Shown here piece after piece: positions 1-64,000 of a stretch of 64,000 nucleotides of DNA (its first letter is position 1; each line of letters starts with the position of its first letter). This DNA is from Rhodamnia argentea (taxonomy: Eukaryota; Streptophyta; Magnoliopsida; Myrtales; Myrtaceae), in assembly GCF_020921035.1 (NCBI RefSeq), contig NC_063156.1:22244283-22308282 (forward strand), written 5' to 3'. The notes below the pieces were generated by a model, which ran no database searches, had not been told where the DNA came from, and saw only the letters and a list, made by a program, of their open reading frames with translations. Made by a program: the position numbers and the translations under genes.

Positions 1-1192
1 CGCCACCTCAGCAAGACCTAACTTTCCATTTAATTGTTTGGTTGAAACGTCTATTTACGTTCCGCCATTTAAGTTTGTCAACTAAAAGTTAATTGGCATT
101 AAAAAGTTTCTATTTTTCGACTTTTCCTTCCTGCATCAGTCATCTTCAAAGTTCAAATGAAGGGTTGTTGGAAGAAAGTGGTGATTGAAGACTCGCATTC
201 TTTCTCCATATGTAGTTTGCATTAGGGATGTGCAAAGGAACCGGAAATTATCCGGATCGCACAAAACAAGCCCGAAACCGGTGTTTCCTAAGGGAATCGA
301 TGGGTGTAGTCTGGTTCCCAATTCCAAGTGTGGAACCGCCCACTCGAGACCGACCGATAATTTGAAACTCGATCATCTTGTCTCAAACTCTCCCTTTAGT
401 CTCTCTGTCTTCATCTCTCGACTCGCGGCTTCAACTCTCAACTCCTATCGACTCACGGTCATGCCTCCGACCGTTCATTAACCTCCCTCTCTCACTCTTG
501 ATCGTCTACATTTGCTTGGTGGAACCAATTCCATGGATCTATCCTAAACCGGACACGGTCCGATTCCCGATTTCAATATTTGGAATTAGCCCTTAGTGAG
601 CGACTCCTGTTTTTAGGGTGGGGACCGCCCATCGGAACCATGCTCCACCGTTAGTTCGCCTCGCCCATGCCATATTAATAAGATAGCCATACATAAGAAA
701 GAAAATTCATAATGAAGAGCCTATAAAATGTTTTTGGCTCAGCGGTCAAACACAGGCTGTTGGAAAAGATGGAAAATAATCATTATCTGAAATTATGATG
801 AAATTATGATGAAATTATGTCCTACCATTCATATGAATTGAGTTTGATAAGTTGCCATCAATTTTAAAGAGGTTGAAGCAAATTAGTCAATTTCCTCCTA
901 GCTTTATGCACGCTCTTATCAACCCTAAGAAAAACACAAATTCGCGGACCATCCGAAGCTATCGGACAAGAAAAATCAAAGCAAAGATTCCAAGACAAAC
1001 ATCGGCTGCAGAAATTTCAACAGTTCCAATCAAAAGTCAATAAAGCATCGCCTTACCTAAGAGTCTAACAACTTACAACAAATGGTCCCCCCAATTGAAA
1101 TTTTCTTAAATTCAAGACAAATCCATTTAAGTAAAAAACAAACTCATGAAAATGAAATAAAAAAAAAAAAGGAAATTTTTCACGATCTAATT
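1..1192. other. Spacer without a recognised gene
   Basis: I see no supported coding region. Positions about 225-600 are richer in GC and carry repeated forms of an 'accgg/ccggt' word, in the manner of a degraded plant repeat. The short open frames here have no recognisable motif. The last 50 bases before the next gene are A-rich, as expected of a 3' untranslated region on the minus strand. Confidence 0.5.
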
Positions 1193-2467
1193 CTAACTTT
1201 CCGATGACAATGAGAATTCATCTTCCGGTTTTCTCTGCCAGTGATAATAAGCTGCCCATAGCCAATCCGGCGATACCAACTTCTTCCCTTCTCGCTTAGC
1301 CCACCTTGAGCTCTCTTCTTCCACGCCCAGAGCCACCACGTGCGTCACCGACGACCCGAGGCCCGCCTTGCACTTGGCTCCCAGCTCCTCCGCCGCGGCC
1401 CGGAGCCGATCCGACTCCGATCCCGACCCGACAATCTTGCTAAACGATAGGACACAACCCTTGAGGACCCTAGACCGCGCCCCGGCTAGCACCTTCCTCA
1501 CGTCCCTTTTGTCCCAACCCTTGGCCCCGTGCTCGGGGTCGAAAAATTCCCTGTGCACGTCTTTCAGCACGCTAAGTATAGACGACAGCACGCCCCCGTC
1601 CTCGTCCTCGTCGATCTTCTTCTGGGCGTACATCCGCCAATCCACGCCGTCGTCGGGACTAATCTCGGAATCGAAGTACCTGTAACTCGAAACCGGTATC
1701 AAGTTCTTCCTATGATCCGGCCAGACTTCCTCGGTATCGTCCAGGATGAGGACCGCACTCTCCGGCGCCAGCACGAGGTCGAGGCTCTTGTAAGTGGAAG
1801 AGGTGCTAAATTCGCGCGAGATGACTCTCGACCCGAAGTAGGCTCCCTCCGGATCGAGCAGATGGACCACCGTGGACGCGTACTCCCGGTTGCCCATCGT
1901 GTACACGTACATCTCGAACATGTCGCCGGCTTGCCGCAGGAACTCGCGCACGAACGGCCGCAATTTGGTCACCAGGGGCAGCTCTTGTAGCACAAAAAGC
2001 GTACCGTTCGATGCAGTGTATCCCGCATCCAACGAGCATTGATCTTCCGGTGCGAAATGCGACACTAGGATCGAATCCACCAGCGTGTTGTCCAAATCAA
2101 GAACCAAGCAGAGCTTCTTGGTATCCGCGAGATTCCTCGACTCGCGATACCCCGCGACCTCGGCCTCCGAGAGCCGCAGCCCTTCCACCAAGTACCCGAA
2201 ATCCCGGCCGCGGAGGCGATTTCCGAGGACCTTGCCGCAATCGGGGCACGGCCCCTCGAGGACGGTGGCGTGACCGCACGGCGCGGCGACCTCCGTGGCC
2301 GCGGACGACCCGGGCTTCGAGCCCTGCCCCGGGCCCGACGGTGCGGGCTCCTTGTCGAGCTTGCGACAGTGGGAGTTGATCGATTGCAACTTCTGCTTGA
2401 GATACGTCGAAACGGAGTGAGCGACGCATGACGAGCGAGGGCGGTCGCCGGAATGACCCGTCTTCAT
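1193..2467 (-). CDS. CPL4-like RNA polymerase II CTD phosphatase (FCP1 domain plus BRCT)
   Basis: A single open frame of 424 residues. It should dephosphorylate the C-terminal domain of RNA polymerase II in the nucleus. The HAD-type active site reads DLDNT with Asp124 and Asp126 as nucleophile and acid/base, and the second FCP1 motif LDDTEEVW follows near residue 245. A BRCT domain fills roughly the last 90 residues and includes the conserved W of SPDWLW. A Cys/His cluster (C64, H66, C74, C77) precedes the FCP1 domain, where the CPL4 family has a similar short motif. Length is close to Arabidopsis CPL4 (about 440). I chose the ATG at 2467; the codon just upstream is TTG. The Arabidopsis protein has HT where this one has NT in the active-site motif, which other FCP1-like proteins tolerate. 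Lack of introns could mean an old retrocopy. Confidence 0.88.
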   Translation of the reverse strand: MKTGHSGDRPRSSCVAHSVSTYLKQKLQSINSHCRKLDKEPAPSGPGQGSKPGSSAATEVAAPCGHATVLEGPCPDCGKVLGNRLRGRDFGYLVEGLRLSEAEVAGYRESRNLADTKKLCLVLDLDNTLVDSILVSHFAPEDQCSLDAGYTASNGTLFVLQELPLVTKLRPFVREFLRQAGDMFEMYVYTMGNREYASTVVHLLDPEGAYFGSRVISREFSTSSTYKSLDLVLAPESAVLILDDTEEVWPDHRKNLIPVSSYRYFDSEISPDDGVDWRMYAQKKIDEDEDGGVLSSILSVLKDVHREFFDPEHGAKGWDKRDVRKVLAGARSRVLKGCVLSFSKIVGSGSESDRLRAAAEELGAKCKAGLGSSVTHVVALGVEEESSRWAKREGKKLVSPDWLWAAYYHWQRKPEDEFSLSSES

Positions 2468-3401
2468 CAATGGCCAACTGAAAAGCTATTTTCCTCGTCG
2501 ATTTGCGATTCTTGGAGCTAATCCAAAATCTCGAAACTTTGCGCTGATGAAAAAACAAGAAAGAGCGAAGGACGACGTTCACGGGGGGGCATCGCTGTCA
2601 GTACCAATCAACATGAGGATAGCAATTTGGTCTCGGACGCCATCCAGAAGCGAAGAAACTTCTTTCGTCCATGTTGGGACCCATCGACTCTGAAAAGTCT
2701 CCGTCGACAATTCTTACTTTTTTTCGGGGACCGGACAAAGGACATCAATTGTTCCTTAAATTTTAATCCGACGTGTAATATAATTTCTGAATTTCTAATT
2801 TATTTGATATGTCATTCTTGAAATTTAAATTTATTCGATGTAATTTCTAAAATTTTGATTTATTTTCAATCTAGTCTTTGAATTATATGAAAATTCTTAA
2901 TGTTTCTCTCTGAACTTGAATTAACGAAGCGAGAACATAAAAAAAAATTTCATGCATTTTAAGGATTAAATTGAATATATATCAAAAGTTTAAGTATTAT
3001 ACCGAACGAACTTAAATGTCGAAAACAATATTTCATATTAAGTTAAAGTTCAGAGATCACATTAAATAAATTAAAAAATTATGGATCTATCTTGCACGTT
3101 TTTAATCAAAATTTATTAATCATTTTTATCATTTTCCCTTTTTAAGATGGGTCTGATTAATGAAATATGGATTGACCCAATTGCATGAAATTACGTGAAG
3201 CTTCTGCCTTCAGCTATAAACGTTTCTTTTGGGGTTGAAAATGGGCACGCCAGACGAGACGTTAGAGATAAACGACAAGAAAATAGTCAATCATACGAAA
3301 AGAAAACTAAAATTCCTACAAAAATATGAGCTTTTTCTTGGTATTCATACAAAATAATAAAAGAATGAACAAACACTTCATTGTTAGAGGTCTCAATTGC
3401 A
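2468..3401. other. AT-rich spacer upstream of the CPL4-like gene
   Basis: Holds the presumed promoter and leader of the minus-strand phosphatase gene. From about 2750 it is low-complexity AT-rich DNA with no coding signal that I can support. Confidence 0.4.
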
Positions 3402-3410
3402 ATAAAACAT

Positions 3411-4618
3411 AGGAAAAATTCAAAAAAGGGCCTGATGCCCTCTTATTTTCTCAAAGAAGGGCCTCAAGCAAACTTTATTTCAAATAAGGACTCGAAGTGT
3501 TCTTATTTTCTCAAAAAAAGGCCCAAAGTGAATATTATTTCAAATAAAGGTCTGAAGTGATCATAAAATCTAAAAAAATGTTTGATTTCAAGAGCATTTT
3601 CGTCTTTTTACTTATTTAATTTTTTTCTTTTTTCAATTTGTTTTACACTTTTTTTTCCCTTCACTCACTCTCTATCTTTCCTGATGTGACCACACCCTCC
3701 CCCACTCTCTCTTTTCTTTCTTCTCCTTCTTTTTCCTTCCGTTGCTCATGACCACCCCCTCCATCTTCAGACGCCAGCTAGCCGTCCACCTTAGTCCACC
3801 TGCAGCTGCGCTACTCGACCGTAGGTCCGAGCCTCTCGCCTCCGCTGCCACCGTTCCGAGCCCCTACACCCGACGCCGAGAGACCCATGAACCCACGAGC
3901 TTGGTGAGGTCCAATCTCTATCTCCTTCTCTGCTCACCGCCACCAACCACCCGCTCGACCACCGACTCCACCTCATGCCACTAGCCATCTATTCGATCGC
4001 CGGCCCACTCTCCCATCGCCACTAGATCCGAGCCCGAGAAACTCATATCCGCACCCGACCCCGTGCCTTGAGTCGTCGCCACTAGAGGACCCCGCGGCTG
4101 CCCTCTACAAGACTCGACATCACCCTTAGCCTTCTTAGTTGCGACCCATTGTTGCCCCGAGGTCGTGTCGTTGCTCAAACGACCCTTGCCCGGGCCCGGG
4201 CGACAACCTGCGGCCCCTGATTTGGGCGGGGGCCGGCGATCCCGCACTGATTTGGGAGAGTGCCCGACCCTCTCTCGATGACCCTTGCCTTTGGCTGGCG
4301 ATCTCGCCGCCCTCGTCGACCCCCATCGGCGGTGGGCGGGTGGCTCCTCTCGCCTATGTGGCTTTTTTTTAAATTTTTTTTTAAAATTTTTAAAAATCGA
4401 AAAAGGGAAAAAAATAAAGGAAAATGAACAAAAAAAATTAAAATGCAAAATGACGAAAACACCCTTCCGGCCAAACCCTTTTTTGAAATACTATGGCTAC
4501 TTCAAGCCCTTAATTGAAACATATTATGTTACTTTGGACCTTTATTTAAAACAGAGTTCATTTGGGGTCCTTATTTGAAAAAACAAGAGGACTTCAAGCT
4601 CTTTTTTGGATTTTTTCC
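3411..4618. mobile_element. Foldback element, family A (Mutator-like, non-autonomous), complete copy
   Basis: Two long inverted arms (about 3411-3610 and 4440-4618) consist of degenerate repeats of a 'caaataaggrcctgaagtg' type unit and enclose a GC-rich core (about 3740-4340) with no transposase. The ends read GGAAAAA inward on both sides. The 9-mer ATAAAACAT lies directly outside both ends (3402-3410 and 4619-4627). A 9 bp duplication fits Mutator-like elements. Other copies or parts lie near 15.0-15.7, 23.2, 27.9-28.8 and 59.4 kb. Several open frames cross the core but look like by-products of its composition. Confidence 0.75.
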
Positions 4619-4627
4619 ATAAAACAT

Positions 4628-5379
4628 GGACACGTCGGTGGAATACGGACTAATTGGGATATGTTAATTTTATGTTAAATTTGATTTATCACGTAATAAA
4701 TACTTTAAAAAAATTCGTATTTGAATTCGATTACGAAATATTTTAAAGGTCTATGAACAATCTGGAGTAGAAAAAAAAATAAATCATAAAACATATATGA
4801 GTGGGTTGATTTAGAAAGATAAGTTGGAAAACTTAAAAAAAAAAAAAACATATCTTTAAGTGGCTTAAAAAGACAAAGAGGAAAGCAAAAATAAAGACAT
4901 CGCCCAATATCTTTGAATCGGGAGTATGTCGCCGACAAGCCAGTTTAAAGACATTGCGCGAAGTATAGGTTGGCAATGCAAGAGTCAAAACTCCAATGAT
5001 TCACCTCGGGTGTGAGACGCTACTATACAACCCCACCTAGTGATAGTCTTTCGAAGATAATGTGGAGTTTACATTTCCTACCATCACCCATACGTTGAGA
5101 GCAAATATTTTTCTTCCTTTCATCTCAGGGAATACCTCCGAATTTTGCGTCCCCGAGTTCAAACGAAACAGTTTAAGGACTTTACTCAGATTTAATGTAA
5201 AGTAATATTATGTTAGTGGAGAAAAAAAAAAGAATAAATAAATTTTTTGGTCTGGTACATTTTCCAGCAATTTTCATTTGAAACAAACAACAAAAGTTGA
5301 TTCAGAGGGTCAAGATTCAAACCTAAAACACTCCCACCACTCTCATCGTTGATCTTCCCCGGCAACCACCCAGAAAGCA
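4628..5379. other. Spacer and presumed promoter of the SDR gene
   Basis: AT-rich DNA with A- and T-runs. The C-rich segment just before 5380 looks like the leader of the following dehydrogenase gene. I did not find a convincing TATA box. Confidence 0.35.
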
Positions 5380-6168
5380 ATGTCCGACTCCAAGAAAAGG
5401 CTCCAAGGCAAGGTGACCATCGTCACCGGCGGCGCCAGCGGCATCGGAGAGGCCACCGCCCGCCTCTTCGCCTCCCACGGGGTGCGCGCGGTCGTCATCG
5501 CCGACGTCCAGGACGCCCTCGGCGAGCAGGTCGCCGCCTCGATCGGGGCCGAAATTTGCACCTTCGCACGCTGTGATGTCACCGACGAAGACCAAGTCGA
5601 CGCCCTCGTCCGGTCGACGGTCCTGGCCCACGGGAGACTCGACGTCATGTTCTGCAACGCTGGCGTTGTGAGCCCCTCCGACCAGAAGCTCCTCGACCTC
5701 GAACTCTCCCAGTTCGATCGGCTGTTGGCTATCAACGTGCGGGGCGTGGCGGCGTGCGTGAAGCACGCGGCGCGGGCGATGGTCGAGGGGCACGTGAGGG
5801 GCAGCATCTTGTGCACGGGGAGTGTCTCGGGGAGCTGCGGCGGGGTGCGGCGGACGGACTACCACGTTTCGAAGCACGCGGTGGTGGGGCTAGTGAGGTC
5901 GGCGAGCGTCCAGCTCGGGGCGCACGGGATCAGGGTGAACTGCGTGTCGCCGTACGCGGTGGCGACGCGGCTGACGAGCGGCGCGCTCGGGGGGATGAGC
6001 GCGGAGGAGGTGGAGAGGTACTATGAGCCGGCCATGGCGTTGAAAGGCGGAGGGATGCTGAAGGCCAGGGACGTGGCCGAGGCCGTGCTGTTTCTGGCGT
6101 CGGACGAGTCGGAGTTCATCACCGGGCATGATTTGGTCGTGGACGGCGGATACCTTCTCCGCCGTTAA
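5380..6168 (+). CDS. Short-chain dehydrogenase/reductase (SDR), classical plant type
   Basis: A 262-residue NAD(P)-dependent oxidoreductase, intronless. The Rossmann nucleotide-binding motif TGGASGIG lies at residues 16-23. Asp42 at the end of the second strand favours NAD(H) over NADP(H). CDVT is at 65-68 and the NAG motif at 93-95. The catalytic tetrad N119-S148-Y161-K165 is complete. The C-terminal VVDGG motif is present. Length matches the plant group that contains xanthoxin dehydrogenase (ABA2), secoisolariciresinol dehydrogenase and momilactone synthase relatives. The substrate cannot be read from the sequence. Codon usage is very GC-rich (G/C in most third positions), unlike the AT-rich flanks; this is common for intronless plant SDR genes. 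The ATG follows a C-rich leader and opens the standard N-terminus, so the start is firm. Confidence 0.9.
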
Positions 6169-8658
6169 GTTTTTAATTGGATCACTTCTTTCTTTTCGTA
6201 TATTATATTTTATTTAGTTTCCCTCGATGGTGTCTTCTTCGATCATTCCCTAGTCATTGGACATGATATTATTTGGATACAATTGCCCATTAACACTTAA
6301 ATCATTTCCAAACTTTCACCAACTCCTATTTGCTTTATCTTATAAGAAAAAATTTGACCTAAAAATTTTCAACTTCTCGCCGATGCGTTGTCGCTTGATT
6401 TGCGTACACGAAGATTTGGGAAGACGAAGCACAATGAAATTCCATATCAAAGTTGGATTCAAAATGTCACGGCACTTGATTATTAAACTCAAGTTTTAAG
6501 AAATTGAACTCTATCAAGACTCTATTTAGTTTTTGAAAAATAAATAATTTGAAAATCATTTTCCTGAAAATGATTATCAACATTTCATATCTAAATATTT
6601 TGGTAGATAATGAAAATAAATTTTGGTCGATCAATTTTGTAATCGATACCAACTTTTTTTAAAGTATAATATTTATCAAATTATTAATTTTTTTGGAAAA
6701 TAAACGAATTGTGAACGTTTATCCAATTGATCAATTTTTTTTAGGTGAAAATCGCACCACAAAATTGTCCAACTGTATATGGATCATGAGCAATTTCAAT
6801 TGCACATAGAACGTCACCGATCACCATCGACGGACCATGCTCAAGCCACGATAATTGGTTGTACGGATTTCACAAATCCGCCTCGTCTGGGATTCATAAT
6901 AATCAACGGGGTGGATGGACCCGATTCACGAGAGACCCGCTCCGTCCGGTGAAACCCCACTCGGAAAGGTCACCGTCGCGGAGGCCCGCCCTGCGAATCA
7001 GGGGACCCACCCGGTCCACATCCTGGATGTCCCCGCCATTCTTATCTGCTTCGACTTTCGAGAGAAAGAACAATTGGTGGTGGGCCCCGATGTCCTTCTT
7101 TTCGGTCCGCCCCCCGTTGATCAGCCAATCGATTCAGGATCGTCTGCCACGTGCTCGGCGAACGGCACCGTCGTTGGGCCCACCAAGTTGCAGATTCCAC
7201 GGTATTGTTTCTTTGGAAACAATGACCCGTGATTGCGAATGGTCCGACGTGGACATTGGACCCCGTCGTTTCAGTTTCAGGCGAGGTTACACTCCGCGCA
7301 CACGTGGCAAGTGCCCATTGGTGCAGCGTGGATTTCCGTGAATTTTAACGAAACCTCTTAATTTGCTCCGCTGGAAGTCAGCCACTTGGAATGTGTCTTG
7401 AAACGCCTCTTAATACGTTAAACAACATGTCATCTGTGCACTTAGATAGATGATTATGAATTTATCGCATTATGCGGTCGAAAGACATTCGCATTTACAA
7501 CCTTTTCGATCCGATTAGTGAAATTTAATAAAAGTAAACTTTATGTGGTCCATACGAGCACGAAGTTATAAATAACTTCATTTATATAAGAAATATTTTC
7601 TTGTGCGGGATCGCACATCACATCTCGTGATTACGACCTTGTAATTTTTGCTTATTGAGATTTCATAAATTCATCGATATAATCACCTGAGTGCCGTGCG
7701 AGCGCGTACGCCTTTTATCATAGAAGAGACATAAAGAAACACATTCATGAACATGTACGAAAAGATTCACTCAGGTGCTAAATGTGCAACTTTCAAAAGG
7801 CAACCGCCCCTCCCAGAAAAAAAAGGTTAATCATGACACTGATTAAGACCTTTACAGGTCTAAAACCACTAACCCCGGATTAATTAATCCTTCCCTTCTA
7901 GAAAATGCTCACGTCTAAAAGCGACCTCTACAGTCTAGTCTAAAGAGCACCTTGACCCACAACAACATGGACATTAAAGAAGAGGGCCACCAGCTAATTA
8001 TGCTCTAATCATCTGCGCTAATAATGTATTAAGCTCAATTAAGATTTCCCAACTTCCACATGATTAAATACTCTCGTCAGAAGAAGTTCACATACGGTGG
8101 CATGAAGCGGAGTGAACCACCTCAAGACTCAAGACCTTGTCCTAAGGTTTAAGAAATGGAACCATTTCAAAATGACATTCCTTAAAATCTTAACAGCTCC
8201 TAAGGAAGTTCTCTGATAGTCTCTGGAATCTGGACACGGATAACCATAGATCGGACGGACATCGGAAAGAGGAGACAAGCGCCACGGGAATTTCGGGCAT
8301 TCCCCAATCTTGCAAAGTTTTTAAGCATGCGTCGGTCGGACCATCAGAGTGGCGATGGTTCCCTCCATCATGCACAAACACATCATGTCAAATAGCATTT
8401 GCGCCTCTTCAGGTATCAGAACATCAGATGATTGAGATTGCGGACAAACTTTCTTTCGATACACAGATAGTTGCACGGCAAAAGGCGAGGTCTACAACTA
8501 CTCACGTGATTTTTGGCCGGAAAGAGTAAAAACTACTGCAGAGTACAGCATCAAATCTGCATTGAGCACCATCGATGAAGTTGATTGCATATTTATAGTC
8601 ATAATTCACAAAAAGTGCAGTTTCATGGAAGAAACAAGCAAAGAGATACCAATATTGC
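6169..8658. other. Intergenic region between two convergent genes
   Basis: Mostly AT-rich. 6520-6760 resembles a degraded inverted-repeat element with 'gaaaatcatttt' words. 6850-7340 is a GC-rich island with two G-boxes (CACGTG near 7148; ACACGTGGC near 7300) but no coding frame that I trust. Positions 8100-8658 may hold the 3' untranslated region of the HD-Zip gene. Confidence 0.35.
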
Positions 8659-10632
8659 TTAGTAAGGCCATGGCCAGAAGGCTTGATCTTCAGGAGCGAA
8701 TCCGAAATGGCATGAGTTTGCGGACGGGATGGGGTAATCATCTTGAGTCTCTTCTAGCTTCGGAAAGACGCAGGGATGCTGTAGGTTGTTCTCATTCTGC
8801 ACGTCTTCCTCGTCCAGGGATGTATCCGAAAGGTCAGGCTCGAAAGCATAGGAGGAATCGCCGTGCTCTATTAGCGGAGAATAGCCACCATTTGGACTAC
8901 CGGAATCCAATATCTCGCTTTTGCCAGGACAGATATCTTCCTGTTTAAAGGGCACCGTCGAAATTCTCTCTTCTTCGTCGTTGGAACAGGTGACGGGATT
9001 CTCTAGTGGTCCACGAGATGATGTTTTGGCTGGTTTGGAATTTTTCGTTCCTCTTGCTTTGATAAGAAGCTTGTCCGTAAGGACAAGAACCTGCAGAGTG
9101 ACATCTTGACCATATTAGCATATTCAAAGCTAAATATTCAAAAGGCTCCAAGCTCTTCCTCATTTCTCAATAATCCCCTCCAGCCGATACGATGACAGAA
9201 GTCCAGCAAAAGCAATGAAACAGTGGCTATTGTGCTATGTGAGTTAATCCTAGAATCTTTAAACCATTCGACTAGAATAGTAAGATTTCGCACTAATTGG
9301 GAATTTAGTATTTGAATGTTTCGGTATAGTTTTCACCTCAGCTTTGAGCTTATCATTTTCGTTGAGGAGGCTGTCGCAGTCAGCCTTGAGGCTGTTATAG
9401 CTAGCTTGCAGATCCTCGTATTCCTTCTCCAGTTGCTTGGTCTTCCATCGGGCCCGGCGGTTCTGGAACCATATGGCAACTTGCCGGGGCTGCAAACCGA
9501 GGTCCTTAGCGAGCTGGATCTTCCTTTCTGGCTCGAGCTTGTTCTCCAGTTCGAAGTTCTTCTCGAGGAAATGGACCTGCTCAGTCGTTAACCTCCTCTT
9601 TTTCTCCGGTTGATGGAAATAGTCGTCCAAGTCTTCCTCCCCAATTTCATGGTGATCAAACGCTTGGAAAAAGGAGTTCTTCGATTCGTTCACACCGTTA
9701 GCACCTTCGAAACTCACCATGGATCTTGATCCTGAACCACAGAAGAGCCCGCAATGAAACACCCAGAAGATGCTCCCATCTTAGAGAACTAAATTCTTCC
9801 TATAAGTTACACAAGTTATATACTGCTTGATCAAACAAAAATCTTCACAGCCTTCAAAAGCGATTATGGTTTGTGGGAAATTCACGGGCTGTAAACTTAA
9901 ACCTCTGTGTCACCTGAGTTATTATTCTTTACGGGGTCTAGTTCGAGATTGAGAGTAGCCCATTAGAAGCACCTCAGAACAACAGATCTAGAATGAAAAC
10001 ACTAGCAGTTCACTCCATGCTGCTAAACTAATGGCTGATGAAAGCCCGGAGAACGACAGTACTGATGGAAGATGGTGGTGTGAGATCCGTGTGCAAAAGA
10101 GCATCTTTTCACAAGGCGCATTGTGACCCTCCATTAAACTTTATTGATGAATGAAATTCAGAGAATCTTTAACCATTCATCCTCGGATCGAGCGACGACA
10201 GAGTACTCTGTATCCGGCAACTTCAGTAAAGCCCATCACTTGTATCACGATTTAACCGGGTAAGGATCTTTGCAGGAGAAACTCTCCATCAAATCTACAT
10301 GCCTGTTGATCTTTCTAACTAGACTCAGCCAGTCAACCCCAACAAAAGATTTTGACCCAGGAAAAAAAAAAAAAAGAGACGCCAACAAAAGTCGTACGAT
10401 ACATACCCATATGTCAACGAACCCCAGATTGTCCAATCATAAACATGTTCATAGCAATAAATACACAGATTATGCAGAAACAAAACGAGTCCTGTATGGA
10501 AAAGAGCACAGGATTCATACCCAGAGAAAAAGAAGACCCGTAAAAGAAGAAGGCGTCGGAAGAGGAAGAGACTCGTTGGTTCTGCAGCAAAGACGCGATC
10601 GCCGCCGAACCCCCACAACCACCACCCGCCAT
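8659..10632 (-). CDS. HAT5-like: HD-Zip class I transcription factor, HAT5/ATHB-1-like
   Basis: Three exons: 10632-10521, 9731-9337 and 9090-8659, sum 939 nt, 312 residues. The donors begin gtatga and gtgaaa and the acceptors end cag. Such proteins bind pseudopalindromic CAATNATTG sites as dimers. The homeodomain covers residues 80-139, with [10 protein letters not shown] in helix 3, followed directly by a leucine zipper at about 140-180. The N-terminus (MAGGG... with LLQNQRV) and GSRSMVSFE across the first splice junction match the group annotated HAT5/ATHB-1 in woody eudicots. An acidic stretch precedes the homeodomain. The C-terminus ends AFWPWPY, the aromatic activation motif seen in class I proteins. 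The ATG at 10632 lies in a good context (tccATGG). A TTG two codons upstream is not a start. Upstream ORFs in the leader suggest translational control. Confidence 0.92.
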
Positions 10633-10672
10633 GGACAATCCGCGTGCTTTTTTATCTGGGTCGAATTGGTTT

Positions 10673-10687
10673 CTAGCTCGACGCCAT
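10673..10687 (-). promoter_or_regulatory. Second, 4-codon upstream ORF in the HAT5-like leader
   Basis: ATG at 10687 followed by three codons and a TAG, lying between the 26-codon uORF and the main start. It is so short that it may only modulate reinitiation. Whether it is used is unknown. Confidence 0.45.
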
Positions 10688-10737
10688 CGAGGCGAAACGA
10701 AAAAAGGAGGAGTCTTGAAATTGGAGAGACGAAGTGC

Positions 10738-10818
10738 TTAGGACTTGTGGCGGAAGAAGCTGGTCATGATGATCTCGGTGATGTGGGACGTGTGGGAGCA
10801 CCGGCAGGACACACCCAT
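10738..10818 (-). CDS. 26-codon upstream ORF in the HAT5-like leader (CPuORF33-type candidate)
   Basis: ATG at 10818 and TAA at 10738-10740 encode a 26-residue peptide, starting MGVSCRC and ending FFRHKS. It is the first ATG downstream of the TATA box and stops 105 nt before the main start. The codons are G/C-rich in the third position, unlike the CT-rich leader around them, as if under coding constraint. Arabidopsis ATHB-1 is known to carry a conserved-peptide uORF, CPuORF33, that represses its translation by stalling ribosomes. I cannot recall that peptide well enough to align it, so the equivalence rests on gene identity, position and length. The longer upstream frame has no earlier ATG. 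Confidence 0.7.
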   Translation of the reverse strand: MGVSCRCSHTSHITEIIMTSFFRHKS

Positions 10819-10997
10819 CACTCGGAAGCTCAAAATTTTTTTGGAGGAGCCCAGAGAGACTGTGTCGACAAGGAAGAGGATCGCAAGTGAAGAAGATACG
10901 GTGGCAGATGGGGGAGAGAGAGAGAGAAGAGAGAAAGAGAGAGACTGAGCCACCGAGGGAGAGACAATGAGAGAACGGAGAGAGTTCTTCTCTGTGG

Positions 10998-11006
10998 TTT
11001 TATAGA
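10998..11006 (-). promoter_or_regulatory. TATA box of the HAT5-like gene
   Basis: Reads TCTATAAAA on the minus strand. Transcription would start near 10970, giving a leader of about 340 nt that is rich in CT (GA on the plus strand, 10909-10945) and contains both upstream ORFs. Confidence 0.6.
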
Positions 11007-11922
11007 CTTGAGAGTTGGAGGTGCGTTGCGAGTGGGAAGAATATAATTCTAGGCATAAAACGATTATCTTGATTAATTGACAAAAAGTTTTGATAAAGTA
11101 TGCTTATTTATTATCACTTATCATTTTATAAGAATTGTTGTATTCTCTAACATGGTTCGAGGTCAGAATGTTTCTGCCCGTTCGCGGAAAAAATCTCATT
11201 TTTAGAATATGCCAACGTCTTTTTTATGAGACATCAACCATGACGAAAGATTCATTTATTCGAAGTTAATATAAACCTAAAAGAGCGAATTAGTCTTCTT
11301 ATTATTTTTCTTGTTAAGGCTATCAATTCACCTTATTTCGATAAAGTTGATTTCAACTTTTAGAGATTCGATTATAACAAGTTTTAGTCATGTTTCAATT
11401 GATGCAGTCTACTTTATTGTTAACAATATTATATCGATGAATATTACATTACAACTCCTACTGCAATCACACAGGCAAGCTTATACCGTTGCGTGTGAGA
11501 AGCTTTCATGTGGATTTTCATATGCTTTCAAATTCTATATTATGGACACTAGTCCGAAGCGATTTTTCGTTACGATCTTTTATGTGAACACCCTAAACTT
11601 ATGGACATCCGAGGGTCCTTACTAGAATATAAATCTTAAAAAATAAAAAAATTTGTGTGCGAGGTGAACTGTTTTAGTTTTTGTTTAACATTAATTAGAG
11701 GAAAGGCAGGTCTAATCCCAACTTAAGAACAAGTGGCAAAATCGAAATGAAGACAAATTCAGTATGACACTTCACGAGAAATAAATATAATGGAAGAACG
11801 ATGGTGCTCCAACCAAGTCTTTCAACTCCACAATCCCAAGAATGGAGAAAACAGGAAGCAGAAGAAGGCATGCAAGGTGACATCAGCATTAAGCTGCCAC
11901 TTTGGACCAATCAAATTGCGAA

Positions 11923-11968
<46 letters not shown>

Positions 11969-12337
11969 GCATGACAAAGGTCGGTGGTAATTTTTCTTAT
12001 TTTATTTAAGATCGAGCGCAGCAGCCCGCCGACAAAGAAATTACAGTTTTTCTTCTTACAAGACGGCGAACTCTAATCATGTCGTGAACGAACCGTCGGG
12101 TAGCTCGAGCACTGTTCAATGCATTGAGTGGCTCGGTCTCGTGGCTTTCATTCAACTATGGAAGAGGAAGATTAGAATGGGGAATAAGAATGAAAAAAAA
12201 AAAAAGACAGAGGGGAAAACCACAAAGTCCAACAGGCCAAGACGAAGAAGGAACACGTCCAAATCAGTCGCGATCGAAAGGCGAGTGGGGTGGCGATCTA
12301 CCGTCCGCAAAGAATTAGGAAATGTGTTAATTACGGT
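11007..12337. other. Upstream spacer
   Basis: AT-rich DNA without a supported gene. It contains the CT microsatellite listed separately. The frames near 12084-12341 are purine-rich runs without a motif. Confidence 0.35.
11924..11964. repeat. (CT)n microsatellite
   Basis: About 20 uninterrupted CT units. Confidence 0.95.
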
Positions 12338-13070
12338 TTAACGTGCTAATCTATGGCAGGAACATGGTTTAAATATTATAATCTTTCGAGTGTAATGAGG
12401 TAAACATTGGTTAGTGTGGGGGACTTTGATAGGGTTACGCCGGGATCGACATTGACTTTTTTCTATGATGCCAAGATTGAGTTTTATTTCCTTGTGCGGT
12501 TCCGATTCCAGTTTCGATTGATGAGGTTGATATGCCGGTTTAAGCATCAATAGTGATCCTTGGATGCTGCGCCGATTGATTGAGTAGCGACTATCAAATA
12601 AATATAACCCAAGCGGTCTACCTCCCGGGGAGGACCCCAATCGAAAGGCGCTAGACGGACTAACGGCAAGCGAGGTAAAGAAAGTAGCTGGCTCTATGTG
12701 TAAAACCTCGCCAAGGGAGAGTCTTTCTCCAATGAGAAAAAAGAAAGTTTTTGGGCAAGACACGACCTCTCACTTCGTTTCGTTCTTCTTCTGTATCGTC
12801 GCTTGAATGAAGAAGATACCGGATCAGCCCGATTGTTCACTATAGGAGGACTCACAGGAATAGTCTCGGGGTCCTTTTCGCGTTCGGAAGCGCTAGTTCA
12901 AATCCAGCTCGTGACAAAGGCGGAAGTCAAAGTCTAAAACTATAGCCTCGGAGATATTACAACCTGTTCTTTTCGAAGATGAGCGAAGATAATGGGACCG
13001 CATGCGAAACCGGCTTGAATATCACCAAGTGGACCGACATTTGACTCATGTCGAAAGACGGATCAACCAA
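12338..13070. other. Possible mitochondrial DNA insertion
   Basis: Base composition and wording change abruptly: near 45% GC with balanced words, unlike the AT-rich surroundings, in the style of plant mitochondrial intergenic DNA. A 141-codon frame on the minus strand (12338-12763) has no motif that I recognise. A 'agttcaaatcc' near 12898 resembles a tRNA T-loop but no cloverleaf can be folded around it. I cannot name a source gene. Confidence 0.35.
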
Positions 13071-13114
13071 ATTCCGTCTCCATCCATCTCATTTTGTCTA
13101 AATAGACAAAATTG

Positions 13115-13702
13115 CCCTTAATCTTTCTAGTGGAATTTAGAGTGATGAGCTCCAAATTTATTATATTCTTCTCTTTTTAGTTCTCTTTCCCATGTAGGAA
13201 GCATAAATTGGGTAGGAAAATTGTCCAAAAATTCATAAATCTATTGCATTTTTATTAATTTAGTCATACAATTTTTAAATTTGTCAATTGAGTCTTAGAA
13301 TTTTTTACCTTTTTTGCCAATTGAATCATATTGGTCGAGAATCGTTGGCATAAATGCCAGCAGTCCTACGTGGTACGATCAGGATCGACTTGGACAATCT
13401 TTAATCATATTTCAATATATCTTTCGAATGTTTTATATTAATTTTTTTTTGTATTTTTTTGTTTTTTCTTTGGTTTTCTTCTTCAACGGATGACGAAGGT
13501 TATCGGGCCCTTGTCGGCCATTGGGCAAGAGTTGCCTAGCCCTCGTTGGCTATGAGCGAAGGCCGCAACACCTCACCCGGCATCGCACACGGCCTTAATC
13601 TTTCAATCTCATTTTTCCCCTTAATATTTCTATTGGAATTTAAAGTGAGGGGCTCCAAATTTGTTATATCATTATCTTTTCTGATGGAAACATAAATTGG
13701 GT
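13115..13702. repeat. Pair of ~90 bp direct repeats flanking a foldback element
   Basis: 13115-13212 and 13617-13702 are similar copies: both start with 'cccttaat', share 'gctccaaatttgttatat' with few changes, and end with 'cataaattgggt'. They bracket the family B element, so the host segment was duplicated around it. Confidence 0.65.
13205..13610. mobile_element. Foldback element, family B, truncated copy
   Basis: The left arm has the family words 'aattgtccaaaaattc' and repeated 'ttgccaattgaatc/ttgtcaattgagtc', followed by a T-rich stretch and a GC-rich core (13490-13600). The expected right inverted arm is missing. Complete relatives are at 53.1-53.7 and 53.9-54.5 kb. Confidence 0.55.
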
Positions 13703-13812
13703 CTTATCGCATATTACAATGAGAATTTCACGCTTATACATGTTTCTTTTTCTTCGAAGATTTGTCGAAAGTATAGTAACAATCACATCCTCAATATGAA
13801 AATGTCAAACAT

Positions 13813-14032
13813 TATCACAAAGCTACTCCAAAATCGGCCTAGTTCCAATACGTAGAATTTATGTCGAATCACCATTCAACAGGTTTACTAGGACTTGGAT
13901 CTCTTTTTTAGGCGGGTCATCAAGTACACGTATCTTTGCCAATTAATCAATTTCTAAATGCCGGAATAGATCCTAAAGAGATCCCACTTCCTCAAATTTA
14001 TCTTGAATTGGGATCTTTTGACTTAACTTTAT
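13813..14032 (+). pseudogene. psaA: Nuclear fragment of chloroplast psaA (NUPT)
   Basis: Translated with a few breaks, this stretch gives the photosystem I A1 subunit segment that includes [29 protein letters not shown] and DPKEIPLP, followed by a more decayed part around ILNRDLLAQLYP. The chloroplast W codon TGG after GSL is changed to a stop-bearing form, and there are scattered transitions. It covers about 70 of the roughly 750 residues of PsaA. It is a non-functional plastid insertion. The ends are approximate. Confidence 0.88.
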
Positions 14033-14994
14033 CCTTAAATCAAACTCTGCATAAAATAAGAGGAGCTTTAAAATGACGACTAAATATGATTCGATTCAGA
14101 CTAAAATAAGAGAGAAGGGATCGGAGGGTAATTTGGTCATTGCAATGTGAAGGTGGTGTTTTTTTTCGCAATACTAGGAGCATAGGAGAAATGCTAACTA
14201 AAGGTTGCGAGAAAGAAAAGCTTCTCCAACGTCGACCGGGTCAAATCAGCCAACCCGGCGACCGGGGCTCCGACACGTGAGGACCCATTGGGCCATATCA
14301 ACTTGCACGTGGGCCCACAAGCCATCGTGTCAAAGGAATTCGAGCTTATCGTTTTGATTGGCCTCATCCGATCACTTGAAGCTTGCAATTTCTCTAATTA
14401 ATTTTTTTATTGGATATGTTCTAGTCGATCGATGTCTTGTCGAGATGGATTGGATTTTAGGTTGCAATGCACCTTTCAATCCGCCTTCACTTCCTCTAGT
14501 TTTCGTATTGCCTTGGGAGTGTAGTGTAGCGTACCCAATTTTCATAATATAAACGAGACCTTAACTTTCGCAAAAAATTCTTATTATGAATACGGGTCTC
14601 CTCGCCAATTTAATAAGGATAAAACAAATTCGAGACTCGATAGACTCTCGATTATCCAATCCTCGCCTCTCCTATTTCAAATCGTAGATATCGACAGGAC
14701 AACTGCAGCCGATGTGTAATCCGATTCATAATTCTATTTTTGCAATATACGGATAGTAGATACGTGCGCACACGTGACATATTGCACGTGTTTGCTAGGA
14801 GTCAGATCCAATCCCCTTTTCAATTTGGGCCTATTGACAAAAAAAAGAAAAATGGATTTTGGGCTTGTCTCTTGATCCATTATGGTAAGAAGCAAAAGCC
14901 CAATAACTAAAACGGTTCATTATTTTTGAAATAAGTATTTTTTCGGATCAAATATGAAATGACTTTTTAAGTTATTGCATACTTTTGAAAGGAT
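14033..14994. other. Spacer
   Basis: No supported gene. A CACGTG-containing stretch around 14774-14790 and another near 14305 are noted without a gene to regulate. Confidence 0.3.
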
Positions 14995-15672
14995 TTTTAG
15001 GGAAGAGCCTGAAGTGTCATTATTTTCTTAAATAAGGGCATAAAGTGGACTTTGTTTCAAATAAACACATGAACTGGCCAAATCGTATTAAATAATAGTA
15101 TGAAGTGGACTTTGTTTCAAATAAAAGCTTAAAGTGGTCATATTAGTCTCAAAGAAGAGCTTGACCTCACTGGTCGAAGGGTATTTTTATCTTTTTCCTT
15201 AGTGTTGTTTTTTTTCTTTTTTCCTCTTCTCTTCGCCGGCCATTGCCGGACTCAACAACCCTCGCCCAACGCTTGTGAGGAACGCCCTCACCACCTCGTC
15301 GAATTTGGAGAGGGTGACCCTCGCTGGAGGTCGTTGATGGCCGTCAATGGTCGACTATGGCCGAGAGGGAAGGAGAAAAAGAAAAAAGAAAAGATAGGAA
15401 AAAAGGAAAATAAAAGAAAAGTAACAAATAAAAGATTTTAGAAAATTATATAGTTAGAATTTTTTTGACTAAAATATCCCTTCTTTGATGGCCGAAATAG
15501 TCACATGCTCGCCACATGGCCAAAAGTCTTTATTTGATATGATTTGGCTACTTCGGGTTTTTATTTGAGAAGATTTGGCCACTTCAAGATCTTATTTAAA
15601 ATAAAGTCCATTTTATGCTTTTATTTGAGAAAATGAGAGCACTTCGGGTCTTTATTTGAAATTTTCTCGAAA
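14995..15672. mobile_element. Foldback element, family A, shorter copy
   Basis: Left arm 14995-15200 and inverted right arm 15480-15672 have the same unit repeats as the element at 3411-4618 (in the form 'caaataaaagcttaaagtgg'). The core is only about 280 bp, with a GC-rich part at 15230-15370. The ends are blurred and I find no clear target duplication. Confidence 0.65.
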
Positions 15673-18500
15673 AATAATTGAGAAGTTCTTTTGCGCTAAC
15701 GCGCGAGAATATGAATTTAAGCTATTGTTTTGATGTATCAAGAGGCGAACCTTTAGGTGGATGTCGATCTCAAATTTACCCGGGATTAAATTCAAAGATT
15801 GATTTGAGTTTTGGAAAGTGAGTTATGATGCAAATTCGTAAACATCTTGTATCTCTCATCCTATGGGCATTTAGATAGATTTTCCCAAATCTTAGATTTT
15901 CTAAGCATAATCCTATCCGATGAACGTCTCATGATTCGGGGATTGCGGTGACATTGTTTCTCATTTCAAAATAATTTCATCGCATCTCACTCTCCAAGAT
16001 GAAAATATCGAAATTCCATTTAAATTTATAGATAAGTATCATTCAAATTAGTTCGTGGATGTGCTTCCAATCTCGAATCGGTTCAACTTCACGATCGACC
16101 CGCCACTCTCACTCAGATATTTGTTGCTTTTTCATCACCCTTCTTCAACAGGACGCCGAGACAGGCACGAAGGAAGGACGAGGGAGGTAAATTTTCCACC
16201 TTTGTTCTCTCGACGTTCCAGTCTCCACTTGGGTTTCTAGGAAACTTCAGGTGGGCACCATGTGCTCGCTTTCTTGATCATGGCGAATCGTTTTCTTGAT
16301 GCAATCTGTGGGTTTTGTGAGTCCACAATCTGCACAGAGCGCGCGAGTTAATGTGCTCGTGCCTCTAATTTGCGACTGTAATCTCATCAATGTGTGAACG
16401 TATTGGGAACAATGCGAACTCAAACAAGTAAAAGCCAACTCTGATTCAGCTTGTCTCTGCGTGACGCCTCTGAATTGTGATTGGTAATAGTTGTTCTTGT
16501 AGTCTTGATTAGGACTTTCTTGTACATTGATTGTTGTCCTTTTATAGAGTTTTAAGGAAATATGCTGACGTGAATGTTGAGGTCTATCCTTCATGGTGGT
16601 CCGACCAAGAATAGTTTCTTAGGATGGAAAGCAACATAGTTGTTTCCAAAACTCTTATTATCCTTGTAGAGGCACAGCTCAGATAGTCAACCACGTTGTA
16701 GCGAGAATTTCCAAGTGGTTACCTGTTGACTTCTCATACGCTTTTATATCTTGATCTACGAAAGTGTTTTGAATTCTCATCTTAAGAGCGAACATCGTTT
16801 CTGAAAGCAATCAACAGCAGCATTTCTTTTGGTCTTGAAGAAGTCATTCTGTGCCCAGCCCTCCGAAGCTTTGCTCCTGAAAAGATGTAATTCCTTGTCT
16901 CTGCGTGTGTGATTAAAATTTGCAATTCCTAATTCCTAAATGGTGGTGGGTGCATCTTATAATTCCTAAATGATCCCTATAGGGACAATCCTACTCTTGC
17001 TCTCCATTGCTCCTGATGCATGTTATTGTGTAAAATATTATGTGCTTTTGATATATAATCTGGCCTGGGATAATTAGTGTTTTTACAAAACGTCCACTTA
17101 AATTACTGAAATATGCATACTTGTTCTGTCTATGATACTTTGGCACATGATCATCTTGGGTGAATTATTTCGTCGCATCTGTTTCCTTTTCAGAGTTATC
17201 TGGAGTGGTTGGTATGGCGTTCGATGTCTCGCCTTTGTTGTTGTCTCATAGGAATCGTAGTACTTTAGGCTCTAATGGGGATCATCTACTTGATGTTGCA
17301 AAAAGTTTGCTGATATTATGACTTATTATTATCTGCACAAAAAGAATTGGATGTGCCTCTAATTTGTCAGTGTATATTCATCAACGTTTTCAACCCAAGA
17401 GACTAAGTATAGCCTTGATGAGTAAAGCAAAGTTTTTTTTTGGTCAAAATAAAGCAAAGTTAGATTTAGCTTTCCTTACACAAGGACAAAGATAAGGGCT
17501 TCAGACTAACATTGTTTCTGTTTATGCATTAGCTGCAGTAGCAATAAGGATTGAGTGCAGAATCCTTTTCTAGCTATTTGGAAGATATTTGTGACATGAC
17601 TTGTAAGGTCTATCCAAACTCCAAAAAGTGGTCCAAGCATTTCCTTTTTCTCCTCAAAATCCACTTATATATATTATTTTATATAATTATTTTTTTCCTC
17701 AATCGGTCTTGCTTTTATTTTATTTATTTTTTGGGTTCATCGACCGCCGATCCCAACTAGTTTGGGATAAAGGTGATGTTGATGTTGAAGATGATTTCTG
17801 TGTAAGGTTAGAAATTTACATAAATGTCAATTTATGGGAGGAAAATTAAATTGGTTGTACTGTCGATTCCCTTAGCTGGTCACTTCTATATTTATGACAC
17901 ACACCACAAACAAAGTTGCAGGCTAAGGTCTTTTAATGGGACATTGAATTAAATGCATTTACAGTGCGGGTTGTTCTTATAAGAAGTCTCTTATATTCAT
18001 CATCCTCCAGCCATTTTTCCATCCATCTTCTGATATACAGTTACTGGCGGTAACTCTCTCTCACATTGTCCAAGTTTTATGGCATTCTTTCTCTGTTCCT
18101 TGACTTAATCGATCTTTCTTTCTCTAAATGATGCCATACCCTTTCTCTTATTGCGATTTAGTTTGCTTGAGGTGCACGAAATTTGGAGCTTTTTTCTGCG
18201 TCAATTGTTTGTTATGATATGCTTGGCATTAGATATTTCGCCTTTCCGTACACACATTGGTTAGGACTTAGAAGTAATGGTATAAGGAATGCAAAATACT
18301 ATTTGAGCAGCATGAGCTGATGAGAGGTAATTTGCTGCTGCTTTTTGTGGACGATTCTTTTTCATGAGACACTTTCCGGGATTCTTCTTCTACTTGACAT
18401 CCTGTGTGTCCTCTGTTTATCTGAATGGAAATGGTCTTTCATCTAAATGTATTTTTTTTTTCTTTCACTGATCTTGTGGTTCAGTTGAAAGTAAGATAAG
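15673..18500. other. Upstream region of the HIR gene with a probable leader intron
   Basis: A C/T- and G-rich stretch at 16050-16200 ends in GAG|gtaaat, a good donor. The sequence just before the HIR ATG has a 'tggttcag' acceptor at about 18484. A leader exon near 16.1 kb joined to the ATG exon across a long intron is plausible but unproven. No other gene is supported here. Confidence 0.4.
17720..17790 (+). repeat. SINE/LINE-like 3' tail
   Basis: Contains the word 'ctagtttgggataaagg' followed by a GTTGAT-type short tail. This resembles the shared 3' end of several plant SINE/LINE families. Only the tail region can be recognised. Confidence 0.35.
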
Positions 18501-20433
18501 ATGGGTAATCTACTCTGCTGCATTCAAGTTGACCAATCCACCGTAGCTATTAAGGAGAGATTTGGCAAGTTTGAAGAAGTAATGGAACCTGGGTGCCATT
18601 GTCTTCCTTGGTTTCTTGGAAGTAAGCTCGCTGGCAATCTCTCACTCCGATTGCAGCAGTTGGATGTAAAATGTGAAACTAAGACCAAGGTTTGTTCAAC
18701 CATGTAAATTTGTGTTGCAAAGTTATCTCCTTTTTATTGTGCAAACTTCCATCAGCATCTAAATTTTATTCTAGAGGATTTTGCTATAGTGCACAAATGC
18801 ACCCGTGATCATCTTACTGGGAAACAAAAACATGTTTAAATTAGCACGTCGCTCTTTAAATATCCCGTGCTCTAACCATCATGAAAACTACATTTTCGGA
18901 ATTAAACTAGCTTTCATGTTTTTATCTAGAAGTATTAGTACGGGTTTATTAATGTTAACTAATTTGTGAATTTAGAGTTGAATGTTGATGAATTAGTCAG
19001 TTTCCTTTTCTAGTTTCAGTTTTGTCACATCTTGTCACTTGTTAACAGTGGCACGTAAATGCTTGAATGGGCAATGACCGATATTCTTCTCACAGGACAA
19101 TGTTTTCGTTAATGTTGTTGCATCTGTGCAATATCGAGCCCTTGCAGGCAAAGCAAATGATGCCTTTTACAAGCTCAGCAACACAAGGAGTCAGATCCAG
19201 GCCTACGTGTTCGATGGTATATGCCAAATGAATTTCATCAAATCCATACAAATATAATATTGGAGCAAATTTATGGTCCAAGTAACATATTTGAGTCCTT
19301 TAATTAACACTTCGAGTAAGCAACAGTTATTGCATTCTTTTTTTTTTCTTATCAATCATTGCAGTGATCAGAGCTAGTGTTCCAAAGCTAAACTTGGATG
19401 ACGCTTTTGAGCAGAAGAATGAAATTGCCAAAGCTGTCGAAGATGAACTTGAAAAGGTTGTCCACTCTAGACTCCTTGATATTATTATGAGAGTTAATCT
19501 GACCTGGAGTTCTTTAAATTTCGCAGGCCATGTCGGCCTATGGATACGAAATTGTGCAAACCTTGATCGTTGACATTGAACCGGATGAGCGTGTTAAGCG
19601 AGCTATGAATGAAATCAATGCAGGTAACTGCAAAGTTCTTGAAATCCTTGAAATTTCAATCGCCAATTGATCCTAGATAATTGTTCAATATCGTAAAATT
19701 TCTGAAATGGTTAGTGATACATGTCGTTTGCAGCTCTAAGAGGCCATATGTCAAAGGTTTAAAGTTGTACTCACTTACTATGATTATCACTAAATACGGC
19801 AGCTGAAAACTGTGATAAATTTGATATGTGGTCTCCTTTCTTAACCAGTACCTAGTAAATCTCATGCTTATGGAGGACAAGAGAAGGATTTGCATGAAGC
19901 TCAACTATTGGAACCTTTTTTTTCATCTGCATTGGATGAGAAATTAGACTTTGTTTGGTGCTTAAAAGCTGCTTATCAGTAACATAAAAGTATATTTTGA
20001 TCTGCATCAAATTCAAGTTTACTGCAAGTTTTGATTTTGTTTTGGTAGTCTATCTCCAACAATTTCATCTTTTTCAGCTGCAAGAATGAGGGTTGCAGCA
20101 AACGAGAAGGCTGAAGCGGAGAAAATTCTGCAAATCAAGAGAGCTGAAGGCGAGGCCGAGTCCAAGTACCTTTCTGGGCTGGGTATTGCTCGCCAGCGTC
20201 AGGCCATTGTGGATGGTTTAAGGGATAGTGTCCTTGGCTTCTCAGAGAATGTCCCGGGAACAACTGCAAAGGATGTCATGGACATGGTTCTCGTGACTCA
20301 ATACTTTGACACCATGAAGGAAATCGGCGCGGCATCAAAATCTTCTGCCGTGTTCATTCCCCATGGTCCCGGTGCAATCCGTGATGTGGCCACCCAGATC
20401 CGTGATGGTCTTCTCCAAGCGTCGACACAGTGA
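18501..20433 (+). CDS. HIR1-like: Hypersensitive-induced response protein (HIR, SPFH/prohibitin-domain), complete
   Basis: Five exons: 18501-18689, 19096-19216, 19365-19456, 19527-19623 and 20078-20433, sum 855 nt, 284 residues, the usual family length. All introns are GT-AG. HIR proteins form oligomers at plasma-membrane microdomains. In Arabidopsis they associate with the immune receptor RPS2 and support hypersensitive responses. The N-terminus MGNLLCC offers Gly2 for myristoylation and Cys6/7 for palmitoylation. The SPFH/band 7 domain covers roughly residues 5-190, followed by a charged helical [19 protein letters not shown] segment. The C-terminal half is nearly invariant in the family. 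It converges with the RTM2-like gene 711 bp downstream. Exons 2-5 are repeated 4.74 kb away. Confidence 0.96.
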
Positions 20434-21144
20434 TTGTGATAGTATAAGTCTGTTTTGGCCTCTAAATAATTGAGATATGAACTGTTCTGTCTCAGCCAGT
20501 GTAGATATTTGCTTCAGAGTGCTAGAAACTACCATGTTTATAGGATGATCTATGCTTTTACATTTGGTTCTTATATCTGAGAATTTGGTACTGCAAATAT
20601 GCATCTTAATCTATGATCTACTTAAGATGTTAGCTCTTCCATTTCCCTTTTTTTCAGTCAATAGTAAGATATCTTAAACCTTACGCAGTTGCTTTGTGAT
20701 ATGCTCCAACAGATAAGGTCCATTTTGTTGTGAAAAGCCAATTCACGCAATGCTATTTTCAGAAGATAATTAGTGATCAGGGTAGAACTGTTCAAACTGG
20801 TCTCATTACATCTTCTAGTACTTCTTCAAGAAAATTTTCCTCTGAAGAGTCTTAAATGGTGGTTTACATTGTGTCCTCGCTGCGTGTTTGTAACTATTTT
20901 CGATGCTATGCTTGTGCTCCTGAGCCTGATCCGTCGTAAACCTATACCGTTCATTGAGTGCATTTGGTTTCTTAAAGTTCCTTTCTTTTGAAAATTTGAT
21001 CCGGGAAGATGAGACTTGATGGACTTGTTTTCGCCCTGAAAGTAACGATGAACAGGGCAACTAAATGAATGGTCATTATTTCATGTTCTTGAGGGTGCTC
21101 TTATTGCCGACTACATCTGAGACATATAACCTCCGGATAGTAAA

Positions 21145-22134
21145 TCATTCAAGTGCTTTCTCATGGCCACCCAGATTGAGTTTACACGATACCCAGACCC
21201 CGAGAGAGAATGCTAAAGCAGCCGTAATGAGAACTCCCCGGTTCCTGTTAAGCATCTTCATTGCGCTGCTGAAGATGCTCCTCTCTTCTCCCCATTTCTC
21301 GATGATCTCATTGCTGTAGCGACATTCTCCACTAGGTTTTCTCCCTCTTGCTTCGCTCTCGGGTGGCTTGTGGGCTTCGTCATGGCTTTCTTTGTTCGAG
21401 TCTTGCTCATGGTGCACGGTCTCTTCCTTCTCCACCACGGTTGTAGCTCGCTTAGGCACCGTCACGGTGAGAATTCCATCTTCAATTCTTCCGCTCGTGT
21501 TAAGGATGTCCAAGTTCTCCGGAACTTTGAAGGTTTCTTCGAAGAAAATGTATTTGTTGTCTTTCACCAGTCTTTCCCCGCTGACCGTTATGTGATCGGT
21601 GCTATCGGTCTGAATCTTGATGTCATCTTTCTTGAAATCTACAATTTCTCGAGTGGGGGAGGAAAATCAGATCAGAACCCAGCATCATCAGTGTAGGCTT
21701 GGAGGGAAATTCTAACAGCTCACGAGGATCATTTTAGATGTAATTTCTCAAAGTCTTCTTCTACATAAAGTAGTTATGGGAGACTGATTAGAACATGAAC
21801 TTCGTGATCTCCTCTTATTTTTCACTTCTTACGTGGGAAGGAAGAGAGCGAAAAATCATAGCACTCCCAGAATAATGTTGCCGCGAACAGCTCTAAGAAT
21901 ATTTTCAATGAAAGCAGGAATGGTCGGCACTTTGCCGAAACTGAACTCATCATGTCGAAACATGGTGTTTCACTGCATACAAAATGGTTAAAGAAATCAT
22001 CATCACACAGTTTCCGTACCAGGAAGATCAACAAGGAGGTAATGGCAATTCGAGTCCTCGACCCACTCGGAAGAAGGTTTGAACTCTTCAACCGTATGGT
22101 CTTTGGAGCGCGTTCTGGCTGCAATACTCGCCAT
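21145..22134 (-). CDS. RTM2-like alpha-crystallin (HSP20) domain protein with C-terminal membrane anchor, copy 1
   Basis: Two exons, 22134-22020 and 21638-21145, sum 609 nt, 202 residues. The N-terminus has EFKPSSEW and LLVDLP, then FKKDDIKI after the splice, the ITVSGER strand and a DGILTVTVPK motif, all typical of plant RTM2-type ACD proteins. A Glu/Lys/His-rich linker follows, and a hydrophobic segment at about 173-190 (VLITAALAFSLGVW) should anchor the protein in a membrane with a short tail. RTM2 in Arabidopsis restricts long-distance movement of potyviruses from the phloem. This protein is much shorter than RTM2 (about 366) because its linker is short. The acceptor tgtag at 21639 was chosen because it gives the family spacing LP-x-FKK; an alternative acceptor 12 nt upstream cannot be excluded. 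Confidence 0.85.
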
Positions 22135-22201
22135 TTTTTCCCGAAGTTTTTTGAGATTAACTCGAGCTTCTCCGTGTTATCTAATGGTGTTATGCCGAGT
22201 T

Positions 22202-22210
22202 CATTTATAG
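22202..22210 (-). promoter_or_regulatory. TATA box of RTM2-like copy 1
   Basis: CTATAAATG on the minus strand, 68 bp before the ATG, implying a leader of about 40 nt. Confidence 0.6.
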
Positions 22211-22219
22211 CAGTAGATT

Positions 22220-23149
22220 GCTGTTGGAAGATATAGTGTTCTGGATGCGTAGAAATACAGAGATAGATTTCCTTGTAAGATTAGATAATCTTTTATTCCA
22301 AACCTATTCATCTAACCCTAAGAACAGATGTGTCAAACTCAAGCAAAGGGACGATTCTTTGCTTTCCTTGTGAAGAAGTACAAGCGTGCATAAACTCGCG
22401 TCGGGCTACCTTTGATCCCGCTTGATCGAACCAAAGAAAGATAGGACGAAAAATCAATGTGAACTCAAAACGAATGTTTGTAATTATCCATGGATAGAAA
22501 GAATGACCGAGAAACATCGCGCATTTGCGACTTGATATTGAATTGGAACATCCTAAGAGATCCCAGGTGTAGTTTTCAGTGAAAAGTTGTTTTTTTTTTC
22601 CTTCTGACTTTTTGTCCTTTTTCTTTGACCAACTATATTCTTTCTATTTGAAGCAATATTGCACTGCAAAATTAAAATAATATCTAGATTCGGGCATGTT
22701 GATAGATATTGCACTTTATTCAGTCTCAACACATTATTAGGTCTTCACAATCTATGCTTTGCCTATGTTTATCCGACTCTAAATCAACAGTTTATCAAAC
22801 AGTAAATTGGATATGACAAAATCCTTAAATTTCTTATCATATTCTATCTAGTCTTGTCATTACTAGAAATCCGCACAACCATACGCAACCTCACTTCTTT
22901 TCTTTTTTCGCTCTTTTGGTGCATGATTAAGCGTCACGGGAGACTTAGATAGGTTCATGGGCTGGAAATCTGGGAAACAATCGAGTTGTTTACGGTTCGA
23001 TTGCTCGATTGAGCCTTGAGCTTACTAGTTTTAATTGGGAACTCAACCGACTAGGCCGATTTACGTGTAGAATCGGTCTTGATCAGGGCATTAACTTTTT
23101 CCTAAAAGGTTTTGCAAATAACAAGTGAACAACTTGTAGTGAAAAAGGA
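22220..23149. other. Spacer of duplication unit 1
   Basis: AT-rich, no supported gene. The same sequence recurs at about 26956-27885. In unit 1 this is the DNA in front of the exon-1-less HIR copy, so any promoter acting on that copy must lie here, in the foldback arm or in the filler. Confidence 0.5.
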
Positions 23150-23403
23150 AAAAAAGGCAAAATTTCAAAGAAGGGCCCGAAGTCCTTTCATTTTCTCAAA
23201 TAAAGGTCCCAAGTGAACTATGTTTCAAATAAGAACTTGAAGTACTATCATTTTTTCAAACTAGGGCATGAAATGAACGTTATTTCTAATAAGGGCCTGA
23301 AATGGCCATGAAATCTCAAAAAATGGCTTGATTTCAAGGGCATTTCGGTCTTTTTCCTTATTTGATTTTTTATTAGATTTTTCTTTTTTCTAATTCCTTA
23401 AAA
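23150..23403 (+). mobile_element. Foldback element, family A, left arm only
   Basis: Left arm with the 'aagggcctgaaatggcc' type units. The core and right arm are missing because the duplication junction lies inside the element. The matching element in unit 2 (27893-28823) is complete. Confidence 0.8.
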
Positions 23404-23430
23404 ATATTTAAGAAATACGGGTTGGGTATG
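23404..23430. other. Filler at the duplication junction
   Basis: 27 bp absent from both units at this place. Together with one flanking base it matches the reverse complement of about 29019-29046 with three differences by eye. That suggests templated insertion during repair, or a remnant of the same repeat. Confidence 0.65.
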
Positions 23431-23836
23431 GGTTTGTTCAACCACGTAAATTTGCATTGCAAAGTTATCTTCTTTTTATGTGCAAACTTCCATCAGCATC
23501 TAAATTTTATTCTAGAGGATTTTGCTATAGTGCACAAATGCACCCGTGATCATCTTACTGGGAAACAAAAACATGTTTAAATTAGCACGTCGCTCTTTAA
23601 ATATCCTGTGCTCAAACCATCATGAAAACTACATTTTCGGAATTAAACTAGCTTTCATGTTTTTATCTAGAAGTATTAGTACGGGTTTATTAATGTTAAC
23701 TAATTTGTGAATTTAGAGTTGAATGTTGATGAATTAGTCAGTTTCCTTTTCTAGTTTCAGTTTTGTCACATCTTGTCACTTGTTAACAGTGGCATGTAAA
23801 TGCTTGAATGGGCAATGACCGATATTCTTCTCACAG

Positions 23837-25171
23837 GACAATGTTTTCGTTAATGTTGTTGCATCTGTGCAATATCGAGCCCTTGCAGGCAAAGCAAATG
23901 ATGCCTTTTACGAGCTCAGCAACACAAGGAGTCAGATCCAGGCCTACGTGTTCGATGGTATATGCCAAATGAATTTCGTCAAATCCATACAAATATAATA
24001 TTGGAGCAAATTTATGGTCCAAGTAACATATTTTAGTCCTTATTAACACTTCGAGTAAGCAACAGTTATTGCATTCTTTTTTTTTTCTTATCAATCGTTG
24101 CAGTGATCAGAGCTAGTGTTCCAAAGCTAAACTTGGATGACGCTTTTGAGCAGAAGAATGAAATTGCCAAAGCTGTCGAAGATGAACTTGAAAAGGTTGT
24201 CCACTCTAGACTCCTTGATATTATTATGAGAGTTAATCTGACCTGGAGTTCTTTAAATTTCGCAGGCCATGTCGGCCTATGGATACGAAATTGTGCAAAC
24301 CTTGATCGTTGACATTGACCCGGATGAGCGTGTTAAGCGAGCTATGAATGAAATCAATGCAGGTAACTGCAAAGTTCTTGAAATCCTTGAAATTTCAATC
24401 GCCAATTGATCCTAGATAATTGTTCAATATCGTAAAATTTCTGAAATGGTTAGTGATACATGTCGTTTGCAGCTCTAAGAGGCCATATGTCAAAGGTTTA
24501 AAGTTGCACCCACTTACTGTGATTGCACTAAATACGGCAGCTGAAAACTGTGATAAATTTGATATGTGGTCTCCTTTCTTAACCAGTACCTAGTAAATCT
24601 CATGCTTATGGAGGACAAGAGAAGGATTTGCATAAAGCTCAACTATTGGAACCTTTTTTTTCATCTGCATCAGACGAGAAATTAGACTTTGTTTGGTGCT
24701 TAAAAGCTGCTTATCAGTAACATAAAAGTATATTTTGATCTGCATCAAATTCAAGTTTACTGCAAGTTTTGATTTTGTTTTGGTAGCCTATCTCCAACAA
24801 TTTCATCTTTTTCAGCTGCAAGAATGAGGGTTGCAGCAAACGAGAAGGCTGAAGCGGAGAAAATTCTGCAAATCAAGAGAGCTGAAGGCGAGGCCGAGTC
24901 CAAGTACCTTTCTGGGCTGGGCATTGCTCGCCAGCGTCAGGCCATTGTGGATGGTTTAAGAGATAGTGTCCTTGGCTTCTCAGAGAATGTCCCGGGAACA
25001 ACTGCAAAGGATGTCATGGACATGGTTCTCGTGACTCAATACTTTGACACCATGAAGGAAATCGGCGCGGCATCAAAATCTTCTGCCGTGTTCATTCCCC
25101 ATGGTCCCGGTGCAATCCGTGATGTGGCCACCCAGATCCGTGATGGTCTTCTCCAAGCGTCGACACAGTGA
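23837..25171 (+). pseudogene. HIR copy 2, lacking exon 1
   Basis: Exons 2-5 lie at 23837-23957, 24104-24195, 24266-24362 and 24816-25171. Every splice site and reading frame is intact. They encode 221 residues that differ from copy 1 at two positions by my count: Lys to Glu in DAFYKLSN and Glu to Asp in DIEPDE. Exon 1, which holds the start codon, the acylation motif MGNLLCC and the first part of the SPFH domain, is absent, and no substitute exon is visible upstream. As it stands it is a 5'-truncated copy. It might be expressed from an unknown upstream start, or translated from an internal Met such as that in AMSAYGYE. Nonsense or frameshift mutations are absent. Confidence 0.85.
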
Positions 25172-25881
25172 TTGTGATAGTATAAGTCTGTTTTGGCCTC
25201 TAAATAATTGAGATATGAACTGTTCTGTCTCAGCCAGTGTAGATATTTGCATCAGAATGCTAGAAACTACCATGTTTATAGGATGATCTATGCTTTTACA
25301 TTTGGTTCTTATATCTGAGAATTTGGTACTGCAAATATGCATCTTAATCTATGATCTACTTAAGAAGTTAGCTCTTCCATTTCCCTTTTTTTCAGTCAAT
25401 AGTAAGATATCTTAAACCTCACACAGTTGCTTTGTGATATGCTCCAACAGATAAGGTTCATTTTGTTGTGCAAAACCAAGTCAGGCAATGCTATTTTCAG
25501 AAGATAATTAGTGATCAGGGTAGAACTGTTCAAACCGGTCTCATTACATCTTCAGCACTTCTTCAAGAAATTTTTCCTCTGAAGAGTCTTAAATGGTGGT
25601 TTACATTGTGTCCTCGCTGCGTGTTTGTAACTATTTTCGATGCTATGCTTGTGCTCCTGAGCCAGATCCGTCGTAAACCTATACCGTTCATTGAGAGCAT
25701 TTGGTTTCTTAAAGTTCCTTTCTTTTGAAAATTTGATCCGGGAAGATGAGACTTGATGGACTTGTTTTTGCCCTGAAAGTAACGATGAACAGGGCAACTA
25801 AATGAATGGTCATTATTTCATGTTCTTGAGGGTGCTCTTATTGCCGACTACTTCTGAGACATATAACCTCTGGATAGTAAA

Positions 25882-26870
25882 TCATTCAAGTGCTTTCTCA
25901 TGGCCATCCAGATTGAGTTTACACGATACCCAGATCCCGAGAGAGAATGCTAAAGCAGCCGTAATGAGAACCCCCCGGTTCCTGTTAAGCATCTTCATTG
26001 CGCTGCTGAAGATGCTCCTCTCTTCTCCCCATTTCTCAATGATCTCATCGCTGTAGCGACATTCTCCGCTAGGTTTTCTCCCTCTCGCTTTGCTCTCGGG
26101 TAGCTTGTGGGCTTCGTCGTGGCTTTCTTTGTTCAAGTCTTGCTCATGGTGCACGGTCTCTTCCTTCTCCACCACGGTTGTAGCTCGCTTAGACACCGTC
26201 ACGGTGAGAAGTCCATCTTCAATTCTTCTGCTCGTCTTAAGGATGTCCGAGTTCTCCGGAACTTTGAAGGTTTCTTCGAAGAAAATGTACTTGTTGTCTT
26301 CCACCAGTCTTTCCCCGCTGACCGTTATGTAATCGGCGCTATCGGTCTCAATCTTGATGTCATCTTTCTTGAAATCTACAATTTCTCGAGTGTGGGAGGA
26401 AATCAGATCAAAACCCAGCATCATCAGTTTAGGCTTGGAGGGAAATTCTAACAGCTCACGAGGATCATTTTAGATGTAATTTCTCAAAGTCTTCTTCTAC
26501 ATAAAGTGGTTATGGGAGACTGATTAGAACATGAACTTCGTGATCTCCTCTTATTTTTCACTTCTTACGTGGGAAGGAATAGAGCGAAAAATCATAGCAC
26601 TCCCAGAATAATGTTGCCGCGAACAGCTCTAAGAATATTTTCAATGAAAGCAGGAATGGTCGGCACTTTGCCGAAACTGAACCCATCATATCGAAACATG
26701 GTGTTTCGCTGCATACAAAATGGTTAAAGAAATCATCATCACACTGTTTCCATACCAGGAAGATCAACAAGGAGGTAATGGCAATTCGAGTCCTCGATCC
26801 ACCCGGCAGAAGGTTTGAACTCTTCAACCGTATGGTCTTTGGAGCACGTTCTGGCTGCAATACTCGCCAT
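25882..26870 (-). CDS. RTM2-like alpha-crystallin domain protein with membrane anchor, copy 2
   Basis: Exons 26870-26756 and 26375-25882, 202 residues, same structure as copy 1: N-terminal EFKPSAGW, FKKDDIKI, ITVSGER, DGLLTVTV, a charged linker and a C-terminal hydrophobic segment (VLITAALAFSLGIW). By my count 19 of 202 residues differ from copy 1, spread along the protein, including loss of the Pro in the TVTVPK strand end (now Ser). The frame, splice sites and TATA box are preserved, so it is probably functional. A role in restricting virus movement is only inferred from the RTM2 family name; many members have other or unknown roles. Confidence 0.85.
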
Positions 26871-26937
26871 TTTTTCCCGAAGCTTTTCGAGATTAACTCG
26901 AGCTTCTTCGTGTTATCTAATGGTGTTATGCCGAGTT

Positions 26938-26946
26938 CATTTATAG
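26938..26946 (-). promoter_or_regulatory. TATA box of RTM2-like copy 2
   Basis: CTATAAATG on the minus strand, at the same distance from the ATG as in copy 1. Confidence 0.6.
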
Positions 26947-27892
26947 CAGTAGATTGCTGTTGGAAGATATAGTGTTCTGGATGCGTAGAAATACAAAGAT
27001 AGATTTCCTTGTAAGATTAGATAATCTTTTATTCCAAACCTATTCATCTAACCCTAAGAACAGATGTGTCAAACTCAAGCAAAGGGACGATTCTTTGCTT
27101 TCCTTGTGAAGAAGTACAAGGGTGCATAAACCCGCGTCGGGCTACCTTTGATCCCGCTTGATCGAACCAAAGAAAGATGGGACGAAAAATCAATGTGAAC
27201 TCGAAACGAATGTTTGTAATTATCCATGGATAGAAAGAATGACCGAGAAACATCACGCATTTGTGACTTGTTATTGAATTGGAACATCCTAAGAGATCCC
27301 CAGGTGTAGTTTTCAGTGAAAAGTGGTATTTTTTTTTTCCTTCTAAATTTTTGTCCTTTTTCTTTGACCAACTATATTCTTTCTATTTGAAGCTATATTG
27401 CATTGCAAAATTAAAATAATATCTAGATTTGGGCATGTTGACAGATATTGCACTTTATTCAGTCTCAACACATTTTTGGGTCTTCACAATCTATGCTTTG
27501 CCTCTGTTTATCCGACTCTAAATCCACAATTCATCAAACAAGAGATTGGATATGACATAATCCTTAAATTTCTTATCATATCCTATCTAGTCTTGTCTTT
27601 ACTAGAAATCCGGACGACCATATGCAACCTCACTTCTTTTCTTTTTTCCCTCTTTTGGTGCATGATTAAATGTCACAGGAGACTTAGATAGGTTCATGGG
27701 CTGGAAATCTGGGAAACAATCAGGTTGTTTATGGTTTGATTGCTCGATTGGGCCTTGAGCTTACTAGTTTTAATTGGGAACTCAACGGACTAGGCCGATT
27801 TACGTGTAGAATCGGTCTTGATCGGGGCATTAACTTTTTCCTAAAAGGTTTTGCAAATAACAAGTGAACAACTTGTAGTAAAAAAGGAAAAA

Positions 27893-28823
27893 AAGGGAAA
27901 ATTCTAAAGAAGGGCCCGAAGTCATTTCATTTTCCCAAATAAAGGTCCCAAGTGAACTATGTTTCAAATAAGGGCATGAAGTATTATCATTTTTTCAAAC
28001 TAGAGCATGAAATAAATGTTGTTTCTAATAAGGGCCTGAAATAGCCATGAAATCTCAAAAAATGGCCTGATTTCAAGGGCATTTTGGTCTTTTTCCTTAT
28101 TTGATTTTTTTATTAGATTTTTCTTTTTTCTAATTCCTTAAAAATTTAAAAAAATTTAAAAAAAACATACAGAGGCGAGAGGGCTATCCCTCTTGCCTCG
28201 GGTCGCCGCCCCACCGCCGGGGGAGGGGCAAACGAAGGTCGGCGAGGTCGCCAAAGCCTTGGAAAGGGCCGACGACCTCGCAAATCTTAGGTGAGGGCCT
28301 ACTGGCCCTCGCCAAAATAGGAAGAGGGTCGAACCCCTCTTCCGGATCCGGGTGGGGGGTCGCCGGCCCCTACCCCGACCCGGGGAGAGGTGGCGACCCC
28401 CACCCTAGTCAAGGCGAGGACCGGTGACCTCGCTAGGTCATGGGTGGGGGTCGTAGGCCCTCACCTTTGGTCGGCAGGATTGCCGGCCCGAGCCGAGGCG
28501 CCGGCGACCTTGTCGGCCTTTGTCACCCGCTTCAACCCCCCACCAAGCGTGGGCCGGCCGCCACGGGTGGGAGGGGCAGCTCTCTTGCCCATGTGGCTAT
28601 TTTTTAATTTTTTAAAAATAGAAAAAGGAAAAAATAGAGAAAAAATAAACAAAATATCAAAATGGGAAATGACGAAAATGCCCTTTTTGAAACTCTATGG
28701 CAATTTTAAGTCCTTATTTGAAATATACTATGCCACTTATTGTTCTTATTTGAAATAAAATTTACTTGGGGACCTTTATTTGAGAAAATGAAAGGACTTC
28801 AGGTCCTTATTAAAAAATTTTCC
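27893..28823. mobile_element. Foldback element, family A, complete copy
   Basis: Left arm about 27893-28110, GC-rich core 28170-28590, inverted right arm about 28670-28823. Both ends read GGAAAATT inward. The word AAGGAAAAA occurs on both sides (27884-27892 and 28824-28832) and could be the target duplication, though the left side is low-complexity. No transposase frame. Confidence 0.75.
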
Positions 28824-29273
28824 AAGGAAAAATGACCACTAAGATAAATGCACAAAATCATACCCAGGCCCCCTAAAAGAAAGGGGGTTTTTTTTTTTCT
28901 GTGAAATAGATGGTCAAATGGGTGAGTGGGGTTGGGTTTAAGTCCGATCGAATATGGTCCGACTTATATTGATTTATTTTCATGCAGTACAAATTTCTCG
29001 ACCCATACCCGACTCGACCTATACTCAACCCGTATTTCTTAAACATTTCCATAATTAGTCATATCATACAATACTTTTATCTTATAACTTGATAAAAAAA
29101 TAACATCGCTAAAAAATTTAATGCATTATAATTTCAGTGATTTTTTTTTAAATTTTTTAAAAGTTATTTTCATTTTTATTTTATTTTATATTTTCTTTTA
29201 AAATATATAAAATGGCCAAATGATTCTTCAATAATAAATGAATAAAAAACAAACATGTTGGCAAAAGAAAATG
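28824..29273. other. Repeat-derived spacer left of the large retrotransposon
   Basis: 28920-29060 has 'cccgacccatactcaacccg' type words seen in many dispersed plant repeats. The filler at 23404-23430 resembles 29019-29046 in reverse complement. The rest is AT-rich. Confidence 0.4.
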
Positions 29274-30600
29274 AAAACTGCAAGAACTGTTTTCCTTGGC
29301 TAGGTCAAAGAGATGGTGGGACCCACCTTCAAAACAAAAGGGAGAAGGTTGAAAAGTCAAGAAAAGTAAAAAAAAAAAAAAATTGTTGAAAAGTCTATAA
29401 AGAAAGAGAAAAGTGCACGTACTTAAAGGGAAAAGAAGAGAATAGAATGCAAAGAGAGAAAGAGAAAACACAAATAGAAAGGGAAAGAGGAGGAAAGAAA
29501 GAAGGAAAAAAAGAGGGAAGAAGACAAGATAGGTTTCGCATACACGCCACGGAGGCTTTGTCGTGTCTGATCAACTACGAATCGCAAGCTCGATAAGTGC
29601 TCGCATCCTAGGTTCATCTAATCGGAGTAATATTTTGGGTTAGGGCTCAAATTCAAAGCCTAGTGAAATTCAAGCCACGAAGTCCAATTTTTGAGTTTTT
29701 GAGTAGTGGGATATCATGAAAAGGGTGGATTACGGTTTTGTAGAGCTGTGGGGTTTGATAAGAGTCAATTTGGGGCGACGGTTTGGTTGGAGCGAGAATT
29801 GAAGAGTTTCGCGTTGTGGACGGATTGAATAATCGCTTTGGTTGTTCGATTTGTTGGTGCGTATAAGTTATTTTATTAGCATTTCAGCTGAGTTAGCCGA
29901 TTTGTAGTTGTTGATAGCATTTTGCTTAGTTTTGATGTCGATTCTCATTTAATTGTTAGGATTACGAGATCGATGGCTCATTTAGTTGCATGTCGTTCAT
30001 TTTGGGTATTTCCAGGTGAGTGGTGCTATCTATTCTTTGAGTTTGTAAGCTCATATTTCAAAAGCGATGTGGATTGAATATGTTATGAATTATGAAATAA
30101 CATTTTTATTGCATAAAAATATAGATCGAGCATTTACTACTTCTTGGCTATTTGCGAATAATTTAGAAAATGTGTTATGCAATGTATTATGAAGAAATAT
30201 ATGTATGTATCGCCTTGCGAACTAGTTTTATGGAATGAGTTATGAGATAATTTGAAAAACGTTTTGCGAAAAATGTTACGGAAGATTATATGACTAGTTC
30301 TACAAAATGATTTGAGAAATGCTTTATCGTAAGTATTTCTAGCGGATGAATTTTGTTTATGGAAGGATTATGAGCTTCGGTTTGTGAACCCAATTGAAGA
30401 TATACATTTGATTTGGCTTTGTGGTTTTGGAGGATACTGGTATTAGTTTGTTGGTGCTCAATATCACTGTGAACCCATTGAGGGGTTTGTGGGTATGCAA
30501 ATCGATTTTAAGATATATCCTTATGGGTCGAGCCACCAGTATTATAGGTGGAGACCTTGTCAAGGGAGGAATCTTGGTCGTCTTTTGTCACAAGCGTTAT

Positions 30601-31154
30601 GGCTGCGTTTGGTCGTCGGGATTTCTGGTTAGGATAGGATTGGATAGGATAGGATAAGAAATCTAGGGATTTGGCCATATCCTATCCATTGTTCGGTGAA
30701 CCGAGAGATTTAAAGTCGGATATTCTCATATCCTATCATATCCTGCATTTGGTAGAAACCGTATATCAATATAAAGAACATATATGCCCCTATGTGATGC
30801 TCATGAAATATTCCGATCTTATTACTATAAAAATAACGTTCTCATACAAAAAAAAAACTTGAAAATATACACATTTTATTAGATTTTCAAACCTCTTTGC
30901 AAAAAAAAATAAAAAAATAAAATGAAAATAGAAACAAATGAGACAAGCAAGTTGTAATCATTCTAAAAGTTAACTTTTATACGACGGATAAGAGAAATCC
31001 TATCCGACCTTATCCTACCCCCTCCCATCGGATTTTTTTATTCGGGTTATATCCCTTCTATATCCGACATTATACTATCCGGGACACCTACCAAACACGG
31101 GATAGGATAAAACATATCCAATCCCGAGTTTTATACAGACGACCAAACGCAGCC
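30601..31154. mobile_element. PIF/Harbinger-like MITE
   Basis: 554 bp with perfect 17 bp terminal inverted repeats GGCTGCGTTTGGTCGTC, and TAT on both sides (30598-30600 and 31155-31157). The corresponding site in the right LTR (about 45058-45066) is uninterrupted and has a single TAT, which proves insertion and defines a 3 bp target duplication. The interior is AT-rich with 'ggataggatatgagaa' type words and no transposase. Confidence 0.92.
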
Positions 31155-31271
31155 TATGTGTGATCAAGGTTAGATTCTTGAGCACAAGATTGGTCAATAG
31201 ATGGACCATTGGCACGAGTTTTTGACTAGATTGGTCAATGGAATAGATCGTTGATGTTTTGTATTGCTATT

Positions 31272-34084
31272 TGTTGACACCTAAATTTTGATTTTTAGAA
31301 AATCATTCATAAAAATGAGAGTTATTCATAATTCTCACAAAAAATAAATTTTCGTGCATTGCATATTTATCGTCATGTCGGGTAGGTCCAGAGATGAGTC
31401 AATTAAGCATGATTCCAACGGACGACCGAGTTAAAATTGACCCGAAAGTCATTAGGGAGGGTGCGGAATTTTTTACTATGATTTTGGACTCAAAACAGCC
31501 CGTTTGAGATCTTAAAATTGCAAAAAAGGCCTTAATTAATTACCCATTTTATTAGTTAAGGTCTAGGTGAGTCCGGAATCACAAAACGAGCCCATAAAAT
31601 ATTGAAAAATAGCCCATTTCTCCCTCCTCATTCATTTGGCCGAAAATTGTAAGAGTCTAAGTCCAATAGGACTCTTCAAGATCAGAATTTTCGATCTAAC
31701 GATCGATATCTAATTGGAGCTTTTGATCTAACGGTTTAAACCCTACAACTCAAAGCCCTAGTTTTCTCTATAAATACATCTTTATGCCTAGGGTTAAAGG
31801 GGGATTTTTTGGATTCAGAAAATTGAGATTCACGTGAGATTGAGGGAGACCAAGGAAAAGGCACACACAGCTGAGAAAAGGCAAGCGCAAGAAGAGGAGA
31901 ACGAGGCGCGATCGAAGCTGCTGTCCATAGGCGTTTTTGCATCGAATTGGTTCGAGTTTTGTCTCGCGAACTAAGGTAATCTTCGTATACTTTCAGCCTT
32001 GATTCAAGCATGTTTTTTATCTTGTTTTTGCTGCTATTTCACACTAAAAACCATCGCTGTTTCATGCTGTTTAATGCTAAATTCGCCATGGTTTGATGTT
32101 TGATTTTTACTGCCATTAACGATACAAAATTGCTGCTGTTTTTGCCTCTGTTCAATGTTGCTATTCGCTTTATTCGCATGCTGTTTCGCTGCAATTTTCT
32201 TGCTGAAATCATTGTTGTTTTCACGTTGAAATCACCGTTGTTTTAGCACTTTTTTGGCTATTGTTTTAGGCAGGAATTCCTGCTGTTTAGGATGTTTTTG
32301 CATGCTGTTAAGTACTGGAACTTGCTGCAGTTTAATGACGGAAGCTACAACTGTTAAATGTAAAAACTTGTTGCTATTCATGGTTAAAATCAGCCGCTGT
32401 TTAGGGTTGAGGTTCGCTACCGTTTAGCGTTCGATTTGGCCGTCCCTCGTGTCGTTTGTTTGCTGATGATCATTTTTTTGGCACTTGATTTTCTGATCAT
32501 ATGCGACCTTTTGCTTGATCCATCGATATGCTGAAGATTGCTTGTTTGATTTGTTTATTTGGTGAATCTGATCACTTAACTTTTTTTCGAAATTGAGAAT
32601 ATATTGAGCATGTTATCTTCGGTCGATATATATTTCTGGATTTTAATTATCTTGCGGTTCGGATTTCGAAGGATCCGAACCACAATCTTTATCTTGAGCA
32701 TTTACGTATAATCTGATGATCCTTGGAAAATTCGAAAATTAGAGCATTTAGGGATAAGAACACACTGGATTTTGAGGCAATCATATCTTGTAGAATATTG
32801 ATATATTTTCGGAATATTCAAATAACTCAAGATTCAATCTGATTTTTTTTTTAGATATTGAACGCATCTTTAAAATTCGGGAAATTATCTGATATACTTT
32901 GAAAAATTTCAGAAGATAATCTTTCTAATTTTTAAAAGATGTCGATCCTTTTTGGATAGGAGCTTATCTCCTTGAAAATTTCAGAATCCCTTAAGGATTT
33001 TAAAAATTCAATAAATATTTGCACATCTTTAAACAAAACTGCCCATAACAAATGCTCCCTAATTGTGCCTTGTCCCTCGGAAAACGTACATTAAAGGCAA
33101 CATATGACTTCAATCTCGAAGTACGATCGTGCCCGTACGTGTGAATTAGATATCAAATCATCGATCTCGAGGAGCGGATCGCTAATTCCTAAATAGAATT
33201 TCAAGGTTTGCCCTATGTATATAGGGACGACGGTAATTCTATAATATATTCACTTACTAACCCTAATCTCGGGGGATGTTGTGAATAAAAATCGGAATTT
33301 CGGATTTAAAGGTGTTTTATGGGCAATATTATTTATTTTTGTTCAAATTTCATTGTTTTCATGGTTTAAATAAATTCCTAAAAAATCCCAAAAAAAGATG
33401 TCACGTTTTCTTAAGCTAAATCACATTTCTCTTCACTTTTTGCATGAAAATAATGTCTAATAAAATTAGGACTTTGAGAAATCAATTTCTTAAGTTAAAT
33501 TAGATGTTACTTCACATTAGAGTAGTTTTTACCTTTATTTTTTCATGACTCCGAAAATACACAAAAATATACCAAAAAAAATACCATCCACGTTGCATAG
33601 CATTATAGTTTAGTTTGCATTATTATATTTTCCTTGTCATGCATATTTGCCACGTCATTATGCCATGTCACGTATTTTTGCCATGTCATTACATCTCACA
33701 TGTCATATAGGTAGATTGCATTAGCATTGCATTTAATAAAAGAAAACCCCAAAAAGAAATTTAATTCAAATCATCAAACTAAGGTTTTTTCATGAAAATC
33801 GGGTACCGAAAGGGCATTAATTGAAAAGTTAATGTAACCAAGTCCCCGAATCCATTTGATCTCTGGTTCGTATGAAATAAAGTATTTTCTCCCGAATACT
33901 TTATTTAGGTTTCTAATCTACCTACCATAAAAGATTAGTGGCGGCTCCAATTTAAAATCTTGGCATGTAATTAAACCTAAGTTGCGATTCGGTAGGACTT
34001 GGGAGAGTCCGAATTATGTTAGTTAATCTAATTAACCTAATAATCCGTTAACCTAAAAAAAAAAAAAATTTTTAGGTCGCGACA
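31272..34084. mobile_element. Solo LTR, 2.8 kb, Tat/Ogre-like
   Basis: Begins TGTTGACACC, ends GGTCGCGACA, and is flanked by CTATT on both sides (31267-31271 and 34085-34089). The right LTR of the host element lacks it. 'gattagtggcggctcc' near the 3' end and the gcgaca terminus are features I associate with Tat-lineage LTRs. A TATA motif (CTATAAATA) is near 31769. 32030-32450 has degenerate 'gctgttt' repeats. No internal region remains, so it is the product of LTR-LTR recombination. A related fragment is at 55290-55860. Confidence 0.88.
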
Positions 34085-34641
34085 CTATTATTGAGGGAAT
34101 TAGTTTGTTGTAAAGATAAGCCTTGTTTTTGACCTAGTACATATGCTATATTGAGAATTTCTAATAAGTATGTAGTTTTGTGGAAGATATAATATGTATT
34201 TGGCATTACATGTATACGACCTGCGGTATTTGAGAGTAATGCGTATCGTAGTGTTGTACTACTCACGTGACCGCTTTCTTTATTGTGTAATTCATTGTTC
34301 TTTTTAATTGTACGCGTACAAATATTAGCTGGAAGTGAATAACTTATATTCGAAGTTGTACGTATATAATGAATCGAAATATTGAGTTTCGTTATAGTTT
34401 GTAAATATGTATCGTGGATGCTCGATTTGCTTAGAAGATATACGCACTACTCACTAAGCTGTGGTTGCTCACCCCCCTTTTTATTTCAATCTTTCCAGGT
34501 TCCCCGGTTAGTAGCCAATAGAACGAGAGCGATATGATGGGGACTTTGAGATTTGGATTTTAGGTGGTTTGAGGCTGCGTCCTTAAAGCGGAAGACGGCC
34601 ATGTCATTCCCCCATACTTGATGGATTCGGGATGTGATATT

Positions 34642-34656
34642 TGTTAGTATCAGAGC
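34642..34656 (+). other. Primer binding site, tRNA-iMet type
   Basis: Contains GTATCAGAGC just after the left LTR, the common plant retrotransposon PBS with one or two changes. Confidence 0.7.
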
Positions 34657-34904
34657 TTAGGTTGTGATTTTTGGGTATAGATTCTATTGGACGTTGTGAG
34701 CTTGTGTGGTAATTTATAGTGCAATAACCTTTTGTTAGGTACTAGGATGTACAACTCATTTGGGTCCTAGGTAGTCATCGATTCTAATTTAGAGAAGTAT
34801 GCTTAGTCTTGTAAGGGATAACAAAGGCAAGCGAGTTGTTACATTTGATACCGACAATGTATCTTAAGGTTTTTGATGTTTGTTTTGGCGAGAAGATAAA
34901 GGGG

Positions 34905-35875
34905 GTCATTGTGATCTAGGCTCTGACTTGCAAGAAGTAGAGAACACTAGATAGGGGTCTTAGTACTTTATGAAGTTGAGAACAGATATGGATGGAATGA
35001 ATTTTTCAAAGAAAAGGAGAAGCCTTTAAGGTGGCTTGTCCTAGACCAATTCGATGATATCCTTGTTAAGATAATTTTTGGGTTTTCCATCCATTTCATT
35101 TTATTAACCTATATGCATGGAAGTGAGTTGGGTGATTATGGTATTGAGACATATGTTGAATTCTTTATGGTTATGTTCATTTTGGTAATCAATGCCATTG
35201 TCGGCATGTGGCAAGAAACTAATAACGAAAAGACACTTCATGCCCCAAAAGAGAAGCAATGTGAATTTGGAAAAGGTCTGAGGGATGGGTACTTTGTTCC
35301 TAATTTGCCTGCAAGGGAGTATGACCCAGGGATATATAGTGAAGGTCGTCTTTTCTTAGTTGCAGGATTGCCAATTGAGGTCGATCTCAAGGTCTTAGTT
35401 GAAAGGATGGGAGTTTCGGATGCTAGGAATAAAATTGATGATGCAAGGTTTGCTACAAAACTACTTAATTAATAGTAGATCGATGAATTTAGGCTGTTGT
35501 GATTCGTAGAACAAATGATCAAGGCGAATTGCCATTTCAGAGTTTGATTGCATTCGAAAATTAGTGAGTGTCATTGCCCGAGAGCCAATAGGGCGCAATC
35601 GCCTTCTTGTAAAGGGAGCTGTGGATAGCTTGCGGATTATAGTTAACATTTATAATCGACGGATGGATCTATTGTTCCGATTGATGAACCTTGCAATGAA
35701 TTATTGCTTTCGGGACTTATGGAGATATCTTCAAAGGCGCTGCAATGCTTGGAATTAGCATATAAGGATGACCTCGGAGAATATTCGGACTACAATAATG
35801 ATAGCCATCCAGCCCTTGGAAAGTTATTGGACCCCGCCTTCTACTACTTGGTTGAAAGTGACATTTATTGTTAAG
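34905..35875 (+). pseudogene. Captured fragment of an ER-type Ca2+-ATPase (ECA1/ECA4-like)
   Basis: Translated pieces match the P-type ATPase in order. First comes the cytoplasmic N-terminal part with VEKRRERYGWNE-type sequence, then the membrane segment with HGSE, VNAIVGMWQE and EKTL, then VPNLPARE. A jump follows (the phosphorylation site DKTGT is deleted) to YSEGRLF and KVLVERMG. A further piece has VSVIAREP, GRNRLLVKGA and LAYKDDLGEYSDY, and it ends near LLDPA. Frameshifts and stops interrupt it. No intron-like insertions are seen at the joins I could follow, which hints at capture from spliced RNA, but the internal deletion makes this uncertain. It lies in the sense direction of the retrotransposon. 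Confidence 0.85.
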
Positions 35876-35939
35876 TATGATATCCAATCTACTAACATGT
35901 CTATTAGAGTTCATGCTGTTAGTAGTTAACAATGTATGC

Positions 35940-36275
35940 ATAGTAAGCTTGTAGTAGGTAATGGTCTCATGACAATTACAAGAAGAGAGAGCATTAGAAG
36001 TTTTTCTTTTTGAATATGCCGAAGAGGCTGAGGAAGAAGAAGATATTAGTCTATGGACGAAGATACGTATGCGCTTGATGGAGAATGCTCATGTCCTCAA
36101 ATGCATGCAAGATTTCTGAAGTTGCTCGAAAGTTTCTTCTAAATATCGTAATTGTTGTATTCAAGGAGCAAGTTGAGAAGGCTTTTAGAGAGGGAACAGC
36201 ACGGCAAAATGCATGCAACATAATTGTCCGTTTTGCCTTGAAGTTGCTAGAAGAGTGTATGCATATTGCTTGCTA
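35940..36275 (+). pseudogene. Captured fragment, probably of an NST1-like (stress response) protein gene
   Basis: A coding-like stretch with frameshifts gives CMQDFL, then KEQVEKAFREGTARQNAC and RFALKLLEE. I associate this with plant proteins annotated as stress response NST1-like. The identification is from memory of one conserved block and is less secure than the Ca2+-ATPase call. It has stops and cannot make a protein. Confidence 0.5.
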
Positions 36276-36720
36276 AGGGATTATCCTATTACAAAAGCAC
36301 TATGGTTGTATGGATAGATCTATTAGGTAGAGCAGGATATTTAGAAGAGCTTGAAAAGATAATCAAGAGCTTACCTTATGAGCCTAATGCAATATATTGA
36401 GCTCTTTCTTATTTCTGGTAGATACTTCAAGGATGTGATAAGAGCGGAGAGAATTGTAAGCAGAATAGTAAATATGGAGTCCCGGAATGATGAGAACTAT
36501 GATATGTTGAGAAACTTATATGTAGCGGAGTAGAGACGGACTAATGCAAAGGAAATGAAGAGGTTAATGACTGTAAATGGAGAAAATAAGGAAACTAGTT
36601 GCGGTGTTATTGAATTAACGGGACAAAGAGTGAGCTTTTGGTTGGAAACAAATTGCACCCACATTATGAGATTATCCATTCAACATTGAGTTAGTTACTT
36701 ATGCATAGGAGGAGACAAGT
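36276..36720 (+). pseudogene. Captured 3' fragment of a PPR protein gene (E-type end)
   Basis: With shifts between frames it reads DLLGRAGYLEE, IIKSLPYEPNA, then a CR..G-like part, RNDENY, LRNLY, AKEMKRLMTVNG and NKLHPHYEI. This is the standard order of the last PPR motifs and E domain of plant PLS-class PPR proteins, which act in organellar RNA editing. It lacks the rest of the repeats and any DYW domain and has several stop codons. Confidence 0.75.
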
Positions 36721-38170
36721 CATTGATCAAGCACAATGTTGATGGTAATGCTATGCGCATGATGATTAATGGGGTTTTGCATGACACTTCATTGCAGAGT
36801 TGATAGTGGAAAGAATTTCCGCTCCTCTTGATTTAAGTCTATGGTGGCTTTAGTAATAAATCCCCATATTTGCAAGATTCATTGTCAACGACTTTATTCC
36901 ACTTTCACCAGATTACTACAACACCGTGAAAATCTAATACTTTGGATAAAAACCTCAAGTCATGGATAACGCCATGGACATTGGATTCAACCTGGCCGAA
37001 GCTATAAGCGTAAAGTTGTGGGAAGAATGTGCAGGGTGTCGTTTCCCATTATAAGCTTGATTCTCATGAGAGATATAAGACGACTTGTGGTTTATAGGTT
37101 GGAGTGATAGGTATGATATTCATAATCATAGCTTGTGAATGTTTTTTAGTAACATGTTAAAGAGCTTTGTGGAACTAATAGGCTAGGTCAATGTTAGTTG
37201 TAATATTGATTGATATTATGATGCAAGGCGAGTGCGTAAATCATTGATATAAGAAGTGATAAGTGATGAATCTTTATGTTAGAGAATTGAGGATTCGTTG
37301 AATTTAATGGAAAATACATTCCAATCTTGGTTATCTAGGAAGTTATATGTATTCGATATTAAGTGATGATCTCTTAAGTTGTGATTTTTCTTGATAAGAT
37401 TTATGTAGTCCTTGTTTGGAAACCTTACATTCTAGAGAGAACTATGGTCAATTTGAAGAAATTGATCTTCATCTTAGTGTAATGATTATAAGTACATAAT
37501 AGTCATTTTGTGATGATTTTATAGATCTTGTCTTGGGTGAATTAAGAGTGAATTATCTAGTTATGTTATGTAGGCAAGTTTTGAAATAGTGTTATCAATA
37601 ATCTCTTCTCGTGGTGTTAGTAAGAACACAAAAGCATTTGCAAGTTTTTGTGCGATAGATAAGAGTGAGTTGCACTAATCTTTAGGTGGATGATGTCGTA
37701 TTCTTAAGCTATGTATGCAATTGACGTGAGTGGAATGTTGAAAGGAGAATTGATGACTTGTGAAAATCCATGTTGTGATGTATTTTGAATGATGGATATT
37801 TTGTGGATTGTGTTTGAAGTGTCGACGGATGACGGTGAACTTTATGATAATGGGGAAAATTATCGTATGAGATTTCTTACGTTAAGTGATGATCTTGAGA
37901 GATATTAGAGACTATGTAGAAATTAATATAAGAAAAACAGTGGTGATTAGATGCTAGACTACTTCGTTATGTGATCCTTCAAGCATGTGAAATTAACTTA
38001 CAAATTTTGGTGGATTGGTTCGAGGATAGTGATGTGAAATGGAAGACTAAGCAATGACTGCGAAATTAGAAATGCCTAGAGAATGAGATGCAAAAAGGGA
38101 TTTTAGGATTCCGGTGATGCAAAAAAAAAAAAAATTAATAAGAAAAGAGGACAAGTTTTCATTGTTGGTG
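36721..38170. other. Unassigned interior of the large retrotransposon
   Basis: No recognisable pol. The stretch 36880-37060 gives scattered coding-like words on the plus strand (for example FIVNDFIPLSPDYYNTVK and NLAEAISVKLWEE) and may be another captured piece that I cannot name. The rest is AT-rich with many stops. Confidence 0.4.
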
Positions 38171-38179
38171 ATATGTCCC

Positions 38180-38580
38180 CATTCATTCAGAGTGAAAAAG
38201 AAGATCTTGCAGAAAGTTCATAGATTTGATTCTAAATTCAGGGGAGATATTAGGATGTAATGGAATTATACAATTTACTTATGATATAATCAAATGAAGA
38301 ACAATATTGGAGAATTTGTTGATCAATATTTGATTTGTCAGCAAGTGAAATTGAGCATTAACAAATGCATGAGCAGTTACAACCTTCTTGAGGTATCTAA
38401 ATGAAAATTGGTCTATCGAGAGCGCGGAGCAATAACAACGTTATATCGTCAATTATTAATTGATTGAGCAAGGCCATTTGAGAACCTGTGATGGAAGCAA
38501 AATGCAAATACCAGCATTTGTTTGAAAGTTGAGGTTAAGTTCAAATTTCGAGGACGAAATTTCTTTTAAGGAGAGTAGAA
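38180..38580 (+). pseudogene. Remnant of Ty3/gypsy integrase and 3' end of pol
   Basis: LICQQVKL and a following NLLEV-type stretch match the zinc-finger region and the start of the core of gypsy integrases. The final part contains the 'ttcgaggacgaaatttc' motif that precedes the polypurine tract in many plant gypsy elements, followed by a purine-rich 'aaggagagtagaa' directly before the right LTR. Confidence 0.7.
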
Positions 38581-39560
38581 TGTAAGAACCGTTTTCCTTG
38601 ACTAGGTTAAAGAGATGGTGGGACCCACCTTCAAAACAAAAGGGAGAAGGTTGAAAAGTCAAGAAAAGTAAAAAAAAAAAGTTGAATAGTCAATAAAGAA
38701 AGAGAAAAGTGCACGTTCTTAAAGGGAAAAGAAGGGAACAGAATGCAAAGAGAGAAAGAGAAAATGCGAACAGAAAGGGAAAGAGGAGGAAAGAAAGAAG
38801 GAAAAAAAAAGGGGAAGAAGAGAAGATGGGTTTCGCATATACGCCATGGAGGCTTTGTCGTGTCTGATCAACTACGAATTGCAAGCTTGATAAGTGCTCG
38901 CATCCTAGGTTCATCTAACTGGAGTAATATTTCGGGTTAGGGCTCAAATTCAAAGTCTAGTGAAATTCAAGCCACGAAGTCCAGTTTTTGAGTTGTTGAG
39001 TTATGGGATATCATGAAAAGAGTCAATTATGGTTTTGTAGAGATGTGGGGTTTGATGAGAGTCAATTTGGGGAGACGGTTTGGTCGGAGCGTGAATTTAA
39101 GAGTTTCGCGATGTGGACAGATTGAATAATTGCTTTGGTTGTGCAATTTGTTGGCGCTTATAAGTTATTTTGTTAGCGTTTAAGCGTAGTTTAGCCGATT
39201 CATAGTTGTTGATAGTATTTTGCTTAGTTGTGATGTCGATTCTTATTTAATTGTTAGGATTACGAGATCGATGGCTTGTTTAGCTACATGTCGTTGGTTT
39301 TGGGTATTTCCAGGTGAGCGGTGCTATCTCTTCTTTGAGTTTGTAAACTCGTATTTCAAAAGCGATGTAGATTGAATATGTTTTGAGTTATGAAATAGCA
39401 TTTTTATTGCATAAAAATATAGATCGAGCATTTACTACTTCTTGGCTATTTATGAATAATTTAGAAAACGTGTTATGCAATGTATTATGAAGAAATATAT
39501 GTATGTATCACCTTGCGAATTGGTTTATAGAATGAGTTCTGAGATAATTGAAAAACGTTT

Positions 39561-40079
39561 TGTTGTAATATAACAAACTCACGAAGCACAAATCGATTAG
39601 TGTTCAAGCCCAAGGCAATAGCTCGCGCACGATCGAAATACTAGAACGTCCCTCACGTCCTTTTCTCTTTCTCACATGGCTGCTCTTCGCCTTTTTTTCC
39701 CTTGGGCGGCTTCGGTCTTGTATTGTGCGGCCTCACTCTGCACAACCTTTTCTTTTTGTCCAGAGAAAAGTAACCTAAAAGCAACTCACTCTCTTTTTAT
39801 TTTGCTTTTCTCTCTCTGACAAAACTTGGCCCCACAATTTCATACACATATAACTTACGAAGGCTTTTCTTCCCTTTTGAACTCTCCGGGGCCCACAATA
39901 ACATAATAAAAATAATATATATGTACCTCTTTTTTCGTCCCGTAGTGCCAATAACAAATCTGGAGCAAGAAGAAGGTTTTCGCTGCACGCGTATGCGAGG
40001 ATTGATTTTCCTTTAATAAACCGATTTAACAAATCGGTACTTATCCACAAACAATTTTAAACTCGAGATATATTTAACA
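39561..40079 (-). repeat. 3' LTR of Copia 1
   Basis: Starts TGTTGTAATA on the plus strand and ends TATTTAACA; same length as its partner. Confidence 0.93.
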
Positions 40080-40160
40080 ATTCTCCACCTTGACTCGATG
40101 TTTGAAGCCAACTCATTATGCTCATTATCCATGCTGCTCTCCCATTGTCCCAATGGACGA

Positions 40161-43100
40161 TCACTCTCTACAGACGCCAATAGTGCTCAAGCAAAACTTG
40201 AGCTTCGCCAAAGGAACCGGCTTAGTCATCATGTCTACTGGGTTCTCTGCTATAGCAATCTTTTTCACAACTTTACCCTTCGCTAAGACATCTCGGATGA
40301 AGTGGTACCCGATATTGATATGTTTCGTTCGCTCGTGATAAACAGGATTATATGCCGGATAAATCGTACCTTGGTTATCACAGTGTATGTTAACACTTTT
40401 CTGTTCTAACCCAAAGTCCATGAGCAGACCTTGTAACTATATCGCCTCTTTCGCTACAAAGGTTAGTGCCATGTACTCCGCTTCAGCCGACAACAAGGCC
40501 ACGTGGTCCTATAAGGACGCCTTCCAACTAACCGCACCCACCGCAAGCGTAAACACATACCCCGCTAAAGATCTGTACTCATCCAAGTCACTTGCATGAT
40601 CAGAATCCACAAAATCAGTGGTCTAACCGCCATCAATGTCCCTCCCGTATACAATACCAACGCCTGTTGTCCCCTTCAAATATTTGAGGATCCATTTCAC
40701 AGCTTCCCAATGAGTTTTACCCGGACGCTTCATATAACGACTAACTACACTGACGGCTTGTGAAATATCGGGCCTAGTACATACCATAGCATACATAATA
40801 CTACCCACGGCACTAGAATAAGGAACACGGGACATATGTTCCTCCTCCTCCTCGACCTGCGGTGATAACTTAATTGAAAGTTTAAAATGCTTCGCTAATG
40901 AAGTACTTACGGACTTCGCTGATCGCATATTAAAACGTGCTACAATCTTCTCAATATATTTCTTTTGAGACAGACGTAATAATCCTGCAAATCTGTCACG
41001 CAAAATCTTCATACCCAATATTTTCTTTGCAGCACCTAAATCTTTCATCTCAAACTCAGCACTCAACTGCCTCTTTAGCACATCAATATCGGACATATTT
41101 TTAGTTGCTATCAACATATCATCAACATATAATAGCAGATATATCAAAGACCCGTCCTCCAATCTCCTAAAATAAACACAACTATCTATCTGACTCTTCG
41201 AATAGTCCTGACTAGCCATGAAAGCGTCAAACCGCTTGTACCACTATCTAGGAGATTGTTTCAGCCCATACAAAGATTTCTTTAACAAGCAAACATGGTC
41301 TTCCTTACCCGGAACAGCAAATCCCTCTGGCTACCTCATGTAAATCTGCTCCTCCAACTCACTGTGAAGGAACGCCGTTTTCACATCAAGCTGCTCCAAC
41401 TCGAGATCCCGTGCAGCAACTAAGGCAAGTAAAACACGAATAGAAGTATGCCTTACCACGGGAGAAAACACCTCATTGTAATCAATGCTCTCCCATTGGG
41501 TATATCCCTTCACAACAAGCCTCGCCTTGTACCTTGCTGCCTCGACACTAGGAATGCCCTATTTCCGTTTATAGACCTATTTACTTCCGACAATCTTCTG
41601 GCTCTTGGGTACTTTAACTAACTCCCACGTCTGATTTCGATGGAGTGATTCCATCTCTTCACTCATAGCTCCTAGCCATTGCGACGACTTAGAACTAGCC
41701 ATCACCTTAGAGTAAGACGAAGGTTCATCTGTCTCCACCTCGTCACCTACGATCAAAGTATACGCAATATATGTATAACCATAACGTACCGGTGGTTTAA
41801 TTTGCCTTCTTTGTCTATCTGCGGCTATACTATACTGCGGTTGTACTGGTTGTTCATTATCACCGTCTTCGGGAACTGCGGCCTCATCTGCAGTCTCAAC
41901 ATCTGTTACTTCCGAGGTCTCCGGAGTCTCCACCTGAAGCTCCACCTCACTACTAACACTGTGATCCGTGCGCTTTGCTGGTTATGTCTCGGAACTCCTC
42001 TGTTGAAGCATTGCGGTCTCGTCGAAGATCACATCTCTACTGATTAGAAAACCGGGTGATGCGGGATCGGTGCACCACAGCCGATAGCCTTTCACCCCAT
42101 GTGCATAACCCGTAAATATGCACTTCTTCGACCTCGACTCAAGCTTACCATCACTCGCATGAACATATGCGGGACATCCGAATATTCGTAATCCGGAGTA
42201 ATCAACGGGTTTCCCCGACCATACTTCCTCCGGAGTCTTCCACTCGATAGCAGATGATGGAGATCGATTAATCGTGTAACAGGCCATGTTCACTGCTTCG
42301 GCCAAAAATTCCTTGCCTATTCCAGCATGCGAAAGCATGCTCCGAGCCCGCTTAAGTAAAGTTCGTTTCTTCCGTTCTGCCATGCCATTCTGCTATGGTG
42401 TCCCAGGTGCTGTGCGGTGTCTCACAATGCCTTCTCTCTCGCAGAACTCGGTAAAATCTTTACCACGTAACTCCATGCCGTTATCGGTTCTCGGGCACTT
42501 GATCCGTTTATCCGATCGCTTCTCAATCAATGCCTTAAATTTCTTGAACCGATCAAACACATCAGATTTGTGCTTTAGAAAGTATACCCATACCTTCCTG
42601 GAATAGTCGTCGATAAATGTCAGCATATAACGAGCACCTCCTTTAGAAGGAACCGGAGACGGGCCCCCGACGTTTGAATGAATATATTCTACCGGTTGCT
42701 TAGTCGAATGAATACCCGTAGCAAACTTAATCCTGTGTTGCTTCCCAAAGATGCAGTGCTCACATAAGTCTAACTTACTTGTCTTCCGACCCTTTAACAA
42801 CTCTCTATCACTCAGCATCGTCATACCCGCCTCACTCATGTGCCCTAGACGCATATGCCATAAACGAGTTAAATCAGAATCTGACTTACCCGATGAAACC
42901 GCAGTAGCTCCTGTCACGGTCTCTCCCAGTAGATGATAGAGAGAACTCACTTTCTTCCCTTTCATCATTATCATAGCACCTCGAAAAATCTTTAGCACTC
43001 CACCTTCAGCGGTGTACTTACACTCGATATCATCGAGTGTCCCCAGAGAAATAAGGTTCTTCTTGAGCTCTGGTACATGCCTCACGCCTGTCAATGCGCG

Positions 43101-44113
43101 CACCACGCCATCGTGCATCCGAATCCGAACTGTCCCTATCCCCACAACCTTACAGGCTGCGTTATTCCCCAACAGAACTCTACCACCATATGCAGCCTGG
43201 TAAGTAGTAAACCAGTTCCTATGAGGCGTCATGTGATAAGAACACCCCGAATCTAGCACCCATTCATCTCCCGACGAACCCGCAGTCACACACAAGACAA
43301 CCTTTGCATCACTAGTGCTCTCTTCAAGAACGTTCGCCACACTAGTTGTGGCTTTACGCTTATCACCTATATTTCTCAACTTAGGACAATCTCTCCTGAT
43401 GTGCCCCTCCTCGTGATACTCAAAGCACTTCACGCGTCCCTTGGACTTTCTATGGCATGACTTAGATCCGCTTTTATCTCTGCTACTCTTGGACCCTGGT
43501 TGTTGCTCTCTACCCCGAATCACTAGTCATCGCGCTAGGCTGTCATCTCGCAACTTTCTTTGCCACTCTTTAGAAAATAAGGCGGACTTTACCTCTTCCG
43601 AGGTAATCGTAGTACGCCCCCGCAATAGTGAATCAGTAAAGTGCTCCCATGACTATGGTAGGGAAGCCAACAACATCATGCCCCGCTCTTCATCATCAAG
43701 TGTCTTACCGACATTCTTCAAATCCATATGAGTTTATTAAATTCATCTAGATGGGTTCTGATAGACGTACCTTCAGTATATCCGAACCGGAATATCCTCT
43801 TCAACATATATAAGCGATTGTTCAAACCCTTCGTTACATAGAGCGCTTAAAGTTTTGCCCACAATGCTGCGGTATCCTTCTCCTTGCCTACCTCTATTAA
43901 CACTTCATCCGATAAATTCAACATGATTAAACTTCTAGCTTTTCTCATTACCACATCATTTTCAGCATCTGTCATCGTTTTGCGCAATACAACCTTGCCC
44001 TCCAATACTACTGTTAAACCTTGAGTTGTCAATAATGCCTCCATTTTAAGGCTCCATAACTCAAAGTTGTTCCTCCTATTAAACTTCTTAATTTCAGCTT
44101 TCACTTCAGACAT
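40161..44113 (-). pseudogene. Gag-pol of Copia 1, disabled by stop codons
   Basis: In order on the minus strand: gag (NNFELWSLKMEALL at the start), zinc knuckle CFEYHEEGHIRRDC near 43430, protease WVLDSGCSYHM near 43260, integrase with HxxxH-CxxC and the D..D..E core, reverse transcriptase with LLLYVDDML near 41120, and RNase H with AEAEYMAL near 40480. Nonsense codons interrupt it at 42393-42395, 41982-41984, 41577-41579, 41559-41561, 41331-41333, 41244-41246, 40623-40625 and near 40439. Each can be explained by a C-to-T or G-to-A transition. Not functional. Confidence 0.92.
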
Positions 44114-44204
44114 AATTGCAATCACAGGATATCCAGATAATAATTAGACAAGCAAAAGCCCCAAATCACAATCTAGAATATCCGAACCTGGCTCTGATAC
44201 CAAT

Positions 44205-44723
44205 TGTTGTAATATAACAAACTCACGAAGCACAAATCGATCGGTGTTCAAGCCCAAGGCAATAGCTCGCGCACGATCGAAATACTAGAACGTCCCTCAC
44301 GTCCTTTTCTCTTTCTCGCACGGCTGCTCTTCGCCTTTTTTTCCCTTGTACGGCTTCGGTCTTGTATTGTGCGGCCTCACTCTGCACAACCTTTTCTTTT
44401 TGTCCAGAGAAAAGTAACCTAAAAGCAACTCACTCCCTTTTTATTTTGTTTTTCTCTCTCTGACAAAACTTGGCCCCACAATTTCATACACATATAACTT
44501 ACGAAGGCTTTTCTTCCCTTTTGAACTCTCTGGAGCCCACAATAACATAATAAAAATAATATATATGTACCTCTTTTTTCGTCCCGTAGTGCCAATAAAA
44601 AATCTGGAGCAAGAACAAGGTTTCTGCTGCACGCGTATGCGAGGATTGATTTTCCTTTAATAAACCTATTTAACAAATCGGTACTTATCCACAAACAATT
44701 TTAAACTCGAGACATATTTAACA
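44205..44723 (-). repeat. 5' LTR of Copia 1
   Basis: 519 bp, adjacent to the tRNA-iMet primer binding site on its left (plus-strand) side. Confidence 0.93.
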
Positions 44724-45779
44724 CGTTTTGTGAAAAACGTTACGGAAGATTATATGACTAGTTCTATGAAATGATTTGAGAAATACTTTATCGTAAGTAT
44801 TTATAGCGGATGAGTTTTGTTTATGGAAGGATTATGAGTTTTGGTTTGTGAACCCAATTGATGATATACATTTGGTTTTGTTTTGTGGTTTTAGAGGATA
44901 CTATTGTTAGTTTGTTGGTGCTCAATATCCCTATTAACTCATTGAGGGGTTTGTGGGTATGTATACCGATTTTAAGATATATTCTTATGGGCCGAGTTAC
45001 TAACATTATGGGTGGAGACCTTGTCAAGGGAGGAATCTTGATCGCCTTTTGTCACGGGCATTATGTGTGATTAAGGTTAGATTCTTGAGCATAAGATTGG
45101 TCAATGGATGGATCATTGGCACGTGTTTTTGAAGAGATTGGTCAATGGATAGACTATTGACAAGTGTTTTTCACGAGATTGGTCAATAGAATAGACCGTT
45201 GATGTTTTGTGTTGATATTACTAAGGGAATTAGTTTGTTGTAAATATAAAACTTGTTTTTGATCTAGTACATATTCTTTATTGAGAATTTTTAATAAGTA
45301 CGTAGTTTTGTGGAAGATATAATATGTATTTGGCATTGTATGTTTACGACTTGCGGTATCCGACAATAATGAGTATTATAGTATTTTACTACTCACCCGA
45401 CCGTTTTTTTTTTATTGTGTAATTCATTGTTCTTTTTGATCGTATGTGTACAAATATTTGCTGAAAGTGAATAACTTATATTCGAAGTTGTACATATTTA
45501 ATGAATCGGACTATTGAGTTTCGTTATAGTTTGTAAATATGCATAGTGAATGCTCGATCTACTTAGAAGATATACGCATTACTCATTGAGCTGTGGTTGC
45601 TCACCTCTCTTTTTATTCCAATCTTTCTAGGTTTCCTACGTTAGCAGCCAATAGAGCGAGAGCGATACGATGAGGACTTTGAGAATTGGATTTTAGGTGG
45701 GTTTAAGGCTGCGTCCTTAGAGTGGAAGGATGATCATGTCATTTCCCCATACTTGATGGATTCAAGGTGTGATAAAAAC

Positions 45780-46482
45780 CCTAGCCATTTAAAATGCTTG
45801 GGTTTTGGGATCTCGACGGCGATTACCTCAATTCGACGGCGGTGGCCCCCGACGACAACCCCTAATAGGATAAAGCTTGAGAAGGCTGGGGTTACGGACT
45901 TCAAGGGCGGCTAATCAACCCGATGATGGCGTCCCCCCCCAATGGGATGAAAAGCCATCAAATTGCGGGGGTTCGAGCCCCTATCGCGCCTTCGCCGCTG
46001 CCATCCACGTCCTCGCGCATAACAGACTTTTCATTCAAGGCTAACCATGGATGCCAGGATCGACTTTTTTCTCTCTCTACACCACAGTCCCTCTCTTTCT
46101 CTTCACTCTCCCACTTTTTCGTTTCTCTCACAGCAAACCGAGCAAGAAGCTCTCTACTTATCGAAACAGAAAGAGAACAAGAAGCTCTCTTTGAGGTGGA
46201 CTGAATCGTCGAGTCTTCGGTGAACTTCTCCGCCTTTTGTCAATTCTGTTTTTGTTTGAATCTATTGCCTTTGTGTTCCATGAGCTTCCTTTGATTCCAT
46301 CTGTTAGATACATCGTGCATAACAAAGCATCCAATCGAATCGCTAACCACTTCCTTGGAAGGGATCGAGTTCATGAGATCGCGAGGGTGCTTGTCTTGCT
46401 CGGACAATCAAACGATCCAAAGGAAGGGGTGGCTAGTGAGGGCAAGGCCATGGGTAAGCTCAGAGAATTTTGGGCTCTACCG
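45780..46482 (+). other. Promoter- and leader-like DNA between two retrotransposons
   Basis: Starts with AAACCCTAG, a telo-box-like word (partly formed by the target duplication). 46060-46200 is CT-rich and then GA-rich, in the manner of a 5' leader. A coding-like stretch (46310-46450) ends in CCATGG|gtaagct, a good donor. I cannot identify a protein. Copia 2 is inserted 30 bp after the donor, so this may be the first exon of a gene whose intron was hit, or gene debris. Confidence 0.35.
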
Positions 46483-46881
46483 TGTTGAGAATATGATCTC
46501 CGGTGCCACGGCTTCAACCAAGGAGAGAGGAGGAGAAAACCAGAAAACCAGCGGCTGTAATTCCCAATACGTGTCAACTGTTGAGTGAAATTCCACATAA
46601 TGGCTTTCTGTTATGAGCACTTTCTGTTATGAGCGAAGGCAAAGATTCCACGTTCTGTTATTTTGTATTTTCTCTCTGCTTTTTCCCCGTACATGAACTA
46701 TTGCTCCAGAATTGGTTGAGATCTATTCATGTAATATAAATAGTAGTGACGCAAGATAGAAGAGGTGCTCTCGGATGAAGAAAAACTAGACAAGTTCTCT
46801 GTGAAGATGATCAATGGAAGCGTGAGTTCATTTTCTGCAAGTCTCATTCTTCCTTTTCCTTCTATATCTCAAACTTTCTCA
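46483..46881 (+). repeat. 5' LTR of Copia 2
   Basis: 399 bp, TGTTGAGAAT to TTTCTCA, followed by the PBS-like TGGTATCGAGCC. Confidence 0.94.
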
Positions 46882-46947
46882 TGGTATCGAGCCTTTCTCC
46901 CGAGAGCATAGCTGTGTATTCTGGTCTCATTCATTGAGAACACAGCA

Positions 46948-49900
46948 ATGGCAACAAGAACACCACGATATCCTTTTCCTATTCATGTCAACATTGCGAA
47001 CTTCGTTACGATCAAACTTGCTGAAGACAACTTCCCGCTCCGGCAAGCTCAGTTTTATAGATTCATTTGCAGTCAAGAGCTATTCGACTTCATCAATGGT
47101 GAAATTCCACCACCCTCTCGGACGCTACAAGTTGAAGTCGATGGACAAGAGGTAGAAGCGATTAATCCCGATTATGCCGATTGGGTGAAAACCGACCAAC
47201 CGGTGTCTTCATGGATAAGTGGTGCAATTTCTGAGAATATCCTGGGGCTAATCATCGGCCTGGAAACATCTTATGAGGTATGGCAGACTTTCTTGAATCG
47301 ATTCACACGTAAATCGGTAGCTAGGGAGTTTGAGCCGAGGGGGAAACTTCGGGCACGTCAGAAACGAAATAGACAACTATCCGATTATCTTAGGGAGTAC
47401 AAACCGATTTGTGATCAGTTGAATGCAATAGGAAAACCTGTGGATGAAATAACTAAAGTTTTTGGCATCTTGGAAGGACTAGGATCGTAGTATGAAAACT
47501 TCAAAACAACCATGTATTGCTTAAAACCTCAACCTGATTATGATGAGGTGATATCACAGCTAGAAAGATTTGAAGCAAGGCTGCAAAACTACTCCTCGAA
47601 CTAGTTTAATCCTAACTTGGCATATTTTGGAGAAAGAAATGTAGAATTGGAACCGAAGGTAGTAGTTAGCAGAGAACATAATCAGCCTAATCCGGTGTTC
47701 ATGGGACAGAGAGGTGGTATCAGAGGAGGACGTAACTACGGCAGAGGTCGTTCCTTCAACAATCGAAATCGTGGTTATGGTTATCAGGGAAGAAGTCAGA
47801 ATTACGGACCATTTAGTCCGAATCGGGAGCAGGAGGTTCAACATGTTAAACCACGGACTAACACCTATAGTGCGGGACACGGCTTTCGACCTCATGCTAG
47901 TTCATCACGGAGGCATCAAGAGACCACGTCTTATCCCTCTCAAAACTCAGCAACTTATAAGAACCTGCAAGTTGAGAAAGCGACAGATGGAGTTCGCGTA
48001 GCTTGTCAAATCTGTGAACGACCAGGGCATGATGCACTTCGATGCTGGTATCGGTTCGACAACTCTTATCAAGACGAAGCTATCCCTCAAGCTCTAGCTG
48101 CAATGCATCTTGAGGATCCTACGAGCGGTGAATGGTATCCCGACACGGGCGCCACAGCTCACATCATTGCCAATCCTGGTATAATTCATAACCTCTCAAA
48201 GTATACTGGAAATGATACTGTCATGATAGGAAATGGATCATGCCTTCCTATTACTTATACCGGTAATGCATTCTTACATTCTGAGCTTGATGTGTTACCT
48301 TTAAATGATGTACTGGTGGTTCCCGCAATCAAGAAGAATCTTCTTTCGGTTTCGAAACCGACCGATGACTTTCCTTGCTCCTTTGTGTTTGACAAAAATG
48401 GTGTTTATGTAAAGGACAATCGCACCAACACCACGGTGATGCTCGGGAGGAAAGTTGGGGGGCTCTACGGAGTGGATCAGCAGGAAACTAAGGCTCTGTT
48501 TACACGGAGAAATAAGGCAATCGAAGAGGAGATATGGCATCAACGACTTGCTCATAGCAACTCACGGATCTTGAAGCATCTACAACAACAACAAAGGATC
48601 TGCTGCATTAAGAAAGCTTCACCTGTGTGTGGTAGTTGTCAACTTGTCAAAAGTCTTGCACTACCTTTTCCTCTATCAGATTCTGCAATTAAAGTCCCTC
48701 TAGCAAGGATACATTGTGATATTGGGGGTCCATCACCGGTAACCTCATTTCGGGGATTCAGATTTTATGTTGTCTTTGTGGACAATTTTTCTCGCTATAG
48801 TTGGCTTTATCCAATGAAATTGAAGTCGGACTTCTATGATGTTTTTCTTGTGTTTCAGAAGTACGTGGAAAACCAACTTGATCATAAAATCAAAGTGTTT
48901 CAATGTGATGGGGGCGGTGAATTCACTAGTACCAAATTTCAGAATCACTTGGCAACTTGTGGTATTAAACAAGACATTTCTTGCCCCTACACCCCTGAAC
49001 GGAATGGAATCTCCGAGAGAAAACATCGGCATGTAGTAGAATTGGGTCTGACTATGCTCTACCATGCTCGAACTCCACTACAATATTGGGTTGATTCCTT
49101 TTTGACCGCCAATTACATTATTAACCTACTTCCGACTCCAAAGTTGCGGATGGACTCACCTCATAGCAGATTGTTTAAACAAGTGCTGAGCTATGATCAT
49201 CTCGGGGTCTTTGGATGTGCTTGTTATCCCCGCCTCGGACCCTATGCACAACACAAGTTTGATCCTCGCTCCCTTACATGTGTCTTCTTGGGATATAGTG
49301 AGCGCCATAAGGTTTATCGTTGTCCGGTCCCTACCGATGGTAGAATATATATCGGTCGAAATGTGAAATTTGATGAATGTTTCTTTCCTTTTACCAAGAA
49401 ACTAAATAGCGACTATCCTCACTACACTTCTTTGTATCGAAAATGGGTTGATGAGGTAGACTTTCCGGATTCTAACAAGTCGAGCCCAATGCGACACCCT
49501 CCCGTCTGTCCCACTGGTCATTTACAAGAAAGTGGAGTACTGGAAGTTGGCCAAATTCGTGTCCCATACATCACCGAGCAGTGTCGACATATGTCACTGT
49601 CACCATCACATCATACTAATGACCTTGAGGCATCGGGGAGTTCCGCCCCAGATATCGCCATTCCTGTTGATATCCGTGATCAACCAAGTTTTTCCATCCA
49701 TCATCTCTGTGACACCTCTGCTCACCCTATGCGAACTCGCCTCCGATCCGGCATAGTTAAACCAAACCCCAGGTATGCTTGCTTAGCTGAATACAATGTT
49801 CCAAGTGAGCCAAAATCACTTAAATCAGCTCTAGCCCATGAGGGCTGGACTCGAGCCATGCATGAGGAAATGAATGCCCCGCATATGAACCACACTTGGA

Positions 49901-51347
49901 TATTAGTTCCAAGGACGGCTCGGATGAATGTCATAGGTTGTAAGTGGGTGTTTAAGAAAAAGTTAGCATCGGATGGAAGCCTTGACGGGTTGAAGGCTCG
50001 TCTGGTTGCTAAAGGGTTTCACCAAGAAGAAGGGGTAGACTTTCTTGAAACCTTTAGCCCCGTAGTAAAACAAGCCACAATTCGTATTGTCTTATCGGTG
50101 GCTATGGTAAAACACCGGCCCATTCATCAACTAGATGTCAAAAATGCCTTTTTACATGGCACACTCACTGAATCTGTCTATATGGAGCAACCCCCTGGTT
50201 TCGTTGATCCCACTTTGCCTCACCATGTATGTTTACTCAAAAAGTCTTTGCATGGTCTTCGACGGGCTCCACGTGCATGGTTTGAGAAGTTCAGCAACTT
50301 TCTTCTTGAATCAGGTTTTTTCCGCAGCACCATCGACCTTCTCTCTTTGTGTTTCATCAAGGCGCCGATACAATCTTGTTGCTTCTGTATGTTGATGTTA
50401 TAGTGCCGATCGGTAGCTCACATCGGTTGCTTGCCGACTTCATCAAATCCCCGAGTACCTCTTTTCACATGAAAGATCCGGGCTCGCTTCACTATTTTCT
50501 AGGGATAGAGGCCAAACGTACTTCAATTGACCTTTTTCTCTGCCAAACCAAGTATGCTATTGACCTTCTTACACGAGCTCACATGCAAGACCGCAAACCA
50601 ATAGCAACTCCATTATGTGTAAAACCCCTTCACACGACAAATGATGACATCTACCTTGCCAATCCACTTGAATATAGAAGTTTAGTTGGAGGACTCCAGT
50701 ATCTCACCATAACTCGTCCGGACCTTGCCTATGCCACTAATCTTTTGTGTCGAAAAATGCAACGACCGACCATTGCTGATTTTCATAAACTCAAGCGAGT
50801 TCTTCGATATGTTAAGGGAACCGTGCATCCGGGAATCTTCCCGCACTCTCAACGTTCTATGAACTTATACGGCTTCTCCGATGCAGATTGGGCCGGCTGT
50901 CCCGAAACCGGACGCTCCACCACCGGCTTTTGCACATACCTTAGTTCCAATCTCATTTCCTGGTCTGCCAAGAAACAACCGATTGTTTCTCGTTCATCTA
51001 CCGAAGCAGAGTATTCAGCCCTTGCATTTGCTACTGCTGATCTTACATGGATCAGTTTTGTTCTATGTGATATTGGCATCTCTCTGCACTCTCCTACAAC
51101 TCTGTTTTGTGACAATCAATCTGCCATATCCCTTACCGCCAATCCTGTTTTACATGCTCGAACTAAACATATTGAAATTGATTTTCACTTCGTAAGGGAA
51201 AAGGTCTCTTTGGGTTCCTTACGCGTCCAGTATGTCCCTAGTCATCAACAAATTGCTGACATCTTTACCAAGGCTGCATCACGGTTCAACCGCCGTACTC
51301 TCGGAACCAAACTGGGTTTGGGGTTCAAACCTGTACCCGGTTTGTAG
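46948..51347 (+). pseudogene. Gag-pol of Copia 2, few disabling mutations
   Basis: One frame runs from 46948 to 50403 with two in-frame TAG codons (47488-47490 and 47602-47604), and the last part continues in another frame from about 50349 to 51347. Domains in order: gag UBN2-type with WISGAISENIL, zinc knuckle CQICERPGHDALRC near 48010, protease WYPDTGATAH, integrase with the D..D..E core, reverse transcriptase with QLDVKNAFLHG and LLLYVD, and RNase H with EAEYSAL. A single missing base near 50345 explains the frame change inside reverse transcriptase. The second D of the catalytic YVDD box reads V. Confidence 0.92.
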
Positions 51348-51352
51348 GGGGA

Positions 51353-51751
51353 TGTTGAGAATATGATCTCCGGTGCCACGGCTTCAACCAAGGAGAGAGG
51401 AGGAGAAAACCAGAAAACCAGCGGCTGCAATTCCCAATACGTGTCAACTGTTGAGTGAAATTCCACATAACGGCTTTCTGTTATGAGCACTTTTTGTTAT
51501 GAGCGAAGGCAAAGATTCCACGTTCTGTTATTTTGTATTTTCTCTCTGCTTTTCCCCTGTACATGAGCTATTGCTCCAGAATTGGTTGAGATCTATTCAT
51601 GTAATATAAATAGTAGTGACGCAAGATAGTAGAGGTGCTCTCGGATGAAGAAAAACTAGACAAGTTCTCTATGAAGATGATCAATGGAAGCGTGAGTTCA
51701 TTTTCTGCAAGTCTCATTCTTCCTTTTCCTTCTATATCTCAAACTTTCTCA
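51353..51751 (+). repeat. 3' LTR of Copia 2
   Basis: 399 bp copy of the 5' LTR, ending TTTCTCA before the target duplication TACCG. Confidence 0.94.
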
Positions 51752-51756
51752 TACCG

Positions 51757-52531
51757 TGAAGCGATGGGAATCCAGTCCTAGTAATCCATCTAGAATGTTT
51801 AGACAAAAATAAATGTTAGTGACGAAAACCTAGTTTCAATTCTAGATTGAAAACTGTGAAAATAGGAAAAACAAAAAAAACAAAAATAGTCTTCAATCTG
51901 CATGCAAATTACCTAAATTTATGCTAGAAATTTAATGATTGTTAAATGCACTGGCCATGCTTTTGTTGATCTTGCTGAATCTTCCATCTGCAAAGGATTC
52001 GTTGCTATGGTTTCTCATTTTTCGTTTGTTACTCTTAAAGCTTGAGAAAAGACCAAAAATAGAAACAAGACATGAAAATCAAGCAATGGATTGAATCTGG
52101 TCAGCATTACGTGGGAAGCCTGCAAGTTCAACGAAGAGCCTGAGCTTCAAATTTCACCCTAGCCCACAAGCGCAATTAGTGACACGTAACGAATAATGTT
52201 GTAAGTAATTATGAAAATCACCAGCTACAACATAACATGAGTTTCTATTTATGTAGTAGCGCTTGCTAACCACAATAGCTATACATTTTGAAAGTATAGT
52301 TTTTTTAGGTAAAACGGAAACACATCGTAATCAATTTAACTCACTTAGTTGGGTCAATAGGTGAGAATTCACGCAGAGTCTAAATCCATCACAAGGTCGG
52401 CTGAAGCTAGCAAAGAATAGAAGGTCATTGATCCTTGGAATGTAACATGGGACCAATGAGAATTTGAAGTACTTATCCATATTGAGCAAGAAGGGACCAA
52501 GAAAATCTAGGTCAAAGTGTGTGTACGAATC
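51757..52531. other. Spacer
   Basis: AT-rich, no supported gene or repeat end. Confidence 0.3.
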
Positions 52532-52540
52532 TCAAAATTG

Positions 52541-52893
52541 GGGAAAAGTACACTAGAAGTGTCATAACTTTTGTACGGCTTTCACTTGAATGCCATAACT
52601 TTCAAAACGTTCACTTAAATACCATAACTTTTAAAAATCGTTTACTTGAGTGCCATGTTGACATGAACGCTAAAAAAGTTAACATAGCAATCGGAAAACC
52701 GACGTGGTTCGTCGGAAAGTTGAAGTGGCATGCCGCAAAAGTTGATGTGGCACTCAAGTGAACGATTTTGCTCCGATGTGATACTTAAATGAACGATTTT
52801 TGAAAGTTATGGCACTTAAGTGAACGTTTTGAAAGTTATGACATTCAAGTGAATATTGTATGCAAGTTATGACACTCACGGTGTACTTATCCC
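52541..52893. mobile_element. Mutator-type MITE, family C
   Basis: 353 bp. Terminal inverted repeats GGGAAAAGTACAC and GGGATAAGTACAC (one mismatch). Perfect 9 bp target duplication TCAAAATTG at 52532-52540 and 52894-52902. The arms consist of short repeats around 'gccataactttcaaaacgtt' and its complement, separated by a 100 bp centre. It encodes nothing convincing; the 80-codon frame across it reflects the repeats. Confidence 0.92.
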
Positions 52894-53112
52894 TCAAAAT
52901 TGTGTTCCTGGGACACGAACATATGAGTCCTTAGCTGCTAAGTCTCGGCAAGACCCCAAAAGAACAAAATAAGATTTAAGATATGAAAGGGGGTTGTGGG
53001 CGAGAACTATTTTTAAGAGAGAAACTAAGATTTTCTTCTTGGAACTTTCTTAGATATTCACCAAATTTTCTTATAATTAAAGGTGACGAAGAGGGAGAAC
53101 CAGAGGTAGGAA

Positions 53113-53745
53113 AAATTATCAAAAAAGTTCTAAATTTATTGTAATTGTACCAAGTCAATCCTAAACATTTTTTTTTTCAATTGAGTCCTAAACCTTTTAT
53201 ATTTATGCCAATTCAGTCAATTCGACTAATTTCAATCGAAAATCGCTGATGTTGCGTGGCCGATGCTGATGTGGATAATTTTTAATAATATTTTAATATT
53301 TATTTATTTATTTTTCTTGTCTTTCTTTTTATTTTATTTTCTTTCTTTTTCATTTTTTTTCTTCCTTTCCTTCTTCCTCCGGGCGGTCATTAAGGTTCAG
53401 CCGCCGGCTAGAGGTGAGGGCTAGTGAGGTCAACCTCATTAGCATTTGGCGAAGTCTGCCCTACCGGTGGTTGGCCGGGGCGAGCTTTAGCCAAGGCCGG
53501 CAAGGTCGAGTTTTGTCGACCAGCTAGAAGAAGAAGGAGGGGAAGGAAAAAAAAAAAAAGAAAGAGAAAGAAAAAATAAATAAAAATTGTATTAAAATTT
53601 ATCAACGTCAGCGATTTTCTGGCAAAAATTAGCAAGATGTATTGAATTGACACAAATACAAATTGGTTTAGGACTCAATTGGCAATAAAAAAAAATTATG
53701 GGTAAATTGGTATAATTGCAATGGGTTTATGACTTTTTTGATAAT
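53113..53745. mobile_element. Foldback element, family B, complete copy 1
   Basis: Inverted arms starting with 'aattatcaaaaaagt' on both ends, each with repeats of a 'caattgagtcctaaacc' unit, then T-rich tracts and a GC-rich core (53380-53520). The inner arms share 'aaaatcgctgatgttg'-type words in inverted order (53246 and 53606). No transposase. Confidence 0.8.
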
Positions 53746-53940
53746 TCTCTCATCACATGAAAATGTTGCTCCTGATAAGTTCTTGCATTTGAGGTGAAGT
53801 TGCATGCTCTTAGTCTAAATTTATATGCCATTTTTTTGAATTCAAAGGTACTTAAATGTTTGTCCCTTGAATACACGTGTTAAGTTGTGAAGAATTGAGG
53901 TGAAACTTGAACTGAAGAGGAGTGGAGCTTGCCTTCCGAG

Positions 53941-54472
53941 GAGAAAATTATCCAAAAAAATCCTAAACTTATTATAGGTGCTCAATTCAATCCTAAACTT
54001 TTTAGTTATGTCATTCAGTCTTAAACATTTTCATAACTTGCCAATTTAGTCCTAAATCTTTTGACGAATTGCCAATTTAGATAATTAATGATGCGGAAGC
54101 TAGTTGACCGTCGGCCATCCTACTCTTGTTGAAGCAGATATTTTTTTCTTTTTAAAATTTTCTTTTTTTTCCTTTTCTTTCCCTTTGGCCAATAAATGAA
54201 TTTTTTTTAAAAAAAAAGATAAATTATCCATTTTCGCATTGGCCACGTAGGATGGTCAGAGTCCACGTCAATTATTTTCAGTCAAAATTCACCAAAAGGA
54301 CTAGCTTGGTAAGTTCTCAAAAGTTTTAAGATTAAATTGGTAGATTTTCAAAAGGTTTGAAACTAAATTGACGCAAATGAAAAGTTTATCATTAAACTAA
54401 CACATGCAAAAAGTTTAGAACTAACTTGACCACCATACTATAGGTTTAGGACTTTTTGGATAGTTTTCCTCC
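53941..54472. mobile_element. Foldback element, family B, complete copy 2
   Basis: Arms begin 'ggagaaaattatccaaaaa' on the left and the inverted form on the right, with the same 'caatttagtcctaaa' units as the copy 200 bp away. It lacks the GC-rich core and has only a T/C-rich centre with a short A-run. Flanks contain similar but imperfect 'ccttccga/ccttcgaa' words, so a target duplication is uncertain. Confidence 0.78.
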
Positions 54473-54511
54473 TTCGAAGTGCCTATTTTTTTTGCAGGTG
54501 TAAGACATTTA

Positions 54512-54660
54512 AGAGCAATTCTAAGTACGGATTGCTATCTATGCTTAGTTCGAGGCCTAAGTCATAGACTCTATTGGTAAGACATTTAAGTCTAGTTCTA
54601 AGTGCGAGTTGCTATCTATGCCTTAGATGGAGGCCTAAGGCATTCATTCAATTGGACTAG
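54512..54660 (+). repeat. Two-copy tandem repeat, unit ~75 bp
   Basis: The segment starting 'aagacatttaagagcaattct' is followed by a second version starting 'aagacatttaagtctagttct', each ending in 'gaggcctaag'. They differ at several positions. Confidence 0.75.
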
Positions 54661-54679
54661 TAACACCACCAATCTTCAA

Positions 54680-54708
54680 TCTCTCCCTCTCTCTCTCTCT
54701 CTCTCTCT
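54680..54708. repeat. (CT)n microsatellite
   Basis: Imperfect start, then about ten CT units. Confidence 0.9.
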
Positions 54709-55289
54709 AGATGGCTCGCTCGCATATCCGCATGATTAATGTAATTTCCAAGCGGTGCTGTTGGCCTTTTCAATTGTGATCTCAAGCCTCTGAATGAACA
54801 TGAGGCTACTGAATCACTGGTGAATCATTAGCGATGCTGTATTGCATTATTGTATCATTAATAGTATGACTGTAATAAACAATTATATAGCTAATTAAAA
54901 TTCAATTTCTTTGATTACAAGTTAACATGTTTATCAACTTATAATGCATATTTACCGCCCAATAATAGATTATACATCTTTGACGGGTTACGGTTCATAA
55001 ATAGCTTGAAGCCAATGATAAGAGGACGAGAATTTGAACCAACTAGCCATCCAACATTTAATAGACAACCGCATTTATTGACCACGTTCCAAATCACCCA
55101 CAAATTTAGCAAGATCTATAAACCTTGCGTACCTTGATTTTGATGTGCAATTATCCTAACTTGGAATCTGAGATCAAATGGATCAAATAGACAACCACGC
55201 CGATTAATGGTCAAGACCATAATGGACGTCGTTTCACATAGTCTATATTCATGCATCCTTATAACTAGGATAGTTATTTTTGCATATAG
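54709..55289. other. Spacer
   Basis: AT-rich, no supported gene. Confidence 0.3.
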
Positions 55290-55860
55290 TTTAATTGCAT
55301 CTCATATAGTGTAGTTTTGCATTCACATACAAAGAAAACTAAAAAATAATTATTTCATTCAAATTTAATGAATTATTGTTTCATTCAATGTTAATTAGAA
55401 ATCATATTAGGATTTTCTATTTGATTTTTATTTAACAATGCAGATGCTTACTTTAAGTATTTCATCCTAATCCTTGCAATTTATTTAATATTTTTTATTG
55501 TTGGATGTTCAATACTTTTGTGCATTCGTGTGATGGACTAGCTTAAAATTGATCTATGTTGTTCGTTAAATGTTTTTCATGAAAGAATGGTATCGAAAAG
55601 GCGTTAATACAAATATTACCATAATCAAATCCTTGTACTAATAATCTCTGGTTCGTGGAGATAAAATAGTTTCTCCCGCTATTTTATCTAGGCATCTAAT
55701 CAATCTACCATAAATGATTAGTGGTGACTCCAATTAAAAATCTTTATAGGTTAAATAATTAAACCTAAGTTGCGAATTGATAGAGTTTGGGAGAATTGGA
55801 GCTATGTTAGTTAATTTAATTGACTTAGTAATCCATTAGCCTACTTTTTAGGTTGCGACA
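55290..55860. repeat. 3' end fragment of a Tat/Ogre-like LTR
   Basis: Parallels the last ~550 bp of the solo LTR at 31272-34084, including 'gattagtggtgactcc' and the terminal 'ttaggttgcgaca'. The left end is worn and its position is approximate. Confidence 0.75.
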
Positions 55861-56035
55861 TATTTAAAACTAGAGGGACTATTTTGTAAATAACCAAAAG
55901 TAGCGTGAAACCCTAGTAAGCTCTATTTAAGCATGCTTAAGTCTCATTATTTTTTATTTTGGTCAGAAAAAACTTCCTACATTCATCAACGGGAGTTCGT
56001 AAAAAACATAGCAATGGGCTACGGAAATTGGACAA

Positions 56036-56553
56036 TTATGAGACGGATAAAGTGTCTGAACGAGCTGCTTTCGCTAACCAATCTGCGACCTGGTTTGCGG
56101 ATCTGCTGCAATGGGCTACGGAAATATTCTTGCAAACGTTGAGTTGGGCTTCGGCCTCCCGGACTTGAGCCTCTATTTCCCAAGGAATAATATCTTCTCC
56201 ATGTACTGCTTTGACCAAGGCTACGTTGTCTGACTCCAAGTCCACCTTCTCTTCACTTCTAGATCTGAAAATTTTCACGCCTCCAACAGAGCTTCCGCTT
56301 CAGCTTGGATCGGAGATAAAGCTCTGATCTTTCTCACAAAACCCTCCAGTAGTGCGCCTGAGGAGTTTCGGAGAACCCCAGCGATTGACCTGACGAGACG
56401 ACTAGCAACAAAGGAGCCGTCTACGTTAACTTTTAGCCCTCTGTTCTTCGGTGGGATCCAGACTGGTTGTGGGCAAGTTCTATCTCTTTCTAGATCAGAA
56501 TTTTTCTTGTTCCATCTACTGTAGCTCCTAAGCACAGCATCTGCCGAATCCAC
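56036..56553 (-). pseudogene. RNase H-like domain (RVT_3) of a non-LTR retroelement or relative
   Basis: Two open frames, 56553-56275 and 56278-56036, form one domain split by what looks like a one-base loss at about 56277. The first has WIPPKNRGLKVNVDGSF with the first catalytic Asp and EAEALLEA with the Glu. The second has LESDN with the next Asp and RSANQVADWLAK with the His/Asp end. This domain occurs at the end of plant LINE-type reverse transcriptases and as stand-alone proteins. No reverse transcriptase lies upstream (to 57 kb), so it is a fragment. Confidence 0.85.
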
Positions 56554-56559
56554 TAGGGC

Positions 56560-57450
56560 TTCAAGTTGGGGGCTTTTCAGCCGAAAGACCTTGTCATTTC
56601 GTGACTTTCAAGAATTGATTTTTAGGACTTTCAGCCGTTTGGTTCGCCGAAAATGACTTAGTCATCAAAAAATACTTTTCAGTTAATGAAAAATTCATTG
56701 ATGAAATTAGGAAAGTGCATTCCCCAATCTTAAGAGGTGAAAGCGCTTTCTGCATTTGCATCCCTCAAACTTTAATATATGTAATAAATACTTATTATTT
56801 TATTTCCTTTTTTTTTCTTCTTGATATGTAGGTTGACAAACCTTGGCAACTGGCCACATGAGATTGAGCCTCGCTAGCCACATGGCTGCTCGAGCTCGTC
56901 AGCTGCCTAGCAAGCTTGAGCCTCGCCATATCCAGCGAGGTCCGGCCTCGACACCCGGTGAACTCTGGCTAGCTAGATACCGGCGAGGCTGGAGCTCACC
57001 GGCCATCTCGTGTGACTGGTCCCAGGCCATCACCGAGGCTTGCCGATGATCAACGAAAGAAGGAAAAGACAAATGAATATAAAAGTTCAATTTGAATTTT
57101 TAATTAATATAATAAAAATAAAAATAAAAAATGCTTTTGATAGGAAGAAAGAAAAGAAAATAGAAAAAGAAAAACAATAATATATATATACATATACATA
57201 TATATAATACCAAATAATATAAAATGAAAATGAAAAAATTGAAAATTGAATTTTTATTTTTTGGCCTCAGATAAAGCCATGAGATTGAAATTAATTATCT
57301 TACAAGTGACAAATAAACACCAAAAAAAGTTTTCGGTATCAATAACATATCACCAAATAAACGAAGACAAACCTTAAGATATAACAAGCACGTTAACAAC
57401 TCACTTTCCTTTTTCATGAAGTTTTACTCCAACCAAGCGCACCCTTACTA
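56560..57450. mobile_element. Possible inverted-repeat element with GC-rich core
   Basis: 'gccgtttggttcgcc' near 56636 and 'ccaaccaagcgcaccc' near 57430 form a weak inverted pair. Between them lie AT-rich flanks with 'gaaaatgactt' type words, a GC-rich core (56830-57060, many 'gcgagg' and 'gagctcg' words), and a TA-rich tract (57178-57212). This is the same plan as families A and B with different arms. The boundaries are not established. Confidence 0.4.
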
Positions 57451-58440
57451 ATAGTAATCACGTGTAAAGATTCAAATCCTGAAATACCTCAATGTGAGTT
57501 GCGTAAATTTATAGTGGACTAATGAGTCATGTAGATGACCTCAAAATATCAAATGTGCCTGTGTCTTGCATAGCAACACATTTATGCATATAATTGAACT
57601 TGATTTTCCTATTCTTTTGGGTCTGTTGTTCTTCACAATATATCTCGATGATACTCAACTGTAAAATATTTGAAGTCGTGACATATTAAAGAAGAAGTCT
57701 CGGTGAAAGTCACCTGTAGAATATTAAAGCAGAAATCACAACCCAATAGGATTTGTCCAAAAAAAAAAGCTCATTTGTATAGATGGATTTAAGAGACCTA
57801 GTTATGACGATGCACTTACTTTTATTATGTTTCAGTTTAAACACTATATTTAAGGATAAGCTCACCAAAGGTCTTGAAATTTATCATAAAAGTTCACTTG
57901 AGACCCAAATTTGCAAAAAAGTATAATTGAGTCTTAAAACTTGTCAAATTAATACACAACAAACAATTATTAATGAGCTGAAGCTAGGTCAACCTTGATA
58001 GGGCGTACCACGAACTACCATAGATCAAGGTGGAAGTTTTTTGTTGCGGGGTTGGGGTGGGGGGGAGGGGGGTGGTTTGGGGAGAGAGAGAGAGAGCCAC
58101 ATTATAGGCAAATTTGTGTCGTTGAAATACAACCCTAACCTCATAGATCACGTAACATGCGAGCCAAACGTTCATGAATAACTCAAACACGGAGTTTGTT
58201 CGCACTTATTTTTTTCGGTCGACGTTTGTTTGCGCTTATTAATTAGTGAAATCATGTTGTGCATGCAGCTAATACAAAATAATATGATCACGTCTAATTA
58301 ACAACAGAAGCGCAAACAAAAGAAAGTGTGCACGTGGACAAAATATATAAATCAATAACATTATTGCATGTGTCGTATATAGAACTGAGCTGCAACAATC
58401 TCCCAAATTATGAGTCCCAGGTTTCTTTAATTAGGAGTAT
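57451..58440. other. Spacer, includes a worn family B-like stretch
   Basis: 57850-57960 has 'tgagtcttaaaacttgtcaa' type words like one arm of family B. The G-rich tract is listed separately. No supported gene. Confidence 0.35.
58047..58080 (+). other. G-quadruplex-forming tract
   Basis: Runs of 4, 4, 7, 6 and 4 G are separated by loops of two, one, one and six bases, followed by a GA repeat. This meets the usual pattern for a very stable G4. It lies about 360 bp beyond the stop codon of the small secreted peptide gene. Confidence 0.75.
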
Positions 58441-58713
58441 CTACATGAGGAACCATGATTGCGGATCGTCCCAATATGCAGCGCAAAAGGCATTACAATA
58501 GTCATAGCATATCTTATCATACTTTCTACTTTGCTTATCTTTGTTACCGCACTCTCTTATGTGATAACATACATCTTGGCAATCACGTATCTGTTTCTCA
58601 TAAAACGTCTTGAGTTCGTGCTTATCACGACTTGAATCTGGGGTTACTGCCATGGCAAACTCGAACAACGTGATCGCCACAAGAAATCCCATAATCACTT
58701 GCTTCGTGGACAT
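58441..58713 (-). CDS. Small secreted cysteine-rich peptide
   Basis: 90 residues. I take the ATG at 58713; the longer frame starts at a TTG. A signal peptide (residues 1-22, hydrophobic core IMGFLVAITLFEFAMA) is followed by a charged mature part with six cysteines: C45, C49, C55, C69, C73 and C77 (spacing CX3C, 5, 13, CX3CX3C). Two CX3C pairs on predicted helices suggest a helical hairpin fold, as in hairpinin- or thionin-like plant peptides, but I do not recognise the family. A 'ttgcag' acceptor at about 58741 lies just before the ATG, so the leader may be spliced. The acidic end DDPQSWF is unusual. Function unknown; defence or signalling are the usual guesses. Confidence 0.65.
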   Translation of the reverse strand: MSTKQVIMGFLVAITLFEFAMAVTPDSSRDKHELKTFYEKQIRDCQDVCYHIRECGNKDKQSRKYDKICYDYCNAFCAAYWDDPQSWFLM

Positions 58714-59410
58714 ATTTTTCAGTTTCTGTGAGGGTGCCTGCAATCACACGCTAAGATTTTTGAAATCATAGTTTTTGGTTTGTTTAATTCAACAAATTTT
58801 CTACGATGAGGAAAAGAATCAAGAACCCTGAGGATAAGAATGGAGAATACTCATTGATTTCAGTGTTATTGTAGCTCACACACCGATACAATCTTGATCG
58901 GAAAGTGATTTTTTTTTTTTAATTACTCAATTCGAAACAACCATTTGTATAGGAGTAGAGAGATGAAAGTTTAACGTCTGTATTTATTGAGTTATTAGAT
59001 TTTCTTCTAACCGTCCTTCATAATATCTGCTTTCAATCTGCACCCGCATGATTTTCCAACAACTGAATGTTAACGCCCCTCGTTCCATTATATGAGCCGC
59101 ATTAAATATCTTGTGCATACAATTTTTAATATTTTATTTTAATTTTTTTTTCAGAATATTTTATGCATTTGCTCTATTTACGATTATCTTGCTAATAAAA
59201 TTATTTTTTTTGGCAAAAACAAAAGAAAATAATTGATCCACTTTGATGAATGGAGGCCTGATGTGAGCTCCTTTTAATTTCCATTTGCAGTTAATTTATT
59301 CACACAATTTTTATTAGAGCTGCACTATCTTGACCACAAAGGTTTAGTTATAGTCGACCATAATTTATATAGCCACGATTATTATTGAACATACCTCCAA
59401 GAAAGAGAAG
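58714..59410. other. Upstream DNA of the secreted peptide gene
   Basis: AT-rich, no clear TATA box. No gene supported. Confidence 0.3.
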
Positions 59411-59414
59411 AGAA

Positions 59415-59640
59415 AATTTTAAATTAGGGTTTGAAGTGCTATCGTTTTCTCAAAAAAGGGACTTGAGATGGACTTTGTCTCAAATAATGGCCTGAAGTAG
59501 TCATTTAGTTTCAAAAAAAGGTCTTGACTTGTTGGCCGGTCAAATTTTTGCCAGTCGCCGAGCACATGCATATCACATGCATATTTTGGCAGCCCAGACA
59601 TTAACTTCTAAAGAAATTTTAAGTTTTTCTCGCTTCTTCC
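59415..59640 (+). mobile_element. Foldback element, family A, left-arm fragment
   Basis: 59415-59530 repeats the family A units ('ggacttgagatggactttg', 'aatggcctgaagtagtc'). The opposite arm is not present. Confidence 0.65.
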
Positions 59641-59769
59641 CTGTGCATCTTCTTCTTTGTCAATCTTGAGCATGGGCGCTAGAGTAATCCCCAGATCAAG
59701 AATGCCAGAATTAGTTGATTGGAGTCCATATTTTTCTTTTCCCTCTACTCATTTTCTTTTGATTCTAGG

Positions 59770-60076
59770 CCACGGCAGAGTTCCCGACTGTTCGTCGGAA
59801 TGCTGCTGCACCTACGGAAATCCAAAGCAGATCCCCGTCGGCAGCAGACATTGGTGATGGACCTATTTTCATTGTAAACATCTCGCACCTTGGTGTGCAA
59901 ATTGGAATCATTTGAAGCATGCATGTGTTGGGAAATTTAGCGAATGGGATGAACAAACGAATTTGACTTTGAGGCGTGATAACAATTATTTGTCCTACGA
60001 TGTTGCTAATAGCTACCGGCAAAGATCCTCCCGAAGACAACAGAGTCTCAAACGAGAATATGAGTATCAATTCTAA
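59770..60076 (+). pseudogene. Unrecognised coding remnant
   Basis: A 'tgattctag' acceptor at about 59768 is followed by coding-like sequence: GHGRVPDCSSECC, then after a TGA stop an open stretch with HCKHLAPWCANWNHLK and GKFSEWDE up to a TAA. CKHLAP with a nearby WC recalls thioredoxin/PDI motifs in scrambled order, but I do not consider that an identification. A long minus-strand frame over the same bases is treated as a shadow. Confidence 0.25.
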
Positions 60077-60119
60077 TATTTCTCCAAAAACTCTCTAGGA
60101 AACAATCGAAAAAGAATGA

Positions 60120-60742
60120 TGTATCTCTTTAGGAAAGAAACAAAAAATATGAAATTGAAGATGTAAGTTCTAAAATGGACATAATAGTTGTATATATAAT
60201 GAGAAACGGACACATCTTTTCGCGTTCAAAAAGTAATTAATTCTCATGCAACTATTCATGTCCGAAAATAGTTTTTCTGAAAGATTGCAACTTTTCGTAT
60301 AAAAAATTGCTAACTCAGCGGACGCAACTCTTCATGCCCAAAATGTCAAGTATGAAGAAATGCAACCATTAGACATAATTAATCATTTAAAATTCGAAAT
60401 TAATATTAAAAGTAACCACAACTCCTAAGTCAACAATTGCACTTTTTCGGAAGGACATTACAGTTAATTTTATTAAATTTAATTTAAAATTTAAAATTGA
60501 TAAAATGATTGTTGATTAGTGTCGATTATTACTCGCGATTGCACAAGAGTGCCAAGTGCTAAGTGCGCCTAATAATTAGGCAGCTTCACGTGGGTATAGT
60601 GGGGTCTAGTCCACTTGCCAATTTCTTTATTTGAAAGACTATAGTAGCCTTCTAACTAATAAAGTGACTTGCACTCTTCCCTCCACCCTATGTGAGATGC
60701 AAAAAGTCACTATTTTGTTTGTTTTGCAAACAAAATTCAACA
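60120..60742 (-). repeat. 3' LTR of Copia 3 (outer end not fixed)
   Basis: On the plus strand it ends 'aaaattcaaca', followed by the purine tract complement 'atcctccacttt' (60743-60754), as expected for a minus-strand Copia element. A TATA-like 'tatatata' near 60195 fits an LTR promoter. The far boundary is a guess because the other LTR lies outside the window. Confidence 0.5.
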
Positions 60743-60754
60743 ATCCTCCACTTT

Positions 60755-63700
60755 ATTTGTAAAAAAAAATTACAAAAAAAAATTTCTCAAAAAATACAGC
60801 CAACATTTCCATGAGATTAATATGCCTACATAAAGGTCTCTTTCGAGTTAAACTTTTATTTAGTACAAGTATCTCAAAACGCTATCAAAGTTACAAGTAG
60901 TCGTTGCTTTAAATTGTTATTCTAAATAATAAAATCGGACATATCGCACATATACTAATATCTTATTTCAGTGAGAAGTTCATAATTATTCAATACTATC
61001 GTGGTTGTATGTTTATTCCTATTTCATGAGCTCTCTATAAAGTAACCCTAATTTTCATAAGAAGCGGTACCACTTCTAAGCTTATGTAGGAGAAGCATTA
61101 CTATGTGTTTCTGTTACTAATAAATACGTTACTGAATCGTATTACTCAACCTCTAAACATAATAAATATTGACTTCCCATGACCGAACTAGTGTCATCAC
61201 CAAACAATCACTTTCAATAACTTATTTTTACTCATTAAATCTTATAACTAGTGATATGCTAGCATTAGACCGGGTTACATTATTGGTGATTTTAAGTAAA
61301 GGGTTTCATCTCCATTTCTTTAAAGGTCACCATTACCACATCTCTTAGTAGAGTCTTTCTAAAGAGATTGGCCAGATTCTTGATTAACCTCACGTAAACA
61401 ATTGTTATGGTACCATCATGAATCAATTATTTCACGTACTCATATCTTAGACTGACATATCTAAACTTACCATTATAAATGTTACTATAAGCCTTTACCA
61501 AAGAAACTTGATTGTAATAGTGAATAGAAATATGAGGCATAGGACTAGGCCATAATTTAATGTCCAGCAATAAATTTCTTATCCATTTAGCATCTTTTCC
61601 ACTTACTGCTAAAGTAATAAATTCGGATTCCATTATTGAGTGAGTTACGCATGTTTATTCCTTGCTCGCGCTAGATACAACACATGCCTAACGTGAAAAT
61701 CTATCCAAACGTGAAATGTTTATCTCCCACACCAGAAATCCAACTAGCATCGGTGTACCTTTCTAATATAACTAGATAACTATTATAGAACAATCCCTAA
61801 TTTTTAGTTCTCTTAGGATAACCAAAAATTTTGATGACATCGCATACATTAAAGACCCTATAGTACTTGCATATTCAAGCTATGTTAGTGCTCTACCAGT
61901 ATTATAATTTAATTTTATAATAGTATCAAATGGATTACTCATTTCTTTGAAATGAAGATGTCTCAATTTTTTTAACATCTTTTCAATGTAGTCACATTAG
62001 CTCAAAGAATAATTCTCACTATGCTTTTTAACTTTAATACCTAAGATAGTATCTACTTTACCCAAATCTTTCATTTTAAATTTTGAAGTTAGATACTTCT
62101 TAGTCTTAATGACTGGAGTCGTACTAGTTCCAAAGATAAGCATATCATCAATGTATAAGCAGACTAAAACACCATAGTCTTTAGTGAATTTAAATAAATA
62201 CACTTATCAGGATTATTACGCTTGAAACCATTGGACAATATGATTGAATCAAATTTCTCATGCCAGTGCTTCGGTGCTTGCTTGAGCCCATAAAGAGATT
62301 TAACTAATTTACATACTTTCATCTCATTTCCAAGAAGAACAAAACTCTCTGGTCGTTCCATATAAATTTTCTCATTTAAATCTCCATTTAAGGAATCAAT
62401 CTTGACATCTATTTGATGAACGTAAAGGTCATAAATGGATGCTAAAGTAAAAGGAATTTGAATTGATGTTATACATGCTACAAGAGCATACGCATCAAAA
62501 TAATCTACTCCTTCCTTTTGTCTATAATCCTTAACTAGTAATCTAGCCTTGAAAGCTAGGATAGAACCATCATAATTGTATTTTCTCCTGAAAATACATA
62601 TGGACCCAGTAGGTTTAGATCCTTTTGGTAAGTCTGTTAATACCCAAGTATTATTAGACATAATTGTATCCATTTCATTATTTATAGCTTCTGTCCAAAA
62701 AGAAGCATATCTAGAAGACATAGCATCACTAAAACTTTAGGATCGTCTTCTAAATTTGATATTAATGGATATTTATTTACCACGTTATTTTCTCTGTCTC
62801 CTTCAACAAAACAAACATGAGTAATAAAATCTAGACCTAAATCCTTCGCTTTTCCTGCTCTAGTGGTTTTCATAGGTTCAATTACATCTTCGGAATTATT
62901 TATTATTTTCTCATGAGAATCTACATATGTTCCTATGGTTTTGAGTTATTCTTATTTTGCAATTGAGCATTATTTTCAATAATTTTAGAATCAGTAGAAC
63001 ATTTATTCTCAAAGAATTCAACATCTCTTGATTCTACAATGACATTTGAATCTAAATCAAGAAACCTATAAACTTTACTATTTTCAGCATATCTAACAGC
63101 ATGCACTTTTGATAGCTCTAGGACCAAGTTTCTTCCTTTTAGGGTCAAGTACTCTGCAGTATGCCAAACACCTTCACACTTTAAGATATGACGGGTTTGA
63201 TTTCTACCTTTCCACAATTCATAATGGCTGATGTTATTTCTTGTGCATGGTATTCTATTATGAATGTAATGTGCGGTAAGCAGTGTCTCTCTCCAAAGAT
63301 TAATTGGTAGTTTCGAGTTCGAGAGCATACGGTTGATCATTTCTCCTAAAGATCTATTCTTTCTTTCAGCCAAACTATTTTGTTGTGGAGTGTATGGTGC
63401 TGAAGTTTGATGAATAATACCATGTTCTTCATAGAAGCCTAAAAACTTATTTAGACAATATTCTCCTTCTCTATCTGAATGAAGGACTTTAATTTTCCTT
63501 TCTAATTGATTTTCCACTTCAGTCTTATATTTCTTAGATTTGATAAATGCTTCCTTTGATCTTAGGAGATAGACATATACATACCTAATGTAGTCATCCA
63601 CAAAAGTTATGGAATACCTTTTACCACCACATGTTAACATGACGTTGAATTCACATATGTCACTATGGACCAAATGTGATAAATTCCAATTTCTCTTAAT

Positions 63701-64000
63701 ACTAGGAAATAATTTCTTTTTCAGTTTGGACTTAGCACAAATTTCACATTTATCAAAATTGCCATTAAAGTTTATTAAGTCTAACTTTTGCATATTATGT
63801 AAATAGCAATAATTAAAATGTGCTAATCTACTATGCCATAAATGGGGAGAATCAACAACATAAGCAGAAGATACGATATTCTTATTAATACTCTTTGATA
63901 CATGCCATCGTTGGCATAACCCTTTCCTACAACTAGCCCATTCTTTGACAGGATAACCTTGTTGAACTCAAATAAAACCTGAAACCCCCTTTTACAATGC
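60755..64000 (-). pseudogene. Copia 3: decayed gag-pol running off the right edge
   Basis: Minus strand, from the window edge inward: integrase 63793-62933 (zinc-finger end CEICAKSK, SDICEF with the first Asp, SDREGEY with the second, and the Glu helix SLAERKNR), a linker, reverse transcriptase 62721-61997 (KVCKLVKSLYGLKQAPKHW, LYIDDMLIFG), and part of RNase H 61633-61427 (SEFITLAVSGKDAKWIR). Stops and shifts separate these blocks. The gag and protease parts and the 5' LTR lie beyond 64000. Confidence 0.88.

Follow-up and report, generated by a model that had tools for sequence, protein, structure and literature searches.

How did the interior of a long terminal repeat (LTR) retrotransposon come to hold pieces of several host genes in a row? 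The question is raised by a 64,000-nucleotide stretch of Rhodamnia argentea DNA (the window), in which a sequence-only reading had proposed an element whose pol is reduced to integrase scraps and whose interior carries, all in sense orientation, fragments of an ECA Ca2+-ATPase, an NST1-like gene and a PPR gene. The frame of this proposal holds: the element spans 29279-45774 (+) between a 5' LTR (29279-34639, +) and a 3' LTR (38581-45774, +), a direct repeat AAAAC, the target-site duplication, abuts both outer LTR ends (29274-29278 and 45775-45779, +), and donor loci were found for the pieces in between. The 5' LTR is interrupted twice, at about 30602-31154 (by eye) by a small insert that has inverted ends and at 31272-34084, between CTATT flanks, by an LTR-like insert from another family, and the 3' LTR is split by a Copia element (about 39563-44722) with its own LTRs 96.9% identical. 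The distance between the two LTRs of the window copy is 0.106, and this copy is an old, decayed relic. Directly 3' of the 5' LTR lies TATCAGAGC, and directly 5' of the 3' LTR a purine-rich tract; the leader (34640-34945, +) has a primer-binding-site-like start, which presumably fits initiator tRNA-Met, and is common to related elements at C4 and C5 and to a more distant relative, element B, its first part (34640-34711) being present also in the gag-pol-bearing relative described below. The interior (34640-38580) is a chain of host-gene pieces set end to end on the sense strand of the element, and none of its three minus-strand frames gave a Pfam match at E 10, in agreement with the orientation proposed. 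Its longest open run has 173 codons (mean 111 and maximum 197 in 200 shuffles) and is not unusual by itself; scanning the window for Rfam families and tRNAs returned no matches.

The first piece (34946-35862, +) is a spliced stretch of a SERCA/ECA-type Ca2+-ATPase gene, with its donor at C3:27840267-27842742 (minus strand). The open reading frame 34951-35472 matches SERCA1 residues 34-152 (E 7.7e-18), and Pfam Cation_ATPase_N is recognised in it just above the cut-off (20.5 against 20.4 bits), which together with the donor locus upholds the ECA assignment; a PDB search with the second part of the piece gave no convincing match. Two donor introns are missing, as is about 820 bp of exon sequence, the gap lying between GGGATATA repeats. 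A soybean paper, in the part available, lists exon numbers for ECA but gives no intron positions to compare. A short filler of some 14 nt (35863-35876, +), which by eye looks like the terminal part of the CBP60 piece carried by the C4 copy, is followed by a second spliced piece (35877-36299, +), putatively NST1-like, from a multi-exon locus at C7:11570296-11571527; it too is without two donor introns. As a captured piece with a multi-exon donor this fragment stands, but no match in the Pfam and PDB searches backs the NST1 name: four PDB matches (best E 0.0077), mainly to designed helical repeat proteins, were set aside, and Pfam matches to DUF7746 and Cnd1_N were below cut-off. The third piece, PPR1 (36296-36966, +), comes from the 3' end of a PPR gene and includes the E motif and the 3' UTR; it has two near-identical donor loci (C9:10598076-10599291 and C9:11653276-11654490) and lacks one donor intron. 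Its 84% DNA identity to the C9 PPR gene and a Pfam E_motif match in one frame with stops read as X (E 0.00044, 20.9 bits, below the cut-off of 27.3) bear out a PPR fragment; a PDB search with the piece alone gave no convincing match. A candidate fourth gene piece of 75 bp (36962-37036, +), overlooked in the sequence-only reading, is 85% identical to C3:34605875-34605949 (minus strand), the end of an open frame.

All five donor introns inside the captured stretches of ECA, NST1-like and PPR1 are thus missing from the window copy, from which it follows that these three pieces came via spliced RNA, and the choice between RNA- and DNA-level capture falls, for three genes, most likely on RNA. Processed copies already present in the genome are likewise without introns, and RNA-based duplicates are reported in dicots in the available part of PMC4838847, so that the element could have taken up such copies at the DNA level, by read-through transcription or break repair. 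We consider this unlikely, given that the intron-less matches to the donors, for the best candidates among the own-genome matches listed, lie in LTR elements and that the pieces abut with short overlaps. Helitrons, Pack-MULEs and CACTA elements mostly copy DNA. That one of these, with gene pieces already collected, was inserted into a gag-pol-deleted LTR element would be in line with the maize captures counted in the accessible portion of PMC2774510 (Helitrons 1194, other DNA transposons 462, LTR elements at least 189), but it is very improbable here: the introns are missing, the start of the supposed cargo is common to several LTR copies, Helitron-type ends (CTRR plus 3' hairpin) number 0 per interior strand (against a mean of 0.12 per strand in 50 shuffles), and the longest interior inverted pair, 25 nt at 72%, falls short of the long terminal inverted repeats of a Pack-MULE. 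CACTA occurs three times in the interior (once at 34945), about chance level, and TAGTG seven times.

Downstream of the host-gene pieces, 37157-38580 is, on its matches to other elements, largely element-derived. Elements at C11:5.46M and C11:9.56M match parts of the stretch 37157-38160 (+), in which no domain was recognised and which gave no Pfam match. An integrase zinc-binding remnant follows (38174-38406, +), which gave no Pfam match and is recognised only against a gag-pol-bearing relative on C6, L039 (DNA matches 38174-38216 and 38290-38406; tblastn E 1e-6, 42% over 36 residues), and 38471-38580 (+) comprises the pol end, again matched to L039, and the purine-rich tract before the 3' LTR. 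The relative has gag, protease, RT, RNase H and integrase domains, in that order, integrase after RT being the arrangement of the Ty3/gypsy superfamily; a chromodomain at the integrase end, the mark of the Tekay/Del chromovirus lineage, was not reported by Pfam at E 0.001. It shares its leader start, integrase and pol end with the window element. Pol in the window copy thus consists of integrase and pol-end remnants, plus the stretch with no recognised domain, as the sequence-only reading had it for the integrase. Pfam and PDB searches with the short open reading frames after PPR1 and with the integrase piece gave nothing useful, the one PDB match (E 0.98) being at chance level.

The same cargo recurs elsewhere in the genome. 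Elements at C4:7.24M and C5:16.18M also carry the ECA and NST1-like pieces behind the leader, with matching starts: in the window copy as in the C4 and C5 copies ECA begins at donor-locus position 6743-6745, and the NST1-like piece begins at 4297 in the window and C4 copies and at 4304 in the C5 copy. Judged by joined match coordinates, the two ECA introns are absent from both the C4 and the C5 copy, and the two NST1-like introns are absent from the C4 copy; the C5 copy stops abruptly at window position 35976, with nothing further found in 38 kb. The C4 copy also has a CBP60 piece, with the CBP60 domain recognised, and PPR pieces, as does element B, of which there are two young copies with their own flanking repeats. 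Two results on the C4 copy were discarded: its LTR dating (K2P 0.325, transversions equal to transitions, taken as a bad alignment) and the spliced state of its 3' NST1-like pieces, for which the alignment was too gapped. Distances between the window and C4 copies are alike for leader (0.282), ECA (0.263) and NST1-like piece (0.247), so these three were apparently together when the copies split. The ECA pieces of the window, C4 and C5 copies jointly differ from the donor at 22 of 702 sites; since change in the donor could produce this as well, the bases alone do not prove a single ECA capture.

Among the own-genome matches listed, only the window copy has PPR1 and the fourth match, as would be the case had the pieces been inserted singly after this copy had landed. 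For the chain as a whole this is scarcely credible, the ECA and NST1-like pieces occurring with matching starts in other copies, the ECA, NST1-like and PPR1 distances to donors being similar (0.180-0.203), and no target duplications or poly(A) being seen by eye at the joins. Separate later insertion, the outcome that would have undone the idea of multi-gene capture, is therefore excluded for ECA and the NST1-like piece by the other copies and unlikely for PPR1 and the fourth match, which were probably captured before insertion. The donor distances seem larger than expected for capture at an insertion with an LTR distance of 0.106, subject to the rate at the donors.

Multi-gene capture by an LTR element is supported by the donor loci, by the absence of the introns and by the related copies, and the joins between the pieces bear on how it came about. 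Both sides have 4 nt (AGCA) in common at NST1/PPR1, 6 at PPR1/fourth match and, with element B as a stand-in for the ancestral leader and not its true ancestor, 7 at leader/ECA; random-breakpoint chances are 0.022, 0.002 and 0.0005 respectively, uncorrected for breakpoint choice. Overlaps of 4-7 nt at three junctions are as expected of template switching, and we regard it as highly probable that a non-autonomous Ty3/gypsy-type LTR element captured host mRNAs in this way and later moved with them as a unit. Most likely, reverse transcriptase would switch between the RNA of such an element and host mRNAs packaged with it in one particle, so that stretches of several mRNAs are gained; the chain would then travel with the element, a gag-pol-bearing relative giving help in trans, and its pieces would be trimmed by deletions at short repeats. 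In this account we infer that switching took place inside the particle, which element was the helper, and in what order the pieces were captured. We give an even chance to a wider reading, that the lineage catches host mRNAs serially, its modules (ECA, CBP60, NST1-like, PPR1, PPR2 and a sixth gene) being added and reshuffled between subfamilies and its cargo-bearing members having moved recently. Copies of such an element might be taken for genes in gene annotation or in small-RNA mapping, and its cargo may, as the sequence-only reading put forward, give rise to chimeric transcripts or to siRNA against the donor genes.

Pack-MULEs and gene-carrying Helitrons are mobile chains of gene pieces; the window element differs in having ends of neither kind and in that its pieces are spliced, and a serial catcher, if true, would be the LTR counterpart of the gene-collecting Helitrons. 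Gene-capturing LTR elements of maize, rice and sorghum hold host-gene pieces between their LTRs, as here (PMC2774510, PMC3726574, in the parts available). That multi-gene capture is uncommon, as the sequence-only reading stated, agrees with the maize B73 survey as far as its available text goes (of 425 elements with gene fragments, not one carried more than a single standard nuclear gene under the survey's conditions; PMC2774510), but a few rice elements must hold more than one gene because the accessible text of PMC3726574 gives 1,343 non-TE proteins spread over 1,318 elements. For the chimeric elements Veju and BARE-2, abnormal template switching between packaged RNAs is invoked in the portion of PMC13317346 at hand; these gained unknown or other-element sequence, whereas the window element gained a chain of host mRNAs. 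The best-known multi-gene capture by a plant LTR element is maize Bs1, which contains parts of three host genes, a membrane ATPase among them, in its interior (PMC13317346, in the part available). Like Bs1, the window element has at least two RNA-derived host-gene pieces between its LTRs (three donors, five of five introns missing); unlike it, no long fused frame is evident (longest 173 codons), its ATPase piece comes from a Ca2+ pump of the SERCA type, donor loci have been located for four pieces, and relatives carry further genes. New here are the four donor loci for one element, the six gene pieces across its relatives and the splicing evidence, and because donors, introns, overlaps and copies are found in one genome, it is possible to reconstruct when, in what order and by what mechanism the pieces were captured.

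The element (window 29279-45774) has a 5' LTR at 29279-34639 and a 3' LTR at 38581-45774, matched by LTR pairing and both broken by later insertions. It is a single integrated unit, since the direct repeat AAAAC lies on the outer side of the LTR pair (29274-29278 and 45775-45779). Between them the sequence-only reading had placed fragments of several host genes, and donor loci were indeed located for four pieces by searching the plant's own genome (347 Mb in 74 contigs, with scores for best candidates only). The ECA Ca2+-ATPase piece (34946-35862), with an ORF (34951-35472) that aligns to residues 34-152 of SERCA1 (E 7.7e-18), derives from C3:27840267-27842742 (E1-E2_ATPase in the first exon, 2.9e-50). 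The piece called NST1-like (35877-36299), a putative name for which database searches gave no supporting match, has its donor at C7:11570296-11571527, and the PPR piece (PPR1, 36296-36966) at C9:10598076-10599291 (L009, C9:10.598M; E_motif 7.8e-17), which has a near-identical inverted second locus some 1 Mb away (L010, C9:11.654M; 1 difference in 672 bp). A fourth match, 36962-37036, corresponds to C3:34605875-34605949 (85% over 75 bp). The pieces lie in the element's sense orientation. Single-frame domain scanning of the interior, in which stop codons were treated as X, yielded three plus-strand hits that all scored under their curated cut-offs (Cation_ATPase_N, Cation_ATPase and the PPR E motif), and no domain hit in the three minus-strand frames; in hand-joined frames Cation_ATPase rises above its cut-off (27.1 vs 21.7) and the PPR E motif stays just under (25.2 vs 27.3). 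That pol is reduced to integrase scraps also holds: window 38174-38406, in two parts, matches the integrase zinc-binding region of L039, a relative on C6 with a 1538-aa frame holding gag, protease, RT, RNase H and integrase domains, and 38471-38580 matches its pol end. Elements on C11 match much of 37157-38160, in which domain recognition gave none.

Comparison of intron content speaks for capture at the RNA level. The captured ECA, NST1-like and PPR stretches, on which this test rests (the fourth match is outside the count), span five donor introns, four GT-AG and one GC-AG: 87 and 618 bp in ECA, 89 and 722 bp in NST1-like, and 534 bp in the 3' UTR of the PPR gene, whose captured piece spans the end of the coding region, with its stop codon at L009:4525, and the 3' UTR. 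All five are absent from the window copy, and its exon joins are the expected splice joins, the first NST1-like site to within a base or so and the PPR site with an exact acceptor side and an upstream exon end short by a few bases. By match coordinates, the copy at C4:7.24M likewise lacks both ECA and both NST1-like introns, and that at C5:16.18M both ECA introns. The pieces adjoin with little or no filler, sharing 4 nucleotides at the NST1-like/PPR join, 6 at the PPR/fourth join and, with the more distant relative element B as leader stand-in, 7 at the leader/ECA join (random-breakpoint chances 0.022, 0.002 and 0.0005, uncorrected for breakpoint choice). Sense orientation, missing introns and short overlaps agree with a reverse transcriptase that would switch between packaged RNAs, joining host mRNA pieces to the element; abnormal template switching is described for plant elements (PMC13317346). 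Something like L039 might, at a guess, act as helper in trans. Neither a Helitron-type 3' end nor long inverted repeats were found in the interior.

Other cargo-bearing copies were recovered, their counts being lower bounds. The C4:7.24M copy holds the leader, ECA, the C-terminal part of CBP60 (28.3 bits vs cut-off 24.2), NST1-like and a PPR sequence, PPR2, that has no match in the C9 donor locus and whose best Pfam hit (E 6.3e-5) falls under the cut-off; its ECA and NST1-like starts are those of the window copy. Near the 3' LTR of this copy (C4:7238201-7237944, L012), and well away from its 5' NST1-like exons, are pieces that match 3' parts of the donor, which looks as though PPR2 sequence had been inserted between the two. 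The C5:16.18M copy comprises 5' LTR, leader, ECA and the start of NST1-like, within which it stops abruptly (C5:16179351) at unrelated DNA, with no further copy sequence in 38 kb. An 820-bp ECA gap, bounded by two GGGATATA repeats within one donor exon, is common to the window and C5 copies and absent from the C4 copy. Element B (leader ~74%, 3' end ~72% identical to the window) has two young copies, C4:19.12M and C2:25.12M (LTRs 0.007 and 0.008 apart; GTAAT and GTTGG as flanks, by eye). In the plus frames of the C4:19.12M copy a CBP60 piece scored 24.9 bits (cut-off 24.2), and the best of the PPR pieces reached 24.6 bits against 25 (E 2.7e-5). Element B and C4:7.24M have two stretches in common, 88 bp of CBP60 (84%) and 344 bp of PPR2 (74%). 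From these contents, cargo therefore moved with the elements, and members carry different mixtures of six distinct gene pieces (ECA, CBP60, NST1-like, PPR1, PPR2 and the fourth), for four of which the donors are located.

The window-copy LTRs differ by a K2P of 0.106 (1978 aligned sites). If substitutions are assumed to accrue at 1.3e-8 or 7e-9 per site and year, this gives some 4 or 7.5 million years. Distances to donors are 0.187 for ECA (914 sites), 0.203 for NST1-like (419) and 0.180 for PPR (668). Between window and C5 copies they are 0.115 (ECA) and 0.092 (leader), and between window and C4 copies 0.263 (ECA), 0.247 (NST1-like) and 0.282 (leader). Since leader and cargo distances are alike, these sequences fit a history in which the common ancestor of the copies would already have carried the cargo, and the window copy would have inserted after the capture. 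The three copies have 22 differences from the ECA donor in common among 702 sites, which is no proof of one capture, as the donor itself may have changed at these sites.

Elsewhere in the window, 18689-23416 and 23431-28155 form a tandem duplication of ~4.74 kb (97% identical), each unit with two ORFs named by eye, one prohibitin/HIR-like (132 aa, the same in either unit) and one small-HSP-like. A Copia-like element (type by eye) at 46483-51752 has 400-bp LTRs 98% identical and a 932-aa frame at 47605-50403, and imperfect palindromes (opposite-strand self-matches) lie at 27896-28823 and 52541-52893.

Among the papers listed for multi-gene LTR capture, as judged from the openings of their abstracts, no described family of this kind was seen. 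Maize Bs1 acquired fragments from three host genes, a proton ATPase among them (PMC13317346). The view that multi-gene capture is uncommon fits a survey of maize B73, where none of 425 elements with gene fragments held two or more standard genes under that survey's conditions (PMC2774510). A rice survey that counts 1,343 non-TE proteins across 1,318 elements (PMC3726574; the abstract's totals differ) speaks against rarity.
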